NCBI RefSeq assembly: GCF_019795155.1
Contig: NZ_JAILYN010000030.1
Location: forward strand, 1 to 59,406
DNA length: 59,406 bases
Reading direction: 5' to 3'
From: Marinobacterium arenosum
GTDB taxonomy: Bacteria > Pseudomonadota > Gammaproteobacteria > Pseudomonadales > Balneatricaceae
In this document: positions 1 through 59,406 of the stretch, piece after piece
How the letters are laid out: every line of letters starts with the position of its first letter
Numbering within the stretch: the stretch's first letter is position 1
Program-made: the position numbers and the translations under genes
Notes under the pieces: generated by a model
Told to the model about the DNA's origin: nothing
Seen by the model: only the letters and a program-made list of their open reading frames with translations
Databases searched by the model: none

Positions 1-536
1 CAGCGACGACCTTCCTCCATATAGGTGCGAGCCTGCTGTACCGCTTGCGCAGCGCTGCGGCCCGGCCGGAAGCCGTAGCTGTGTGCCGAGAATGCCGGCT
101 CGAACACCGGACTCAGTACCTGATGCAGTGCCTGCTGTATCAGCCGGTCCAGTACGCAGGGAATGCCCAGCATACGGACACCGCCACCGGGCTTGGGGAT
201 TTCCACCCTGCGCACCGGCTGAGGACGGTAACGCCCTTCCAGCAGTTGCTGCTTGATCTCGGGCCAGAGGGCCTTCAGGTAGGGCTTGAGAGCCTCCACC
301 GTCATGCCATCGGCCCCGGGAGCACCCTTGTTGCGATGCACCCGATCGTAGGCACGCAGCATGTTGCCACGGGCCAGTACCGCCGACATCAGATCGACAT
401 CGGCCCCGCTCGGAAGTAAACCAGCACCCGCTGTGACCGGCATCGCCTCAACCGGGTACTCTGGCGGGTTCCGCCCGCTTCCCTCACCGGTGAGCAGCGC
501 ATTCTCAGCCGCTGTATCTGCTATGTTCAGGGTCAT
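1..536 (-). CDS. Group II intron reverse transcriptase/maturase (LtrA family), N-terminal part, cut by window edge
   Basis: Intron-encoded protein that helps splicing and copies the intron into new DNA sites. Read on the minus strand from an ATG at 536, the frame stays open to the edge (178 codons). It contains the family's N-terminal landmarks: [18 protein letters not shown] (RT0/RT1), [19 protein letters not shown] (RT1/RT2), then [12 protein letters not shown] and [18 protein letters not shown] (RT2/RT2a). The catalytic YADD box, X domain and any HNH domain lie outside the window. The N terminus before [12 protein letters not shown] has about 45 poorly conserved residues, so the exact start is uncertain. 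The gene lies inside the intron RNA described next, as is usual (domain IV). The family is clear; whether the full protein is intact cannot be seen. Confidence 0.93.
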
Positions 537-989
537 CAAGGGGCAGGACTCCCAATTCGTACCACATGTTCGGCCCTTCAGTGACGGGTTCATCACCTAC
601 TATGGCCTCTGCTGACTTCTGTAGTCCCATCCGACCGCCTCACGACGGCCGTAGCCAGCGGCAGGACCGCAGAGCTCCCAGGGTAAGACGCGTGACCTTC
701 ACACTTATACCTGCTGCATTTACGTCCGCCGTTTCCATGCAAGTATCGGGCTTTGAAGATATGTGCCTTCTCACCCACGGCGACCGCCTCATATGCAGTT
801 TCTGTTCGTCAGGCCAGTGTTTTGCCTTCGGCTTCCTTCAGATTCCACCTCACGATGGACACCCTTGCCGTTCGGCTAATCGTTCCCCTTGCCGGGCCGA
901 CAGTGGACTTTCACCACCAAGTCATCCGGCCGCCACCACGCGTACCGGAACAGCGCCAGTCAAGGCGCTACGCGCCATGCCTGGCGCAC
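537..989 (-). ncRNA. Group II intron RNA, 5' portion (domains I-III and start of IV), probably class C
   Basis: On the minus strand the intron appears to start at 989 with GTGCGCC, matching the GUGYG 5' end of group II introns. About 450 nt of structured, non-coding sequence then precedes the maturase gene. The upstream exon ends in a Rho-independent terminator hairpin plus ten T's (993-1021) and three bases (AGC). Insertion just behind a terminator is the hallmark of bacterial class C introns, which read the hairpin as a target. The 3' half (domains V and VI) is outside the window, so class and 3' boundary are inferred. Confidence 0.82.
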
Positions 990-992
990 GCT

Positions 993-1021
993 AAAAAAAA
1001 AACCGGGCAGAGTCTGCCCGG
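993..1021 (-). terminator. Rho-independent terminator of small RNA copy B; intron target site
   Basis: Minus-strand stem CCGGGCAG/CTGCCCGG with a 3-nt loop (1003-1021), followed by ten T's (993-1002). It nearly matches the terminator of copy A at 1399-1427. The intron begins three bases beyond the T run. Confidence 0.92.
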
Positions 1022-1181
1022 TGGAATTAGATCGCTTCAATGACAAGAGCCGTATGCTTGCTTCGGCCACACCGTAGGCCGATACGCGCTCCCGGTTAAG
1101 GGCCGGAGCCCGGTATCGCTACCGTGTTCCGTCGGCAATGAGTCAGTGAGGTGAGGTCCCATTGCCGTGTGCGTGTGAGCA
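993..1181 (-). ncRNA. Fur-controlled small RNA, copy B (PrrF-like tandem pair)
   Basis: Predicted 189-nt transcript from a start near 1181 to the T run at 993. It shares three near-identical blocks with copy A: the 5' part (1161-1193), a core at 1129-1159 (minus-strand CCTCACCTCACTGACTCATTGCC), and a 3' block at 1030-1060 leading into the terminator. The segment between core and 3' block is unrelated in the two copies. No convincing ORF runs through it. Tandem Fur-box promoters and a short terminated transcript match the iron-sparing RNAs PrrF1/PrrF2 of Pseudomonas and RyhB of enterics. The core could pair with start-codon regions containing GGCAATGAGTCA. Homology to PrrF in sequence was not tested. 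Confidence 0.7.
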
Positions 1182-1187
1182 GGATCG

Positions 1188-1215
1188 ATAATACCGTAAT
1201 GATAATGATTTGCAA
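1188..1215 (-). promoter_or_regulatory. Promoter with Fur box for small RNA copy B
   Basis: Minus-strand -35 TTGCAA (1215-1210), 16-bp spacer, -10 TATTAT (1193-1188). The spacer holds AATGATAATGATT (plus strand 1198-1210), a good partial match to the Fur consensus GATAATGATAATCATTATC. Fur with iron would cover both hexamers. Confidence 0.72.
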
Positions 1216-1398
1216 TACCGTTTCTTGAAATTATTGCCTTGCTTGTTGCCCGCCGCCAACGTGCGCTGTCCTGCCGCTACATAGCGTGCCCCCGTAGCTG
1301 CGAGTTCAAATAGCGGATTTCTTACAACGGGAACGGGAAACTGCTCGATAAGAATCCGGCTGGAGCCAGGTGACATACCGGTTATCGATGCCGCAAGC

Positions 1399-1427
1399 AA
1401 AAAAAAAACCGGGCAGAGACTGCCCGG
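1399..1427 (-). terminator. Rho-independent terminator of small RNA copy A
   Basis: Minus-strand stem CCGGGCAG/CTGCCCGG with a 3-nt loop (1409-1427), then ten T's (1399-1408). It has not been invaded by the intron. Confidence 0.93.
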
Positions 1428-1587
1428 GGAATTTGGATCGCTTCAATGACAAGAGCCGTATGCTTGATTCACTCATCGATGATGACCAATCAAACTGCAC
1501 GCCTCGGCCAGAGGCCGGGGCCCTTATCGGGCCCCGTCGGCAATGAGTCAGTGAGGTGAGGTCCACATTGCCGTGTGCGTGTGAGCA
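1399..1587 (-). ncRNA. Fur-controlled small RNA, copy A (PrrF-like tandem pair)
   Basis: Predicted 189-nt transcript from about 1587 to 1399, the same length as copy B and directly upstream of it on the minus strand. Conserved blocks are 1567-1599 (5' end and promoter), 1534-1564 (core) and 1436-1466 (3' block), then the terminator. The 70 nt between core and 3' block differ from copy B and contain their own GC-rich hairpin (GGGGCCCGATAAGGGCCCC). Copy A still has its original downstream sequence, so it is probably the fully functional copy. The call rests on promoter, terminator and duplication, not on a database match. Confidence 0.72.
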
Positions 1588-1593
1588 GGATCG

Positions 1594-1621
1594 ATAATAT
1601 CGTAATGATAATGATTTGCAA
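1594..1621 (-). promoter_or_regulatory. Promoter with Fur box for small RNA copy A
   Basis: Minus-strand -35 TTGCAA (1621-1616), 16-bp spacer, -10 TATTAT (1599-1594). Spacer and -35 carry TAATGATAATGATTTGC (1603-1619), a Fur-box-like sequence also present at copy B. Confidence 0.74.
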
Positions 1622-2134
1622 CATCATTTTTAAATTTTTGTTGATCCCTATCAACGGCTGTTTATCCCCCTCCCTATTTTGGAGGCAGATCAACGGTCCA
1701 AGGCACGGCTTGCGCACCCAATCCGACCGGCAGAGCCATACAGACATCCAAACCAAAACCAAACGGAGTAAATGAACACCGGATTAGAGCGCCCGGCGCT
1801 GGACAGAGATTACGCTCTTCGCGCGCTTCACCAGCACGCGGCGCCAGACTTGGATGGGCTATTAAATGGGCTAAAAAGGAAAAACGGGCCGCGGGCCCGT
1901 TTTCGTGCGTGCGATTCCCGCCTGACCACGGGGAGAGGAGTGCGGTCAGGTTGGACGGCCTGCCCACCAAGATGCAGGCCCTCCATGCGGCTTGCAGGAC
2001 AGATCTGTGCCCTACGCGGTAAATAGTGCATTTACTGCGAATGATTTTCAACTGCCATATCGATCTTTTTAGATTACTCGCCGGCCAGGCTGGCGCCTGC
2101 TGGAAGATCCGGTAGAATCCAGCTCAACAAGCCA
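1622..2134. other. Gene-free stretch with one hairpin and a possible small transcript
   Basis: No ORF here has a good start, codon pattern and recognisable product. A weak plus-strand reading frame starting at 1772 has a GGAG only 3 nt before its ATG and runs through the hairpin at 1881-1903, so it was not called. On the minus strand a -35-like TTGAAA (2051-2046) and a weak -10 CACTAT (2028-2023) lie 120-150 bp before that hairpin, so a short RNA is possible but unproven. Confidence 0.4.
1876..1903 (-). terminator. Terminator-like hairpin
   Basis: Perfect 10-bp stem AAAACGGGCC/GGCCCGTTTT with a 3-nt loop (1881-1903). In the minus-strand direction it continues into TTCCTTTTT, so leftward termination is more likely than rightward. 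The transcript it would end is unknown. Confidence 0.5.
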
Positions 2135-2149
2135 TGTTATCTTGTAACA
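2135..2149. promoter_or_regulatory. Zur-like palindrome upstream of the COG0523 gene
   Basis: TGTTATCTTGTAACA is an interrupted palindrome (GTTAT, 3 nt, GTAAC) 20 bp before the start codon. It resembles the GTTATA-type zinc-uptake-regulator sites that control many COG0523 genes in gammaproteobacteria. It is short and could be chance. Confidence 0.4.
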
Positions 2150-2169
2150 GTCACAACTGAGAAAATCCG

Positions 2170-3231
<1,062 letters not shown>

Positions 3232-3331
3232 ATCGGCGCGACTGGTCCCGTCTGCGCCGGAGTGCGACAATCGGTCGCATTGCGCCTGCCCGCGCTGACT
3301 TTATAGTAAGTACCCATTAGAAAGGTGATTG

Positions 3332-3814
3332 ATGGCAACTGAAGGCTCCGCCCTGTCCGTGAAAAAGCTGCTCCTATGCGCCGCTGTACTGGTCGCGCTG
3401 TTGGCAGTCGTCTCGCTTCCACAACAGTTGCAGGGCAACCGCCTGCAGGGCGAGCTGCAGCTGCCGTCCCCCGACTGCGACCTCAGCCGTCAGAGCTGCA
3501 GCGCCGAAGCCGATGGCCGGCGGATCAGCCTGAGTATCGACAGCAGCCCGGTGCATGCGGCAGTACCACTGCAATTCAGCGCCCGTCTCGACAATGTGCC
3601 GGCCGAGCAGGTGATGCTCGATCTACAGGGGCGTGATATGTATATGGGTATCAACCAGGTCCATCTGAAACCGGTCGCCGGCCAGCCCGGCCTCTGGCAG
3701 GGCAGCGCCGAGCTTGCCGTCTGTACCACCGGTGAGATGGTCTGGCAGGCCACCCTGGTGGCCGCCGGTAACGGCGGCCAGGTCAGCAGCCAATTCGAGT
3801 TCAAGGCAAAATGA
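3332..3814 (+). CDS. Membrane-anchored periplasmic protein, possibly FixH/YtkA-like, in copper-delivery cluster
   Basis: A 160-aa protein with one N-terminal membrane or signal segment (about residues 8-27), then a periplasmic domain. I cannot assign it firmly. The C-terminal half has a beta-sandwich feel with DMYMGINQVHLKP, GLWQGSAEL and CTTGEMVWQATL, resembling the FixH/YtkA-like fold of respiratory and copper clusters. It has three Cys (two in the CDLSRQSC segment, about residues 49-55). The ATG at 3332 is preferred over an adjacent TTG at 3329, with AAAGGTG as ribosome site. Its stop overlaps the sco1 start by 4 bp, so the two are translationally coupled and probably cooperate in supplying copper to cytochrome oxidase. 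Confidence 0.6.
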   Translation: MATEGSALSVKKLLLCAAVLVALLAVVSLPQQLQGNRLQGELQLPSPDCDLSRQSCSAEADGRRISLSIDSSPVHAAVPLQFSARLDNVPAEQVMLDLQGRDMYMGINQVHLKPVAGQPGLWQGSAELAVCTTGEMVWQATLVAAGNGGQVSSQFEFKAK

Positions 3815-4416
3815 ACAACACTTCACTGACAACATTGCGCAACCTGCTGATTTTGACGCTGTTCCTGCTGGTCGGTATGGCGGTGGCGTTCTACCTGCGG
3901 CCACAGCCGTTCGAACAACGGATTGCGTTGGGCGAGCAATTGGGCGGCGATTTCACCCTGCAGGGCCTGAACGGCCCGGTATCGCTGGCCGATTTCCGCG
4001 GCAAGGTGGTGGTGATGTATATCGGCTATGCCTCCTGCCCCGATGTCTGCCCCACCTCGCTGGGCATCCTGTCGACCGCGATGATGAAGCTCAATGAAGC
4101 GGAGCAGGCCCAGATCCAGCCGCTGTTCATCAGCGTCGATCCGCAGCGGGATACGCCGGAGCGGCTGGATGAATATGCCCGCTACTTCCACCCCAGGATG
4201 CTGGGCATCTCGGGCAGCCGGCAGCAGATCGACCAGGTGGTCAAGCAGTACGGCTCATATTACCGCATCGTCCAGCTGGAGGATTCGGCGCTGGATTATG
4301 CGGTCGACCATACCTCGCGGCTGTATCTGATCGACCGGCAGGGCAAGCTCAGCAGCACCCTGACCCACAACAGCTACCCCGACGAGTTGGCACAGGCACT
4401 GCGACAATTACTTTAA
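3811..4416 (+). CDS. Sco1/SenC/PrrC-family copper chaperone
   Basis: Membrane-anchored thioredoxin-fold protein of 201 aa that helps insert or reduce copper in the CuA site of cytochrome c oxidase. One N-terminal transmembrane helix (about 9-28), then the family copper site: CPDVC (Cys76, Cys80) and the distal His167 in YAVDHTSRLYLID. FRGKVVVMYIGYASCPDVCP and ISVDPQRDTPE are diagnostic. It starts within the stop codon of the previous gene and lies 22 bp before the PCu(A)C gene, which delivers Cu(I) to Sco or directly to CuA in other bacteria. No oxidase subunit gene is in the window. Confidence 0.95.
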   Translation: MNNTSLTTLRNLLILTLFLLVGMAVAFYLRPQPFEQRIALGEQLGGDFTLQGLNGPVSLADFRGKVVVMYIGYASCPDVCPTSLGILSTAMMKLNEAEQAQIQPLFISVDPQRDTPERLDEYARYFHPRMLGISGSRQQIDQVVKQYGSYYRIVQLEDSALDYAVDHTSRLYLIDRQGKLSSTLTHNSYPDELAQALRQLL

Positions 4417-4438
4417 AATCAAAAGGATGAGGTTTCCG

Positions 4439-4945
4439 ATGAACAAAGCGTTGGCATTTGCCGCAGCCATGTTACTGAGCGCATCCGCGCTGGCCGAAGT
4501 GCAGGTGGAAGGCGCCTACGCCCGGGCGATGCCGCCGGGCCAGGCCAACTCCGCCGCGTTCATGGTGCTGAAGAACCATGCCGACACCCCGGTGGCGCTG
4601 ATCGACGGCAGCAGCAACGTGGCCGACAAGGTCGAGCTGCACATCCACAGTCATGACAACGGCGTGATGCGAATGCGCCAGGTTGAAAAGATCGAGATCT
4701 CGGCGCACGGCGAAACCGTGCTGCAACCGGGCGGCCTGCACCTGATGCTGCTCGGCCTGAAGGAGCAGCTGAAGCCGGACCAGCAGATCGAGCTGGAACT
4801 GGTGTTTTCGGACCAGAGCCGTCAGACGCTGACCGTGCCGGTCAAGAGGGTAATGGGCGGAATGAAAATGCAGCACGATCAGCCGACGAAGAACGAAGCC
4901 CATCAGCACAACCAAGAACACCAGCATCACAAGTCGGACGACTAA
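4439..4945 (+). CDS. PCu(A)C-type periplasmic copper chaperone (DUF461)
   Basis: Secreted Cu(I) carrier of 168 aa. Signal peptide MNKALAFAAAMLLSASALA, then the PCu(A)C domain with the H-x(n)-M ... H-x-M copper ligands seen in VELHIHSHDNGVMRMRQV and GGLHLMLLGL. A C-terminal tail rich in His and Met (KMQHD ... HQHNQEHQHHK) may bind extra copper. The ATG at 4439 is chosen because AGGATGAGG ends 6 nt before it; an upstream in-frame ATG at 4427 lies inside that ribosome site. Last gene of the copper run. Confidence 0.93.
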   Translation: MNKALAFAAAMLLSASALAEVQVEGAYARAMPPGQANSAAFMVLKNHADTPVALIDGSSNVADKVELHIHSHDNGVMRMRQVEKIEISAHGETVLQPGGLHLMLLGLKEQLKPDQQIELELVFSDQSRQTLTVPVKRVMGGMKMQHDQPTKNEAHQHNQEHQHHKSDD

Positions 4946-5117
4946 CCGCGACACCAACGTATGTCTGCCGGGCCCTGGTAAGTCCCCTTACAAGGCGCTT
5001 CGCGTTTTAGCGGGAACAGCCTGGAACCTGCTGCTTAAGCTTTAAAGCCCCCTGCTTCGGATGATAAACAGCCCGCTGTTAACAGAGGAACGGCAAGAGG
5101 CAAGAAGCTCCACTGAC

Positions 5118-5190
5118 CGGATAGCCCCTCCGGGCATCTCCTGCCGGCCAAACGCCGGCAGGCGTTATAACCGCCTGCGGCGGTGGCGCC
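5118..5190 (-). repeat. Interspersed REP-like repeat, copy 1
   Basis: On the minus strand: GGCGCCACCGCCGCAGGCGGT, then TTATAAC, then a stem-loop CTGCCGGC/GGCCGGCAG, then GGGGCTAT. The first 21 bases recur exactly at 39788-39808, and hairpin position and GGGGxTA-type ending recur too, although the stem sequence differs. Both copies lie just beyond gene ends. Confidence 0.6.
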
Positions 5191-5317
5191 CCAGGTGACG
5201 CCCTACAGGAAGCGGGCACTCAGCATTGTAGGGTGGGCACGTTTTTTGCGCCCACGCGGCGCTTGTTCACCGGATGTAGATGATTGTCGCTAATCCGCGA
5301 AGAACCTTTTTTTCTTT

Positions 5318-5344
5318 AAAAAAAAAAAGCGGATTAAACCCGCT
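5318..5344 (-). terminator. Terminator of the lipoprotein-epmC unit
   Basis: Minus-strand stem AGCGG/CCGCT with a 7-nt loop (5328-5344), followed by a run of about ten T's, starting 8 bp after the epmC stop codon. Confidence 0.8.
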
Positions 5345-5352
5345 CGGCTCGC

Positions 5353-5889
5353 TTAACGCCCTTGCAGAGAAAACAGCTCCGGACCCAGCGCCGGTGTACG
5401 GTAATAGGCCCGCAGCGCATCGCTCCAGCGCTGCGCCCGGCCGGGCAGCCCGTTGGCCAGATACTCCATCACCTGCTGGCGCACATTGTGCTTGAAACTG
5501 TCGCTGGCACCGATACCGGAGGACAGGTTGTCGGCACTGAACACGAAGCGGTGGCCGGCCGATTGCGAGAAGATCCATTCCATCGCCTGCGGCTTGATCT
5601 CGACCCTTTCGAACTCGGCCTGCTCGTCGGCGGTGCGGCCATCCGGCTTGTACCAGTAGCCGAAATCGACCAGCTGACGGCGCGCCTCGCCGGCCACGCA
5701 CCAGTGGGCGATCTCGTGCATCGCACTGGCAAAGAAGCCGTGGGCGAAGATTACCCGGTGATGCGGATGTTGCTCGTCGGCGGGCAGGTAGATCGGCTCG
5801 TCGTCGCCCCGCACCAGGATAGTGTTTTCACTCTGTTGGAACTGATCGTTGAACAGCTTGATCAGCTCAGCACTGTTTAGTTCTGTCAT
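5353..5889 (-). CDS. epmC: Elongation factor P hydroxylase (YfcM family)
   Basis: Iron-dependent enzyme of 178 aa that hydroxylates the lysyl-lysine on elongation factor P, the last step of EF-P modification after EpmA and EpmB. Diagnostic features are the zincin-like metal motif HEIAHW (His58, Glu59, His62) within FAHGFFASAMHEIAHWCV, and GYWYKPDGRTADEQAEFERVEIKPQA. Length matches the family. Its start overlaps the stop of the upstream lipoprotein gene by 4 bp, so the two are co-translated. EpmA, EpmB and EF-P genes are not in the window. Confidence 0.95.
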   Translation of the reverse strand: MTELNSAELIKLFNDQFQQSENTILVRGDDEPIYLPADEQHPHHRVIFAHGFFASAMHEIAHWCVAGEARRQLVDFGYWYKPDGRTADEQAEFERVEIKPQAMEWIFSQSAGHRFVFSADNLSSGIGASDSFKHNVRQQVMEYLANGLPGRAQRWSDALRAYYRTPALGPELFSLQGR

Positions 5890-6650
5890 TCGCCGTAAAG
5901 TTGCCAGGTTGTCTGTTTAAGCCACCAGATGCGGCCATTGTTGCGATCGACCCGCGCCGCTGCGTAGCCCTTGAGGTCTTTTCCCGCCGGCACCAGGGTG
6001 ACCGAATAGATCGCCGGCTCCAGCATCCCGGTCTCCTGCAGCGGCTGCCACTGGCCCTGATCGGCCAGCCAGGTCTCGCCGGTCACCCGGTCGTAGCGGA
6101 TCAACACCCACTCGCCCTGCGGGGTGTAGGTGCTGGCGACCCGAAAGTCACCGGCTACGCCAACCGGGGCGCCGATGCTGTTGGCCACCAGCATCAACTG
6201 TTCCAGCGCCGCATCCAGCGCGCTGGTGTCGGTTTCTGCCGGCCCCGACTGCTGCTGACTCAGCCGGCCCAGCTCCGCCTGCACCCCCTGCAGCTGCAGC
6301 AGGATGCGCTGGTTCTGCTCCTGCAACTGGGCACTGCGCGACACCAGCTGTAACAGCTGTTCCTGTACCAGCGTGAAGCGACCGGCCAGCTGTTCGAAGT
6401 CGGCCCGGCTCGGCGGCATCGGCGGCCGGTTCGCGCCGGCCGTCCGGTTACTCGGGTTGGCGTTTTGCGTCGGGTTGCCGGTTGCCGTCCGGGCCGGCGT
6501 TTGCGCGGCAGCAACCTGAGCCGCATCGGCTTGCTCAGCGCCGGCTTGCTCAACGTCGGCCTGCACCGGCTGCGGCTGGACACTGGCGGCGTTGCAACCG
6601 GCCAGCAGCAACGCCAGGATCAGAGAGGAGAGATGCAAGGGTTTCGACAC
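5886..6650 (-). CDS. Predicted lipoprotein with coiled coil, unknown function
   Basis: About 254 aa from a GTG at 6650, which has GGAGG 8 nt upstream on the minus strand; a longer frame from 6692 would put the signal peptide internally. N-terminal lipobox LLLAGC predicts lipid anchoring. An Ala/Gln/Pro-rich low-complexity linker follows, then a coiled coil (FEQLAGRFTLVQEQLLQLV ... QAELGRL). The C-terminal globular part has Trp-rich strands (GEWVLIRYDRVTGETWLADQGQW, NGRIWWLKQTTWQLYGE) like a small beta-sheet repeat. No named family recognised. It is coupled to epmC by a 4-bp overlap. Confidence 0.75.
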   Translation of the reverse strand: MSKPLHLSSLILALLLAGCNAASVQPQPVQADVEQAGAEQADAAQVAAAQTPARTATGNPTQNANPSNRTAGANRPPMPPSRADFEQLAGRFTLVQEQLLQLVSRSAQLQEQNQRILLQLQGVQAELGRLSQQQSGPAETDTSALDAALEQLMLVANSIGAPVGVAGDFRVASTYTPQGEWVLIRYDRVTGETWLADQGQWQPLQETGMLEPAIYSVTLVPAGKDLKGYAAARVDRNNGRIWWLKQTTWQLYGE

Positions 6651-6962
6651 AGGCGACCTCCAGTCAATCGGAAAGCGCCCATTGTATAGCAATCGGTACT
6701 TTTTTCAGTTTCTTCACGGCTTAGCGGAAATCATCTAATTCAGGTGAACAATCGCCGCGTAGCACAAAAGAACGAGCCCACCCTGCAAGGTGCGTTCTAG
6801 GCTTTCCCTATCAAAGAGCGAAGAACCTTTTGTCAGGCGCCTGATGACTGAACACCGGGCAGGTCGGGAACTGGAGCCGTCGGCGGCATATCGCCGCCGA
6901 GGCGAATCAGAACAAGGCACCGTAGCGTAAGCAGCAACAGCATCAACGGATTGATAAAACTA

Positions 6963-7742
6963 TCAGCGATGCTGCCACTGCGGGCTGCGCTTGTTGATAA
7001 AGGCGTCAATCCCCTCCTGGGCATCGTGCAACTGCAGATTGTCCACCATCACCTGGCTGCAATGGCCGTAGGCATCGGCCAGTGGCAGGTCTTTCTGCTC
7101 GTGGTAGGCTCGTTTGCCCAGGGTGATGGTCGCGCGGGACTTAGAGGCGATCTTGCCGGCAACCTCGGCGGTGGCGGCATCCAGCCGATCGGCCGGCACC
7201 GCCCAGTTGATCAGGCCGATCTGTTCGGCTCGGACAGCATTGATGGTGTCGCCCAGATAGAGCATCTCCAGCGCATGCTTGGGTGCCACCGCTCGGCTCA
7301 ATGCCACCATCGGAGTCGAGCAGAACAGGCCGATATTCACCCCCGGGGTGGCGAAACGGCTGCTGTCGGAAGCGATCGCCAAATCACAACTGGCCACCAG
7401 CTGACAGCCGGCGGCGGTGGCGATACCGCTGACCTGGGCGATCACCGGTACCGGCAGGTTGACGATCTGCTGCATCAACCGGGAGCAGGCCTCGAAGGTG
7501 CAGCTGTGGAACGCCGCTTCAGGCTTCGACATCATCTGCTTCAGATCATGGCCGGCGCAGAAGCCGCGCCCCTCGCCTTTCAGTACCACCACCCGCACCT
7601 GCTCGTCAGTGGCGATCGATTGCAGGCTCTCGGACAACGCTGTCATCAATTCCAGCGACAGGGCGTTGTACGCTTCGGGGCGGTTCAGGATCAGCGTGCA
7701 GATCCCTTGATGATCCTCACGCAGCAACAATGCTTCAGACAT
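6963..7742 (-). CDS. Crotonase-fold protein (enoyl-CoA hydratase/isomerase family, ECHDC3-like)
   Basis: 259-aa member of the crotonase superfamily, acting on acyl-CoA thioesters. Oxyanion-hole segments are present: FCAGHDLKQM (about 61-70) and SGIATAAGCQLVASCD (about 105-120). However the two glutamates used by true enoyl-CoA hydratases are replaced: Gln114 in GCQL and Gly134 in TPGVNIG. The protein best fits the ECHDC3-type subgroup whose reaction is not settled. It stands alone, with no beta-oxidation genes beside it, and lies downstream of a 20-bp tandem repeat array. Confidence 0.85.
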   Translation of the reverse strand: MSEALLLREDHQGICTLILNRPEAYNALSLELMTALSESLQSIATDEQVRVVVLKGEGRGFCAGHDLKQMMSKPEAAFHSCTFEACSRLMQQIVNLPVPVIAQVSGIATAAGCQLVASCDLAIASDSSRFATPGVNIGLFCSTPMVALSRAVAPKHALEMLYLGDTINAVRAEQIGLINWAVPADRLDAATAEVAGKIASKSRATITLGKRAYHEQKDLPLADAYGHCSQVMVDNLQLHDAQEGIDAFINKRSPQWQHR

Positions 7743-7840
7743 GGTCGGGCTTCCTTATTGTTATAGGTGCGGAAGCCCAACTGTAGCCCCATGACGAGAC
7801 TAGGGAAACTACTTACCGCATAACCATTGGTCGTACGGTT

Positions 7841-7940
7841 CTAATCCTACCGCTGAGGGCATTAACCTTCAGCTGAGGTTCTTAATCTTCAGCTGAGGTT
7901 CTTAATCTTCAGCTGAGGCCCTTAATCTTCAGCTGAGGGC
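7841..7940. repeat. Tandem array of 20-bp units each centred on CAGCTG
   Basis: Four 20-bp units of CTTAATCTTCAGCTGAGGTT type at 7861, 7881, 7901 and 7921, preceded by a degenerate fifth unit at 7841 (CTAATCCTACCGCTGAGGGC). Each good unit contains the palindrome CAGCTG, so these recur every two helical turns on one DNA face. The array ends exactly at the stop codon of spo0M. Confidence 0.9.
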
Positions 7941-8681
7941 TCAGAGCCTCAACAGTTGGCGCAACCGCGCCTGCAGTTCGGCAGCCGTCGTGGTCTCGTC
8001 CCAGCTCATTGCCATATAACCGTCGCCACGCAGGAAGCGGTCGACCTCGATCAGGGAATGGGTCTGACCGCCCTGCGGCACGAAGGAAACCTCGACCTCC
8101 TGGATACTGTTCAACAGGCCGGACGGCTTGTACTCAAGCTCCTGATAGCAGCCGGTGCTGGAGCGGAACTGCTGCGACTGCAGGTAGCCCGCTTCCACAT
8201 CCGCCTTGGCCATCTGGAAGCCGAGCGACTCCATCGCCTGCATAAAATTGGCCATCGCGCTGGTTGGTACCACCCGCAGCTCGTCGTTGTCGCCGGCATC
8301 CAGCGCCAGGTCGATCTCCAAGCCGGTCTGCAGCCAAACCCGGCACTGGTTGCGGTAGGAGGACAGCGCGGTCAGCGGGGTTTCCAGGTGGATATCCAGC
8401 TGCAGCGGGAATTCGCGCTGCTCACCGGGCTGCAGGGTAAAGGCTTCGCTCAGCTGCCAGCTCTGCAGCTGTTGGTTGCGATAATGATCGCCCTCCTCGC
8501 CTTCCACCTTCACCCGGGTCAACAGCGTCAGATTCAGGCCGGAGATACTCTGCTCGACACTGCCACCGCGGATCACAACGTTCACGGCCAGGCGGCCACC
8601 CGGCTCGACCGTCTCCTGCAGAACCAGGGTGTCCACCTCGGCACCACCGACACCCACCGACGCAAGCAATTTCTTGAACAT
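7941..8681 (-). CDS. Sporulation-control-protein family (Spo0M-like)
   Basis: 246 aa, with the arrestin-like Spo0M fold: start MFKKLLASVGVGGAEVDTLV, then GGRLAVNVVIRGGSVEQSISGLNLTL and FPLQLDIHLETPLT. In Bacillus, Spo0M affects sporulation; in non-sporulating proteobacteria its role is unknown, with proposals around the cell envelope or cytoskeleton. No signal peptide, so cytosolic. A stand-alone gene with the CAGCTG repeat array directly after its stop codon. Confidence 0.93.
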   Translation of the reverse strand: MFKKLLASVGVGGAEVDTLVLQETVEPGGRLAVNVVIRGGSVEQSISGLNLTLLTRVKVEGEEGDHYRNQQLQSWQLSEAFTLQPGEQREFPLQLDIHLETPLTALSSYRNQCRVWLQTGLEIDLALDAGDNDELRVVPTSAMANFMQAMESLGFQMAKADVEAGYLQSQQFRSSTGCYQELEYKPSGLLNSIQEVEVSFVPQGGQTHSLIEVDRFLRGDGYMAMSWDETTTAAELQARLRQLLRL

Positions 8682-8829
8682 CTGCTAGCCACTCCTTTTG
8701 ATGGCGAATCAACAACATAGACTGCCAGCCAGCTTACCATTGCCGGCGCCGGCTGGCAGTTGGATTTCACCGGAAAGCGGAGGTTGATTCCGCCGGGCGA
8801 CTGACAGAAAAAGGATGGCCGCCCTTGGC

Positions 8830-9921
8830 TCAGCCTTCGCGTTCGGCGTTCAGCCGATTCAGCGTATCAGCCACCCTCATGCTGGCCCGTTCCATTTCGG
8901 CCAGGTAACCGGCCGCGCCGAACAGGTCACCACTGCGGGCGGCTTCCAGCGCCAGGAAGCCCTGCTCATGGACCTTCTGATGGGGCTCCTCCAGCGCGGC
9001 AAAGCTACGGCACTGGCTATAGCGGTGGTAGCCCTCCCCCTGGTAATACCAGCGGCCAAGCCGGCAACCGGAGTGGTCAGCCATGCCCGCAACCGAGTCG
9101 TACTTGGCCTCGATGATCGCCCGGTAGATGCCGTTTTTCCAAATGATATGGTCCAGCTTGACCATTTCGATAAAGGCGTCCTCGGCGCTGCCGGTGATCA
9201 CCCGGTGCATATGCTCGGACAGCTCGACCACTTCATTGACCGCACAACGGATCTGTTCAGCGGAGCAGACCACCTCACTGGACTGGCTCTGCACCTGGCC
9301 TATCTCCTGAGATGCCAATTGGGTCTGTTGGGTAATTTCCCCCACCAGAGCGCCGATCTCGTTGCTGGCCTCGCTGGCCTTGCGGGCCAGGTTGCGCACC
9401 TCATCGGCCACCACCGCAAAGCCGCGGCCGGATTCACCGGCACGCGCCGCTTCGATCGCCGCGTTCAGCGCCAGCAGGTTGGTCTGATCAGAAATATCGC
9501 GGATCACCCCAACAAACTTCTCGATCTGCTCCGACACCGTCAACAGACTCTCGACATTGCGGCTGCCGGTCTCCGAGCGCTGCTGGATCTCGGCGACGCT
9601 TTGCAGAATAGTGCCCACCGCTTCACGAGTTTCGCCAAATATCGACGCCGAGGTATCGAGGGAGTCCCGTTCCTGCATGAGGTTCTCCGCCGCCCTGGAA
9701 ACCGTATCCCTGACCGAGCCGACCAGCGCACCGCCGCTGATCCAGGCGGTACACAGCACCTTCTGTTCCGACTCGCCAGCGTCAACCGGTTGAGTGGCCA
9801 CCGCCAACTCAGCGTTTAATCGCTGGTTCTCATCCACCAGGCGGTTATTTTCACGCCTTAAACGCTCCAGCTCCTGCTGTACATCATTCAGCTGCAGGTG
9901 CAGCTTGCGAGAGAAAAACAT
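8830..9921 (-). CDS. Soluble methyl-accepting chemotaxis protein with C-terminal zinc-binding CZB domain
   Basis: 363 aa from an ATG at 9921 (TGGAG upstream on the minus strand). No membrane segment. N-terminal coiled coil ([25 protein letters not shown]), a signalling domain with the conserved hairpin tip ([40 protein letters not shown]), then a CZB domain: [27 protein letters not shown] and [10 protein letters not shown] supply the 3-His/1-Cys zinc site. CZB receptors such as TlpD respond to hypochlorous acid or zinc; the ligand here is not known. No che operon lies next to it. Confidence 0.94.
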
Positions 9922-10350
9922 CAGACAACTCCAATAATGCACCGAAAATATATTTTTATAGATTTATTACTTCAGGAATAATACCTGCAAAAAAGAAGAG
10001 CACCACTCAAAATTTAAATTACTGAAATAAAACCGGAATAAAGCAGGAATAAAACCGCCGTTATCTACCAATGATCCATCTCGTAAATCGCCGGCCATAG
10101 CCTTTGCTGGCGGAGAATCAAGGGTGGAGGAAAGCGCTGCCGGCTTTCGCCCAAACGATTTGGAGCCAAGCGCAGGTAGCAGGAACACAACGTACTACAG
10201 AAAAAAGCAACGAAAAAAAGCCTTTATTATTCCGGCTGTGACTGGGTAGAAAATATCGACAACGGTCTAAAATCTTAACAAGCACACAAACTCAAAATAT
10301 TAACGAAAGATAAATAACTAATTATTCACCATACCTATCCGGTCCATAAC
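9922..10350. other. AT-rich gene-free stretch upstream of the chemoreceptor
   Basis: The base composition drops well below the surrounding genes. A 73-codon minus-strand frame at 9967-10188 shows no domain and no ribosome site, and was rejected. The promoter of the chemoreceptor gene must lie here, but no clear hexamer pair stands out. Confidence 0.5.
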
Positions 10351-10378
10351 TTCGATATCGACACCGGCCGATATCGAA
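10351..10378. repeat. Perfect 10-bp inverted repeat
   Basis: TTCGATATCG, 8-nt spacer ACACCGGC, CGATATCGAA. A perfect dyad that could be an operator or a hairpin; it lies 28 bp from a MITE and 430 bp upstream of the chemoreceptor start. Confidence 0.75.
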
Positions 10379-10406
10379 TTTGCCGACCGGTGCCCAAATA
10401 CCTTAG

Positions 10407-10618
10407 GGAACCTGTGAATAAGTCCCTTATGTTCTCTGCGGGGCTTTCGGTGGTCCGGCACCCGGGCGATCAGAACTCTGCGTTAACGATTTACGTCCGG
10501 CCGGCGCGCCGGGGACAACCAGTGCGCCTGTAATCGTTGCCTTTATGCCCTTGCGTGTGGGTATTGATCTCTGATCGCTCCGACAGCCAGAGGCCCAAGG
10601 GACTTGTTCACGGATTCC
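10407..10618. mobile_element. IS5-type MITE (212 bp, non-coding)
   Basis: Terminal inverted repeats GGAACCTGTGAATAAGTCCCTT (left) and its near complement GGAATCCGTGAACAAGTCCCTT (right end read inward) match in 19 of 22 positions. They resemble the IS5 ends (GGAAGGTGCGAACAAG...). The element is flanked by a TTAG direct repeat (10403-10406 and 10619-10622), fitting the 4-bp YTAR target duplication of the IS5 subgroup. There is no transposase inside. It sits 10 bp beyond the stop codon of the aldehyde dehydrogenase gene and may supply its 3' end. Confidence 0.85.
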
Positions 10619-10632
10619 TTAGCGCCGATGCG

Positions 10633-12129
10633 TCAGAGGTTCATCAATACCGCCTTGGTCTCGGTAAAGGACTCCACCGCCTGGCGCGCCATCTCACGGC
10701 CGATGCCTGACTGCTTGTAGCCGCCAAAGGGCAGTGCCGGATCCAGCACATTGTGGGTGTTGACCCAGACGGTGCCGGCCTGGATACGTGGGATCATGTA
10801 GTGCACCGCCTTCAGGTCGTTCGACCACAGGCTGGCGCCGAGACCATACTGGGTACCGTTGGCTCGCGCCAACACTTCGTCCAGATCACTGAAGCTGTCG
10901 GCCACCAGCACCGGGCCGAAGATCTCCTGCTGCACCACCGACATCTGATCGTTCACTTGGCTCAGTACGGTCGGCTTGACGAAGTAGCCATCACGCTCGG
11001 CGGCCCCGCCGCCAGCCAGCGCCTCGGCGCCCTGGCGCAGCCCCTGCTCGATATAGCCCAGTACCCGCTGTTGCTGACGAGCGGAGACCAGCGGCCCCAT
11101 CTGGGTGGCGTCGTTGAAGGCATCGCCCAGCACCATCTTGTCGGCGATCGACGCCACCCCTTCGGCCACCTGATCGAAGATCGACCGGTGCACATAGAGC
11201 CGCGACCCGGCGGTGCAAACCTGGCCCTGGTTGAAGAAGATCGCATTGGCCGCGCCGCGCACCGCGGCCTTGATATCGGCATCGGGTAGCACGATTACCG
11301 GCGACTTGCCGCCCAACTCCAACGACAGCCGGGCCATGTTGTCGATCGCCGCCTTGCCGACCAGCTTGCCGACCTCGGTGGAGCCGGTGAAGGTGATCTT
11401 GTTGACGCCCGGATGGGCCGCCAGCGCAGCCCCGGCCTGATCGCCCAAGCCGGTCACCACGTTGACCACACCGGGCGGGAAGCCCGCTTCCTGCACCAAC
11501 TGAGCGAGTCGCAGCGCGGTCAACGGGGTCTCTTCGGCCGGCTTCAAGACAACCGTGCAACCGGCGGCCAGTGCCGGGCCGAGTTTCCAGGCGGCCATCA
11601 CCAGCGGGAAGTTCCACGGGATGATGGCGCCGACCACCCCGACCGGCTCGCGGCGGGTGTAGCCGAACAGGTTGGCATCCGGCATATAGGGCACCGAGGG
11701 TTCCATGGTCTGCCCCTCCAGCTTGGTCGGCCAGCCCGCCATGTAGCGCAGGTAGTTGACCGCCGAGGCGACATCGCCATAGCGGGCGATCTTGACCCCC
11801 TTGCCGTTGTTCAGCGCCTCCAGCTCGGCCAGCTGTGGGGCGTTGGCCTCGATCAGGTCGGCCAGCCGGTGGATCAGCCGTTCACGCTGGTTGGGCCGCA
11901 TCATCCGCCAGGCCGGGTTGTCGAATGCCGCCCGGGCACTGGCGACCGCCCGATCGACATCCTCCGCCTGGGCCGCCGGCAGCGCCGCGATCGGCTGTCC
12001 GGAGGCCGGGTCGAACGCCTCGAAGGTCTGTCCGGCCGCCGCCTGCACCGGCTCGCCATCGATCCACATGAAGTTCGCCGTTTCCAGAAAAGCCCGGCTC
12101 TCCGCGCTCAGTCCATATTGCTCCAGCAT
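10633..12129 (-). CDS. NAD(P)+-dependent aldehyde dehydrogenase (phenylacetaldehyde/betaine-aldehyde type)
   Basis: Oxidises an aldehyde to the acid. From the ATG at 12129 it is 498 aa, the usual length; AGAGGT lies about 10 nt upstream. A longer frame to 12228 adds residues foreign to the family. Catalytic features: PWNFPL (Asn), ELGGKSP (general-base Glu), FFNQGQVCTAGSRLY (nucleophile Cys), FTGSTEVGK (cofactor) and EIFGPVL. The substrate cannot be told from sequence. It ends 10 bp before a MITE. An unknown 277-aa gene lies 95 bp upstream on the same strand. Confidence 0.93.
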   Translation of the reverse strand: MLEQYGLSAESRAFLETANFMWIDGEPVQAAAGQTFEAFDPASGQPIAALPAAQAEDVDRAVASARAAFDNPAWRMMRPNQRERLIHRLADLIEANAPQLAELEALNNGKGVKIARYGDVASAVNYLRYMAGWPTKLEGQTMEPSVPYMPDANLFGYTRREPVGVVGAIIPWNFPLVMAAWKLGPALAAGCTVVLKPAEETPLTALRLAQLVQEAGFPPGVVNVVTGLGDQAGAALAAHPGVNKITFTGSTEVGKLVGKAAIDNMARLSLELGGKSPVIVLPDADIKAAVRGAANAIFFNQGQVCTAGSRLYVHRSIFDQVAEGVASIADKMVLGDAFNDATQMGPLVSARQQQRVLGYIEQGLRQGAEALAGGGAAERDGYFVKPTVLSQVNDQMSVVQQEIFGPVLVADSFSDLDEVLARANGTQYGLGASLWSNDLKAVHYMIPRIQAGTVWVNTHNVLDPALPFGGYKQSGIGREMARQAVESFTETKAVLMNL

Positions 12130-12224
12130 GTTGCTATACCTCTGCCACCCGTTGAGTAATACGGGAATATACTTAGCCAGCAGCAAGAACGGCAACCCTC
12201 CATGTTGCTCAGGCGGCGCGCAAG

Positions 12225-13058
12225 TCAAAGCTCGATACGCGGGCCGAACCGCTGCCAGACCTGCGCCACCACCGGTTGACGGAGCTCAGGCGTCAGCCTG
12301 CCAACCAGCAGCAGCCACTGCTCTCGGTTCAGTTCAACAAAGCCGTCGACCAACTGCTGAGGGCTGTGACGGCGCAACCAGCTGTCCAGCGTGGCCGAGT
12401 TGTTGATAACCGCCCGGTTGATCTCGAACGGATAGGCCGATTGTGCCATCACCTGTCGCCAGCGGGCGATTACCGGCGCCTGCCGATAGCGAACGGCCTG
12501 CTGTTGAAACGCCTGCCAGGCCGGCAGGCTGCCGCAGCGCACCAGCCGCTCCAGTATCCGCAGCATCGGCATCGGCCGCAGCGGCAGACAATGAAGCGCA
12601 CCGGCAATGACCAGTGCCGGGACAGGATAGGAATCCGGCTGCAGATGCCGTGGTTCATGTCGCATGCTCAGGAAATGGTCATAAGCATCCGCCAGCGGAT
12701 GGCCAGCGGCCTGCCGCAGGCAGTAAGCGGTTCGGGATTCATCCGACAGCGCAAACCAATCCCAATCATCACAGCAGGCATCGCCGGTGGCGAACAGACA
12801 AGCCAGCGACCAGGCCAGCTCCACCTGCCGGGAAGCCAGCAACGCCTCGAGCACCGGATCCAGTTGGCTGCGCAACGCCAGTGCACGGCCCGGCAGCGAC
12901 AGCCAGCGCACGCCCTCGATCACCACATCGTGGCCAGCCCTTTCTGCCAGTCGGGCAAACAGGCCCGTCAGCTCGATAGCGCCGTTCAGTTCGTCACGAA
13001 GGTCGACCGCCGGTGCGATCGAAAACAACTGTGCCAACTCCCGCCTCAACAATTCCAT
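12225..13058 (-). CDS. Conserved-looking protein of unknown function
   Basis: 277 aa, mostly helical, rich in Leu, Arg and Trp, with no signal peptide or membrane segment. I recognise no family. Distinct stretches are GDACCDDWDWFALSDESRTAYCL, RPMPMLRILERLVRCGSLPAWQ and FEINRAVINNSATLDSWLRRHSP. The codon pattern fits neighbouring genes and the frame is the only long one on this strand. It lies 95 bp upstream of the aldehyde dehydrogenase and may share its transcript. Confidence 0.65.
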   Translation of the reverse strand: MELLRRELAQLFSIAPAVDLRDELNGAIELTGLFARLAERAGHDVVIEGVRWLSLPGRALALRSQLDPVLEALLASRQVELAWSLACLFATGDACCDDWDWFALSDESRTAYCLRQAAGHPLADAYDHFLSMRHEPRHLQPDSYPVPALVIAGALHCLPLRPMPMLRILERLVRCGSLPAWQAFQQQAVRYRQAPVIARWRQVMAQSAYPFEINRAVINNSATLDSWLRRHSPQQLVDGFVELNREQWLLLVGRLTPELRQPVVAQVWQRFGPRIEL

Positions 13059-13483
13059 GGACTGATCCCCTATCTCCGGTCGACGTCCCTGCAGGGAAAT
13101 TCAAACAGACACCCGGCATACCCAGCTCCAGTCACGCTTGATTCCGCTCTGCAACAGAACAGCGAAAAACCGGCTCCCAAGGGATGCAAGGCCATGCAAG
13201 CAATTAAATTGGCTAGTTTTTTTCGCACACGCAAAAAAGAAGCCCAAACTTATGCAGCCACAGATCAGTAAAATTGGCTGAGATTGATTTCTAGTCCAAC
13301 AGCGGGATTTAAACAAGGGAACATAGCTTACCCGGGCAGAACAATCCCTCACTCCCAGCCAACTGCGGGCCATCAGAGCGGCGCTCGACGCCACCAGGGA
13401 GCGCTAGATTTGCTCTCGGCAGGCCTTTGTGTACCATTCGATGACCGGTTGGTGAGCTGAATGCCGACCCGACGGAGTACAGA
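13059..13483. other. Gene-free stretch between divergent genes
   Basis: Contains the promoters of the 277-aa gene (leftward) and the cupin regulator (rightward). A patch at 13215-13245 has TTTTTTTCGCACACGCAAAAAA, a short A/T-rich inverted repeat. No supported ORF or named site. Confidence 0.5.
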
Positions 13484-14125
13484 ATGTCTGAAGAACCGCA
13501 TTTCCTGAAAGAAGAAAAAGAAAAAGAGAACGAAAAGCTTGCTGTTGCCGGCAACACTGACGCCACGGTGGAACCCTTGCAACTGGGCAAGCGAGTCCGC
13601 GAGATCCGGCTGAGCCAGAACCTGACACTGGAAGAAGCCAGCAAGTTAACCGGGCTGGCACGCTCGACCCTGTCGAAGATAGAGAACGAGCAGATCTCGC
13701 CCACCTTCAGTGCGGTCAACAAGTTGGTAACCGGCCTGGGGATCGACATCCCTCAGCTGTTCGTGGCGCCGAAAAAATCCATCAGTACCGGTGGCCGACG
13801 CGATATTACCCGGTACGGTGAGGGTCGCCCCCATCCGACGCCGACCTACGAGCATGAACTGCTGGCGACCGAGTTGAGCCAGAAGAAGATGATCCCGTAC
13901 CGCACCCAAGTGCGGGCACGCAGCTTCGATGACTACCAGGACTGGATCCGGCACGACGGCGAAGAGTTCCTGTTCGTGCTGAAGGGGTCGATCCTGCTTT
14001 ACACCGAGTTCTACCAGCCGATCGAGCTGCAGGTCGGCGACTCCGCCTACTACGATTGCGAAATGGGTCACGCCCTGGTCTCCACCAGTAGTGAAGATGC
14101 CGAGGTGCTCTGGGTCACCGCCTGA
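13484..14125 (+). CDS. XRE-family transcriptional regulator with C-terminal cupin
   Basis: 213 aa. After an acidic, Lys/Glu-rich start comes a helix-turn-helix (LGKRVREIRLSQNLTLEEASKLTGLARSTLSKIENEQISP, about 27-66), then a cupin barrel (RHDGEEFLFVLKGSILLYTEFYQPIELQVGDSAYYDCEMGHAL). This HTH-cupin design is used by regulators of amine, amino-acid and antibiotic-related pathways such as PuuR, where the cupin binds the effector. ATG 13484 has CGGAG 7 nt upstream. A strong terminator follows. No obvious target operon adjoins it. Confidence 0.92.
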   Translation: MSEEPHFLKEEKEKENEKLAVAGNTDATVEPLQLGKRVREIRLSQNLTLEEASKLTGLARSTLSKIENEQISPTFSAVNKLVTGLGIDIPQLFVAPKKSISTGGRRDITRYGEGRPHPTPTYEHELLATELSQKKMIPYRTQVRARSFDDYQDWIRHDGEEFLFVLKGSILLYTEFYQPIELQVGDSAYYDCEMGHALVSTSSEDAEVLWVTA

Positions 14126-14486
14126 GTGTTTGGCAACGCTTGGGAACTGTTCCCGGCTGCACTATACTGGTTCCTGCAAACTTCCTGAATGCCGCCAAAA
14201 CCGATCACCATGGGTTTGGCGGTTTTTTTTATTTCGGCTCTGCAACGGCGCCGGATGCGGCAAATGCAGAGTAGCGACTGAACCTGCCCGGCCGGGCGGC
14301 TCAGGAATAATGCTGGCCATGTCCGTCACAAACGTAAAGCTGTTCAGATAAGCCGCTGCGTCGAGACCATACAGGGCTGACGTCAGTCGGCCAGGAGCCC
14401 GCCGGGCGCCAACCGCAAACGACCTCACCTTCACCGAACAGCATCCGGTCACAAGCGGGCCAGACCCGGTTAGCCGCCAGCGGCTA
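14126..14486. other. Gene-free stretch between convergent genes
   Basis: Carries the terminator of the cupin regulator at 14192-14230. The rest (14231-14486) has no supported ORF, repeat or site. Confidence 0.5.
14192..14230 (+). terminator. Terminator of the cupin regulator
   Basis: Stem CCGCCAAA(A)CC/GGTTTGGCGG with about a 10-nt loop, followed by eight T's (14223-14230). Confidence 0.92.
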
Positions 14487-15017
14487 TCAGGCTGATCGCC
14501 AGCCGAATCCGGCCAGGCTGATCTCATCCAGGGCCAGGCTGCCGTCCGGCTGCTGAAGCTGGCAGCACTCCAGCAGCGCGGCCCGCTCGGCTTCGTCCAG
14601 CTGACCATCAGCCAGCAAGCGTTGCAACAGCGTCAGTTGCTGCTGCAGCCGTGGCTGCAGTTCCGGCTCGGTTTGCCAGAGTTCATAGGTTTCCAGTGCC
14701 AATACCGGCGCGCTCAGCTGCGCCAGATAACCGTGCCACTGCTGCAGCAGTGCTTCCGTCTGCTGACCGAGCAGCGTAACGACCGGTTGTCGCAACCGGT
14801 CGAGCCGCGCCAGCATCTGCTCCCGTTCAGCCCAGAGCAACGGATAGCCTTCCGGTGCCTCGCTGGTCGGCTGCAGATGCAGATCCTGGGGCCGAAACGG
14901 CAACAGCCAGAACAATGGAATCCTACTATTGGCCGCGCAGAGCGTTTCCGCCTCGTTCGGCAGCTGGCTGTCGAGCCGGCGGGCCAGCCCCATCATCAGT
15001 ACGCGTATTCCGAGCAT
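14487..15017 (-). CDS. Unknown protein, coupled to the TraB/GumN gene
   Basis: 176 aa from the ATG at 15017, preceded by GAGGTAGAG; the longer frame from 15131 overlaps the upstream gene and is unlikely. The C-terminal half (about 100-176) looks like a helical EF-hand or TerB-like segment (LLQRLLADGQLDEAERAALLECCQLQQPDGSLALDEISLAGFGW), but no family is certain. It begins 7 bp after the TraB/GumN stop, so the two form an operon. Confidence 0.6.
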   Translation of the reverse strand: MLGIRVLMMGLARRLDSQLPNEAETLCAANSRIPLFWLLPFRPQDLHLQPTSEAPEGYPLLWAEREQMLARLDRLRQPVVTLLGQQTEALLQQWHGYLAQLSAPVLALETYELWQTEPELQPRLQQQLTLLQRLLADGQLDEAERAALLECCQLQQPDGSLALDEISLAGFGWRSA

Positions 15018-15024
15018 CTCTACC

Positions 15025-15909
15025 TCAAGGCAATTGACTGATCTTGTAACCCCGTTCGCTGAGCATCTGCAGCAACCCACCGGCACCGACCAGGTGGCCG
15101 ATGCCGACCAGCACCATCTCCACCGGTGCATCCTCCAACAACTGCTCGATCTGCGGCAGCCAGTGCCGGTTACGGTCGGTCAGCAGCTGGCGGTGGATAT
15201 CGGGATACTGCTCGCGCATCTCGTCGATCACCAGGTGCTGCAACCGCTGCAGGTCGCCCTGGCGCCAGGCGGCGACCAGAGCCGGCATCTGTTGGCCAAC
15301 CTGGGCCACATCGTTCAGCGTACGGTCGATAAACTCGGCTTCCCGGCCCTCGCCCAGCGAGCTGATAAAGTACAGGTGCTGATCGACCGATTCCAGTCCG
15401 CCAAGCGGCTTGCCCTGCTGGCGGGCCCGCTGGTAGTAAATCATATCCGCGCCCTGATGCTGAATGCCCAGCCGCTGCAGTTCCAGCTGCAACAGCATCA
15501 GCATCACCCCGGCTGGCTTCATGGCCAGAGCCCGTTCATAGGAAGCACCGTAGTGTTCCAGCCGCCGCCTCAGCCGCTGTTGTAATTTTTCCGGTAGATA
15601 CTGGTCCAGTTGCTCACCCGGCGGATAGTACAACGACTGCATCAGTCGCTGCTGAGTGGCCTGACTTTGCAGCAGGCCCAGGTCGGTTTCCAGGTAGACC
15701 CGTTCCGATTGCCGGTAGGCCCGGTCGAACGCCGCCGGCAACGGCAGGTCGCTCGCCGACAGCAGATGAACGGTACCGGCCAGGTACAGTTTGTTCTCCG
15801 CCCGCTCCACCAGCCAGACCGGGCTGTCGGCCAGAACCGCGCCACTGCCAAGCAACAGTAACAATCCAATCCAACAGCGACGCACCATACCAACTACCCC
15901 AACTACCAT
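15025..15909 (-). CDS. TraB/GumN family protein (secreted, putative metalloprotease-like)
   Basis: About 295 aa from the ATG at 15909 (AGGTCGGAC before it); an in-frame ATG at 15888 is an alternative. Signal segment CWIGLLLLLGSGAVLA, then family landmarks LYLAGTVHLL (the GxxH motif), YLETDL, and the C-terminal HLVGAGGLLQMLSERGYKI (second GxxH-type motif, in GIGHLVG). GumN/TraB proteins share a fold with Tiki proteases; their activity in proteobacteria is not established. It precedes an unknown gene by 7 bp. Confidence 0.88.
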   Translation of the reverse strand: MVVGVVGMVRRCWIGLLLLLGSGAVLADSPVWLVERAENKLYLAGTVHLLSASDLPLPAAFDRAYRQSERVYLETDLGLLQSQATQQRLMQSLYYPPGEQLDQYLPEKLQQRLRRRLEHYGASYERALAMKPAGVMLMLLQLELQRLGIQHQGADMIYYQRARQQGKPLGGLESVDQHLYFISSLGEGREAEFIDRTLNDVAQVGQQMPALVAAWRQGDLQRLQHLVIDEMREQYPDIHRQLLTDRNRHWLPQIEQLLEDAPVEMVLVGIGHLVGAGGLLQMLSERGYKISQLP

Positions 15910-16195
15910 GTCCGACCTCCTGGTCATTGCCGGGGCATTGAAACGGCCAGCGGTTAACATTAAACGCTGGCCGAGCCCCTCCGAAAACCGCTTTCCCTCA
16001 CTATTAGCAACGATCCACTCTAATGGCAAAAACGCTCAGCCCGGCATCAGCCCTGCATCAGCCCGATGCGGCCTGCGCCAGATCAACAGCGATAACGGTA
16101 GCAACCGGTTGAAAGATCGGGATAATTGTCTTGCCGTTCGCTTTTCAGTAAGGTCACTGAAACGCCAGCCGCCCGCCTGTAAGGAGCCAGCGAGG

Positions 16196-16999
16196 ATGCA
16201 CAGCCTCTCCCCCAGCGACCTGAACATACTGTTAGTCGAGCCGTCGGCGATGCAGCGCAAGCTAATCACGCAACAGCTGCAGCAGGAGTCCGTGGTGGCG
16301 ATCGACCAGGTCACCGGCAGGCAGCAGGCACTCGAGCGGATCCGGGCGGTGCGGCCGGACCTGGTGATCAGCGCGCTGCACTATGCCGACGGCTCGGCGG
16401 TCGAGCTGCTGCAGCAGATCCGCAGCGACGCCGAGCTGGAACAGCTGCCGTTCATGCTGGTATCCAGCGAAACCCGCCGCGAACAACTGGAAAGCTTCAA
16501 GCAGTCCGGCGTGGTGGCAATTTTGCCCAAGCCATTCACCCGCGCCCACCTCGGCAAAGCGATCAACGCCACCCTCGACCTGCTCAGCCATGAAGAGTTG
16601 GAGCTGGAACTGTACGATGCCGAATCGGTGCGGGTACTGGTCGTCGATGACAGCCGGATGGCCCGCAAGGTGATCATCAAGGTACTGAACAACCTCGGCA
16701 TCCATCGTATCCGCGAAGCGGTGGACGGCGCCGATGCGTTGCAGCAATTGGAACAAAACACCTTCGATCTGGTGATCACCGACTACAACATGCCGCAGGT
16801 TAACGGCCTGGAACTGACCGAGCAGATCCGCCAATCCGACAACTTTAACCACCTGCCGATCATGATGGTTTCATCGGAGGCCAACGACGCCCACCTCTGC
16901 CACGTCTCCCAGGCCGGCGTGGACGCCATCACCGATAAGCCGTTCGAACCGGAGCTGGTCAAGCAACTACTGGCACGGCTGCTGGACGACGACAGCTAA
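16196..16999 (+). CDS. Double receiver-domain response regulator, first receiver degenerate
   Basis: 267 aa, start at 16196 with AAGGAG 9 nt upstream. Two receiver domains and no output domain. Receiver 2 (about 145-265) is intact: Asp151/152 pocket, phospho-Asp196 in DLVITDYNMP and Lys248 in TDKPF. Receiver 1 (about 8-128) keeps Lys112 (PKPF), but the acidic pocket is only Glu15 and the phospho-acceptor is Ala60 (DLVISA), so it cannot be phosphorylated there. Such CheY-like proteins act in chemotaxis or phosphorelay networks; the partner kinase is not local. Confidence 0.9.
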   Translation: MHSLSPSDLNILLVEPSAMQRKLITQQLQQESVVAIDQVTGRQQALERIRAVRPDLVISALHYADGSAVELLQQIRSDAELEQLPFMLVSSETRREQLESFKQSGVVAILPKPFTRAHLGKAINATLDLLSHEELELELYDAESVRVLVVDDSRMARKVIIKVLNNLGIHRIREAVDGADALQQLEQNTFDLVITDYNMPQVNGLELTEQIRQSDNFNHLPIMMVSSEANDAHLCHVSQAGVDAITDKPFEPELVKQLLARLLDDDS

Positions 17000-17151
17000 G
17001 CCGCAAACGGGAACAGTCGATAGCAGTGGCATCAGCTGGCTGTTTCCTGTACAATTTCCTGTTTTCCGCAGGCACGTGCGCCCGATAGGGCTACACCCAA
17101 GCGGCCCGCCCGGGCCCGCCGCACCAATGACTCTACAGGTACCTTTATTTA

Positions 17152-18915
17152 ATGTCCGAATCCGTCGACACCCCTCTCAGCTTCTCTGCGCTGGGACTGG
17201 CTGATCCACTGCTCAAAGCACTGCAAGAGATCGGTTACGAAACCCCCACACCGATCCAGAACGCCAGTATCCCGCACCTGCTGGAAGGGCGTGACCTGCT
17301 CGGCATGGCACAAACCGGCACCGGCAAAACCGCCGCCTTCGCGCTGCCGCTGCTGTGCCGTATCGATCCGACACAGAACCAGCCGCAGCTGCTGGTACTG
17401 GCGCCGACCCGCGAACTGGCAATCCAGGTAGCGGAAGCGTTCCAGACCTACACCCGCCACATGAAGGGCGTACATATCCTGCCGATCTACGGCGGCCAGT
17501 CCTACGACACCCAGTTACGCCAGCTCAAGCGCGGCGTACAGGTGGTGGTCGGCACCCCGGGCCGGGTAATGGACCACATGCGACGCGGCAGCCTGAAGCT
17601 GGACAGCCTGCGGGCACTGGTGCTGGACGAAGCCGATGAAATGCTGCGCATGGGCTTTATCGACGACGTCAACTGGGTACTGGAACACACCCCGGCGGAC
17701 CGCCAGATCGCACTGTTCTCCGCCACTATGCCGCGCGAGATCCAGAAGGTGGCACAGACCCACCTGAACGATCCGGCCGAGATCAAGATCAAAGCCCAGA
17801 CCGCCACCGCGACCACCATCCGCCAGCGCTACTGGCAGGTCAGCGGACTGCACAAGATGGATGCGCTGACCCGCATTTTGGAGATGCAGGCATTCGAGGC
17901 GATGATCATCTTCGTGCGCACCAAGTCGGCCACCGAAGAGGTTGCCGAGAAGCTGTCAGCGCGCGGCTTCGCCGCCGAAGCGCTGAATGGCGACATGTCG
18001 CAGCAGCAGCGTGAACGCACGATCACCCGGCTGAAGAAGGGCCAGACCGACATCCTGGTGGCCACCGACGTGGTTGCCCGCGGCCTGGACGTGGAACGGA
18101 TCAGCCACGTGCTGAACTACGATATCCCGTACGACACCGAATCCTATATCCACCGGATCGGCCGCACCGGTCGTGCCGGTCGCGAAGGTGAAGCGATCCT
18201 GTTCGTCGGTTACCGCGAGCAGCGGATGCTGCGCGCCATCGAGCGAGCCACCCGCCAGCCGATCGAGCGGATGCAGTTGCCGTCCACCGACGATATCAAC
18301 GAACAGCGGGTACAGCGCTTCAAGGACCGGATCAGCGAAACCCTGGATAACATCGAACTGGAGTTCTACCAGCAGCTGCTGGCCGACTACCAGAAAGAGC
18401 ACGATTGCGATCCGATCCGCATGGCTGCGGCATTGGCAGCACTGGCTCAGGGCGACAGCCCGCTGCTGCTGACAGAACCCGAGCGACCGAAGCGCGAACG
18501 CACCGAGCGCACCGACCGTGGCGAACGCGGCGAACGTCGCGAACGCGCACCACGTAAGCCGCGACCGGAAGACAGCCGGCCGCGTCCGCTGAAGGACAAC
18601 CCGGAAGTGGTGATGGAGCGCTACAGTGTTGCCGTCGGCTACGAGCACGGCGTCAAGCCGGGCAACCTGGTCGGCGCGATCGCCAACGAGGCCAACCTGG
18701 AATCGAAGTTCATCGGCCATATCGAGATCTACGACCGCCAGTCGACCATCGACCTGCCGGCCGGCATGCCGCAGGAAACCCTGCAAATGCTGCAGAAGAT
18801 CCGGGTTTGCGGTCAGCGACTGCATCTGCAGGCATTGAATACCAACGATGGCCAACGACCGGCAGCTGCACGTAAACCGAAAGGCGGCCGCAGCAAGCGC
18901 CCGGCCGGCAAGTAA
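17152..18915 (+). CDS. deaD: Cold-shock DEAD-box RNA helicase
   Basis: 587-aa ATP-dependent RNA helicase acting on structured mRNA and 50S ribosome assembly. Motifs: Q-motif region TPTPIQ, I AQTGTGKT (53-60), Ia PTRELA, II DEAD (159-162), III SAT (190-192), VI HRIGRTGRAG. The C terminus has the DeaD/DbpA RNA-binding domain (VAVGYEHGVKPGNLVGAIANEAN ... IDLPAGMP) after an Arg/Glu-rich linker (RERTERTDRGERGERRE), and a basic tail. A TACAAT -10-like box at 17050-17055 would give a long 5' leader of about 90 nt, as is common for cold-shock mRNAs. Confidence 0.96.
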   Translation: MSESVDTPLSFSALGLADPLLKALQEIGYETPTPIQNASIPHLLEGRDLLGMAQTGTGKTAAFALPLLCRIDPTQNQPQLLVLAPTRELAIQVAEAFQTYTRHMKGVHILPIYGGQSYDTQLRQLKRGVQVVVGTPGRVMDHMRRGSLKLDSLRALVLDEADEMLRMGFIDDVNWVLEHTPADRQIALFSATMPREIQKVAQTHLNDPAEIKIKAQTATATTIRQRYWQVSGLHKMDALTRILEMQAFEAMIIFVRTKSATEEVAEKLSARGFAAEALNGDMSQQQRERTITRLKKGQTDILVATDVVARGLDVERISHVLNYDIPYDTESYIHRIGRTGRAGREGEAILFVGYREQRMLRAIERATRQPIERMQLPSTDDINEQRVQRFKDRISETLDNIELEFYQQLLADYQKEHDCDPIRMAAALAALAQGDSPLLLTEPERPKRERTERTDRGERGERRERAPRKPRPEDSRPRPLKDNPEVVMERYSVAVGYEHGVKPGNLVGAIANEANLESKFIGHIEIYDRQSTIDLPAGMPQETLQMLQKIRVCGQRLHLQALNTNDGQRPAAARKPKGGRSKRPAGK

Positions 18916-18945
18916 CCGTTCAGCGAAAATGCCTGCGGGCGGGCG

Positions 18946-19392
18946 TCAGGCGCGTAGCGGATAGCCATTCAGCCACAGCGTCAACGCCCGCTCGGGCACC
19001 CTCAGGAAGGGGCAGACACCCCCTTCCCTGACCGGCCCGCCAAACAGCAGCGACAGCCGCGCCCGCTGGCCTCGCGACCAATCATCACCGTAAACCGGAC
19101 AGATACAGGCCGGCGGTTCCGCCATATTCAGCTCATCGCAGAGCCACAGCACCACCGAACGCCCCTCGATCTCGATCTCCAACGCCAGTTCGCGAAACAG
19201 GTACACTTCCGGATCGCCCGGTAGCACGCCGAAGCCGACGGTATCCTCGAAATGCCAACTCAGCACCGGAAACCGGTGTATGCCGTAACCCACCTCCAGC
19301 CGCCTGACTTTCAGCCGGCGCCGGTCGAAGGCATTGAGCAATCGGACAACGGGACGCCCCGTCTGATATGTGAGATAGGCACATGCCTGCAT
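18946..19392 (-). CDS. Unknown protein
   Basis: 148 aa, no signal peptide or membrane segment. Beta-rich, with repeated hydrophobic/acidic strands (RRLEVGYGIHRFPVLSWHFEDTVGFGVLP, VYLFRELALEIEIEGRSVVLWL). Four Cys: one near the N terminus, one in LWLCDEL, one in CICPVYG-type context and one in GGVCPF. No family recognised. It converges on deaD with 30 bp between stops. A reading frame of this length with consistent composition is probably a real gene, but that is not certain. Confidence 0.55.
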   Translation of the reverse strand: MQACAYLTYQTGRPVVRLLNAFDRRRLKVRRLEVGYGIHRFPVLSWHFEDTVGFGVLPGDPEVYLFRELALEIEIEGRSVVLWLCDELNMAEPPACICPVYGDDWSRGQRARLSLLFGGPVREGGVCPFLRVPERALTLWLNGYPLRA

Positions 19393-19716
19393 TTACCACC
19401 TCCCGCTCACAGGAGAAAAGCTAGGACTTAAAGGATGCGGCACTGGCGACCCGACACCCCGCATTCAGGGGATATGGGCGCTTTGTCAGGTTTCTATAAG
19501 CCTAGCGTGGAACGCAGATAACGAGAAATGATTGGCAAAGCCGTAGTGGCGCAGTCTGCCTGGATGCAGCGGCACGAGGCGGGCTAGCAGATCAACAGGG
19601 CAGAATTAGCAGGGCAGAATTAACAGCTTGGAGTTAACGGTGGTGCTAACGGAGAGAGCGCAGGAGGCAGCCAAACAGGCGGCGGCCTTCGAACAAGAAG
19701 GCGCCGCCCGGCAGGC
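19393..19716. other. Gene-free stretch
   Basis: Apart from the possible alr terminator, it contains a short direct repeat (AGGGCAGAATTAGC / AGGGCAGAATTAAC near 19596-19625). No supported ORF. Confidence 0.5.
19678..19708 (-). terminator. Possible terminator of the ridA-alr unit
   Basis: Imperfect GC-rich stem GGCGGCGCCTTC/GAAGGCCGCCGCC with a 6-nt loop, 9 bp after the alr stop on the minus strand, followed by only TGTTTGG. The weak T tract makes termination uncertain. Confidence 0.5.
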
Positions 19717-20799
19717 TCAGTCGCCGCGATAGATGCGCGGGATACGACCGGTCAGGCAGGTCATCAGGGTATAGGGGATGGTGTCGCACCAGGGCGCCAC
19801 CTCGTTGATCGACAGGTTCGCCCCCCAGAACTCGACGGTGCTGCCAAGCCCCGCCTGCGGCAGGTCGGTCAGGTCCACGGTCAGCATATCCATCGATACC
19901 CGGCCGATAATCCGGCTGCGCTGGCCGTCGATCAGCACCGGGGTGCCGTTCTTGGCGTGGCGCGGGAAACCGTCGCCGTAGCCCATCGCCACGGTACCAA
20001 CCCGGCTCGGCTGGTCGGCGGTCCAGGTGCAGGCGTAACCGACACTCTCGCCCGGCTCGATTTCACGTACCGCGATCACCTCGGACAGCAGGGTCATCGC
20101 CGGCTGCAATTTGTCAGCCTCCACCTGCGGCTGGCCGAACGGCGAGGCGCCGTACAGCATCAGCCCCGGCCGCATCAGGTCCTGACGGGCCTGCGGCCAG
20201 CCCAGCGTGGCCGGCGAGTTGGCCAGGCTGACTGGTGCATCCAGCCCTTCAGTCGCCTGCCGGAAACGCTCGATCTGCACACGGGTGAAATCGTTATCCA
20301 GCTCATCGGCGCAGGCGAAGTGCGACATCAGCACCACTTCAGCCACCTGCGGCAGTGCCTTCAGCCGACGGAAGGCATCGGCATAATGTTCCGGCGCCAC
20401 ACCCAGACGGTGCATACCGGAATCCATCTTCAGCCAGACATGCAGTCCGGCAGACTCGGGCAGCGCGGCGATCTGGTCGATCTGATGCTCGCTGTGCAGC
20501 GCTGTCCAGAAATTCTGTTCGACGATGATCGGCAATTCATCCGGCTGGAAAAAGCCTTCCAGCAACAGGATCGGCCGTGTGATACCGGCCTCGCGCAGGG
20601 CGATCGCCTCCTCGATGCAGGCTACACCGAAAGCCGGCACCTCCGGTTCCAGAGCAGCCGCAACGCGGGTGGCGCCGTGCCCGTAGGCATCGGCCTTGAC
20701 GATGGCCACAGCCTGGCTTTGCGGCGACTGCGCACAGGCCAGCCGGTAGTTGGCGCGAATAGCATCCAGATCAATCAGAGCACGTGCTTGACGACTCAT
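19717..20799 (-). CDS. dadX: Alanine racemase (catabolic, DadX-like by context)
   Basis: PLP enzyme of 360 aa that interconverts L- and D-alanine. Lys35 in AIVKADAYGHG binds PLP; VGYACTW carries the catalytic Tyr; GRVSMDMLTVDLTDLP and GYGDGFPRHAKNGTPVLI are family blocks. Position 67 bp after ridA and near dadA and an Lrp regulator marks it as the catabolic racemase that turns L-Ala into D-Ala for DadA. A separate biosynthetic alr elsewhere cannot be excluded. Confidence 0.95.
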   Translation of the reverse strand: MSRQARALIDLDAIRANYRLACAQSPQSQAVAIVKADAYGHGATRVAAALEPEVPAFGVACIEEAIALREAGITRPILLLEGFFQPDELPIIVEQNFWTALHSEHQIDQIAALPESAGLHVWLKMDSGMHRLGVAPEHYADAFRRLKALPQVAEVVLMSHFACADELDNDFTRVQIERFRQATEGLDAPVSLANSPATLGWPQARQDLMRPGLMLYGASPFGQPQVEADKLQPAMTLLSEVIAVREIEPGESVGYACTWTADQPSRVGTVAMGYGDGFPRHAKNGTPVLIDGQRSRIIGRVSMDMLTVDLTDLPQAGLGSTVEFWGANLSINEVAPWCDTIPYTLMTCLTGRIPRIYRGD

Positions 20800-20866
20800 C
20801 GGGTTCCTCCTGCAGTACCACGAAACCGGCGAAGTGCAGTGTGCACAGCGCCGGTTGCCAACCGTC

Positions 20867-21253
20867 TTAGTCGACAGTCACCATGATCGCTTCAATTTCG
20901 ATATCCACCGCCTTCGGCAGCTGCTTGACCGCGTACGCGGCACGGGCCGGGTACGGCTCGGCGAAGTAGCGCGCCATCACTTCGTTAACGGTAGCGAAGT
21001 TTTCCAGGTCGGACAGCAGGATGGTGACCTTGACGAAGTCGTTCAGGCTGCCGCCTGCCGCTTCCGCAATCGCCTTCAGGTTTTCGAATACCTGCACCGC
21101 CTGGGCTTCGAAACCACCGTCAACCACTTCCATGGTTTCCGGGTTCAGCGGGATCTGGCCGGAGATGTAAACGGTCTGGCCAACCTTTACCGCCTGCGAG
21201 TAGGTGCCGATAGCGGAGGGCGCTTTGTCAGTGTTGATGATGCTTCTGTTCAT
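20867..21253 (-). CDS. ridA: RidA family enamine/imine deaminase
   Basis: 128-aa trimeric Rid protein that hydrolyses reactive 2-aminoacrylate and other imines made by PLP enzymes and amino-acid dehydrogenases. Landmarks: [45 protein letters not shown] and the active-site Arg in [13 protein letters not shown], with Glu in IEIEAI. It lies between dadA and the racemase, whose imino-acid products it would clear, and D-serine ammonia-lyase nearby would produce 2-aminoacrylate. A terminator separates it from dadA. Confidence 0.95.
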
Positions 21254-21361
21254 GGAAAATTCCTTGATAACTATTGTTTTGTAAGGATCACTACAACCCG
21301 GTGCAGGAGGATGTCAGGTTGAACTCGCTGACTATCCACAATTAGCAGGATAATTCAAACG

Positions 21362-21391
21362 AAAAAAAGCAGGGGTACCGGAGTACCCCGC
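21362..21391 (-). terminator. Terminator between dadA and ridA
   Basis: Minus-strand stem GGGGTAC/GTACCCC with a 4-nt loop (21372-21389), then GCTTTTTTT, 90 bp after the dadA stop. It would make ridA-dadX a separate or read-through-dependent unit. Confidence 0.85.
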
Positions 21392-21480
21392 GAAAACCAT
21401 CCAATGAGATTGGCTGAACGGATGGGTGAACAAAAACAATCCTGCACCGCCGGGCCACCGACCCGGCTGTAAAAGAGGGA

Positions 21481-22737
21481 TCAGCGGGCGTAACGTTCGA
21501 CGCCCAGGCCTTCACTGTCGATCTCCGGCGTGCGGCCGTTGATCACATCGTTCAGGTAGCGGGCCGAGCCGACCGACATGGTCCAGCCCAGGGTGCCGTG
21601 GCCAGTGTTCAAAAACAGGCTCTTGTACTTGGTCTTACCCAGTACCGGCGTGCCGTCCGGGGTCATCGGCCGCAGGCCGGTCCAGAACTCGGCCTTGCTC
21701 AGGTCGCCACCGCCACCGAACAGGTCGCTGACCACGAAGTCGGCATTGGCGCGGCGCTTCTCCGGCAGGCTCAGGTCGTAGCCGGTGATCTCGGCGGTAC
21801 CGCCGACCCGGATACGGTCGTCGAAGCGGGTCACCGCCACCTTGTAGGTTTCATCCATCACGGTGGAAACCGGTGCGCGGCTCTCGTCGATCAGCGGCAG
21901 GGTCAGCGAGTAGCCCTTGATCGGGTAGACCGGTACCTTGATACCGATCTGCGCCAGCAGCATCGGGCTGTAGCTGCCCAGCGCCACCACGTAGCGGTCG
22001 GCGGTCAGCTTACCGGCACTGGTCTGCACGCCGCTGATATCACCGGCTTCCAGATCCAGGCCATCGATGCTGGTGTTGTACTTGAACTCCACGCCCAGCT
22101 TGGCGCACTCGTCGGCCAGTGCCAGGGTGAACTTGTAGCAGTCGCCGGTTTCATCGCCCGGCAGCCGCAGGCCGCCGACGATCTTGTGCTTGACGTGGGC
22201 CAGCGCCGGTTCGCGTTCGGCACAGCCGTTGGCATCCAGCACTTCGAACGGAACGCCGGCTTCCTTCAGGATCGCCTGATCAGCCAGCGAGCCATCCAGC
22301 TGCTTCTGGGTACGGAACACCTGCAGGGTACCCTGCTCGCGGTGTTCGTAAGGGATGCTGATATCCTGACGCAGCTCGCGCAGGCAATCGCGGCTGTATT
22401 CGGCGATGCGCACCATGCGCGCCTTGTTGATCTGGTAGGCGGCCTCGGTGCAGTTGGCCAGCATCTGCATCATCCACTTGTACATGGTGCCGTCCAGCTT
22501 CGGCTGGATCGCCAGCGGCGCCAGATCCTGCATCAGCCATTTGACCGCCTTGACCGGCACGCCCGGTGCCGCCCACGGAGAGGAGTAGCCCGGCGAGATC
22601 TGGCCGGCATTGGCATAGCTTGTCTCAAGCGCCGGACCCGGTTGACGGTCAACGACGGTGACCTGATGGCCCTCCTTCGCCAGATACCACGCACTGGTAA
22701 TACCTACGACACCACTTCCGAGAACAAGAACGCGCAT
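21481..22737 (-). CDS. dadA: D-amino acid dehydrogenase, small subunit type
   Basis: FAD enzyme of 418 aa that oxidises D-alanine and other D-amino acids to 2-oxoacids plus ammonia, passing electrons to the quinone pool at the inner membrane. Dinucleotide motif [27 protein letters not shown] at the start, and family blocks [37 protein letters not shown] and [18 protein letters not shown] 22737 is preferred over GTG 22746 because AAGGTG is 8 nt before it. It is divergent from an Lrp regulator with shared operator sequences. Confidence 0.97.
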
Positions 22738-22762
22738 AGCACTCACCTTTGATTATTTTTTG

Positions 22763-22819
22763 TTCAGTGACGAGATTTATCGCTATTCTAGGATAAGATA
22801 TACAGTGAATCTCACTGAA
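22763..22819. promoter_or_regulatory. Likely Lrp-type operator region between dadA and lrp
   Basis: Three TTCAGTGA-like half sites: 22763-22770, and a perfect dyad CAGTGA-ATC-TCACTG at 22803-22817 that extends to TCACTGAA (22812-22819). They sit about 40 bp apart in the AT-rich divergent promoter region, the spacing expected for an Lrp octamer wrapping DNA. Confidence 0.55.
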
Positions 22820-22873
22820 GTTCATGTAGTATTAGGACGATTAGCTGGCAAAGATGTAAAAACAGGATTTCCT

Positions 22874-23374
22874 ATGGTTTCGCGTAACAATTCATCAAAA
22901 CCCCGTCGCTTCGACCGTATCGATCGCAATATTCTGCGCATCCTGCAGCGTGAGGGACGGATCTCCTACACCGAGTTGGCCGACCGGGTCGGGCTGTCGA
23001 CCACCCCCTGCATGGAGCGGGTCAAGCGGCTGGAGAAGGAGGGGGTGATTCAGGGTTACCACGCCCGGATCGACCCGGCCGCGCTGGACTACAGCATGCT
23101 GGTGTTCGTCGAGATCTCGCTCTCCTACCAGTCACCGGACGCCTTCGAGCGCTTCAGCCAGGCGGTGGCCGAGCTGCCCTATATCCTGGAGTGCCACCTG
23201 GTATCGGGCGACACCGACTACCTGATCAAGGCGCGGATCAGCGATATGTCGGAGTATCGCCAGCTACTGGGCGATATGCTGTTGAACCTGCCGGGGGTGA
23301 AAAATTCGAAGAGCTATATAGTGATGGAAGAGGTCAAGGAGACCAGCGAACTGCCGGTACCCAATCAGAGTTGA
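22874..23374 (+). CDS. Lrp/AsnC family regulator, probably of the dad genes
   Basis: 166 aa from the ATG at 22874, with ACAGGA upstream; a longer frame from 22760 runs through the promoter region and was rejected. N-terminal winged helix (DRIDRNILRILQREGRISYTELADRVGLSTTPCMERVKRLEKEGVIQGY), then the ligand-binding RAM domain (LVFVEISL ... DTDYLIKARISDMSEYRQLLGDMLLNLPGV). Divergent placement from dadA matches DadR/Lrp control by L-Ala in Pseudomonas and enterics. Its 3' end overlaps the dsdC 3' end by 10 bp on the other strand. Confidence 0.94.
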   Translation: MVSRNNSSKPRRFDRIDRNILRILQREGRISYTELADRVGLSTTPCMERVKRLEKEGVIQGYHARIDPAALDYSMLVFVEISLSYQSPDAFERFSQAVAELPYILECHLVSGDTDYLIKARISDMSEYRQLLGDMLLNLPGVKNSKSYIVMEEVKETSELPVPNQS

Positions 23375-24297
23375 GCGGCGGCGCCCTCCTCGCCCGACGC
23401 CACCTGCAGCAGCCAGTCGGCCACCAGACGGGCCGGTGCACTGGCGAGGGTGCCTTCGGGGATCAACAGATAATAGGTGCAGTCGGCCGCCACCGGCGGC
23501 AGCGGCGCCACCAGCCGGCCCGACGCCAGCGCCTCACGGACCACCGCGCCCCGGGCCAGCGCGATCCCCAACCCGGCGGCGGCCGCCTCGATCGCCATGT
23601 CGACCCGGTTGAAGCTGTGGCCGCAGCTGCTGTCCACCGCCGACAGGCCACTCTGATCCAACCAACGCCGCCACTCGGCATCCTTGGGTGCGCCGGGCCA
23701 GGGCATGGCATCGTGCAGCAGCGCCGCCTGCCGCCAACTCTGCGGATCCCGCCAGTCGGTATGGGGCATATAGTCCGGTGCCATCACCGGCAACAGGGTT
23801 TCCGGCAACAGCAGGTGGCTCTCGAAACCGGGGTAATGACCGTCGCGACCGTAATCGATCGCCAGGTCGAAATCGCCACCGGCAATGTCCAGCAGTGCCG
23901 CATCGGCAAAGGTCTCGACCCGGATATCGGGCCAGCGGCTGTGAAAGGCCTGCAGCCGCGGTATCAGCCATTTGAAGACGAACGACGGGATCGCCTTCAG
24001 CCGTACCGCCGCCTCGGCGGTCTGCCGCTGTATCCGTTCCACCGCCAATGACAGCGATTCCAGCGAGCGCCGGGTCACCCCCAGCAGCTCCTCTCCAGCC
24101 GGGGTCAGCGCGATCGCCCGCACCCGGCGCTCGAACAGCGCCACGCCGAGCTGCTCCTCCAGCTTGCGTATCTGCTGACTGACCGCACCGGTGGTCACGC
24201 AGAGTTCGCGGGCCGCTTCAGAAAAACTCAACAACCGCCCCGCCGCTTCGAAGGTACGTAGCGCGGCCAAAGTCTGTGCTTTAATGGTAATCGCCAT
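23365..24297 (-). CDS. dsdC: LysR-family regulator, DsdC-like, of D-serine ammonia-lyase
   Basis: 310 aa. GcvA-type N-terminal helix-turn-helix (LAALRTFEAAGRLLSFSEAARELCVTTGAVSQQIRKLEEQLGVALFERR) and a LysR effector domain. It is divergent from dsdA with a 172-bp shared region that contains a LysR-type dyad, the same layout as E. coli dsdC-dsdA. D-serine is the expected inducer. The symbol rests on context and family rather than a sequence match. Confidence 0.85.
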   Translation of the reverse strand: MAITIKAQTLAALRTFEAAGRLLSFSEAARELCVTTGAVSQQIRKLEEQLGVALFERRVRAIALTPAGEELLGVTRRSLESLSLAVERIQRQTAEAAVRLKAIPSFVFKWLIPRLQAFHSRWPDIRVETFADAALLDIAGGDFDLAIDYGRDGHYPGFESHLLLPETLLPVMAPDYMPHTDWRDPQSWRQAALLHDAMPWPGAPKDAEWRRWLDQSGLSAVDSSCGHSFNRVDMAIEAAAAGLGIALARGAVVREALASGRLVAPLPPVAADCTYYLLIPEGTLASAPARLVADWLLQVASGEEGAAAQL

Positions 24298-24368
24298 GTA
24301 ATTAAAGGCCTCCGGGCAGTTTCAGCGGGTACTTTGATCATACGCCAAGCAGACAGGCCAAGCCTATA

Positions 24369-24385
24369 GTTTAGCTACACTAAAC
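24369..24385. promoter_or_regulatory. LysR-type dyad in the dsdC-dsdA intergenic region
   Basis: GTTTAG-CTACA-CTAAAC, a perfect 6-bp inverted repeat with a 5-nt spacer that fits the T-N11-A rule, 85 bp before the dsdA start. Likely DsdC site. Confidence 0.6.
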
Positions 24386-24469
24386 CATCCTTAAATATCT
24401 ATCGTTTGTCAGGGTTCACCCGGGCGGGCGACACTGCAGGCTACATTCAACCGTCAGACGGAGAGCGCG

Positions 24470-25795
24470 ATGCCCGCCCTGCTGCTCAGCGAACAACAGA
24501 TAGAAAACCTGCGTAGCGGTACTCCGCTGCTCTGGCTGAATCCCGCCTATGGTGACCGCGCCAGCGCACCGGCTCGGCCGGAGGTCGAGCAGATGCTGGC
24601 CGCCGAACAACGGCTGGCCCGCTTCGCGCCGCTGCTGGCGCAGCTTTTTCCAGAACTGGCCGCCAACCAGGGGCTGATCGAATCGCCGCTGCTGACAGCG
24701 CCGATACTGCACCAGACGGTCAATCCGCTGGGCGGCCGCACGTTGATCAAAGCCGACCACGCGTTGCCGGTGGCCGGTTCGATCAAGGCCCGTGGCGGCA
24801 TCCATGAAGTGCTCTGCTTCGCCGAACAACTGGCGCTGGAACACAAGCTGCTCAGCGGCACCGATGACGATTACCGCAAGCTTCGGCAGGAAGATGCGCG
24901 GCAGCTGTTCAGCCGCTATGAAGTGGCGGTCGGCAGTACCGGCAACCTGGGCCTCAGTATCGGCATCATCGGCGCGGCGCTGGGCTTTCGCGCCACCGTA
25001 CATATGTCGATCGACGCCAAGCAGTGGAAAAAAGAGCGGCTGCGCAAGCGCGGTGTCCAGGTCGTCGAGCACGATGCCGATTACGGTGCTGCGGTGGCCG
25101 CCGGCCGCGCCCAGTCCGATGCCGATCCGTACAGTTACTTTGTCGACGACGAAAACTCACCGCGGTTGTTCATGGGCTATGCGGTAGCGGCGCTACGGCT
25201 CAAGCAGCAGCTGGCCGAACAACAGATCCCGGTGGATGCCGACCATCCGCTATTCGTCTACCTGCCGGCTGGTGTCGGCGGCGCCCCCGGCGGCATCACC
25301 TTCGGGCTGAAGGCACTGTTTGGCGAGCATGTGCACTGCTTCTTCGCCGAACCGGTACAGGCGCCCTGCATGCTGCTGGGGATGGCCGGTGCGCCCGGCA
25401 GTGAACCGCTGCCGGTCTATGACTTCGGTCTGCAGATCGATACCGACGCCGATGGCCTGGCGGTCGGCACCGCCTCACAGTGGGTCTGCGACACGGTTCG
25501 CGACCAGCTATCCGGCGTCTATACGGCAACCGACGACAGCCTCTACCGACAACTGTTGCTGCTGAAGCAACTGGAGTCGATCGAGGTCGAGCCCTCCGCC
25601 GCTATCGGTTGCCTCGGCCCTGCTATGCTGAACACAACCGCCGGACAGCAGTATATAGCCCACCATCAGCTGGCCGACCGACTGTCGCAATGCAGTCATC
25701 TGATCTGGACAACAGGCGGCTCTTTCGTTCCCGATAGCGAATATCAGGGGTATTTGCAAAAAGCCATTGAAAAATCCAATTCAAAATTATCGTAA
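24470..25795 (+). CDS. dsdA: D-serine ammonia-lyase
   Basis: PLP enzyme of 441 aa converting D-serine to pyruvate and ammonia. Lys106 in VAGSIKARGG holds PLP; phosphate-binding glycine loop is in VAVGSTGNLGLSIGIIGAALGF; further family blocks are WKKERLRKRGVQVVEHDADY and VYLPAGVGGAPGGITFGLK. Length and motifs match E. coli DsdA. Start 24470 has GGAGAG 3-8 nt upstream. It is followed 132 bp later by an AGCS transporter, which may bring in the D-Ser/D-Ala substrate. Confidence 0.97.
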   Translation: MPALLLSEQQIENLRSGTPLLWLNPAYGDRASAPARPEVEQMLAAEQRLARFAPLLAQLFPELAANQGLIESPLLTAPILHQTVNPLGGRTLIKADHALPVAGSIKARGGIHEVLCFAEQLALEHKLLSGTDDDYRKLRQEDARQLFSRYEVAVGSTGNLGLSIGIIGAALGFRATVHMSIDAKQWKKERLRKRGVQVVEHDADYGAAVAAGRAQSDADPYSYFVDDENSPRLFMGYAVAALRLKQQLAEQQIPVDADHPLFVYLPAGVGGAPGGITFGLKALFGEHVHCFFAEPVQAPCMLLGMAGAPGSEPLPVYDFGLQIDTDADGLAVGTASQWVCDTVRDQLSGVYTATDDSLYRQLLLLKQLESIEVEPSAAIGCLGPAMLNTTAGQQYIAHHQLADRLSQCSHLIWTTGGSFVPDSEYQGYLQKAIEKSNSKLS

Positions 25796-25927
25796 GAAAC
25801 GATATTGTTCACTATACGAAACTTGTTGATTGGGAAGAAACACCAGGAAACATGATTTCGACCCGCTTCTGGGCCCCCACAAGGGGCCGCAGGGCACTTA
25901 TAAAAATAACAAGGGGAGGTATCCTTA

Positions 25928-27307
25928 ATGGAAGCAATCAGCTCATTTATTGGCAGCGTCAACAGCATCGTCTGGGGCGTGCCAATGCTCGTTCTCATCC
26001 TCGGTGTAGGCCTCTTCATGAGCCTGGGCCTGAAACTGATGCCGATTCTCAAGCTCGGCACCGGCTTCAGCCTGCTCTGGAAAGGCCGTAGTGCAAAATC
26101 CGGCGAAGAGGGCGATGGTGAGATCCCGCCGTATCAGGCATTGATGACCGCACTGTCCGCAACCGTCGGTACAGGTAATATCGCAGGCGTTGCCACCGCC
26201 GTATTCCTCGGCGGCCCGGGCGCACTGTTCTGGATGTGGCTGACCGCGCTGGTCGGAATGGCCACCAAGTACTCCGAAGCCGTTCTGGCGGTGAAGTACC
26301 GTGAAGTTGATGAAAACGGCAACCACGTTGGTGGCCCGATGTACTACATCAAGAACGGTATGGGTAAAAACTGGGCCTGGCTGGGTACCGCATTCGCGAT
26401 CTTCGGCGCTATCGCCGGGTTTGGCATCGGTAACACCGTGCAGTCCAACTCCATCGCCCAGGTGGTGGAAAGCAACTTCGGTATCTCTACCGCCGTTACC
26501 GGCATCGTAGCCGCGGTACTGGTCGGCGCCGTACTGATCGGCGGTATCAAACGTATCGGTTCTGTCGCCGGCGCCCTAGTACCGTTCATGGCGATCGCCT
26601 ACATCATCGCCGGCCTGGTGGCATTGAGCATCAACGCCGCCGAGATTCCGCATGCGATCAGCCTGATCTTCACCAGCGCCTTCACCGGTCACGCCGCCGA
26701 AGGTGGTTTCGCCGGCGCTGCGGTATGGGCGGCGATCCGCTTTGGTGTGGCCCGCGGTATCTTCTCAAATGAAGCCGGCCTGGGTTCTGCGCCGATCGCA
26801 CACGCTGCGGCTCAGACCAAAAAACCGGTTCGCCAGGGCCTGGTTGCCATGCTGGGTACCTTCATCGATACCATCCTGGTCTGCTCCATCACCGGCCTGG
26901 TGATCATCACCTCCGGCATCTGGACCAGCGGTGAATCCGGTGCAGCGCTGACTTCTGCGGCCTTCGCCGACGCTCTGCCGGGCGTAGGCAATTACCTGGT
27001 AGCAATCTCGCTGGCCATCTTCGCCTTCACCACCATCATCGGCTGGTCGTTCTACGGCGAAAAATGCGTCGAGTTCCTGTTCGGTGTTAAAGCGATCGTG
27101 CCGTACCGCGTGCTGTGGATCCTGGCGATTCCGCTGGGCGCAACCCTGAGCCTGGACTTCGTCTGGCTGGTGGCCGATACGCTGAACGCCATGATGGCGA
27201 TCCCGAACCTGATCGCGATCCTGGTGCTGAGCCCGGTAGTCTTCAAGCTGACCCGCGAATACTTCGCCAGTCAGGCTGGCGGCCAGGTGGCACCCGACAG
27301 CAAATAA
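25928..27307 (+). CDS. Alanine/glycine:cation symporter (AGCS family), copy 1
   Basis: 459-aa inner-membrane Na+ (or H+)-coupled amino-acid transporter. AGCS signatures: ALSATVGTGNIAGVATAVFLGGPGALFWMW, GGPMYYIKNGMGKNW and RGIFSNEAGLGSAPIAHAAAQT. About ten or eleven membrane helices. Strong ribosome site AAGGGGAGG before ATG 25928, and a strong terminator after it. AGCS proteins such as AlsT/DagA carry L- and often D-alanine, glycine or serine. Its place between dsdA and the D-amino-acid genes suggests D-Ala/D-Ser uptake. Confidence 0.95.
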   Translation: MEAISSFIGSVNSIVWGVPMLVLILGVGLFMSLGLKLMPILKLGTGFSLLWKGRSAKSGEEGDGEIPPYQALMTALSATVGTGNIAGVATAVFLGGPGALFWMWLTALVGMATKYSEAVLAVKYREVDENGNHVGGPMYYIKNGMGKNWAWLGTAFAIFGAIAGFGIGNTVQSNSIAQVVESNFGISTAVTGIVAAVLVGAVLIGGIKRIGSVAGALVPFMAIAYIIAGLVALSINAAEIPHAISLIFTSAFTGHAAEGGFAGAAVWAAIRFGVARGIFSNEAGLGSAPIAHAAAQTKKPVRQGLVAMLGTFIDTILVCSITGLVIITSGIWTSGESGAALTSAAFADALPGVGNYLVAISLAIFAFTTIIGWSFYGEKCVEFLFGVKAIVPYRVLWILAIPLGATLSLDFVWLVADTLNAMMAIPNLIAILVLSPVVFKLTREYFASQAGGQVAPDSK

Positions 27308-27336
27308 GCCTGTCAGGCGCTAACCTCGCTATACCC

Positions 27337-27366
27337 AAAGCCCCGCAACCGCGGGGCTTTTTCTTT
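27337..27366 (+). terminator. Terminator of AGCS copy 1
   Basis: Stem AAAGCCCCGC/GCGGGGCTTT with a 4-nt loop (27337-27360) and continuing T-rich tail, 30 bp after the stop codon. Confidence 0.92.
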
Positions 27367-27584
27367 TCGATGTCTTTTCGATACTTCGCCGGGCGTTTAT
27401 TGCCGCCCTCGCCCTCTGTAGCTCACGCCTCCGATAACTCCAGACTGCTTACCGCTTGCAGCTTGCCACTTGGCGCTCCCCCCTCCCCTTTCAGCCTGGT
27501 TTCAGACAGCGGAACTAACCTGAAATTGACAGCGCAAGATACCCCTCGATGCAACAGAGTCCCTGCGTATTGTCAGATCCCCTT
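27367..27584 (+). other. Gene-free stretch, possible small RNA ending at an orphan terminator
   Basis: No supported ORF between the AGCS terminator and the tlyA promoter. TTGACA occurs at about 27528-27533, and a clean terminator sits at 27585-27616, so a short rightward RNA is possible. No good -10 box was found after TTGACA. Confidence 0.35.
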
Positions 27585-27616
27585 CGCCGCTCGCCTGGAG
27601 CGGCGTTTTTTATTTT
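27585..27616 (+). terminator. Orphan Rho-independent terminator
   Basis: Stem CGCCGCTC/GAGCGGCG with a 5-nt loop (27585-27605), then TTTTTTATTTT. It lies about 220 bp past a complete terminator, so it does not belong to the AGCS gene. Confidence 0.8.
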
Positions 27617-27760
27617 CTGTTGAGAATTGCCGGGCATGCAAAGCATCGCGCCGCACCCGCCACCAACTGTCCTAGCGACGTTTCACCGGTCAGATGACGA
27701 CTGCAAGGTTGTTCGACAGCCAGACACGCCGACAGGTTTATCCCGCCCCGCCGGGGCCCT

Positions 27761-27766
27761 TATAAT
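27761..27766 (+). promoter_or_regulatory. -10 box of tlyA
   Basis: Consensus TATAAT 28 bp before the tlyA start codon, with a weak TTATCC 17 bp upstream as -35. It implies a leader of only about 20 nt and excludes starts upstream of the transcript. Confidence 0.65.
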
Positions 27767-27793
27767 GCGCGCCTGGATTCTGTGGATTTGGAT

Positions 27794-28561
27794 ATGCAAC
27801 GACTCGATATGCTGCTGGTCGAACGCGGCCTGGTGCAATCACGCACCCATGCCCAGCGGCTGATCAAAGGCGGCAAGGTAATGATCAAGCAGGGCGGCCA
27901 GTGGCAGCCGGTCAACAAACCGGGGCTGAAGCTGGCGCCGGATGTCGAGCTGCAGCTGGAAGCCGACGAGGCGGACCGCTTCGTGTCACGCGGCGCCTTG
28001 AAGCTGGCAGGCGCCCTGCAGCGTACCGGGCTGGATCCCACAGGCATGACGGCACTGGATATCGGCCAGTCGACCGGCGGCTTCAGCGACTGCCTGCTGC
28101 AGGCCGGCGTTGCCTTGGTGGTCGGCGTCGAGGTCGGCCACGACCAGTTGGCCGAACGATTGCGCCAGGATCCGCGGGTGGTCTGCTACGAGGGGGTCAA
28201 CGGTCGCGACCTGCCCCACCAGCAGCTGCTCGAACACACCGGCGATGGCCGGGGATACGACCTGGCGGTGATGGATGTCTCCTTTATCTCGCAGACCAAG
28301 ATCCTGCCCAGCCTGGCCCCGCTGTTACGGCCAGGCGGTCAGTTGATCTGCCTGGTGAAGCCGCAATTCGAGGTCGGCAAAGCCGGAATCGGCCGCGGCG
28401 GCATCGTGCGCGACAGCAGTCTCTACGCCGACGTTGAGCAGCGTATCCGCGACTGCTACCGGCAGCAGGGGCTGCGGGTCAAAGATTACTTCGAAAGCCC
28501 GATCAAGGGCGGTGACGGCAACCGCGAGTTTCTGATCTGGGCCGAACGACCGGCGGTATAA
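27794..28561 (+). CDS. tlyA: TlyA family rRNA 2'-O-methyltransferase / hemolysin A homologue
   Basis: 255 aa from the ATG at 27794; a GTG at 27782 in the same frame lies close to the predicted transcription start. N-terminal S4 RNA-binding domain (RLDMLLVERGLVQSRTHAQRLIKGGKVMI), then an FtsJ/RrmJ-type SAM methyltransferase: LDIGQSTGGFSDCLLQAG (SAM site), AVMDVSFIS and LVKPQFEVGK, with the catalytic Lys. In mycobacteria TlyA methylates 16S and 23S rRNA; in gammaproteobacteria the target is less certain. It converges on a cytochrome c gene with 7 bp between stops. Confidence 0.92.
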   Translation: MQRLDMLLVERGLVQSRTHAQRLIKGGKVMIKQGGQWQPVNKPGLKLAPDVELQLEADEADRFVSRGALKLAGALQRTGLDPTGMTALDIGQSTGGFSDCLLQAGVALVVGVEVGHDQLAERLRQDPRVVCYEGVNGRDLPHQQLLEHTGDGRGYDLAVMDVSFISQTKILPSLAPLLRPGGQLICLVKPQFEVGKAGIGRGGIVRDSSLYADVEQRIRDCYRQQGLRVKDYFESPIKGGDGNREFLIWAERPAV

Positions 28562-28568
28562 CGGGCTG

Positions 28569-28922
28569 TTAGAGTTTCAGCCGGGCATCCTTCAACCACC
28601 ACAGGTGATCGGCGATCCGCTTGGCCTGCTCCTCGGTCAGCTGCTCGAATATCGGCATTTCCGGCTTGGCGGGGTCGCCGTACAGGATCAGCGTGACCAC
28701 CTGCTCCTTGGTCAGCCGGGTCAGTACATTGGGCGGAATCCCCTCCAGAAACTGGCCGGTACCCTGCTCCTTGTGACAGCTGGCACAGTGCTGGTGGAAC
28801 AGCGCCTTGCCCGACAGAGCCGATTGCGACGCGACCTCCGCCACCTCCGCCTTTTCTTCACCACATCCGGCCAGTAGCGATGCCGCCAGCATCAGGCCGA
28901 CTCCCCGGTACCTTGCTGCCAT
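28569..28922 (-). CDS. Small c-type cytochrome lipoprotein
   Basis: 117 aa. Lipobox LLAGC (Cys20) for membrane anchoring, a short linker, then one haem site CASCH (Cys46, Cys49, His50) and a probable Met axial ligand in KPEMPIF. A class I cytochrome c for periplasmic electron transfer. The partner is unknown, but it could serve as electron carrier to the copper oxidase served by the Sco/PCu(A)C genes elsewhere in the window. Start ATG 28922 has GAGG upstream. Confidence 0.92.
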   Translation of the reverse strand: MAARYRGVGLMLAASLLAGCGEEKAEVAEVASQSALSGKALFHQHCASCHKEQGTGQFLEGIPPNVLTRLTKEQVVTLILYGDPAKPEMPIFEQLTEEQAKRIADHLWWLKDARLKL

Positions 28923-29095
28923 ATGCTTTCCTCATCCTGAATTCACCCGTCCGACCGGCCAACGATCCCGCCGGCCATTGATCCTTCAGTGTAGAGCACT
29001 CAGGGTGACTGGAAAGATTATCGAGCGCATCAACTGACATAAAGCGGCAACGGTTTGATATGTGTCAGCGGGCAGTGACAGGAATATAACAGGCA

Positions 29096-29131
29096 TAAAA
29101 AAACAGCCCCCCGCGCAAGGCGGAGGGCTGT
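29096..29131 (-). terminator. Terminator of the D-amino-acid aminotransferase gene
   Basis: Minus-strand stem ACAGCCC/GGGCTGT with a CCGC..GCGG inner part, then seven T's (29097-29103), 50 bp after the stop codon. Confidence 0.88.
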
Positions 29132-29180
29132 CGTCGTCTTTTGCAGCGGGTTGAGCCCGCCAGGCTTTACCGATCGAAGA

Positions 29181-30044
29181 TCAGTAATCGAACTTGGAAG
29201 CGGAGTAGATCTTGAACGCCGCTTCCCAGACTTCACCGACTTCACCGTTACCGACCGGCTGGCCGTCCAGCTTGGTGACCGGCGCGATCTCCTTGGAGGA
29301 GCTGGTGATCCAGATCTCGTCGGCGTTGCGTACTTCGTCCATGGTGACGGTACGCTCCTCCACCTGGATGGAACCGTCGGCTTTCAGGCTGTCGATGATG
29401 ATCCGGCGGGTGATACCCGGCAGGATCTGGTTATCCTGGATCGGCGTGATCACCACACCATCCTTGACGATGAAGGCGTTGCAGGAGCTGCCTTCGGTCA
29501 GCTCGCCGTTGCCGTTGTACAGCAGGATTTCGTTGTTGCCTGCCGCGTGGCCCTGCTGGTAGTGCATAACGTTGCCCAGCAGCGCGGTGGATTTGATGTT
29601 GCAGCGCTTCCAGCGCAGGTCTTCGGTGCTGGACACGGAGAACTGAGTAACCTTGGTACGGTCAGCCGGCTCCGGGTTCTTGATCGCGAAGGCGAACGCG
29701 AAGATGGTCGGCTCGACGTTTTCCGGGTAAGCGTGGAAACGCTTGGTGTCGGCACCACGGGATACGTGTACGTAAACGCCCAGGTTTTCACCTACGTCGG
29801 CGTTCTTGGCCACCAGTTCGTCCATCAGCTCACGCCACTGGTCAACTGTCTTGTTGCAGTTGATCTCCAGCGCCGCCAAGCCATCGATCATGCGGTTCAT
29901 ATGCGGCACGAAACCGACCGGCTTGGCTCCGTAGTAGGGAACCACTTCGTAGATACCGTCGCCGAACAGGAAACCACGGTCCAGCGGAGAGATACGGGCT
30001 TCGGCCAGGGGCACGTAGGAACCGTTCAGATATGCGATGCTCAT
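29181..30044 (-). CDS. dat: D-amino-acid aminotransferase (class IV PLP aminotransferase)
   Basis: 287 aa from the ATG at 30044, with AGAGG upstream; a longer frame to 30170 adds non-family residues. Transfers amino groups between D-Ala, D-Glu, D-Asp and 2-oxoacids. Class IV blocks: LNGSYVPLAEARISPLDRGFLFGDGIYEVVPYY, the PLP Lys in WKRCNIKSTALLGNVM, the Glu in LTEGSSCNAFIVKDG, and the phosphate loop ILPGITRR. YVPLAEARISPLDRGFLF and DLRWKRCNIKS point to D-alanine transaminase rather than IlvE. A stand-alone gene next to the pyroglutamate operon. Confidence 0.92.
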   Translation of the reverse strand: MSIAYLNGSYVPLAEARISPLDRGFLFGDGIYEVVPYYGAKPVGFVPHMNRMIDGLAALEINCNKTVDQWRELMDELVAKNADVGENLGVYVHVSRGADTKRFHAYPENVEPTIFAFAFAIKNPEPADRTKVTQFSVSSTEDLRWKRCNIKSTALLGNVMHYQQGHAAGNNEILLYNGNGELTEGSSCNAFIVKDGVVITPIQDNQILPGITRRIIIDSLKADGSIQVEERTVTMDEVRNADEIWITSSSKEIAPVTKLDGQPVGNGEVGEVWEAAFKIYSASKFDY

Positions 30045-30303
30045 ATAAACCAACCTCTCACTCGTCTTTCTATTATTTAGTTTTACTGTCAGCCCGCTTG
30101 GGTGGACTGTCTCCGAACAACGACGGAAACACCCCCTGCCCCATGGATAAGAGCCGGACGGATGGATCACGGCAGTTTCTGAAAAAAGAATTTTCTTTGC
30201 AAGGCCACCATCAACAAAATAATATTTTTATAAATTACGCAAAATTACAGGATATTTTCCCGCCCAAAAAAACCAAACAGGAAAATCGCCTTCACCCAAA
30301 AGT

Positions 30304-31188
30304 TTAGCCGCCGATGACAATCTCGCGGGCGCTCTCCGCCAGCAACTTCGGCAGCATGCGATCATCCTCCAGCCGCCAGCCGCAGCAGAAGGTCAACTCC
30401 GGCGGCTCATCGCCGATCGACAAGCGCACCAGCGTTCCCGCCGCCAGCCGATCGCGTACCAGCGGTTCCGGCAACAGCGCGGCACCGGTACCCTGTTCGG
30501 CCAGGGCCAGCAGATTGGCCACCGAACTGCAGGTATGCAGCACCGGTCCTTCGTCGCCCAGCGTCTCGAACAGCTGCTTCAGATAGCGCCAGGGGCGGGT
30601 GTTGCGCGGAAAGCTCAGGATCGGCAAGCGTGCCAGCGATGCGACATCACGGATCTGTTCGCCACCCAGCAATGCCGGCGCCACCACCCAGTATTGCGGA
30701 TAGCTGCACAGCGGTTCGGTCACCAGCTCCGGGATATGCTGCTGCTCGGCGACCATCAGCGCCAGGTCGAGCTGGTGATCGCGCAATTGGCGGATCAGCG
30801 TCGGCGTGACGTCACAGGTCAACTCGAACGCCATCAGCGGATGCTGGTCGCGCCAGTGCTGCAACAACTTGGTCAGCCACAGGTAGGCCAGGGTGTCGGC
30901 CACGCCGATCCGCAGACAGCCGCGTTCCGGCGCGCCCTCCTGCAACTGCGCCTTCATCTCCTGGCTGATGGCGATCAGCTTCTCCGCGTAGGGCAGCAGC
31001 TGGGTGCCCCGTGCGGTCAGCCGGGTGCCACTCTTGTCGCGCAGGAACAGCTGCACACCGAGCTCGTCCTCCAGCGCCGCAATCCGGGCGGAGATCGCCG
31101 GCTGGGTCGCATGCAGCTGTTGGGCAGCGGCATGGAAACTGCCCAGCCGGGCGACTTTGACGAAGGTGTTCAGGTTACGAAGGCGCAT
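30304..31188 (-). CDS. LysR-family regulator at the end of the 5-oxoprolinase operon
   Basis: 294 aa with the N-terminal helix-turn-helix (LRNLNTFVKVARLGSFHAAAQQLHATQPAISARIAALEDELGVQLFLRD) and a LysR substrate-binding domain. It follows the PF14336 gene by 102 bp on the same strand and is the only regulator in that run, so it likely controls it, perhaps through the dyad at 35406-35426. The inducer is unknown; 5-oxoproline or D-glutamate is a reasonable guess. Confidence 0.9.
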   Translation of the reverse strand: MRLRNLNTFVKVARLGSFHAAAQQLHATQPAISARIAALEDELGVQLFLRDKSGTRLTARGTQLLPYAEKLIAISQEMKAQLQEGAPERGCLRIGVADTLAYLWLTKLLQHWRDQHPLMAFELTCDVTPTLIRQLRDHQLDLALMVAEQQHIPELVTEPLCSYPQYWVVAPALLGGEQIRDVASLARLPILSFPRNTRPWRYLKQLFETLGDEGPVLHTCSSVANLLALAEQGTGAALLPEPLVRDRLAAGTLVRLSIGDEPPELTFCCGWRLEDDRMLPKLLAESAREIVIGG

Positions 31189-31290
31189 AGGCTCAGGCTC
31201 TCAGTTTCGAAACCCTGCCAGAGTACGCTAATAGGGCCTGTTAACACTAATCTCGATAGCCGCGGCCATCGGATTCGGCGTTAGCAACCG

Positions 31291-32133
31291 TTAAGCGAAG
31301 CCGATGATCCGGCGCAGCTCCAGCAGGATGCTCTCGCCCTCGTTCACCGGCAGACCATCTTCGGTCAGCTCGTTGAGGCGGGTCACGCCGTCGACGCTGC
31401 CCAGCTCCGACAGGTACTGCAGGATCTCCAGCGGCTTCACCTTGGCCAGCAGATCGGTATCGTTCCATAGGCTGAGGAACGCCATGAGGCCGTAGGCGCC
31501 CCAGTTGGAGACGTCGGCGATCAGCAGCTCGTCCACCTGGGTGGCGGAGGCCACGATATCCAGCTCCTTCAGCGCCTCGTAGATGTTGCCCATGCCGATC
31601 TCGTTGCCGCCGTCACCGATGGCGATGGTCGGGCACTCGGCCTGGCGTACGAAGCTGTCGAAGCAGGCCGCACGGGCGCTGATGCTCTCACCGCGCATGT
31701 TGTAGTAGCCGCCGTCTTCCGCCTGGCCCGGCCGCTCGATCGACACGATCGCCTGCGGCTGGTACTTGGCCAGCGCCTCGGCCGCTTCCTGCTCGCGCTG
31801 GTCGTGCGGACCGACGTGGATCTCGTAGACCCGGTAATCGCGCGCCAGCGCCTCGGACATCGGCTTGCCGCAGACGATCACCGGAATAGCGCCCAGCTCC
31901 TCCAGCGCCCGGTACAGCGCCAGCGCGCCCACCGGACCGTCGGTTTCGAAGGTATCGACCACCGGGAAACCGGTACCGATCAATACGTGCCCGGTCAGGC
32001 CGCGCAACTTCTGCGCCGCCCGCAGGCAATAGCCCGCTTCCAGCGCCGGCTGGACCGTTTTCATACCACGCAGGTTACGCGCCACCAGCGCATCTTCGAT
32101 CTTCTGGCTCAGCGCCGCTTCATTGACAGTCAT
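31291..32133 (-). CDS. D-glutamate cyclase-family protein (DUF4392, PF14336)
   Basis: 280 aa. Corresponds to the C-terminal domain of mitochondrial D-glutamate cyclase (DGLUCY), which converts D-glutamate to 5-oxo-D-proline. Visible blocks: LIGTGFPVVDTFETDGPVGALALYRALEELG, VSIERPGQAEDGGYYNMRGESIS, and the glycine-rich IAIGDGGNEIGMGNIYEAL. It lies 33 bp downstream of pxpC in the same direction. The other domain of the human enzyme family (PF07286) is encoded at the head of the same operon, so the enzyme may be split in this organism. Activity is inferred, not known. Confidence 0.85.
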   Translation of the reverse strand: MTVNEAALSQKIEDALVARNLRGMKTVQPALEAGYCLRAAQKLRGLTGHVLIGTGFPVVDTFETDGPVGALALYRALEELGAIPVIVCGKPMSEALARDYRVYEIHVGPHDQREQEAAEALAKYQPQAIVSIERPGQAEDGGYYNMRGESISARAACFDSFVRQAECPTIAIGDGGNEIGMGNIYEALKELDIVASATQVDELLIADVSNWGAYGLMAFLSLWNDTDLLAKVKPLEILQYLSELGSVDGVTRLNELTEDGLPVNEGESILLELRRIIGFA

Positions 32134-32166
32134 GTTTGCAAACTTCTCTGTTGTAATTCTGTGACG

Positions 32167-33102
32167 TTACACCGCTTTCGGTTCGATCCGCTCGAACTGC
32201 TTATGCGCCAGGCAGTGCAGGTTATGGGCATCGTCCTGGGTGATCTCCTCGAAGGACACAGTGCCACCCGGCATCAGCTGGGTCAGCCGGCCGGTATCCA
32301 GCGAGATCACCGAACCGATCTTCGGATAACCGCCGATGGTCTGGCGGTCGTTCAGCAATACGATCGGCTGGCCGTCGGCCGGCACCTGGATGGCGCCGTG
32401 GCAGATCCCCTCGGACAGGATGCCGTCCATCGACGGCTTGATCTCTGGCCCTTCCAGGCGGAAACCCATCCGGTCGGCCCGGTCGGTCACCTTGTATTCG
32501 CTGCTGAAGAAGATCCGCTTCTGCACGTTGCTGAAGGCGTGCTGCTGATAACCGGGGATCACCCGCAGGGTGACATGCTGGCCGTATTCCGGCCGGTGCA
32601 GCTCTTCCAGCCGATAGCCCCGGGCGTCCGGCGCCGGCTTGCAGTGCAGGAAGTCGCCCTGCTGCAGGCGGGCACCGTTGAGACCGCCGATCGACTCGCG
32701 GGTCACCGTGGCGGCGCTATCGAAACTGTGTTCGACATGGAAACCGCCGCTGACCGCCAGGTAGGCCCGGGCGCCATTGGTGGCGAAACCGACCTCGATG
32801 CGATCGCCGGCGCGCACCTTATGGCTGTGCCAGCGATCCTGCTCGGTACCGTTGATCTTGAACGGCATCTCGGCGCCGGCCAGCGCGATACGGGTGTCGA
32901 CCTGGGCTTCCAGCACCAGGCCACCGATGCTGACCTCCAGCGCGGTGGCGTCCAGCGGGTTGTCGCACAACCGGTTGGCCCAACGGAACGCCAGCGGGTC
33001 CAGCGGCCCGCCGGTGGTCAGGCCGATACGGTGATGGCCGAACCGGCCGGCGTCCTGGATCAGGGTCAGCAGGCCGGGTTGGATGACTTTGAAACCGTTC
33101 AT
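32167..33102 (-). CDS. pxpC: 5-oxoprolinase subunit C (biotin-dependent carboxyltransferase-like, KipA)
   Basis: 311 aa. Third subunit of the ATP-dependent bacterial 5-oxoprolinase, which opens 5-oxoproline to glutamate. Family blocks: VIQPGLLTLIQDAGRFGHHRIGLTTGGPLDPLAFRWAN near the N terminus, GGYPKIGSVISLDTGRLTQLMPG near the C terminus. Starts within the pxpB stop codon (4-bp overlap), so the subunits are made together. Confidence 0.95.
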   Translation of the reverse strand: MNGFKVIQPGLLTLIQDAGRFGHHRIGLTTGGPLDPLAFRWANRLCDNPLDATALEVSIGGLVLEAQVDTRIALAGAEMPFKINGTEQDRWHSHKVRAGDRIEVGFATNGARAYLAVSGGFHVEHSFDSAATVTRESIGGLNGARLQQGDFLHCKPAPDARGYRLEELHRPEYGQHVTLRVIPGYQQHAFSNVQKRIFFSSEYKVTDRADRMGFRLEGPEIKPSMDGILSEGICHGAIQVPADGQPIVLLNDRQTIGGYPKIGSVISLDTGRLTQLMPGGTVSFEEITQDDAHNLHCLAHKQFERIEPKAV

Positions 33103-33776
33103 AGTTCACCTCCCAGTTCCAGGTACGTCTCGCGGCTGATCGGTTCGAAGCGGACCCGGTCACCCACCTGCACCGGCATGGTCGGATCGGCAGCCGGGTT
33201 GAACATCCGGGTCGGGCACAGCCCGATCAGGTTCCAGCCGCCCGGCGACACCGCCGGGTACACCGCGGTCTGGCGATCGGCGATTGCCACGGCGCCGCGC
33301 GGTACCTTCTGGCGCGGCGTGGACAAGCGGGGGGCGGCAATTCGCTCATCGACCTCGCCCAGGTAGGCGAAGCCCGGTGCGAAACCGATCGCGTAAACCC
33401 GGTACTCCATACCGCTGTGGATTTCGATCACCTCGTCGACGCTGAGCCCGGCACGTTCGGCCAGCGCGGCCAGATCCGGTCCGGACTCGGTGCTGTACCA
33501 GGCCGGCAGGGTGACCAGCCGGCCCTCGCCCTGCTCGGCGCTATCCAACTGCTGCAACGCCGTGCGCAGCCGGCGGCGGATCTCCAGGTGGTCACAGGCC
33601 AGCAGGTCGTAGATCACCAGCAGCGAGGCGTACGACGGCACCAGGTCGATCAGCACGTCGGCCAGCTCGGTCTCCAGCACCTTGACCGCCTGCTGCACCT
33701 GGGCGGAGATGCGCGGATCGGTGCGCTCGCCGAAATAGATGATCAGGGCGTTTTCGCCGGCGACTTCTATTCTCAT
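33099..33776 (-). CDS. pxpB: 5-oxoprolinase subunit B (KipI family)
   Basis: 225 aa from the ATG at 33776, which overlaps the pxpA stop by 4 bp; the longer frame to 33995 lies inside pxpA and is spurious. Family blocks: DVLIDLVPSYASLLVIYD, YRVYAIGFAPGFAYLGEVDERIAAPRL and PRGAVAIADRQTAVYP with SPGGWNLIG. Works with PxpA and PxpC to hydrolyse 5-oxoproline with ATP. Confidence 0.95.
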   Translation of the reverse strand: MRIEVAGENALIIYFGERTDPRISAQVQQAVKVLETELADVLIDLVPSYASLLVIYDLLACDHLEIRRRLRTALQQLDSAEQGEGRLVTLPAWYSTESGPDLAALAERAGLSVDEVIEIHSGMEYRVYAIGFAPGFAYLGEVDERIAAPRLSTPRQKVPRGAVAIADRQTAVYPAVSPGGWNLIGLCPTRMFNPAADPTMPVQVGDRVRFEPISRETYLELGGEL

Positions 33777-34507
33777 CGGGTCAACAGCTCCCGGATCTCC
33801 TGGATCGCATTCACCCCTTCGATGTTGTCGCCATGCACGCAGAGGGTGTCGACCTGCAGCGGCAGCACCTTGCCACTGATGGTGGTGACGGTGCCCTGCT
33901 CGGCCAGCTGCTTGACCTGGGCCAGCATCTTGTCGCGGCTGTGCACCGCCCCTTCGCGGGTCCGGGCCAGCAGGCGGCCATCGTCGTCGTAACAACGGTC
34001 GGCGAACGCCTCGAACCAGAGGTTGAGACCGAAACCGGCCGCTTCGGCGCGGTGCTTCTCGGCATCCGGCGTGGCCTGCAGCATCAGGATGATCGGCCGG
34101 TGGTAGCTGGCGATCGCTTCCATGATGGTGCGGCGGATCTCGTCGTTGGCCATCATGTCGTTGTACATCGCGCCGTGCGGCTTGACGTACTCCAGCTGCA
34201 GCTGCTGGGAGGCGGCCATACCGTCCATCGCCGACACCTGGTAGAGCAGCATCGCTTTCAGCTCTTCGGCACTGGCCTTGACATGGCGGCGGCCGAAGCC
34301 GACTAGGTCCGGATAGCCCGGGTGGGCACCGATGGTGACGCCGTTGCGTTTGGCCAGCATCAGCGTGCGCAGCATCACCAGCGGATCGCCGGCATGGAAA
34401 CCGCAGGCAATGTTGGCCTGGTCGATATGCGGCATCACCGCCTCGTCCATCCCCATGGTCCAGGAGCCGAAGCTCTCACCCAGGTCGCAATTCAATTTCA
34501 GGGTCAT
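33773..34507 (-). CDS. pxpA: 5-oxoprolinase subunit A (LamB/YcsF family)
   Basis: 244 aa with the YcsF signatures LNCDLGESFG, NIACGFHAGDPLVM, IGAHPGYPDLVGFGRR and VKPHGAMYN. It is the subunit that binds 5-oxoproline in the PxpABC complex. Strong ribosome site AAGGAGGAG before the start. Gene order after the PF07286 gene, then A, B, C with 4-bp overlaps, recalls Bacillus ycsF-ycsG-ycsI-kipI-kipA, except that the ycsI homologue is first here and a PF14336 gene is added. Confidence 0.96.
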   Translation of the reverse strand: MTLKLNCDLGESFGSWTMGMDEAVMPHIDQANIACGFHAGDPLVMLRTLMLAKRNGVTIGAHPGYPDLVGFGRRHVKASAEELKAMLLYQVSAMDGMAASQQLQLEYVKPHGAMYNDMMANDEIRRTIMEAIASYHRPIILMLQATPDAEKHRAEAAGFGLNLWFEAFADRCYDDDGRLLARTREGAVHSRDKMLAQVKQLAEQGTVTTISGKVLPLQVDTLCVHGDNIEGVNAIQEIRELLTR

Positions 34508-34522
34508 TTGACGTACTCCTCC

Positions 34523-35311
34523 TTACATCACCGCCAGACGGCTGTTCGGCAGATCGGTAACCAGCATATGGCCCGGGCTATGGGTGATACAGAACGGCGG
34601 CTTGGCCTGTTCGATCGCCACCTGCGGCGTCACGCCGCAGGCCCAGAATACCGGCAACTCACCCTCCTTGATGGTGACCGAGTCGCCGAAATCCGGCTTG
34701 TTGATATCACTGATGCCGATCTGGGCTGGATCACCCAGGTGCAGCGGCGCGCCATGCACCGACGGGAAGCGGGTGCAAATCTGCACCGCCCGGATCGCGT
34801 CGGCCGCCTTCATCGGTCGCATGCTGACCACAGTGGTACCGCTGAAACGACCGGCCGGGCGGCATTCGATATTGGTGCGGTACATCGGCACGTTGACCCC
34901 TTCGGTGATATTGCGCACCTCCAGACCATCGGCGATCAGCGCCTCCTCGAAGGAGAACGAACAGCCCAGCACGAAAGTCACCAGGTCATCACGCCAGTAT
35001 TCGCGTACATCGGCCACTTCAGCGGTCAGCTCGCCATTTTCATAGATGCGGTACTTCGGGATGTCAGTGCGGATATCCAGGCCTTCGCCGAGATCGGGCA
35101 GCATGAACTCGCCCGGCTGCGACGACATACCGATAATCGGGCACGGTTTCGGGTTCAACTGACAGAACAGCAGGAACTCGTTGGCCCACTCGCGAGGCAT
35201 GATCGCCAGGTTGCCCTGCACGAAGCCCTGGCAGTAGCCGGAGGTGTTACCGGTAAAATCGCCGCTGCGGATCTTCTGGCGCAGCTCACGCGGTGACATC
35301 TTCAGGTCCAT
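34523..35311 (-). CDS. D-glutamate cyclase-family / putative hydro-lyase (DUF1445, PF07286, YcsI-like)
   Basis: 262 aa. First gene of the 5-oxoproline operon, 15 bp before pxpA. Family blocks: [62 protein letters not shown], and the C-terminal [13 protein letters not shown] and [14 protein letters not shown]07286 is annotated as putative hydro-lyase (YcsI) and also as a domain of the D-glutamate cyclase family. Together with the PF14336 gene it would complete the human DGLUCY domain set. Which reaction it performs alone is not known. Confidence 0.9.
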
Positions 35312-35405
35312 TAAAAGGCTCCTTTATCAGAGTTAAACGACAAATAGTTAACAGACAGTTTGTTCACCGCCCAGCGGCCTGTCTAATGAATAATCATTGC
35401 CACAA

Positions 35406-35426
35406 CTGATAAAACTTATTTATCAG
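35406..35426. promoter_or_regulatory. LysR-type dyad upstream of the 5-oxoprolinase operon
   Basis: CTGATAAA-ACTTA-TTTATCAG, a perfect 8-bp inverted repeat with a 5-nt spacer, 95 bp before the PF07286 gene start, in an AT-rich patch between it and the HDOD gene. It contains ATAA-N7-TTAT-type symmetry of LysR sites. A partial CTGATAAA recurs at about 35560. Confidence 0.6.
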
Positions 35427-35579
35427 AACAGGCGACTAAAGTCTGAAATATCCCTTCTTCTCTTACTTTAGTCCAGCCGAGCACAGCCGGAGCGGCATGG
35501 CTATCTCAGGCCAACTGCGGGCCACAGCCATTTCCAGAACACCGTCTAGCTGAATACTTCTGATAAATAAAAGCGCTGC

Positions 35580-36518
35580 ATGCAGTTCATTGCACCAGGT
35601 CAATGGAGCATGGTTGCCGGGAAAAATGAGGATTCGCTAAACTACGGCGTCTTTATCAAACCGGACATTCAGTCTATGGACACAGCGCTCGCCGAAGGAA
35701 AAGCCTACATACTTCCGCCACGTCCCGAAGCCCTGATCAGCCTGGGTCGCCTGTTGAAGTCGGAAACCCCCGACATCGCACAGGTTACCGGCATCCTGAA
35801 GCGGGATCCGTCGCTGTACAGCACGGTACTTGCGACCGTCAACAAGCCGCTGTTCTGCGGCGGCCGCACGATCTCGTCGATCCACCACGCAGTGATGCTA
35901 CTGGGGCTGGAAAAGTTGCACTCACTGGTACAGATCGCAGCATTGAAAAGTTCCCTCTCCAAGGCCGGCCGACTGGAACGGTTCTGGGATTCGGCCACCG
36001 AAGTGGCGGAGCTGACCGCGACGCTGAGCCGCCAGTTGACCGACCTGCCAAGCGAGCACGCCTATTCACTCGGCATGCTGCACGACTGCGGTATCCCGCT
36101 GATGATCGAAGCCTTCGACGGCTATCGCGATCTGCTGCAGCGGATGGAGACCGACGATTGCCAAACCCTGCGCGACCGGGAACAGACGATCTTCGGCTAC
36201 GATCATTACCGCATCGGCGCCCGCATCGCGCACCACTGGTATATGCCGGACAGCGTCAGCGAAGCGATCCGCCTGCAACCCGACTTTCAGCCGGCACTGG
36301 CTGGACGGATCGACGCCAGCGAAGCCAGCAAACTGCTGCTGTGCTGCCTGATCCTGGCCAAAAACATCAGCCGCACCTATCGGCGCTACTGGCGGATCGG
36401 CAGCGAACCCAAGCCGGTCGAGCTATTGAAGCCGGTACTGAACTACATCGGCTTGCCTGACGTCGACTACCTCGACCTGCGCGACGACCTGCTGGCAAAC
36501 CTGGAACAGATCCAATAG
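35580..36518 (+). CDS. HDOD-domain signalling protein
   Basis: 312 aa. HDOD domain spans most of it: PPRPEALISLGRLLKSETPDIAQVTGILKRDPSLYSTVLATVN, then ISSIHHAVMLLGLEKLHSLV, then YSLGMLHDCGIPLMIEAF, with a partial HD pair. HDOD proteins have no proven enzymatic activity and act in c-di-GMP, chemotaxis and stress networks. Start 35580 has no strong ribosome site; an internal Met at residue 11 is an alternative. Divergent from the pxp operon. Confidence 0.88.
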   Translation: MQFIAPGQWSMVAGKNEDSLNYGVFIKPDIQSMDTALAEGKAYILPPRPEALISLGRLLKSETPDIAQVTGILKRDPSLYSTVLATVNKPLFCGGRTISSIHHAVMLLGLEKLHSLVQIAALKSSLSKAGRLERFWDSATEVAELTATLSRQLTDLPSEHAYSLGMLHDCGIPLMIEAFDGYRDLLQRMETDDCQTLRDREQTIFGYDHYRIGARIAHHWYMPDSVSEAIRLQPDFQPALAGRIDASEASKLLLCCLILAKNISRTYRRYWRIGSEPKPVELLKPVLNYIGLPDVDYLDLRDDLLANLEQIQ

Positions 36519-36589
36519 CACTGAGGCGGGCTGCCGGCCAACGGTAGACTAAACTGAGTCAGAAGACCTCTGTCCGGAGCCCGCCCGCC

Positions 36590-37192
36590 ATGCATCCGTT
36601 AATCATCCGCGGCCAGCTGCTGCTGATCTTCCTACTGCTTACTCTGCCAATCCAGGCACAGGCGATGGATGCGCGCAGCTATATCCAGCAGATCACCGGC
36701 GAACTGGAAACGGCCTTAAAGGCCGGCAAGGACAACGGCCAGCTGCAGGACCGGGCCTTCCTCGATTCGGTGATCGACCGCCATATCATCCCCCACGTCG
36801 ATCAGGAACAGCTCAGCAAGCGAATCTTTCAGCCACGCTGGGATGAGATCGTCGCCGCCGGCAAACGTGAGCAGGCGTACCAGGCGGTACTGCAGTCCTT
36901 GCGCCGCACCTACCGCATCGCCCTGGCAAGCTACAACGGCCAGACCATCGAGCTGCGCGACAGTCAGGACAAACCCAAGTACAGCGTGGTGCGGGTCTAT
37001 ATCCGCACCTCCGACGACGGCCACCTGATCGACTTCGCGCTACGCCAGGTCAGCGGTCAGTGGCGGGTGTTCGACTTGTCGGTGGACGGCGTGGTGGTCA
37101 GCAAGACCCTGAACGGGGCCATCAAGCAGAGTCTGCAGACGGCGGATCTCGACAGCTTGATCGGCGCGATCAATCCCTCCAGCAAACCCTGA
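36590..37192 (+). CDS. MlaC/Ttg2D/HpnM-family periplasmic lipid-binding protein
   Basis: 200 aa with a signal peptide (RGQLLLIFLLLTLPIQAQA), then the toluene-tolerance/MlaC domain: DRHIIPHVDQEQLSKRIFQPRWDEI, YRIALASYNGQTIELRDSQDKPKYSVVRVYI and GQWRVFDLSVDGVVVSKTL. MlaC carries phospholipids between membranes; HpnM, of the same family, works with the RND exporter HpnN. Here the next gene, 13 bp on, is an RND exporter, so this is an HpnM/HpnN-like pair rather than part of an mla operon. Confidence 0.92.
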   Translation: MHPLIIRGQLLLIFLLLTLPIQAQAMDARSYIQQITGELETALKAGKDNGQLQDRAFLDSVIDRHIIPHVDQEQLSKRIFQPRWDEIVAAGKREQAYQAVLQSLRRTYRIALASYNGQTIELRDSQDKPKYSVVRVYIRTSDDGHLIDFALRQVSGQWRVFDLSVDGVVVSKTLNGAIKQSLQTADLDSLIGAINPSSKP

Positions 37193-37205
37193 CGGGCGGG
37201 CCGCC

Positions 37206-39710
37206 ATGACGCGCCGCCTCACCCTGCTGTTCGACCTGATGCTGAAGCGCCCGGCGTTGCTGCTGTCACTGCTCATGGTGCTACTCGGCCTGCTGGCCTG
37301 GCAGATCCCGCGACTGACGCTGGACGCCTCGGCCGATTCGCTGGTACTGGAGGGCGACCGGGCGCTGGCGTTCTACCGAGAAGTCAACAAACGGTACCAG
37401 GCGCAGAGCTTCCTGGTGGTGACCTACGCGCCGGACGCGCCACTCTATTCGCCGCCCGTGCTGGCACGGATCGCCAAGCTGCGCGACGAATTGGCGGCCC
37501 TGCCCGACGTCGCCTCGGTCACCAGCATCCTCGACGTACCACTGCTGTACAGCCCGCCGGTACGGCTCAGCCGGCTGGAACAGGAGATCCGCTACCTGAG
37601 CCAGCCGGAGGTCGACCTCGAACTGGCCGCCCGGGAGTTCAGCCACAGCCCGCTGTATCGCAACCTGCTGACCAGCAGCGATGCCGACACCACCGCGCTG
37701 CAGGTCAACCTGCAGCGGGACAGCCGCTACTTTCAACTGCTGGATGCCCGCGACACACTGCGCAACAAACGGGCGGCCGACCAACTGAGCGCTGCCGAAC
37801 AACGAACGTTGCACAAGGCGGAAGCGGAGTTCCGCGAATACGCCATTGAGGCCAACAAACGAGAGCGGAAACTGGTGGCAGAGGTTCGCCGGGTACTCGA
37901 CCGCCACCGCGATCACGGCACCCTGTTCCTCGGCGGCGTGGTGATGATCGCCGCCGATATGATCGCCTTTATCGAGAACGACCTGACCATCTTCGGCAGC
38001 GCCACGGTACTGTTCATTGTCGCGCTGATGGCAATCATCTTCCGCCGGTTGCGCTGGGTACTGCTGCCGTTGGCAACCTGCCTGGCCACGGTGCTGGCGA
38101 TGCTCGGCTACCTAGCCTGGGCCCGCTGGCAGCTGACGGTGATCTCCTCCAACTTCACCGCCCTGCTGCTGATCATCACCCTGTCGATCACCATTCACCT
38201 GGTGGTGCGCTACCGCGAGTATCATGCCGCCAACCCGCACGCCAGCCAGCGCCAGCTGGTCATTCAGACCCTGGCGTTCATGGCCAAACCCTGCCTGTTC
38301 ACCAGCCTGACCACCATCGTCGCGTTCGCCTCGCTGGTGGTCAGCGGTATCCGGCCGGTGATCGACTTCGGCTGGATGATGACCATCGGCGTATCGGTGG
38401 CCCTGCTGATGGCCTTCACGCTGTTGCCCGCCGGCCTGCTGCTGCTGCCCCTCGGCGGCCCGGAGGTACGCCCCAGGCATCGCCCGCTGAGCCACTACTT
38501 CGCCCGCTGCACCGACCGCTACGGCCGCCAGATCCTCTGGCTCAGCGCGGCGCTGCTGTTGACCAGTCTGCTGGGCATCAGCCGGCTGCAGGTGGAAAAC
38601 CGCTTTATCGACTACTTCCATGAGACCACCGAGATCTATCAGGGGATGGAGGTGATCGACCGGGAGCTGGGCGGTACCGTGCCGCTGGAGATCCTGCTGA
38701 CCCGACCGGCAGCGGAAGCCCTCCCTTCCACCGACGAGGACCCTTTTGCCGAGGACCCTTTTGCCGAGGACCCGTTCGCCGATCCTTTTGCCGATGATCA
38801 ACCGGATCAGCCTGTCCGTAGCTACTGGTTCAGCCGGGCGGGGCTGGAGGAACTGAGCCGGGTGCACCAGTATCTCGACAGCCTGCCGGAAACCGGCAAG
38901 GTGATGTCATTGGCTTCGCTCTACCAGGTATTGCAGGATGTCGCCGGCGAGGATATCGACGACTTCCAGCTGGCGCTGCTACGCCGCAACCTGCCGGCAC
39001 GGGTCGACGAACTGCTGGTGCAACCGTTCCTGTCGCCGGACGGCCGCGAGGCGAGGATCACCGTGCGGGTGATGGAGACCAGTCGCACCCTGCAGCGGGA
39101 TGCGCTGATCAAGCAGGTTCGCCAGCAGCTGACCGGTCATCTGGGCTACGCGCCCGGCCAGGTGCAGCTGACCGGCATGTTGGTGCTGTACAACAACATG
39201 CTGCAGAGCCTGTTCGGTTCGCAGATCGCCACGCTGGGCGCGGTGTTCGTGGCCATCACGCTGACTTTCACGCTGTTGTTCCGCTCGCTGTTCCTGGCAT
39301 TGATCGCCATCGCCCCCAACCTGCTGGCGGCCGGCATGGTGCTGGGCTTCATGGGCTGGGTGGGAATTCCACTGGATATGATGACCATCACCATCGCCGC
39401 GATTACCGTCGGCATCGGCGTCGACGACACCATCCACTATATCCACCGTTTCCGGGAGGAGTTTCCGAAGGACCGAGACTACCGCGCCACCATGTACCGC
39501 TGCCATGGCAGCATCGGCAAGGCGATGTTCTACACCTCGGTGATCATCATCGCCGGCTTCTCGATCCTGGCGCTGTCCAACTTCACGCCGACCATCTACT
39601 TCGGCCTGCTAACCAGCCTGGCAATGTTCTCGGCGCTGATGGGCGCACTGCTGCTGTTGCCGCAGCTGATCATCGCATTGAAGCCGTTGGGGGGCGAATC
39701 AGCGGAGTAA
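37206..39710 (+). CDS. RND superfamily exporter (MMPL/HpnN-like)
   Basis: 834-aa inner-membrane protein with two halves, each with one N-terminal helix, a periplasmic loop, and a five-helix bundle with the sterol-sensing-like pattern. Helix clusters near residues 16-35, 245-415, 455-475 and 665-825. ITVGIGVDDTIHYIHRFREE near the C terminus carries the acidic residues of proton-coupled RND pumps. An unusual acidic stretch of DPFAE repeats lies in the second periplasmic loop. Paired with the MlaC/HpnM-like gene it likely moves a lipid or hopanoid-type molecule toward the outer membrane; no hopanoid synthesis gene is present. Confidence 0.92.
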   Translation: MTRRLTLLFDLMLKRPALLLSLLMVLLGLLAWQIPRLTLDASADSLVLEGDRALAFYREVNKRYQAQSFLVVTYAPDAPLYSPPVLARIAKLRDELAALPDVASVTSILDVPLLYSPPVRLSRLEQEIRYLSQPEVDLELAAREFSHSPLYRNLLTSSDADTTALQVNLQRDSRYFQLLDARDTLRNKRAADQLSAAEQRTLHKAEAEFREYAIEANKRERKLVAEVRRVLDRHRDHGTLFLGGVVMIAADMIAFIENDLTIFGSATVLFIVALMAIIFRRLRWVLLPLATCLATVLAMLGYLAWARWQLTVISSNFTALLLIITLSITIHLVVRYREYHAANPHASQRQLVIQTLAFMAKPCLFTSLTTIVAFASLVVSGIRPVIDFGWMMTIGVSVALLMAFTLLPAGLLLLPLGGPEVRPRHRPLSHYFARCTDRYGRQILWLSAALLLTSLLGISRLQVENRFIDYFHETTEIYQGMEVIDRELGGTVPLEILLTRPAAEALPSTDEDPFAEDPFAEDPFADPFADDQPDQPVRSYWFSRAGLEELSRVHQYLDSLPETGKVMSLASLYQVLQDVAGEDIDDFQLALLRRNLPARVDELLVQPFLSPDGREARITVRVMETSRTLQRDALIKQVRQQLTGHLGYAPGQVQLTGMLVLYNNMLQSLFGSQIATLGAVFVAITLTFTLLFRSLFLALIAIAPNLLAAGMVLGFMGWVGIPLDMMTITIAAITVGIGVDDTIHYIHRFREEFPKDRDYRATMYRCHGSIGKAMFYTSVIIIAGFSILALSNFTPTIYFGLLTSLAMFSALMGALLLLPQLIIALKPLGGESAE
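38736..38792 (+). repeat. 15-bp in-frame tandem repeat inside the RND gene
   Basis: GAGGACCCTTTTGCC at 38736 and 38751 (identical), a variant at 38766, and a shortened GATCCTTTTGCC at 38781. It encodes EDPFA units. Identical neighbouring copies suggest slippage-prone, length-variable DNA. Confidence 0.9.
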
Positions 39711-39743
39711 ACGCAGAACGGACCCATCATCTGCCGGCAAACG

Positions 39744-39784
39744 AAATACGCCCCATAGGGTTATCCTTCCTATAGGGCGTATTT
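39744..39784. terminator. Bidirectional terminator between RND and ndh genes
   Basis: AAATACGCCC(C)ATAGG / CCTATAGGGCGTATTT with a 9-nt loop. The A/T-rich stem base gives A's on one side and T's on the other, suiting the two converging genes. Confidence 0.8.
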
Positions 39785-39787
39785 AAG

Positions 39788-39855
39788 GGCGCCACCGCCG
39801 CAGGCGGTCGATAACCTCGGCCGGTATTTAACCGGCCGAGTCCACGGGGATAGCC
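39788..39855 (+). repeat. Interspersed REP-like repeat, copy 2
   Basis: GGCGCCACCGCCGCAGGCGGT (39788-39808), CGATAAC, a perfect stem CTCGGCCGGT/ACCGGCCGAG with loop ATTTA (39816-39840), then GGGGATAGCC. The first 21 bases are identical to copy 1 at 5118-5190 on the other strand; the second hairpin has a different sequence in the same place. Confidence 0.6.
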
Positions 39856-39886
39856 GCTTAGCGCTTAAGGCTGAGAGCTTGTAGCT

Positions 39887-41176
39887 TTAATGAAGCTTCA
39901 TCTTCGGCCGCACCACCTTGTTGAGGGTTTCGGCCAGCATCACCAGCAGCGTCTTCAGCGGCCCGTGGATGGCGAACTGGTGCATCCGGTACAGCGAGAT
40001 ATACATCAGCCGGGCGAGCCGCCCCTCGATGAACATGCTGCCACCGGTCAGGTTGCCCATCAGGCTACCGACGGTACTGAACCGGCTCAGGCTGACCAGC
40101 GAACCGTGATCCTTGTAGACATAAGGCTTCATCGGCTGCTCCTTGAAGCCCAGCGCGATATTCTTGCGCACCTGATCGGCCATCTGGTGAGCCGACTGCG
40201 CCCGCGGCGGCACCCAGCTGCCGTCCGGCTGCTGGCAGGCACAGCAATCGCCGATCACGAAGATATCGTCGGACAAGGTGCTTTGCAGCGTCGGCTTGAC
40301 CAGGATCTGGTTGACCCGGTTGAACTCGAACGGCGCAATACCGGCCAGGAAGTCCGGCGCCTTGACGCCTGCCGCCCAGATCATCATATCGGCGGCGATC
40401 AGTTCCTCGTCGGCGGTCTGGAAACCGTCGTCGTTTGCGGCCTTCACTCGGGTTCCCTCGCGCACGTTGACGCCCAATTTGGTCAGCTCATGACGCGCCG
40501 CGCCGGCGATCCGCTCCGGCAGTGCCGGCAGAATCCGCGGCCCCGCTTCGATCAGGGTGATCTTCAGCTGTTCGGCGGTCATGTGCGGCATACCGTAGGA
40601 TTCCAGCAGCTCGGTAACGTGGTACAGCTCCGCCGACAGCTCGACACCGGTGGCACCGGCACCGACGATGGCGATATTCAGCACCTCGCCAGAGTTGCCC
40701 TGGTTGATCCGCAGGAAGTGGTTCAGCAGCGCATTGTGGAACCGTTCGGCCTGTTTCGGCCCATCCAGGAAGTAGCAGTGCTCGGCCACGCCGGGGGTGC
40801 CGAAGTCGTTGCTGACACTGCCGACCGCCAATACCAGGGTATCGTAAGGCAGGCTGCGCTCGGGCAGCACCGCTCGCCCCTCCTCGTCCTCCATCGCCGC
40901 CAGGGTGATGGTCTTGTTGTCGGCATCCAGGCCGCACATCCGCCCCAGCTGGAACTGGTAGTAGTGCTGCGCCGCGTGGGCACGGTAGGAGACGCCATCG
41001 ATGCTGGTGTCCAGCGAGCCGGTGGCGACCTCGTGCAGCAACGGTTTCCAGATGTGCGAACGATTCTGGTCGATCAGGGTAATCTCTGCTTTGCGTTTGC
41101 GCCCGAACTGACGTCCCAATCGACTCGCCAACTCCAGGCCGCCGGCCCCGCCTCCTACGATAACGATCTTGTGCAT
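39887..41176 (-). CDS. ndh: Type II NADH:quinone oxidoreductase
   Basis: 429 aa, FAD enzyme that feeds NADH electrons to quinone without pumping protons, attached to the inner face of the membrane. Motifs: FAD site [26 protein letters not shown] site [32 protein letters not shown] and the quinone-pocket [15 protein letters not shown]. The C-terminal amphipathic region (residues about 370-429) anchors it. GAGGAATCAACC before the start. It would take reducing power from amino-acid catabolism encoded around it. Confidence 0.96.
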
Positions 41177-41186
41177 GGTTGATTCC

Positions 41187-41423
41187 TCAAGAGTGATATG
41201 GAATTAACCGCATATAACCTACGGGTAATTCCATACCTCCCTTTGAGAACTCATAGATATAACAGCCCGGCCAATCAAACACCAGTGAAGTTACCTGATC
41301 AGGGTAGAACCTTCGGCAGATATCCTCAGCAACCATTAGTTCATTTAAACGAGCAGGATTAATAACGTCGAATCCAGCCCCCTTCAGTCTTGCAGGACGC
41401 TCTGAGCCTAACAGCCAATACAT
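41187..41423 (-). CDS. Small unknown protein of lower GC content
   Basis: 78 aa, no family recognised. Its DNA is clearly less GC-rich than either neighbour, which suggests transfer or a young gene. It ends 10 bp before the ndh start codon and begins 20 bp after the stop of the XRE regulator, all on the minus strand. Cys residues at DICRRF and PGCYIYEF and a mixed charged/aromatic composition are all that can be said. No signal peptide. Confidence 0.5.
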
Positions 41424-41442
41424 ACAATTATTAAAAGAAACC

Positions 41443-42267
41443 TTAAAACCGGGCCCGGAAGTGCCACTCCTGGTCGGCGATATCGTTGCGGATCGCCTGG
41501 CGGATCGAGCCGTCGATGGTCGGGTCGTCCGGCGCGTAGAGGCCGCACAATTTCAGCGCACGGCGCAGTTCCACCGCCGGGCCGAGGTATTCGTAAAGCA
41601 CCCGGGCGCAGCAGGGCACCCGCTCGCCACTGCCGGAGACGCCCAGTTTCAAGCCGGTCAGCCGGCCGACCCGGTTCTTGAACGACGGATAAAGGATGGT
41701 CTGGGTCATCTCCAGGCCGGTCAGCGATTCATAATCAACCATGAAGATCCGGTCGGTCAGGAAGTGGGCGATTCCCAGATAGACGCCGTGGAACACCTTT
41801 TCGTGCGGCTGCTCGGCCAGCCGTTCGGTACGCTGGTAGTAGACCTTGCCGTCGCGCTGTTCCAGGCAGACCAGGGTGCGCAGGATTTTGCCCGGGCAGG
41901 CCATCGACAGGTAGTACTCGAAGTAGTAGCCCAGGTACTTGTCCAACCCGCTGCTGCCGATCTGCTGCAGGTGCTCGAGGTGGGCCAGTTCCGGCAGCGC
42001 CGGCTCGACCACTTCGGGCGGGCGCTGGCGTACCTGCACCAGCCGCTGGAACTGGTTGTGCGGCAGCAGGATTTCGTACTCCTCGACACCGAAGAACTCA
42101 CAAAGCCGCCGCATGGTATTGGCCGACGGCTTGTAGCGGCCGCTCAGGTAGCGGTTGAACTGCGGCCGGTTGATCCTTAATCGCCGGCAGACCTCGGCGA
42201 TAGACTTGTAGTAACTGCACAGCAGGCGCAGGTTCTGTGCGAAGTCTTCGTTCATCAGCGTGCCCAT
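41443..42267 (-). CDS. XRE-like helix-turn-helix regulator next to AGCS/aspartase genes
   Basis: 274 aa. N-terminal HTH (FAQNLRLLCSYYKSIAEVCRRLRINRPQFNRYLSGRYKPSANTMRRLCEFFGVEEYEILLPH), then a 200-aa domain of unknown fold with several Cys (SMACPGKILRTLVCLEQRD, RVPCCARVLYEYLGP). Start 42267 or, equally possible, 42255. Divergent from the AGCS symporter, with an inverted repeat between them, so it probably regulates symporter, aspartase and asparaginase. Confidence 0.85.
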   Translation of the reverse strand: MGTLMNEDFAQNLRLLCSYYKSIAEVCRRLRINRPQFNRYLSGRYKPSANTMRRLCEFFGVEEYEILLPHNQFQRLVQVRQRPPEVVEPALPELAHLEHLQQIGSSGLDKYLGYYFEYYLSMACPGKILRTLVCLEQRDGKVYYQRTERLAEQPHEKVFHGVYLGIAHFLTDRIFMVDYESLTGLEMTQTILYPSFKNRVGRLTGLKLGVSGSGERVPCCARVLYEYLGPAVELRRALKLCGLYAPDDPTIDGSIRQAIRNDIADQEWHFRARF

Positions 42268-42331
42268 GCCGGTTTGACCAGATTGCCAACGGTAGTGGAT
42301 TCGTGCCTTTCTGCCTACCGTCTATATAGCG

Positions 42332-42370
42332 CAGTTTGGCGCTTTATTAGCACCATTTAGCGCCAATCTG
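42332..42370. promoter_or_regulatory. Inverted repeat between the XRE regulator and the AGCS symporter
   Basis: CAGTTTGGCGCT (42332-42343) and AGCGCCAATCTG (42359-42370) form a 12-bp inverted repeat with one mismatch and a 15-bp spacer. Likely operator for the XRE regulator. Confidence 0.6.
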
Positions 42371-42476
42371 TTCCAGGCCGTCAAATTTACCCGCCCCGGC
42401 CCCGCTGTTGAAATATTCCACTCTCTATTACCAAAACAATAACAGCGGCCAGCGGCCGCAGATGGAGATATTTTTT

Positions 42477-42566
42477 ATGTCCTTGACTCGCATATTGATG
42501 CCCGCCGACGCAGCGGCCTGCCAGATCTCCCCAGACAGCCTGTCAGCCACCGGAACAGGAGTCTAA
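42477..42566 (+). CDS. Possible 29-aa leader peptide of the AGCS symporter
   Basis: ATG at 42477 (GGAGAT 8-13 nt upstream) opens a 29-codon frame ending TAA at 42564-42566, 2 bp before the symporter start. The symporter ribosome site ACAGGAG lies within its last codons, so translation would be coupled. The peptide (MSLTRILMPADAAACQISPD...) has no known homologue I recognise. It may be a chance frame. Confidence 0.35.
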   Translation: MSLTRILMPADAAACQISPDSLSATGTGV

Positions 42567-42568
42567 GC

Positions 42569-44029
<1,461 letters not shown>

Positions 44030-44086
44030 TGACTACCAACTAACCGGGCTTGTCCGGCAATGACGCCAGAGCACAGCCTTTTTCCT

Positions 44087-44124
44087 GCGACCGCCGATCA
44101 CCCACCGTTCGGCGGTCGCTTTTC
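44087..44124 (+). terminator. Terminator between AGCS copy 2 and aspA
   Basis: Perfect stem GCGACCGCCGA/TCGGCGGTCGC (44087-44119) with an 11-nt loop, then TTTTCG. Followed 29 bp later by the aspA start, so it may be leaky. Confidence 0.75.
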
Positions 44125-44152
44125 GTCCCTTGTTTGAGTCGACTCAAAAAAC

Positions 44153-45556
44153 ATGAACACACGTATTGAACATGACCTGCTGGGTGAGATGGCGATCCCG
44201 GCCGACTGCTGGTATGGCATTCAGACCCAGCGCGCCGTCGAGAACTTCGCCATCACCGGCGTGCCGATCAGCCACTTCCCGCCGTTCATCAAGGCGCTGG
44301 CGATGGTCAAGTCGGCCGCTGCCAGCGCCAACCGTGAATTGGGGCTGCTGGTACCGAAGAAAGCCGATGCGATCACCGCCGCCTGCCGGGATATCATCGA
44401 CGGCCGGCTGCACGACCAGTTCGTGGTCGACCTGATCCAGGGCGGTGCCGGCACCTCCACCAATATGAACGCCAACGAGGTGATCGCCAACCTGGCGCTG
44501 GAGAAACTCGGCCACGGCAAGGGTGAATACCGGCAGTTGCACCCGAACGACGACGTCAACCGCTCCCAGTCGACCAACGACGCTTACCCGACCGCGGTCT
44601 GCCTGGGGTTGCAGTTCGCCGCCGAGCCGCTGATCGAGGCGGTCGACAGCCTGAAGCGGGCGCTGGAAGCCAAGGGCGAGGAGTTCGCCGATGTGCTGAA
44701 GATGGGCCGCACCCAGCTGCAGGACGCGGTACCGATGACCCTCGGCCAGGAGTTCGAAGCTTTCGCAGTGACCCTGGGCGAGGATATCGAGCGGATCAAC
44801 GAGGCCTGCCTGCTGCTGTGCGAGGTTAACCTGGGCGGCACCGCGATCGGCACCGGCATCAACACCCACCCGGATTACGCCGCGCTGGCGGTCAGTGAAC
44901 TGGCGAAGCTGTCCGGCAAGCCGATCGTCCAGGCCAGCCACCTGGTGGAGGCGACCTCCGATATGGGCGCCTTCGTGCTTTTCTCCGGCATCCTGAAGCG
45001 GCTGGCGGTGAAACTGTCCAAAGTCGGCAACGACCTGCGCCTGCTATCCAGCGGACCTCGCACCGGCTTTGGCGAGATCCACCTGCCGCCGATGCAGCCG
45101 GGCTCGTCGATCATGCCGGGTAAGGTCAACCCGGTGATTCCTGAAGCGGTCAACCAGACCGCCTACCAGGTGATCGCCAGCGACCTGGCGGTGACTCTGG
45201 CCGCCGAGGCCGGTCAGCTGCAGCTCAACGCGATGGAGCCGCTGATCGTCTACAACCTGCTGAACTCGATGAAGATGCTCGGCGCCGCCTGCCGGATGCT
45301 GGAGACCCGCTGCATCAACGGTATCCGCGCCGATCGCGAGCAGTGCGCCCGTCATGTCGACCACAGCATCGGCATCATTACTGCGTTGGTACCCCATATC
45401 GGCTACGCCAGCGCATCACGTATCGCTTCACAGGCACTGCATAGTGGCGCTACAGTACGCGAACTGGTGATCCGCGAAGGACTGCTGACCGACAGCCAGC
45501 TGGATCAACTATTGAGCCCACAATCGATGCTGACACCCCAGATGACCCGCCTATGA
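44153..45556 (+). CDS. aspA: Aspartate ammonia-lyase (aspartase)
   Basis: 467 aa, converts L-aspartate to fumarate plus ammonia. Superfamily signature GSSIMPGKVNP with the catalytic Ser, and GGAGTSTNMNANEV, NRSQSTNDAYPTA and GRTQLQDAVPMTLGQEF. EHDLLGEMAIPADCWYGIQTQRAVENF is aspartase-like rather than fumarase-like. Its last codons overlap the asparaginase start by 4 bp. Confidence 0.95.
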   Translation: MNTRIEHDLLGEMAIPADCWYGIQTQRAVENFAITGVPISHFPPFIKALAMVKSAAASANRELGLLVPKKADAITAACRDIIDGRLHDQFVVDLIQGGAGTSTNMNANEVIANLALEKLGHGKGEYRQLHPNDDVNRSQSTNDAYPTAVCLGLQFAAEPLIEAVDSLKRALEAKGEEFADVLKMGRTQLQDAVPMTLGQEFEAFAVTLGEDIERINEACLLLCEVNLGGTAIGTGINTHPDYAALAVSELAKLSGKPIVQASHLVEATSDMGAFVLFSGILKRLAVKLSKVGNDLRLLSSGPRTGFGEIHLPPMQPGSSIMPGKVNPVIPEAVNQTAYQVIASDLAVTLAAEAGQLQLNAMEPLIVYNLLNSMKMLGAACRMLETRCINGIRADREQCARHVDHSIGIITALVPHIGYASASRIASQALHSGATVRELVIREGLLTDSQLDQLLSPQSMLTPQMTRL

Positions 45557-46563
45557 AGCGACGTATCCTGATTCTCTACACCGGTGGCACCATCGGCATG
45601 CAACCCTCCGAGCAGGGCTACGTGCCGGTCACCGGCTTCCATGAGCTGCTGCAGCAACAGCTGCACAGCAAGACCAGCCAGCAGCTGCCGGAATTCGAGC
45701 TGCTGGAGCTGGACCAGCTGATCGACAGCGCCAACCTGGTGCCGCAGCACTGGCTGCAGATCGCCGGTCTGCTGCAACAGCACTGGCAGCAGTACGACGG
45801 CTTTATCGTACTGCACGGCACCGACACCATGGCCTACACCGCCTCGGCGCTGTCGTTCATGCTGCAGGGGCTGGACAAGCCGGTGATCCTGACCGGTTCG
45901 CAGATCCCGCTGGTCGAGTTGCGCAACGACGCACTGGACAACCTGATCACCGCGCTGCTGCTGGCCGGCAACTACCAGATTCCCGAAGTCTGTATCTACT
46001 TCAACGGTCGGCTGCTACGCGGCAACCGCAGCACCAAGTTGAAGAGCACCGGTTTCGATGCGTTCGACTCGCCCAACTTCCCCTGGCTCGGCCAGGTGGG
46101 CATCCATATCGAACTGCACGGCAACCTGCTGCTGGAGCCGGGCCTGCGCCAGTTCCTGCTGCCGGCGTTCGATGCCGAAGCGGTGGTGATGCTGCAGCTC
46201 TATCCCGGTATCCCGGCACGGGTGGTCGACGCGCTGCTGGACAGCCCGAAGGTGAAAGGCTTGATCCTGCAGAGCTACGGCGTCGGCAACGTACCGGACG
46301 CCAACGAGGCGCTGGTCGACAGCCTGGCAAAGGCCAGCGACCGCGGCGTGGTGGTGCTGAACATCACCCAGTGCCTGCAGGGCCGGGTCAGCCAGGGCGC
46401 CTATGCCACCGGCTCGGTATTGAACCGGATCGGCGTGGTCGCCGGCCAGGACCTGACCCCGGAAGCGGCATTCGCCAAGCTGCACTTCCTGCTGGCCAGC
46501 GGCCTGACGCCGGAGCAGGTACGCGAACAGCTGGCGCAACCGTTATGCGGTGAAAGTTCCTGA
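45553..46563 (+). CDS. ansA: L-asparaginase, type I (cytosolic)
   Basis: 336 aa, hydrolyses L-asparagine to aspartate and ammonia in the cytosol. First catalytic Thr in LYTGGTIGMQ (near residue 13) and second triad VLHGTDTMAYTASALSFML. No signal peptide, so type I rather than the periplasmic type II. YGVGNVPDANEALVD and GSQIPLVELRNDALDNL match AnsA. The 4-bp overlap with aspA couples the two: asparagine to aspartate to fumarate. Confidence 0.95.
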   Translation: MKRRILILYTGGTIGMQPSEQGYVPVTGFHELLQQQLHSKTSQQLPEFELLELDQLIDSANLVPQHWLQIAGLLQQHWQQYDGFIVLHGTDTMAYTASALSFMLQGLDKPVILTGSQIPLVELRNDALDNLITALLLAGNYQIPEVCIYFNGRLLRGNRSTKLKSTGFDAFDSPNFPWLGQVGIHIELHGNLLLEPGLRQFLLPAFDAEAVVMLQLYPGIPARVVDALLDSPKVKGLILQSYGVGNVPDANEALVDSLAKASDRGVVVLNITQCLQGRVSQGAYATGSVLNRIGVVAGQDLTPEAAFAKLHFLLASGLTPEQVREQLAQPLCGESS

Positions 46564-46597
46564 TAAAAGGCGAACGCCCGAGGCGTGAAAGTCAGTA

Positions 46598-46622
46598 CCG
46601 GCCGATCAAATGAATCGGCCGG
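46598..46622. terminator. Hairpin between ansA and the hybrid kinase gene
   Basis: Perfect 9-bp stem CCGGCCGAT/ATCGGCCGG with a 7-nt loop between converging genes, without a T run. It may slow or end transcription from either side. Confidence 0.5.
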
Positions 46623-46675
46623 TCGCTATTCTGCAGTAACCGGCTCGAAACAGATCTCGTTACTCCCCATCCCAG

Positions 46676-48517
46676 TTACTCTGTCTCAACGGCACTGGGT
46701 TGCCAGCATTGCACCAGCCGCTTCAGTTCGTCGGGATCGACCGGCTTGGCCAGGAAATCATTCATCCCCGCTGCCCGGCATGTTGAGCGGTCCTCCTCCA
46801 TCGCATTGGCCGTCATCGCCACAATCGGGACGCTGGCCCTGTTCCCGCCCAGTTGCCGGATTCGTCGAGTCGCTTCAAGGCCATCCATCTTGGGCATGCG
46901 CACGTCCATCAGGATCAGGTCGTAGTCGCGTTGCTCGACCAGCCGCAGGGCTTCCAGGCCATCTCCGGCGACATCGGCGCTTAACCCCATGGGCTCCAAC
47001 AACCCCAGGGCGACCTTCTGGTTAATCAGATTGTCCTCCACCACCAGGATCGCCATCTCGGTAGCCACTGCGTTCTGCTGACGGTCATCGGTTGTCGCCG
47101 CCGAGGGCTGAATCTCCGACGTCGGGCTGACCTTTCCCCGGCAGGGCAGCGAGATGCTGAACCAGAATGTCGAGCCCCGGCCGGCCTGGCTGGTGAATCC
47201 GATCTGCCCGCCCATCTGCTCGACAATCCGTTTGCATATCGCCAAACCCAGCCCGGTGCCACCATACTGCCTGGAGGTCGAGGCATCCGCCTGGCTGAAC
47301 ATATTGAACAGGCGAGGCTGCGAGGCTTCGTCGATACCGATCCCGGTATCCTCTATTTCGAATAACAAACCGCAGGCGAGGCCATCTTCACATCGTCGAC
47401 TGACCCGTAGTGTGATCTCCCCACATTCGGTGAATTTCAGCGCGTTGCCCAACAGATTAACCAACACCTGCCGTAGCCGGCCGGGATCGCCCTCATAGTT
47501 GCCGGAGATTCCCGGCGCGAGGTGCAGTTGCAGGCTCAGCCCTTTTTCATCCGCCGAGTGCTGGAACAGGTCGATCACTTCGGCCAGCAACGGCTTAATA
47601 CTGAACACCGTACGTTCCAGTTCGAAAAAACCCGCTTCCATCTTGGAGATATCCAGGATGTCATTCAGGATCGTCAGCAGCGCATTGGAAGATTGCTGTA
47701 TGGTGAGGGCGAATGTGCGCTGCTTCTCATTCAGTGTTGAATCCAGCAGCATCCGGGTCATCCCGATGATCCCGCTCATCGGCGTGCGCAGTTCATGGCT
47801 CATGGTGGCCAGGAATTCCGACTTTGCCCGGTTGGAGGATTGCGCCTGCTGCACGGCTTTAGCCAGCTTGCGGGCCAGCCGTTCCTTCTTGAGCTGTGCT
47901 CTTCGGGCCGCGGCCCCCTGGCGCGCCAGCATAAAGATCATCGACGCCATGCAGCCCATCAGCAGCATGATCAACATCCCCAACCAGCTGAACAACTCCA
48001 GTACATAGTTCCGGGCACGTACCTTTTCGGCTGCCCGGTACTCCAGTACCTTCAGGATAATATCGCCGGTCAGGTTATTTATCGCCTCCGCTCTGATACT
48101 GAGTTCCGCTATGGCGATAGAGCCCGTCTCGGTGAACAACACCGGCTCCATGAACTCAAGCATCTCCTCAATTTTGCGAATCTTTTCCTTAGCGCCGGGA
48201 AAGCCAGCGAAAACGTTGCCAAGCTGTCCACTTTGAACAATCCCCAGCCGGCTATACAGGATATCGAAATGCAGCTTGGTCTCTTCAAGCAAACCTTCAT
48301 CATAACGCTCTTCCAGTATTGCCAGGGAGGTCCGAAGCCTTAAGCTCTCTCGATCGAGCTGATGGGCGGCCCAGAGCGCGTTTTCCTCGACCGCATTTAG
48401 CATCTCCTTCTCACGCTCGATAATGACAAAATAAAGCGCCAGGGCCCCTACCATACCCAGGACAGTGAGCAGCAGTAAAAAGGCGAGCCTTTTGTTCTGT
48501 CCGAATAATCTCTGCAT
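46676..48517 (-). CDS. Membrane hybrid sensor histidine kinase
   Basis: 613 aa from the ATG at 48517; a frame to 48550 lacks support. Membrane helices at about 11-33 and 168-196 enclose a 135-residue periplasmic sensor. Then a HisKA domain ([18 protein letters not shown], phospho-His), an ATPase domain ([39 protein letters not shown]), and a C-terminal receiver ([26 protein letters not shown]). No output domain, so phosphate is passed on to another protein. The gene upstream encodes a secreted protein with the Moco-oxidoreductase fold, which may be its sensory partner. Confidence 0.93.
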
Positions 48518-48575
48518 CCCAACGTCCTGCACAATGGGCCCGACGCTCAACCAATAAGGGATCGAGCGGCCTGCA

Positions 48576-49085
48576 TTAATCGACCCGAATCGACTTTACC
48601 TGCCAAACAGAGCGATTATGGATAACCTCGGTGTTCAGCTCTGGAGAACGGTCAAACGGGTAGATAACGAACAGCGGGCCCTTATTTCGAACCCGCATAT
48701 AGGCGCCATCCATTTTCAGCGCCAGGATCACATCGAAGCTGTAGAAGTCTTCGCTCGGCACATTGGCACTGTAGTCATTCAACGCAGTCACGGTGAGGTT
48801 CTCCCCCTCGGCCCCCACCACTTCCAGCAGCGACCGGCCAAGCGGCCCCTCAAACTCGGTAACGCCGTCCGTCCAGGGTGTATGGGTGCGGGTGGTTACC
48901 ATGCCCAGGTTTTCCAGCATCGCCCTATCGAACACGGCCTTGTCACCGCTATTGGTATTTTTGATGGCCCCTTCGATTGTCAGGATAACCTTCCCTGCGG
49001 GCTTGGGCAGGCTGTCTGCGGCAGCCCAAGGCGCCAAGGATGCCATTGTCAGAAATAGCAGTTTGAGAAGCAGTTTTTTTAGCAT
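48576..49085 (-). CDS. Secreted protein with molybdopterin-oxidoreductase-like fold, no cofactor Cys
   Basis: 169 aa from the ATG at 49085 with GGAG 9 nt before it; an ATG at 49100 is in frame. Signal peptide [21 protein letters not shown]. The mature part resembles the PF00174 fold: [50 protein letters not shown] and [25 protein letters not shown]. It has no cysteine at all, so the Mo-ligating Cys of sulfite oxidases is missing. It precedes a hybrid kinase by 58 bp on the same strand, so it could be a ligand-binding partner for the periplasmic sensor. Confidence 0.8.
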
Positions 49086-49465
49086 TGTCAGTTTCTCCAT
49101 GGTTGAAAATCGGCCCGCTCAGACATCCTCCAGGCGGATACTGTCGATCTCCTTTGCTGGTTATCCCGATAAATTCCCCCCACTGCGCTTGTCGAGCGTC
49201 AACGGCCGACAAAACGGGCCGGGCTCATTCACCTCGGTCATCCGTGTAGGGCCATATACGGTGTGACGTATCCTTATCCGTTGACCGCTCAATCAAGTTA
49301 GCACAGCAGCCAAGAACAGGCCGATTCTGCCAGCCTCAATTACTCGGATTTCGATTCGCTCGATTCTCAGCATCCTGACACCGGACAATGACATCGACCA
49401 ACGTATAATCCAGGCTTTGCATGGATAGTGCTTGAATTCGATCTCTCCCATCTACCGGAATAGTC
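49086..49465. other. Gene-free stretch between divergent genes
   Basis: Promoter region for the Moco-fold protein (leftward) and the diguanylate cyclase (rightward). TATAAT occurs at 49404-49409, 57 bp before the cyclase start, without a good -35. No supported ORF. Confidence 0.5.
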
Positions 49466-51496
49466 ATGACGTCTGCCTTCATTCGCTCCCTTTCCCGCTG
49501 GGGAGCCCCGCGCCTGTTTTTTCTGCTCTACCCCGTACTGGTAACCGCCCTGCTGACGTTCGGCTACCCGATCTATCAGCAGTACGAAAACAACATCAAG
49601 GATACGCTGCTGGCGCAGGAACAAGCACATATCAACTCGTCGATACTGATGTTCAAGAAGGAGATGTTCGAACGGATCGGTGACCTGAACCTGGTCTCCG
49701 GCCTGCCGATACTTAAGGATTACCTGAACACCCGGGACGCGAACAAACGCCAAGCGCTGGCAACCTATTTTCAGCAGCTCGCCGAAACCTACCGGCGCTA
49801 CGACCAGGTTCGTTTGCTCGATATCGACGGCCGTGAGGTGGTGAGGATCAACATCGTCGATGGTCAAGCGGTTCAGGTGCCTGCAAACGAGCTGCAGGAT
49901 AAATCCGATCGTTACTACATCAAGGAAGCCATGCAGCTCGATGCGGGCCAGCTCTATGTCTCCCGAATGGATCTCAACGTGGAGAACGGCCGTATTGAAC
50001 AGCCCTATAAGCCGGTCATCCGCTTCGCCAAGCCGGTATTTGACGGCCAGGGCGAGAACGCCGGTCTGGTCGTGATGAACTATATGGCTGGCGGGCTGTT
50101 GGAAGCATTCCGCGATGCCATGGCGCGACGCCACGGACACCACGGCATGTTGATCGACAGCGACGGATACTGGCTGAGCAACCATGACCGGGCCAACGAG
50201 TGGGGCGCGGATCTTGCCCGACCGGAGAAACGCTTTGCGAGCCTCTACCCGGATGCCTGGCCGATAATTGCCAACCAACCCGAAGGTCAACTCGAAACCC
50301 CGCTGGGGCTGTTTCTATTCCGTGAGGTCAACCCTCTGGAGTTCGCCGAGATTCCCATGCCCCATATGCAGTTGCGACAGACGATGGGCATCAGCCATAT
50401 CTCGGGCGCTAACAACGACTGGAAGGTGGTGATATTCCTGCCCCGCGCGCAGATCCAGGCGGCGTCCTTTCTCTACAGTCCAATCAACCAGCTATTGATC
50501 GGGCTATTTTTCCTGTTACTTGCCGCTGTACTGTTCCTGCTGATACAGCGCAATGTACAGCAACGCCTGCAACGGGAACGGGACCACAAGGTTCAGGCCG
50601 AACTGGTCGATCTCTACGAGCACGCCCCCTGCGGTTACCACTCGCTGGATGACGAGGGCAGGCTCACCCGCATCAACCAGACCGAACTGGACTGGCTTGG
50701 CTACGACCGGGCAGAGCTGATCGGCAAACCGTTTCATCAGTTGCTCACCGAGCCCAGCGTCGCGAGGTTCAGGGACTACTTCGAGCAGTTCAAAGCTTGC
50801 GGCCAGCTTGACGATATCGATGTCGAGGTACGGCGTCGAAATGGCGACAGCTTTCATGTCTCCATATCCGCCAAGGCGATTCGGAATCAACAGGGTATGT
50901 TGATCACGGCACGCGCCAGCAGCTTCGACATCAGCGACCGGGTAAAGATGGCGCAGCAGCTGGAAAGCCAGGCCCGCACCGACCTGCTGACCGGTATCAG
51001 CAACCGGCGCTTCTTCTACGAGCAGGGAGAGACCGAACTGGAACGTGCGCGTCGCCATCAAAGTCCGATGGCACTGATGTTGCTGGATGCCGACCACTTT
51101 AAACGGGTCAACGACCAGCACGGTCACGATGCTGGCGACGCGGTACTCAAAGCAATGGCCGAAACCGCCAAACAGAGCCTGCGCACCTCCGACCTGCTGG
51201 CCCGCTTCGGCGGCGAGGAGTTCATCGTGCTGATGCCAGAGACCACCCTGACGATGGCACAGGAGGCCGCCGAACGGTTGCGTTCCCTATTGGGTCGAGC
51301 AACCGTCTCGATCCCCTCCGGTGAAACCCTGAGCATCAGCGTATCGATCGGCGTCAGTATGCTGGAACCGGGCGATAAAGACCTGGACGCCCTGATCAAG
51401 CGTGCCGACAACGCGCTTTACCAAGCGAAGGCTGCCGGGCGAGACTGTGTCCGGACCGTTAACGGTGGCGGGAATATGGTACAACAGGCATCCTGA
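49466..51496 (+). CDS. Membrane diguanylate cyclase (dCache-like, PAS, GGDEF)
   Basis: 676 aa. Membrane helices at about 15-37 and 330-355 enclose a large periplasmic dCache-like sensor (LLDIDGREVVRINI, DRYYIKEAMQLDAGQLYVSRMDLN, FDGQGENAGLVVMNYMAG). A PAS domain (VDLYEHAPCGYHSLDDEGRLTRINQTELDWLGY) follows, then a GGDEF domain with catalytic GGEEF. The inhibitory I-site RxxD (RTSD) sits five residues before GGEEF, so product inhibition by c-di-GMP is expected. Stand-alone gene. Confidence 0.93.
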   Translation: MTSAFIRSLSRWGAPRLFFLLYPVLVTALLTFGYPIYQQYENNIKDTLLAQEQAHINSSILMFKKEMFERIGDLNLVSGLPILKDYLNTRDANKRQALATYFQQLAETYRRYDQVRLLDIDGREVVRINIVDGQAVQVPANELQDKSDRYYIKEAMQLDAGQLYVSRMDLNVENGRIEQPYKPVIRFAKPVFDGQGENAGLVVMNYMAGGLLEAFRDAMARRHGHHGMLIDSDGYWLSNHDRANEWGADLARPEKRFASLYPDAWPIIANQPEGQLETPLGLFLFREVNPLEFAEIPMPHMQLRQTMGISHISGANNDWKVVIFLPRAQIQAASFLYSPINQLLIGLFFLLLAAVLFLLIQRNVQQRLQRERDHKVQAELVDLYEHAPCGYHSLDDEGRLTRINQTELDWLGYDRAELIGKPFHQLLTEPSVARFRDYFEQFKACGQLDDIDVEVRRRNGDSFHVSISAKAIRNQQGMLITARASSFDISDRVKMAQQLESQARTDLLTGISNRRFFYEQGETELERARRHQSPMALMLLDADHFKRVNDQHGHDAGDAVLKAMAETAKQSLRTSDLLARFGGEEFIVLMPETTLTMAQEAAERLRSLLGRATVSIPSGETLSISVSIGVSMLEPGDKDLDALIKRADNALYQAKAAGRDCVRTVNGGGNMVQQAS

Positions 51497-52086
51497 GCCC
51501 ATTCAACAGCACGGGCGGCGCCGGTGATATGCACCACTCGACGCCCCTGCTGCCTGTCACCCTATTCAGGCGCAGCGAAGCGGTTGAAGCTGGATATAGC
51601 CTTCATGATGAGCGATGCGATGCTGGATTTTGCCCAACTGTTTGAATGCTGACTGAACTATGCGGGTAGTAGATGATGCTCGGCTTCTTCTATTCGGGAA
51701 GCCGTTTTTTACAAAACGCTAAAAAACTGTCTGCGGCCTCCCGTCAAATTGTGACCGTCTGCTGTCAAATTAAAATGAGGTATCCCAAGAACAAACACCA
51801 GCAGGCGAAAGCCCACAAAAAAGCAAGGACTATATTGGATAACCTGATAAAGCCCTGGCATTAATCCAATTCTCCAGAAAACCCGTACGTTATCCGCCTG
51901 CCCGCAAGGCCCGACCGGCAGGCAGGACCGGCCGACCTTGCTGTCGTCTCATCTAAAAGAACACCACTGCATATCAAACATCGGCACCACAAAAATAGAA
52001 ATATTTTTTGTCTCATTTGCAGGCCCGGTCTACCTTGAATTAAACGGATTACCAAGGTGGCACTTTCCGAGTAAGGGAATATTTTT
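51497..52086. other. AT-rich gene-free stretch upstream of the large hybrid kinase
   Basis: 590 bp with no supported gene. A 63-codon frame (51673-51864) has no ribosome site or recognisable domain. A hairpin-forming segment lies around 51895-51935 (CGCCTGCCCGCAAGG...CCGGCAGGCAGG), and ACCTTG...CAAGGT (6-bp arms, 15-nt spacer) lies shortly before the kinase start. The TAAGGGA ribosome site of the kinase gene is at the end. Confidence 0.5.
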
Positions 52087-55000
52087 ATGGGGCCTCTTCG
52101 CAAACTCAGCCTACGTCACAAACTGCTGCTTCTTATCTCCCTGCCTTTGCTTCTGATCCTGGTCTACGCGGCCACGATAAGCTTGGAAAGGCAGCAGGAA
52201 CTGGCCAGTGCCCGGGATGTTTCGCATCTCGCACGCACCACAGAATTGCTAAGCATCGCACACCGGCTGCAGTTCGAGCGCGGCAAGACGATCACCTATC
52301 TGGCCAACCCCACCAAGCAGGAGTTACAGGAATGGCGCAAGGCCGTGGGGCTCAGTGATGGATTTATCGATCAGGTCGCTCAGTTGAAAACCCAACTGTC
52401 GACCGAAGGTACCCGGCCTGAGGTCCTGAAAGCCCTGGGCACCATCGAGACGGAACTGGAGCCGTTGTACGCACTGCGAGAGCGCTTGCCACGCAACGGT
52501 TCACTGGACCGCGCCACCGTGTTAGCGGTATATACCCGCGCAATCGAGAAGATTCATCACAACATCAGCAACCTGCTCAAACTGGCACCGGGCAGCGAAA
52601 TCTTTCAGCTGGCCGATGCGCTAACCGCCATCGCCGAGTTGAAGGAGATTACCGGCCAGGAGCGGGCGCTGGTGAGTGCGATTCTTGAGGTCGGCCAGGC
52701 CTCCGAAAGCGAAATTCGCCAACTGCTGGTGCTGACCACCAAGAAGGAGATCTTCAGCCAGAAATTCCTGAAACTCGCGCCACTTCAATACCAGGAAGCC
52801 TACCTGCAACTGGATCTGGAAAACACCGATGCTGAAGGCCGACGATTGATACAGCAGATCCTGCTTGCTGCACCGGGGGCCACCCTAAACGGGAATGCAA
52901 AACAGTGGTTTACCGCCGCCAGCGAGCGTATCGACAAGTTGCGGGAGATCGAAAAATCGATCCACAGCAGCCTCGTCGCTTACGCCGATCGTAACCGTAA
53001 CGATGCCCTTAACTCCCTGCTATTGACCCTTGCCATAGCACTAGCCACTGTCGGCGGCATCACGATGACCGGCGGCATCGCCACCCGCCGGCTGGTCGAC
53101 CGATTCGTGCAGATGCGCAACTCGGCGGTAGGGTTTGTCGACAGCGGCCAGCTGGAGGATGTACCGATCGACAGCGACGACGAGTTGGGCGAGGTGGCCC
53201 GAGCGTTCAATCAGCTGATCGACAAACTGCGTACTATCAGCCATGCAATGGAGGAGGTCGCCCGGGGAGATCTGGAGCAGCAGGTCCCGGTCAAAAGCGA
53301 CAACGACCGCCTCGCCCTGTCTCTGAACCATATGATCCGGGCCCTGCGGGAATCGGTCAGCCAGATGCAGCAGGAAAACTGGCTGAAAACCGGCCAGAAC
53401 GAGCTGGCAGTAAAGGTCAACAGCGACCAACGCCCGCAAGAACTGGCCCAGAAGGCGATTAACCAGCTGTGCCGCTACCTTGAAGCACCGGTCGGCGCAA
53501 TCTACCTGGTAGACAAGGACGAGACAGCCGAACTTTGTGCCAGCTATGCCTATACCTTCCGCAAGGAGGTGCGTAACCGGTTTACCAAAGGGGAATCGCT
53601 GGTCGGCCAGGCGGTACTGGAGCGCCAGCCGATCATCATCAATCAGTTACCGCCGGACTACGTTTGCGTCAGCTCTGGCCTGGGCAGTTCGGCGCCCAGC
53701 TGCCTGGCGGTGTTCCCACTGATATATGCCGACAAGCTGCTGGGGGTATTGGAGCTGGGTACCCTGGAGACTCTGACCGAGACCGACATCGACCTGCTCG
53801 ACAAAGCCAGTGCAAGTCTAGCCGTCGCGCTGCATGCGGCCTGCAACCGCGAACAGCTCACCGAGTTGCTGGAGGAAACCCAGGCCCAGTCTGAAGAGTT
53901 GCAGGCCCAGCAGGAGGAGCTGGAACAGACCAACTCCGAGCTGGAGGAACAGGCCCAGCAACTGGAAGAGTCTCAACAGGAACTGCGCATGCAGAAACAG
54001 CAGTTGACCGAAGCCAATGAGGAATTACGGCAGAAATCCGAACAGCTGTCGATTCGCAACCAGGAGGTGGAAGCCCGCTCAGAGGAGTTGGAAAAAGCGC
54101 ATCAGAACCTGGAGCACAAAGCCCAGGAACTGGCCACCGCCAGCCGGTACAAATCGGAATTCCTGGCCAACATGTCCCACGAACTGCGCACGCCGCTGAA
54201 CAGCCTGCTGCTGCTGGCCCAAGAACTGAAGGAGAACAGCGACGGCAACCTGACCGCCGAACAGCTCGAAGCGATGAAGATCATCCATGGCTCGGGCCAT
54301 GACCTGTTGAACCTGATCAACGACATTCTCGATCTATCCAAGGTGGAAGCCGGCAAATTGAGCATCAGCCGGGAAGCATGCGATCTGCAGGAGGTGGCCA
54401 CCCTGCTGCAGCAACAGTTCAAGCCGCTGGCCAACGAAAGGAACCTGGAGTTTGCCGTGGAGCTGGCGCCGCAATTGCCTGCCCAAATCCACACCGACCC
54501 GCAACGGCTGCAGCAGATTCTGCGCAACCTGCTGGGCAATGCGATCAAGTTCACCGAACAGGGCCGTGTCAGCCTGAAGATCGAACAGACCCCGGATGCA
54601 CTGCTGTTCCACGTCAACGATACCGGCATCGGCATTCCGGCCAAGCTGCAGCAGGCGATCTTCGAAGCGTTCCAGCAGGTGGATGGCTCCTCGAACCGTA
54701 AATATTCCGGCACCGGCCTGGGGCTGACCATCTCGCGCGAACTGAGTCGCCTGTTGGGCGGCGAGATCCTGCTGCAAAGCGAAGAGCATCGGGGCTCCAG
54801 ATTCAGCCTGAAGCTGCCGCTTTCGGCGGTCGCGTCAACCGCCGGCGATGAACCGAATATGGCCAGCCCGATCCCGGCTGGCGAACCGGCCAGCCCAGCA
54901 GCCCAGGTCGAGCCGGCCCTGCTGGAAGTACAACCGGAACAACCGGCAGCAGAGGCTCAACAAAGCCCGATCGCCGAATTCATCCCGGACGATCGCCAGC

Positions 55001-56178
55001 AGCTCAAGTCCGACCGCGACCGGCTGCTGATCATCGAGGATGACCTGGTTTTCGCCCGCTGCATGATGGAACTGGCCCACGCCCGCGGTTTCCAGTGCCT
55101 GGTCGCCGGCGATGCAGAGTCCGGCATTGCAATGGCCCGGCATTACAAGCCGCACGCCATTGTGCTGGACATGGTGCTGCCGGACGGCAGCGGCAACCAG
55201 GTGATTGAGCAGTTAAAAGCTGATGCCGACTGCCAGCGGATCCCGATTCACATTATCTCGTCACTGGACCGCGAAGATGTGGAACCGGACGATGCGATCG
55301 GTGTGTTAACCAAACCGATCAGCAAGGAATCGATCAACGACGCCTTCCGAAATATCCTGCACCACCTGCACGACGACAGCCAATGTCGAGTGCTGGTAAT
55401 TGAAGATGACCGTGATACCCGCAAAGCCATCGACCTGCTGCTGCAGAAACGCCAGGTTGAAGTACTGCACGCCGGCACCGGCAGCGAGGGTCTGCGAATA
55501 CTGGAGCGGGAACAGGTGGACTGCCTGATACTCGACCTCAACCTGCCGGACATGGACAGTCTCGAGATTCTGCGCATTATTGCGGAGGACGACGCAGCGC
55601 GATCCCTGCCAGTGATCATCTATACCGGACGCGACCTGGATCACGAGGAGTACAAGCAGCTGCGCCAGTACACCGACAACATCATCATCAAGGGCAGCCT
55701 CGCGCAGGACCGGTTACTCAACGATGTAACCCTGTTCCTGCACAGCGTTCAGCCGGCCCACCGTAAGCGCCGGGCACAACCCGTCCCGACCGACGATAAT
55801 GTGCTTCGTGGCAAGAAAGTGCTGATCGTCGATGACGACATGCGTAACACCTTCGCTCTGGCCAACCTGCTGCGCCGCCATGGCATGACAGTGGTGATGG
55901 CCGACAACGGCAGCCTGGCGCTGGAGAAACTCAGCGAAAGCAAGGATATCCAGTTCGCCGTGATGGATATCATGATGCCGGTGATGGACGGCTATGAAAC
56001 GATCCGCCGGATACGGGAACGCGCCGACTACAAGGACCTGCCGATTATCGCGTTGACCGCCAAGGCGATGCCCGAGGACCGGGACCGCTGCCTGCAGGTC
56101 GGCGCCAACGACTATCTGGCCAAGCCGGTGGATTCGGAACGGCTGATGTCGGCCCTCAAGGTATGGGCTAGCGCCTGA
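52087..56178 (+). CDS. Giant hybrid sensor kinase: NIT-HAMP-GAF-coiled coil-HisKA-HATPase-REC-REC-REC
   Basis: 1363 aa. Two membrane helices (about 10-32 and 305-330) enclose a NIT-type helical sensor (LERQQELASARDVSHLARTTELLSIAHRLQFERGKTITYLANP, ELKEITGQERALV), a fold that detects nitrate/nitrite in some proteins. HAMP (330-430), GAF (about 445-595), and an unusually long Glu/Gln-rich coiled coil (600-695) follow. Kinase core: [49 protein letters not shown]. Three receivers: ILDLNLP, VLDMVLPDG and AVMDIMMPVMDG each keep their phospho-Asp. The stop codon overlaps the CheR start, so kinase, methyltransferase and the next protein form one unit. Confidence 0.93.
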   Translation: MGPLRKLSLRHKLLLLISLPLLLILVYAATISLERQQELASARDVSHLARTTELLSIAHRLQFERGKTITYLANPTKQELQEWRKAVGLSDGFIDQVAQLKTQLSTEGTRPEVLKALGTIETELEPLYALRERLPRNGSLDRATVLAVYTRAIEKIHHNISNLLKLAPGSEIFQLADALTAIAELKEITGQERALVSAILEVGQASESEIRQLLVLTTKKEIFSQKFLKLAPLQYQEAYLQLDLENTDAEGRRLIQQILLAAPGATLNGNAKQWFTAASERIDKLREIEKSIHSSLVAYADRNRNDALNSLLLTLAIALATVGGITMTGGIATRRLVDRFVQMRNSAVGFVDSGQLEDVPIDSDDELGEVARAFNQLIDKLRTISHAMEEVARGDLEQQVPVKSDNDRLALSLNHMIRALRESVSQMQQENWLKTGQNELAVKVNSDQRPQELAQKAINQLCRYLEAPVGAIYLVDKDETAELCASYAYTFRKEVRNRFTKGESLVGQAVLERQPIIINQLPPDYVCVSSGLGSSAPSCLAVFPLIYADKLLGVLELGTLETLTETDIDLLDKASASLAVALHAACNREQLTELLEETQAQSEELQAQQEELEQTNSELEEQAQQLEESQQELRMQKQQLTEANEELRQKSEQLSIRNQEVEARSEELEKAHQNLEHKAQELATASRYKSEFLANMSHELRTPLNSLLLLAQELKENSDGNLTAEQLEAMKIIHGSGHDLLNLINDILDLSKVEAGKLSISREACDLQEVATLLQQQFKPLANERNLEFAVELAPQLPAQIHTDPQRLQQILRNLLGNAIKFTEQGRVSLKIEQTPDALLFHVNDTGIGIPAKLQQAIFEAFQQVDGSSNRKYSGTGLGLTISRELSRLLGGEILLQSEEHRGSRFSLKLPLSAVASTAGDEPNMASPIPAGEPASPAAQVEPALLEVQPEQPAAEAQQSPIAEFIPDDRQQLKSDRDRLLIIEDDLVFARCMMELAHARGFQCLVAGDAESGIAMARHYKPHAIVLDMVLPDGSGNQVIEQLKADADCQRIPIHIISSLDREDVEPDDAIGVLTKPISKESINDAFRNILHHLHDDSQCRVLVIEDDRDTRKAIDLLLQKRQVEVLHAGTGSEGLRILEREQVDCLILDLNLPDMDSLEILRIIAEDDAARSLPVIIYTGRDLDHEEYKQLRQYTDNIIIKGSLAQDRLLNDVTLFLHSVQPAHRKRRAQPVPTDDNVLRGKKVLIVDDDMRNTFALANLLRRHGMTVVMADNGSLALEKLSESKDIQFAVMDIMMPVMDGYETIRRIRERADYKDLPIIALTAKAMPEDRDRCLQVGANDYLAKPVDSERLMSALKVWASA

Positions 56179-57113
56179 TGGTTATGGCTGACGACCTGCT
56201 GCTGCCGGACTGTTTTGACCCGGCCGACGAACCGCCGCATAGCGAGCTGAACGCCATCGAGATCGAATTGCTGCTCGAGGCCGTGATGCGGCGCTACGGT
56301 TACGATTTTCGCCAGTACTCCGCCAAGGTCTTGCACCGGCGACTGAATATCTTCCGCAGCCGCTACCGGGCGCGGCACCTGTCGGAACTGATCCCGGCGC
56401 TGCTGCATGATCCCGACTGCATGCAGCAGCTGCTGCTGACCCTCTCGGTCACGGTGACCGAGTTCTTCCGCGACCCGGCCTTCTTTGCCGCTTTCCGGCA
56501 GGAGGTGGTGCCGATACTGCGTACCTATCCGTTCATTTCACTTTGGTGCGCCGGTTGTGCAACCGGCGAAGAGGCCTACAGTTGGGCGATCCTGCTGCAG
56601 GAAGCCGGCTTGCTGGAACGCAGCCGCATCTATGCCACCGACATCAACAGCCGGGCCCTGGAGGAAGCGCGTGAGGGGGTATATGGCGAACCGCAATACC
56701 AGATTGCCTGCCAGAACTACCAACAGATGGGCGGCCCGGACCGTTTCGACCGCTACTGCAGGCGCAGCTATAACGCCATCAAGATGTCCGGCGCCCTGCA
56801 GGACCACATCACCTTTGCCAGCCATAACCTGGTTCATGATGGCGTATTCGGCGAGATGGTCGTGGTCTCCTGCCGCAACGTGATGATCTATTTCAACCAG
56901 GCGCTCAAACAACGCTGCATGGACCTGTTTTTCAACAGTCTGACCAGCCAGGGCTTTCTGCTGCTGGGTGAGAGCGAGGCGGTCGACTTCAGCAGCTTCA
57001 GCCGCAGTTTCAGCAGTTGCGACCGGCGAAGCCGTATCTACCAAAAGAGAGTGGTGCCTTCCGATGACCGGAACAGCAGCTCCAGTAATTTTGAGCAAGG
57101 AGAGCATCAATGA
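56178..57113 (+). CDS. CheR-family protein-glutamate methyltransferase
   Basis: 311 aa. CheR N-terminal helical domain (YDFRQYSAKVLHRRLNIFRSRYRARHLSELI) and SAM-binding domain (TVTEFFRDPAFFAAFRQEVVP, SLWCAGCATGEEAYSWAILLQEAG, VVSCRNVMIYFNQALKQRCMDLF, GFLLLGESEAV). It probably methylates glutamates on a sensor protein, most simply on the long coiled coil of the upstream kinase, because no MCP or CheB is adjacent. One-base overlap with the kinase and 4-base overlap with the next gene. Confidence 0.93.
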   Translation: MVMADDLLLPDCFDPADEPPHSELNAIEIELLLEAVMRRYGYDFRQYSAKVLHRRLNIFRSRYRARHLSELIPALLHDPDCMQQLLLTLSVTVTEFFRDPAFFAAFRQEVVPILRTYPFISLWCAGCATGEEAYSWAILLQEAGLLERSRIYATDINSRALEEAREGVYGEPQYQIACQNYQQMGGPDRFDRYCRRSYNAIKMSGALQDHITFASHNLVHDGVFGEMVVVSCRNVMIYFNQALKQRCMDLFFNSLTSQGFLLLGESEAVDFSSFSRSFSSCDRRSRIYQKRVVPSDDRNSSSSNFEQGEHQ

Positions 57114-59215
57114 ATACCATGACCGTCAATACCCATGACTCACCTAAGGTACTGGTGGTCGACGACCACCCGGAAAACCTCGTCGCCATGCGCCATATAC
57201 TGGCCAAGCTCGACGGTGAAGTGGTCTGCGCCGCCAGCGGCAACGAGGCGCTCAGCCAACTGCTGCGCAATGACTTCGCAGTGGCGCTGATGGATGTGCA
57301 GATGCCGGAAATGGACGGTTTCGAAACCGCCCGGCTGATTCGCTACAACGAAGAGACCAAAGCCCTGCCGATCATATTCGTCACCGCCATCAGCAAAGAG
57401 AAGCAATACGTCGAGCAGGGCTACGAACTGGGCGCGGTGGACTACCTGTTCAAGCCGTTCGATCCGCAGATCCTGCGCTACAAGGTGGAGGTATTTCTGG
57501 AGCTGTTCCGCCAGCGCAACGATTTCCTGGCCTTGGCCAGGAAGAATCAGCTGATCCTCGACTCGGTCAAGGAGGGCGTACTGGGGCTCAATACCGACGG
57601 TGAGATCATCTTCAGCAACCCCGCCGCGGCCCGTCTGCTCAACCTGGACAGCGAGTCGCTACAAGGACGGCCGGTAACCAGCTTTATCGCCGGCTGTCAG
57701 GACAGCACTTGGGAGAGCACCGATATCTATCGCACCTGCCATGCCGGCAACACCTTCACCCGCAGCGATCGCTACTTCCAGCCGGTCAACGGGGAACGCT
57801 ATCCGGTGGAGTGTAGTGCCTCGGCGATGTACGACCGCAGCGACGAACCCGAAGGGTTCGTATTGGTATTCACCGACATCAGCGAACGCCGGAAAGCCGA
57901 GCAACAACTGGCCCAACTGGCCGAATACGACCCGCTGACCGGGCTGGCCAACCGGCGGCTGTTTTATCGCATGCTGCCCAAGATGATCGCCAAGGCCCGG
58001 CGTCTGAACCATCAGGTGGCGCTGATTTACATCGACCTCGATCATTTCAAGTCGGTGAACGATACCCTCGGCCATGTGATCGGCGACCTGCTGCTGACCC
58101 AGGTCGCCGGCCGCCTGACCCATCTGCTGCGGGAGAGCGATACCGTGGTGCGCTTGAGCGGCGACGAGTTCGCGGTGGTACTGGAAGGCAATCTGAACCA
58201 CCAAGGGATCACCAAGGTCGCCGTGGCGCTGATCAACTGTATGGCCAAACCGTTCGACCTCAACCATAAACAGGTTCGCTGCACGATCAGCATGGGCATC
58301 GCCATCGCCCCGGAAATCGGCTGGGACGCCAACGAGCTGATCAAGGCGGCGGATACCGCGATGTATAACGCCAAGACGAACGGGCGCAACAATTTCCAGT
58401 TCTACGACGAATCGCTCAGCAAAGAGGTGTCCTACCGCGCCCAGGTGGAAAACCAGCTGCTCCAGGCCGTGGACCAGCAGGAACTGAGCCTCGTCTACCA
58501 GCCGAAATTCAACATCGCCAGCGGTAAACTGCACGGTTTCGAATCGCTGCTGCGCTGGAACTCTACGGGGCTCGGTAATGTCTCCCCGGTGGTGTTCATT
58601 CCGATCGCCGAAAGCAACGGGCAGATTATAGAGATCGGCGAATGGGTGCTCAGCCAGGCCAGTCGCCAACTCCATGACTGGGCCCGGCAGGGGGTGATCG
58701 ACAAGGATTTCAGCCTGTCGGTCAATTTCTCCATCAAACAGCTGAACCATCCGGAGCTGCTGGTGCGGCTGGAAAAAATCCTGAACAACAGCCATATCGA
58801 CCCGGCCAACCTGGACGTGGAGATCACCGAAACGACATTGATGTCCAACCCGGATTCCATCATTCCGCTGTTGCGCACGCTCAGCGAAATGGGCATGACC
58901 ATCTCGGTGGACGATTTCGGCACCGGTTACTCCTCGCTCAACTATCTGAGGTTGCTGCCGATCAACTACTTGAAGATTGACCGCTCCTTTATCAAGGACC
59001 TCGCCCAGGATTCCAACAGCGAGATCATCACCCGCTCGATCATCAACCTGGCCCACAACCTGGACCTGCAGGTGGTCGCCGAAGGAATTGAGACCCCGGA
59101 ACAGAAAGAGTTCCTGGAACACTACGGCTGCGACTTCGGGCAGGGTTACCTGCTAGGCAAACCCAAGCCAGCCGAGGAGGCCGAAGACTGCTTCAAGACA
59201 TTACGGGGCGACTGA
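57110..59215 (+). CDS. Response regulator with PAS, GGDEF and EAL domains (c-di-GMP turnover)
   Basis: 701 aa, soluble. Receiver (VLVVDDHPENL, phospho-Asp in ALMDVQMPEMDG, Lys in LFKPFD), PAS (DSVKEGVLGLNTDGEIIFSNPAAARLL), GGDEF domain with SGDEF in place of GGDEF and intact metal/turn motifs (DPLTGLANRRLFYRM), then EAL domain: ESLLRW (EAL as ESL), VEITETTL, VDDFGTGYSSLNYLRLLPINYLKIDRSF and AEGIETPEQ. All main phosphodiesterase residues are there, so c-di-GMP breakdown is likely; cyclase activity is doubtful. Probably receives phosphate from the upstream kinase. Confidence 0.93.
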   Translation: MNTMTVNTHDSPKVLVVDDHPENLVAMRHILAKLDGEVVCAASGNEALSQLLRNDFAVALMDVQMPEMDGFETARLIRYNEETKALPIIFVTAISKEKQYVEQGYELGAVDYLFKPFDPQILRYKVEVFLELFRQRNDFLALARKNQLILDSVKEGVLGLNTDGEIIFSNPAAARLLNLDSESLQGRPVTSFIAGCQDSTWESTDIYRTCHAGNTFTRSDRYFQPVNGERYPVECSASAMYDRSDEPEGFVLVFTDISERRKAEQQLAQLAEYDPLTGLANRRLFYRMLPKMIAKARRLNHQVALIYIDLDHFKSVNDTLGHVIGDLLLTQVAGRLTHLLRESDTVVRLSGDEFAVVLEGNLNHQGITKVAVALINCMAKPFDLNHKQVRCTISMGIAIAPEIGWDANELIKAADTAMYNAKTNGRNNFQFYDESLSKEVSYRAQVENQLLQAVDQQELSLVYQPKFNIASGKLHGFESLLRWNSTGLGNVSPVVFIPIAESNGQIIEIGEWVLSQASRQLHDWARQGVIDKDFSLSVNFSIKQLNHPELLVRLEKILNNSHIDPANLDVEITETTLMSNPDSIIPLLRTLSEMGMTISVDDFGTGYSSLNYLRLLPINYLKIDRSFIKDLAQDSNSEIITRSIINLAHNLDLQVVAEGIETPEQKEFLEHYGCDFGQGYLLGKPKPAEEAEDCFKTLRGD

Positions 59216-59242
59216 ACAGAACGAATTGCCGCCAGAAACGAC

Positions 59243-59271
59243 GAAGCCCCGCTCATATTGAGCAGGGCTTC
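59243..59271. terminator. Hairpin ending the signalling unit
   Basis: Stem GAAGCCC(C)GCTCA / TGAGC(A)GGGCTTC with a 3-nt loop, 28 bp after the stop codon; poor T run (TGAATTC). Confidence 0.6.
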
Positions 59272-59280
59272 TGAATTCGT

Positions 59281-59406
59281 GGCGACCCTGTAAATAATTC
59301 TGTGTAACTGCCAAGGTTAAATATAGTCCGCCAAGCGGTCTTCAAATTCGATCATAAAGCGGTTCAGGGCAGCCTTCCAGTTCCTGATGGGCATTGTCCA
59401 TTTTTT
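59281..59406 (-). mobile_element. IS256-family insertion sequence, 3' end, cut by window edge
   Basis: From about 59281 the sequence begins GGCGACCCTGTAAATAATTCTGTGTAACTGCC, which resembles the AT-rich terminal repeat of IS256-family elements (GGxxCTGTxxxxxAATTCTGTGTAA). It is followed by the end of a transposase reading leftward. The other end and the target duplication are outside the window. Confidence 0.7.
59317..59406 (-). CDS. IS256-family transposase, C-terminal fragment in window
   Basis: The last 29 codons on the minus strand read KKWTMPIRNWKAALNRFMIE, then FEDRLADYI and a TAA stop at 59317-59319. This matches the typical IS256 mutator transposase ending (KWTMPIRNWKxALNxFxIxFExRL). 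The gene runs off the right edge, so its catalytic DDE residues are not visible here. Confidence 0.85.
   Translation of the reverse strand, partial: KKWTMPIRNWKAALNRFMIEFEDRLADYI

Follow-up and report, generated by a model that had tools for sequence, protein, structure and literature searches.

A conserved bacterial gene cluster seems to convert D-glutamate to L-glutamate through 5-oxoproline

Introduction

What is achieved by a gene cluster in which the two domains of D-glutamate cyclase, encoded apart, stand on either side of the subunits of 5-oxoprolinase? The mouse and human enzyme (DGLUCY/GLUCM; EC 4.2.1.48) carries DUF1445 (PF07286) and DUF4392 (PF14336) in one chain, as an earlier note on this locus had stated for the human enzyme, and D-glutamate is reported to build up in the heart of knockout mice (PMC5339696). 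Split homologues of the human enzyme are already published: a preprint on gut bacteria tabulates six split and no full-length homologues (Rendina et al., PMC11580864, Table 1), and the portions of it drawn on here say nothing of operon partners, of a pathway or of what either half does.

The window analyzed here, the whole 59,406-nucleotide stretch of DNA from Marinobacterium arenosum, carries both domains as separate genes around pxpABC. Hydrolysis leaves the configuration of the alpha carbon unchanged, so a net route to L-glutamate requires an inversion step, and the layout of the cluster suggests an enzyme that flips 5-oxoproline from D to L. The cluster seems to convert D-glutamate to L-glutamate through 5-oxoproline and to be common to many bacteria; no such pathway was found in the literature searched.

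Results

Profile matches, coordinates and gene order bear out the operon PF07286-pxpA-pxpB-pxpC-PF14336-LysR on the minus strand, with every named gene where the earlier note had put it. The first gene (34523..35311) encodes a 262-aa DUF1445/YcsI/UPF0317 protein (Pfam E 5.4e-69, 231 bits against a cut-off of 25) that also exceeds the cut-off of NF003969, "putative hydro-lyase," with 3db9 and 2pif as PDB relatives (both near 1e-89). The 5-oxoprolinase subunits follow as a complete and contiguous set: pxpA (33773..34507; PF03746, E 4.4e-91; NF003816, PxpA subfamily, over cut-off), pxpB (33099..33776; PF02682, E 6.5e-70; TIGR00370, 166.7 bits, cut-off 145.55) and pxpC (32167..33102; PF02626, E 9.6e-87; TIGR00724 domain model over cut-off, PxpC equivalog NF045499 under it with 218.3 of 500 bits). 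The ATG of pxpB lies at 33776, giving a 4-base overlap with the end of pxpA, and pxpC and pxpB overlap by 4 bases as well. The PF14336 gene (31291..32133; 280 aa; DUF4392, GLUCM-like C-terminal; Pfam E 1.8e-72, 244.7 bits, cut-off 27.9) is separate from the PF07286 gene and 2.4 kb away from it, unlike the single chain of the mammalian enzyme.

Downstream on the same strand lie a LysR-type gene (30304..31188; PF03466 and PF00126), which is likely the regulator of the cluster, and a gene for a class IV aminotransferase resembling D-amino acid aminotransferase (DAAT; 29181..30044; PF01063), whose longest frame extends to 30170 and whose start at 30044 was picked by eye; the span first described, 31291-35311, excludes both. 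The nine PDB sequences that match the DAAT-like protein with E below 1e-40 (1.8e-54 to 4.1e-46; best relatives 4m0j, 1.8e-54, and 3daa, 7.9e-47) are all D-amino acid or D-alanine aminotransferases, and the protein falls under the NCBIfam DAAT cut-offs (NF005209, 244.8 of 320 bits; TIGR01121, 216.3 of 277.45 bits). Judged by profile matches, the window is a D-amino-acid island, with predicted D-serine ammonia-lyase DsdA (24470..25795, plus strand; NF002823, 595.7 bits, cut-off 246), D-amino acid dehydrogenase DadA (21481..22746, minus; NF001933, 686.9 bits, cut-off 383) and a DadX-like alanine racemase (19717..20799, minus; above the TIGR00492 cut-off and below that of the DadX exception model). 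A symporter of the sodium:alanine/glycine family, AgcS, is encoded at 25928..27307 on the plus strand (PF01235; TIGR00835 over cut-off). The earlier note overlooked the DAAT gene, this island and the alanine racemase that stands beside DAAT elsewhere.

The two domains recur together beyond this genome. Of 194 order-level genomes, 26 had PF14336 over its cut-off and 48 had PF07286, with both domains in 25 (Fisher p 3.5e-17, a descriptive value that ignores the relatedness of the genomes); the co-occurrence is not chance. A PxpB-type PF02682 match was present in 48/48 PF07286 genomes, and this nested distribution, PF14336 within PF07286 within PxpB-type, is as expected if every step depends on the next. 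In a 398-genome phylum sample, 8 of 10 PF14336 genomes had PF07286 (G245 and G290 did not). Gene order was followed in 80 named loci, the best 80 of 562 confirmed stretches, which overlap the other samples (L162, for example, is a contig of G134, L125 of G082 and L187 of G517); once nine were excluded for a short left flank, 71 loci with over 3.3 kb upstream were left, and 64 of these retained the order PF07286-pxpA-pxpB-pxpC-PF14336. PF07286 was absent near the cluster in L162, L180, L191 and L194 but present elsewhere in those four genomes, and it lay within the stretch in 5 of nine phylum-sample PF14336 loci. All PF14336 frames in the order and phylum samples but one had at most 376 codons, too short for both domains; the exception, with 3,586 codons, had no PF07286 found by Pfam.

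PF14336 and DAAT co-travel in Gammaproteobacteria. DAAT was near PF14336 in 24/25 order-level loci (L053, from G104, was excluded from the 26 stretches for a PF14336 match under cut-off) and in 68 of 76 assessable named loci from the best 80 of 562, four being excluded for a short right flank; it was missing in eight, including L144, the closest relative among those listed. The nine phylum-sample loci, which the Fisher table for DAAT excludes, had it in just two (L212, L214). Since the genomes are related, these linkage counts are not independent. In 27 of the best 80 of 562 loci, DAAT was followed, after a gap of 0-153 bp, by an alanine racemase gene; of the 26 order-level stretches, 21 contained an alr homologue. 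A LysR homologue lay between PF14336 and DAAT in 6/25 order-level loci, inverted in one of them. In L208-L211, which come from other classes of the phylum, PF14336 had other neighbors among the ten frames scanned, including an AMP-binding enzyme, a Mur-ligase-like protein and a methyltransferase, so the pathway reading is not extended to these loci; in L209, PxpA and PxpB were encoded about 7 kb from PF14336.

The PF14336 protein is a relative of TON_0340 by sequence (E 4e-30) and by Foldseek (2.4e-22). In alignment it retains all six metal ligands of TON_0340 (E63, D65, E133, D174, E178, and D259), which are invariant in 46 sequences. Two-metal sites made entirely of carboxylates are typical of amide hydrolysis and dehydration, not of alpha-proton transfer. 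TON_0340 itself is reported as a low-activity Mn-dependent phosphatase and described as 36% identical to the C-terminal domain of human D-glutamate cyclase (PMC5132392).

In the PF07286 protein, C117 and C225 were present in 66/66 cluster sequences, a conserved pair that would fit the two-cysteine racemases (MurI, proline racemase, DapF). Among 49 other PF07286 loci, C117 was kept in 45 and C225 in 46; both were replaced by serine in three loci of a single genus, whose 16-kb stretches held no 5-oxoprolinase or TRAP gene, and L292 had lost C117 and H186, yet had PxpABC alongside. The structural model had no known racemase fold among matches at E ≤0.001 or among the best 50 of 332 Foldseek matches listed; besides 2pif and 3db9, the sole matches at E ≤0.001 were two chains of the NrpR-like 3nek, which were given no weight (TM 0.36-0.42). 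An internal repeat was also sought, with sequence profiles only, by cutting a 44-sequence alignment at residue 138/139, and found no support (hhalign probability of the halves 0.4%, against 0.06-4% in 20 column-permuted controls).

PF07286 also occurs apart from PF14336. The 49 comparison loci, our own choice, came from 47 genomes, namely 45 of the 68 genomes of the two samples with PF07286 and without PF14336, plus G234 and G318 (L293-L295), in which PF14336 lies elsewhere; G524 and G234 contribute two loci each. A 5-oxoproline-type gene was nearby in 39 of the 49 (PxpB in 22, HyuA-HyuB of oxoprolinase type in 9 more and a TRAP transporter in 8 more), and 10 had none in range. DAAT was found in only one, L291, as a 25% match. 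For the TRAP binding proteins of L268 and L220, the closest PDB matches were 2pfz/2pfy (1.2e-96 and 3.7e-90), and several others matched weakly (21-29% identity); the Bordetella receptors DctP6/DctP7 are reported to have been solved with 5-oxoproline (PMC13274462). HyuA-HyuB enzymes, which belong to the eukaryotic-type 5-oxoprolinase family, cover several lactams. Neither TRAP nor HyuA-HyuB is a component of the cluster itself, with no match in the window and in 0 of the best 80 of 562 loci.

Discussion

From the layout, conservation, linkage and metal-site residues of the cluster we infer a one-way route that passes the amino groups of D-amino acids on to L-glutamate. DAAT would move the amino group of D-alanine or another D-amino acid onto 2-oxoglutarate to give D-glutamate, for which peptidoglycan may be a further source. 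The PF14336 protein, through a two-metal (Mn) site, would convert D-glutamate to 5-oxo-D-proline and water by chemistry like that of creatininase or dihydroorotase; the PF07286 protein would turn 5-oxo-D-proline into 5-oxo-L-proline, with the near-invariant C117 and C225 as candidate acid/base residues; and PxpABC, with ATP, would release L-glutamate and so render the whole route irreversible, under presumed control by the LysR protein. That the cluster acts on D-glutamate and 5-oxoproline is probable; the full set of assignments, from DAAT as D-glutamate source to L-glutamate from PxpABC, stands a little short of even odds. The wider claim, to which we give a probability of about 40%, is that PF07286 (DUF1445/YcsI) is a 5-oxoproline racemase and PF14336 the true cyclase, that together with PxpABC and with DAAT, which alanine racemase often accompanies, they form a new stereo-inversion pathway, driven by ATP, that leads from D-amino acids by way of D-glutamate and 5-oxoproline to L-glutamate, and that the vertebrate enzyme is a cyclase-racemase fusion. 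The earlier note had left a choice between PxpABC accepting the D form and one of the two proteins being a 5-oxoproline racemase or a different hydro-lyase; the linkage data fit a racemase better and point to PF07286, an activity that we infer. A phrase search of 5.39 million open papers found no 5-oxoproline racemase activity, and the literature searched held nothing that joined D-pyroglutamate with D-glutamate, or D-glutamate cyclase with manganese.

It is unlikely that the two proteins jointly form one D-glutamate cyclase whose 5-oxo-D-proline is taken by PxpABC, for homeostasis or to supply D-glutamate to MurI or DAAT. Such a cyclase would match the vertebrate enzyme, which has both domains in one chain and whose product is reported as 5-oxo-D-proline (PMC5339696), and in L036, L170, L187 and L216 PF07286 and PF14336 are immediate neighbors, with no pxpABC in between. 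However, PF07286 adjoins 5-oxoproline genes without PF14336 in the 39 loci above, which argues that it has a separate role, and hydrolysis of the D form, as in the earlier note's sequence from D-glutamate through 5-oxo-D-proline to glutamate, would regenerate D-glutamate in a futile cycle at the expense of ATP. Among animals, DUF1445 is reported from vertebrates alone and DUF4392 from invertebrates as well (PMC5339696), which counts against a joint cyclase and for the proposed pathway. Against PF07286 as racemase stands the fused mammalian enzyme, which includes DUF1445: its D product, the form that humans are reported mainly to excrete, is as expected if DUF1445 racemizes poorly, and the parts of PMC5339696 drawn on here do not mention an L product.

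Distinctly improbable is an exchange of roles, with PF07286 as the D-glutamate cyclase and PF14336 as the 5-oxoproline racemase. The names lean that way, since Pfam calls PF07286 "D-Glu_cyclase" and NCBIfam a putative hydro-lyase, and DUF4392 is credited with 32% homology to an annotated Asp/Glu/hydantoin racemase (PMC5339696). Yet PF07286 adjoins 5-oxoproline genes where no D-glutamate-making gene was seen, PF14336 is the one that adjoins DAAT, and its all-carboxylate metal site is not of the kind typical of alpha-proton transfer.

We also consider it quite unlikely that the cluster serves another small lactam or amino acid, or that PF14336 is a phosphatase, with the D-glutamate link incidental. 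The activity of TON_0340, the span of lactams used by HyuA-HyuB enzymes and the other neighborhoods of PF14336 in other classes would agree with this, but PxpABC, 5-oxoproline-type TRAP receptors and DAAT all indicate glutamate and 5-oxoproline, and the vertebrate relative works on D-glutamate.

The equilibrium between glutamate and 5-oxoproline favors 5-oxoproline. It is highly unlikely that PF07286 is an ATP-independent 5-oxo-D-proline hydrolase/cyclase feeding D-glutamate to MurI or DAAT without any 5-oxoproline racemase: TRAP-importing organisms could thereby exploit the D form with no need of a new activity, and four matches to the Asp/Glu racemase family, two of which are strong, occur in the genome, but that equilibrium disfavors the reaction and a second hydrolase for the substrate in the same operon would seem redundant.

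The proposed stereo-inversion pathway can be set beside several known systems. It offers a testable division of labor between the two domains of mammalian D-glutamate cyclase, from which the window differs in having two genes around pxpABC, followed by LysR and DAAT. The Bacillus subtilis operon shares pxpA, pxpB, pxpC and PF07286 (ycsI) and differs in having no PF14336, in keeping with the earlier note; among 14 control genomes, PF07286 occurred in B. subtilis only and PF14336 in none. The gene order there is pxpA-ycsG(mntG)-ycsI-pxpBC. That operon is described as including a manganese importer (PMC10448178). Corynebacterium glutamicum pxpTABC likewise shares pxpA, pxpB and pxpC, and a term search of the main text of its paper (PMC13274462) found no D-glutamate, 5-oxo-D-proline or ycsI. 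The TRAP and HyuA-HyuB loci of the Bordetella DctP6/DctP7 type resemble the cluster in that PF07286 adjoins such genes in several genomes, and differ in the absence of PF14336 from those stretches and the near absence of DAAT. DgcN-DgcA of marine Proteobacteria is described as an irreversible racemization pathway that takes D-glutamate to L-glutamate at considerable energy cost (Yu et al., 2023, as cited in PMC12363236 and PMC10845958). The proposed pathway would add a second one-way route between the same two compounds, with different genes. DUF1611 (PF07755), which we take to be the DgcN family, had no match in the genome of the window. Mutual exclusion of DgcN and PF14336 was considered as a sign of equivalent function and rejected: DUF1611 matched strongly in 6 of the 26 PF14336 genomes, so the two routes are not exclusive.

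Gene cluster in the window

The cluster lies on the minus strand and comprises, in order, a PF07286 (DUF1445/YcsI) gene (34523-35311), pxpA (33773-34507), pxpB (33099-33776), pxpC (32167-33102), a PF14336 (DUF4392) gene (31291-32133), the gene of a LysR regulator (30304-31188), and finally a gene for a class IV aminotransferase (DAAT; 29181-30044, longest frame to 30170); pxpB overlaps pxpA, and pxpC overlaps pxpB, by 4 bases each. The first six genes are as the earlier note described them, and the cluster extends beyond that description to DAAT and to a conserved layout. The genome is 4.8 Mb, the window being one entire contig of it, and the closest relatives of the PF14336 gene, among the matches listed, come from Oceanospirillaceae-type Gammaproteobacteria.

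All nine PDB relatives of the DAAT protein at E <1e-40 are named D-amino acid or D-alanine aminotransferase, and the protein scores under both NCBIfam DAAT cut-offs; the genome has four further PF01063 genes, the closest 38-39% identical to DAAT. Apart from the cluster, the stretch 19717-27307 forms a D-amino-acid island, with an alanine racemase (alr) homologue (19717-20799) beside DadA (D-amino acid dehydrogenase; 21481-22746), DsdA (D-serine ammonia-lyase; 24470-25795), an AgcS symporter (25928-27307), and a LysR (GcvA/DsdC-like) gene. The stretch 42569-45556 holds a second AgcS-type symporter gene and, after it, a gene of the aspartate ammonia-lyase family.

Conservation of the layout in Gammaproteobacteria

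Among 194 genomes sampled from the gammaproteobacterial order, PF07286 was found in 48 and PF14336, counted only above the family cut-off, in 26. The earlier note called for a survey of the two families beside pxpABC; the pair does co-occur beyond this genome, in 25 of the 26 PF14336 genomes, the sole exception (G082) being 87% complete and in 240 contigs. In the stretches around 25 of these PF14336 genes (the window's own excluded), PF07286 is present in 21, DAAT in 24, and the complete PF07286-pxpABC-PF14336-DAAT series in 19.

A scan of the wider collection gave 562 confirmed stretches around PF14336 homologues, the best 80 of which are the named loci. The order PF07286-pxpA-pxpB-pxpC-PF14336 is kept in 64 of the 71 named loci with more than 3.3 kb upstream, and DAAT is present in 68 of the 76 whose downstream flank exceeds 1.2 kb (oppositely oriented in 2). 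DAAT, which the earlier note did not mention, is a steady neighbour of PF14336 in gammaproteobacterial loci. Alanine racemase begins 0-153 bp past DAAT in 27 of the best 80, and four more carry a more distant alr on the opposite side of the cluster. Neither DsdA nor DadA was found in these 80, so the window's D-amino-acid island is not conserved there.

Four named clusters have no nearby PF07286 (L162, L180, L191, and L194), and in all four genomes PF07286 lies elsewhere; it was already nearby in five others checked (L160, L170, L181, L187, and L192). Reduced clusters consist of PF07286-PF14336-DAAT without pxpABC (L036, L170), PF07286-PF14336 alone (L187, L216), or PF07286-pxpA-PF14336-DAAT with pxpBC elsewhere (L048, L227).

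PF07286 loci without PF14336

The comparison set comprised 49 loci whose stretch contains PF07286 but lacks PF14336, drawn from 45 of 68 sampled PF07286-positive, PF14336-negative genomes and from two genomes with PF14336 elsewhere. PxpB is present in 22 of these loci and HyuA-HyuB (eukaryotic-type 5-oxoprolinase family) in 9 more; 8 further loci have a TRAP transporter only, and 10 have none of the three. The HyuA-HyuB enzyme of one locus (L278), which passed no NCBIfam equivalog cut-off, is a putative 5-oxoprolinase. At two TRAP loci the best PDB matches of the binding protein are 2pfz and 2pfy, which we take to be the entries of Bordetella DctP6 and DctP7; at several other TRAP loci the binding protein is matched only weakly (21-29% identity). 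The structures of DctP6 and DctP7 contain 5-oxoproline, and a eukaryotic-type 5-oxoprolinase gene is located near theirs (PMC13274462). DAAT occurs in 1/49 comparison loci (L291, 25% identity), as does DadA (L273), and TRAP and HyuA-HyuB genes occur near PF14336 in none of the 80 named loci (best 80 of 562). PF07286 plus a 5-oxoprolinase therefore looks like a constant core with an exchangeable input, either TRAP-mediated uptake or synthesis through DAAT and PF14336.

A PxpB-kind PF02682 match (E 1e-58 or better) was found in all 48 order-sample genomes with PF07286, and a PF02682 match of any kind in 140/194. The distributions are nested, PF14336 in PF07286 and PF07286 in PxpB, which is how a linear pathway looks when an earlier step pays only with the later one. 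In six loci from another group of genomes (L217, L218, L264, L265, L293, and L303), PF07286 separates pxpA from pxpB within the pxp cluster.

Conserved residues of PF14336 and PF07286

The predicted PF14336 model (pLDDT 96) matches TON_0340, a solved relative (E 2.4e-22), whose metal ligands are reported as Glu59, Asp61, Glu115, Asp157, Glu161, and Asp246 (PMC5132392). The aligned counterparts, E63, D65, E133, D174, E178, and D259, are invariant in 46 sequences and in a set of 13. In PF07286 (model pLDDT 90), C57, C117, C225, H186, H191, and H244 are invariant across 66 cluster sequences, and in the comparison loci C117 is kept in 45/49 and C225 in 46/49. Three loci of one genus (L282, L287, and L288) have Ser at both cysteines and Ala or Val at H244, with no 5-oxoprolinase or TRAP gene within the stretch, and their PF07286 protein is perhaps a paralogue of other function; L292 has lost C117 and H186 yet adjoins PxpABC. 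Our guess would be that the cysteines are paired across an active site; no racemase fold was found in the PF07286 model, and no internal repeat was detected with sequence profiles.

A proposed route from D-glutamate to L-glutamate

Hydrolysis of 5-oxoproline leaves the alpha carbon untouched, and a net route to L-glutamate therefore requires that 5-oxoproline itself be racemized. The earlier note offered two ways out, that PxpABC also accepts the D form or that one of the cyclase proteins is a 5-oxoproline racemase or a different hydro-lyase. With PxpABC acting on the D form, D-glutamate would be converted to 5-oxo-D-proline and back to D-glutamate with ATP spent. For the racemase, linkage points to PF07286, because this family accompanies 5-oxoproline genes even where a source of D-glutamate is not seen, and PF14336 accompanies DAAT, the gene that could supply D-glutamate. 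We therefore hypothesize, with support from genomic context, that PF14336 would act on D-glutamate, PF07286 would racemize 5-oxoproline, and PxpABC would release L-glutamate.

Several observations count against this proposal. The fused enzyme of mammals reportedly produces 5-oxo-D-proline, the form that healthy humans mainly excrete (PMC5339696); a working DUF1445 racemase in that enzyme should give some L product, which would be missing if the DUF1445 activity had been lost or host 5-oxoprolinase consumed the L form. TON_0340 is described as a low-activity phosphatase whose true substrate is not established (PMC5132392). DAAT is missing from 8 of the 76 named loci (best 80 of 562), including the closest relative among the matches listed (L144), and linkage is weaker in the phylum sample.

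Comparison with known systems

DUF1611, which we take to be the DgcN family, had no match in the genome. DgcN-DgcA is described as an irreversible route from D- to L-glutamate in marine bacteria (PMC12363236, PMC10845958). The window's operon is a variant PxpABC operon; the one in B. subtilis is described with its own ycsI and a Mn importer (PMC10448178), and such an importer would suit a Mn enzyme. No PF14336 was found in B. subtilis, which bears out the earlier remark that Bacillus has YcsI with PxpABC and lacks the partner. The split of human D-glutamate cyclase (GLUCM) is as such not new, since split homologues in gut bacteria are reported in PMC11580864. A limited, mostly open literature search found no description of the cluster itself or of DUF1445 or DUF4392 as a 5-oxoproline racemase.

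PF14336 in the wider phylum

In a phylum-wide sample of 398 genomes, PF14336 is present in 10, of which 8 have PF07286. Nine loci besides the window's were obtained (L208-L216), with DAAT in 2 (L212, L214) and PF07286 within the stretch in 5 (L212-L216); neither was found in the stretches of L208-L211, from other classes, although L209 has PxpA and PxpB ~7 kb from PF14336. The linkage is thus weaker outside the gammaproteobacterial order and the named loci, and PF14336 may have other roles in the classes of L208-L211. Neighbours of PF14336 in these four loci include an AMP-binding enzyme, a Mur-ligase-like protein, and a methyltransferase.

In a gammaproteobacterial genome (G497), a single uninterrupted frame of 3,573 aa (L213:4680-15401, minus strand) contains two PF14336 domains, and its product is possibly a large secreted protein. 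Between these domains we see by eye what we take to be glutamate-racemase-like motifs, with no Pfam call at E 0.01; such a protein would tie PF14336 to a glutamate-racemase-like domain. Its immediate upstream neighbour is a PF07286 gene, and a Fic-domain gene lies beyond its other end.
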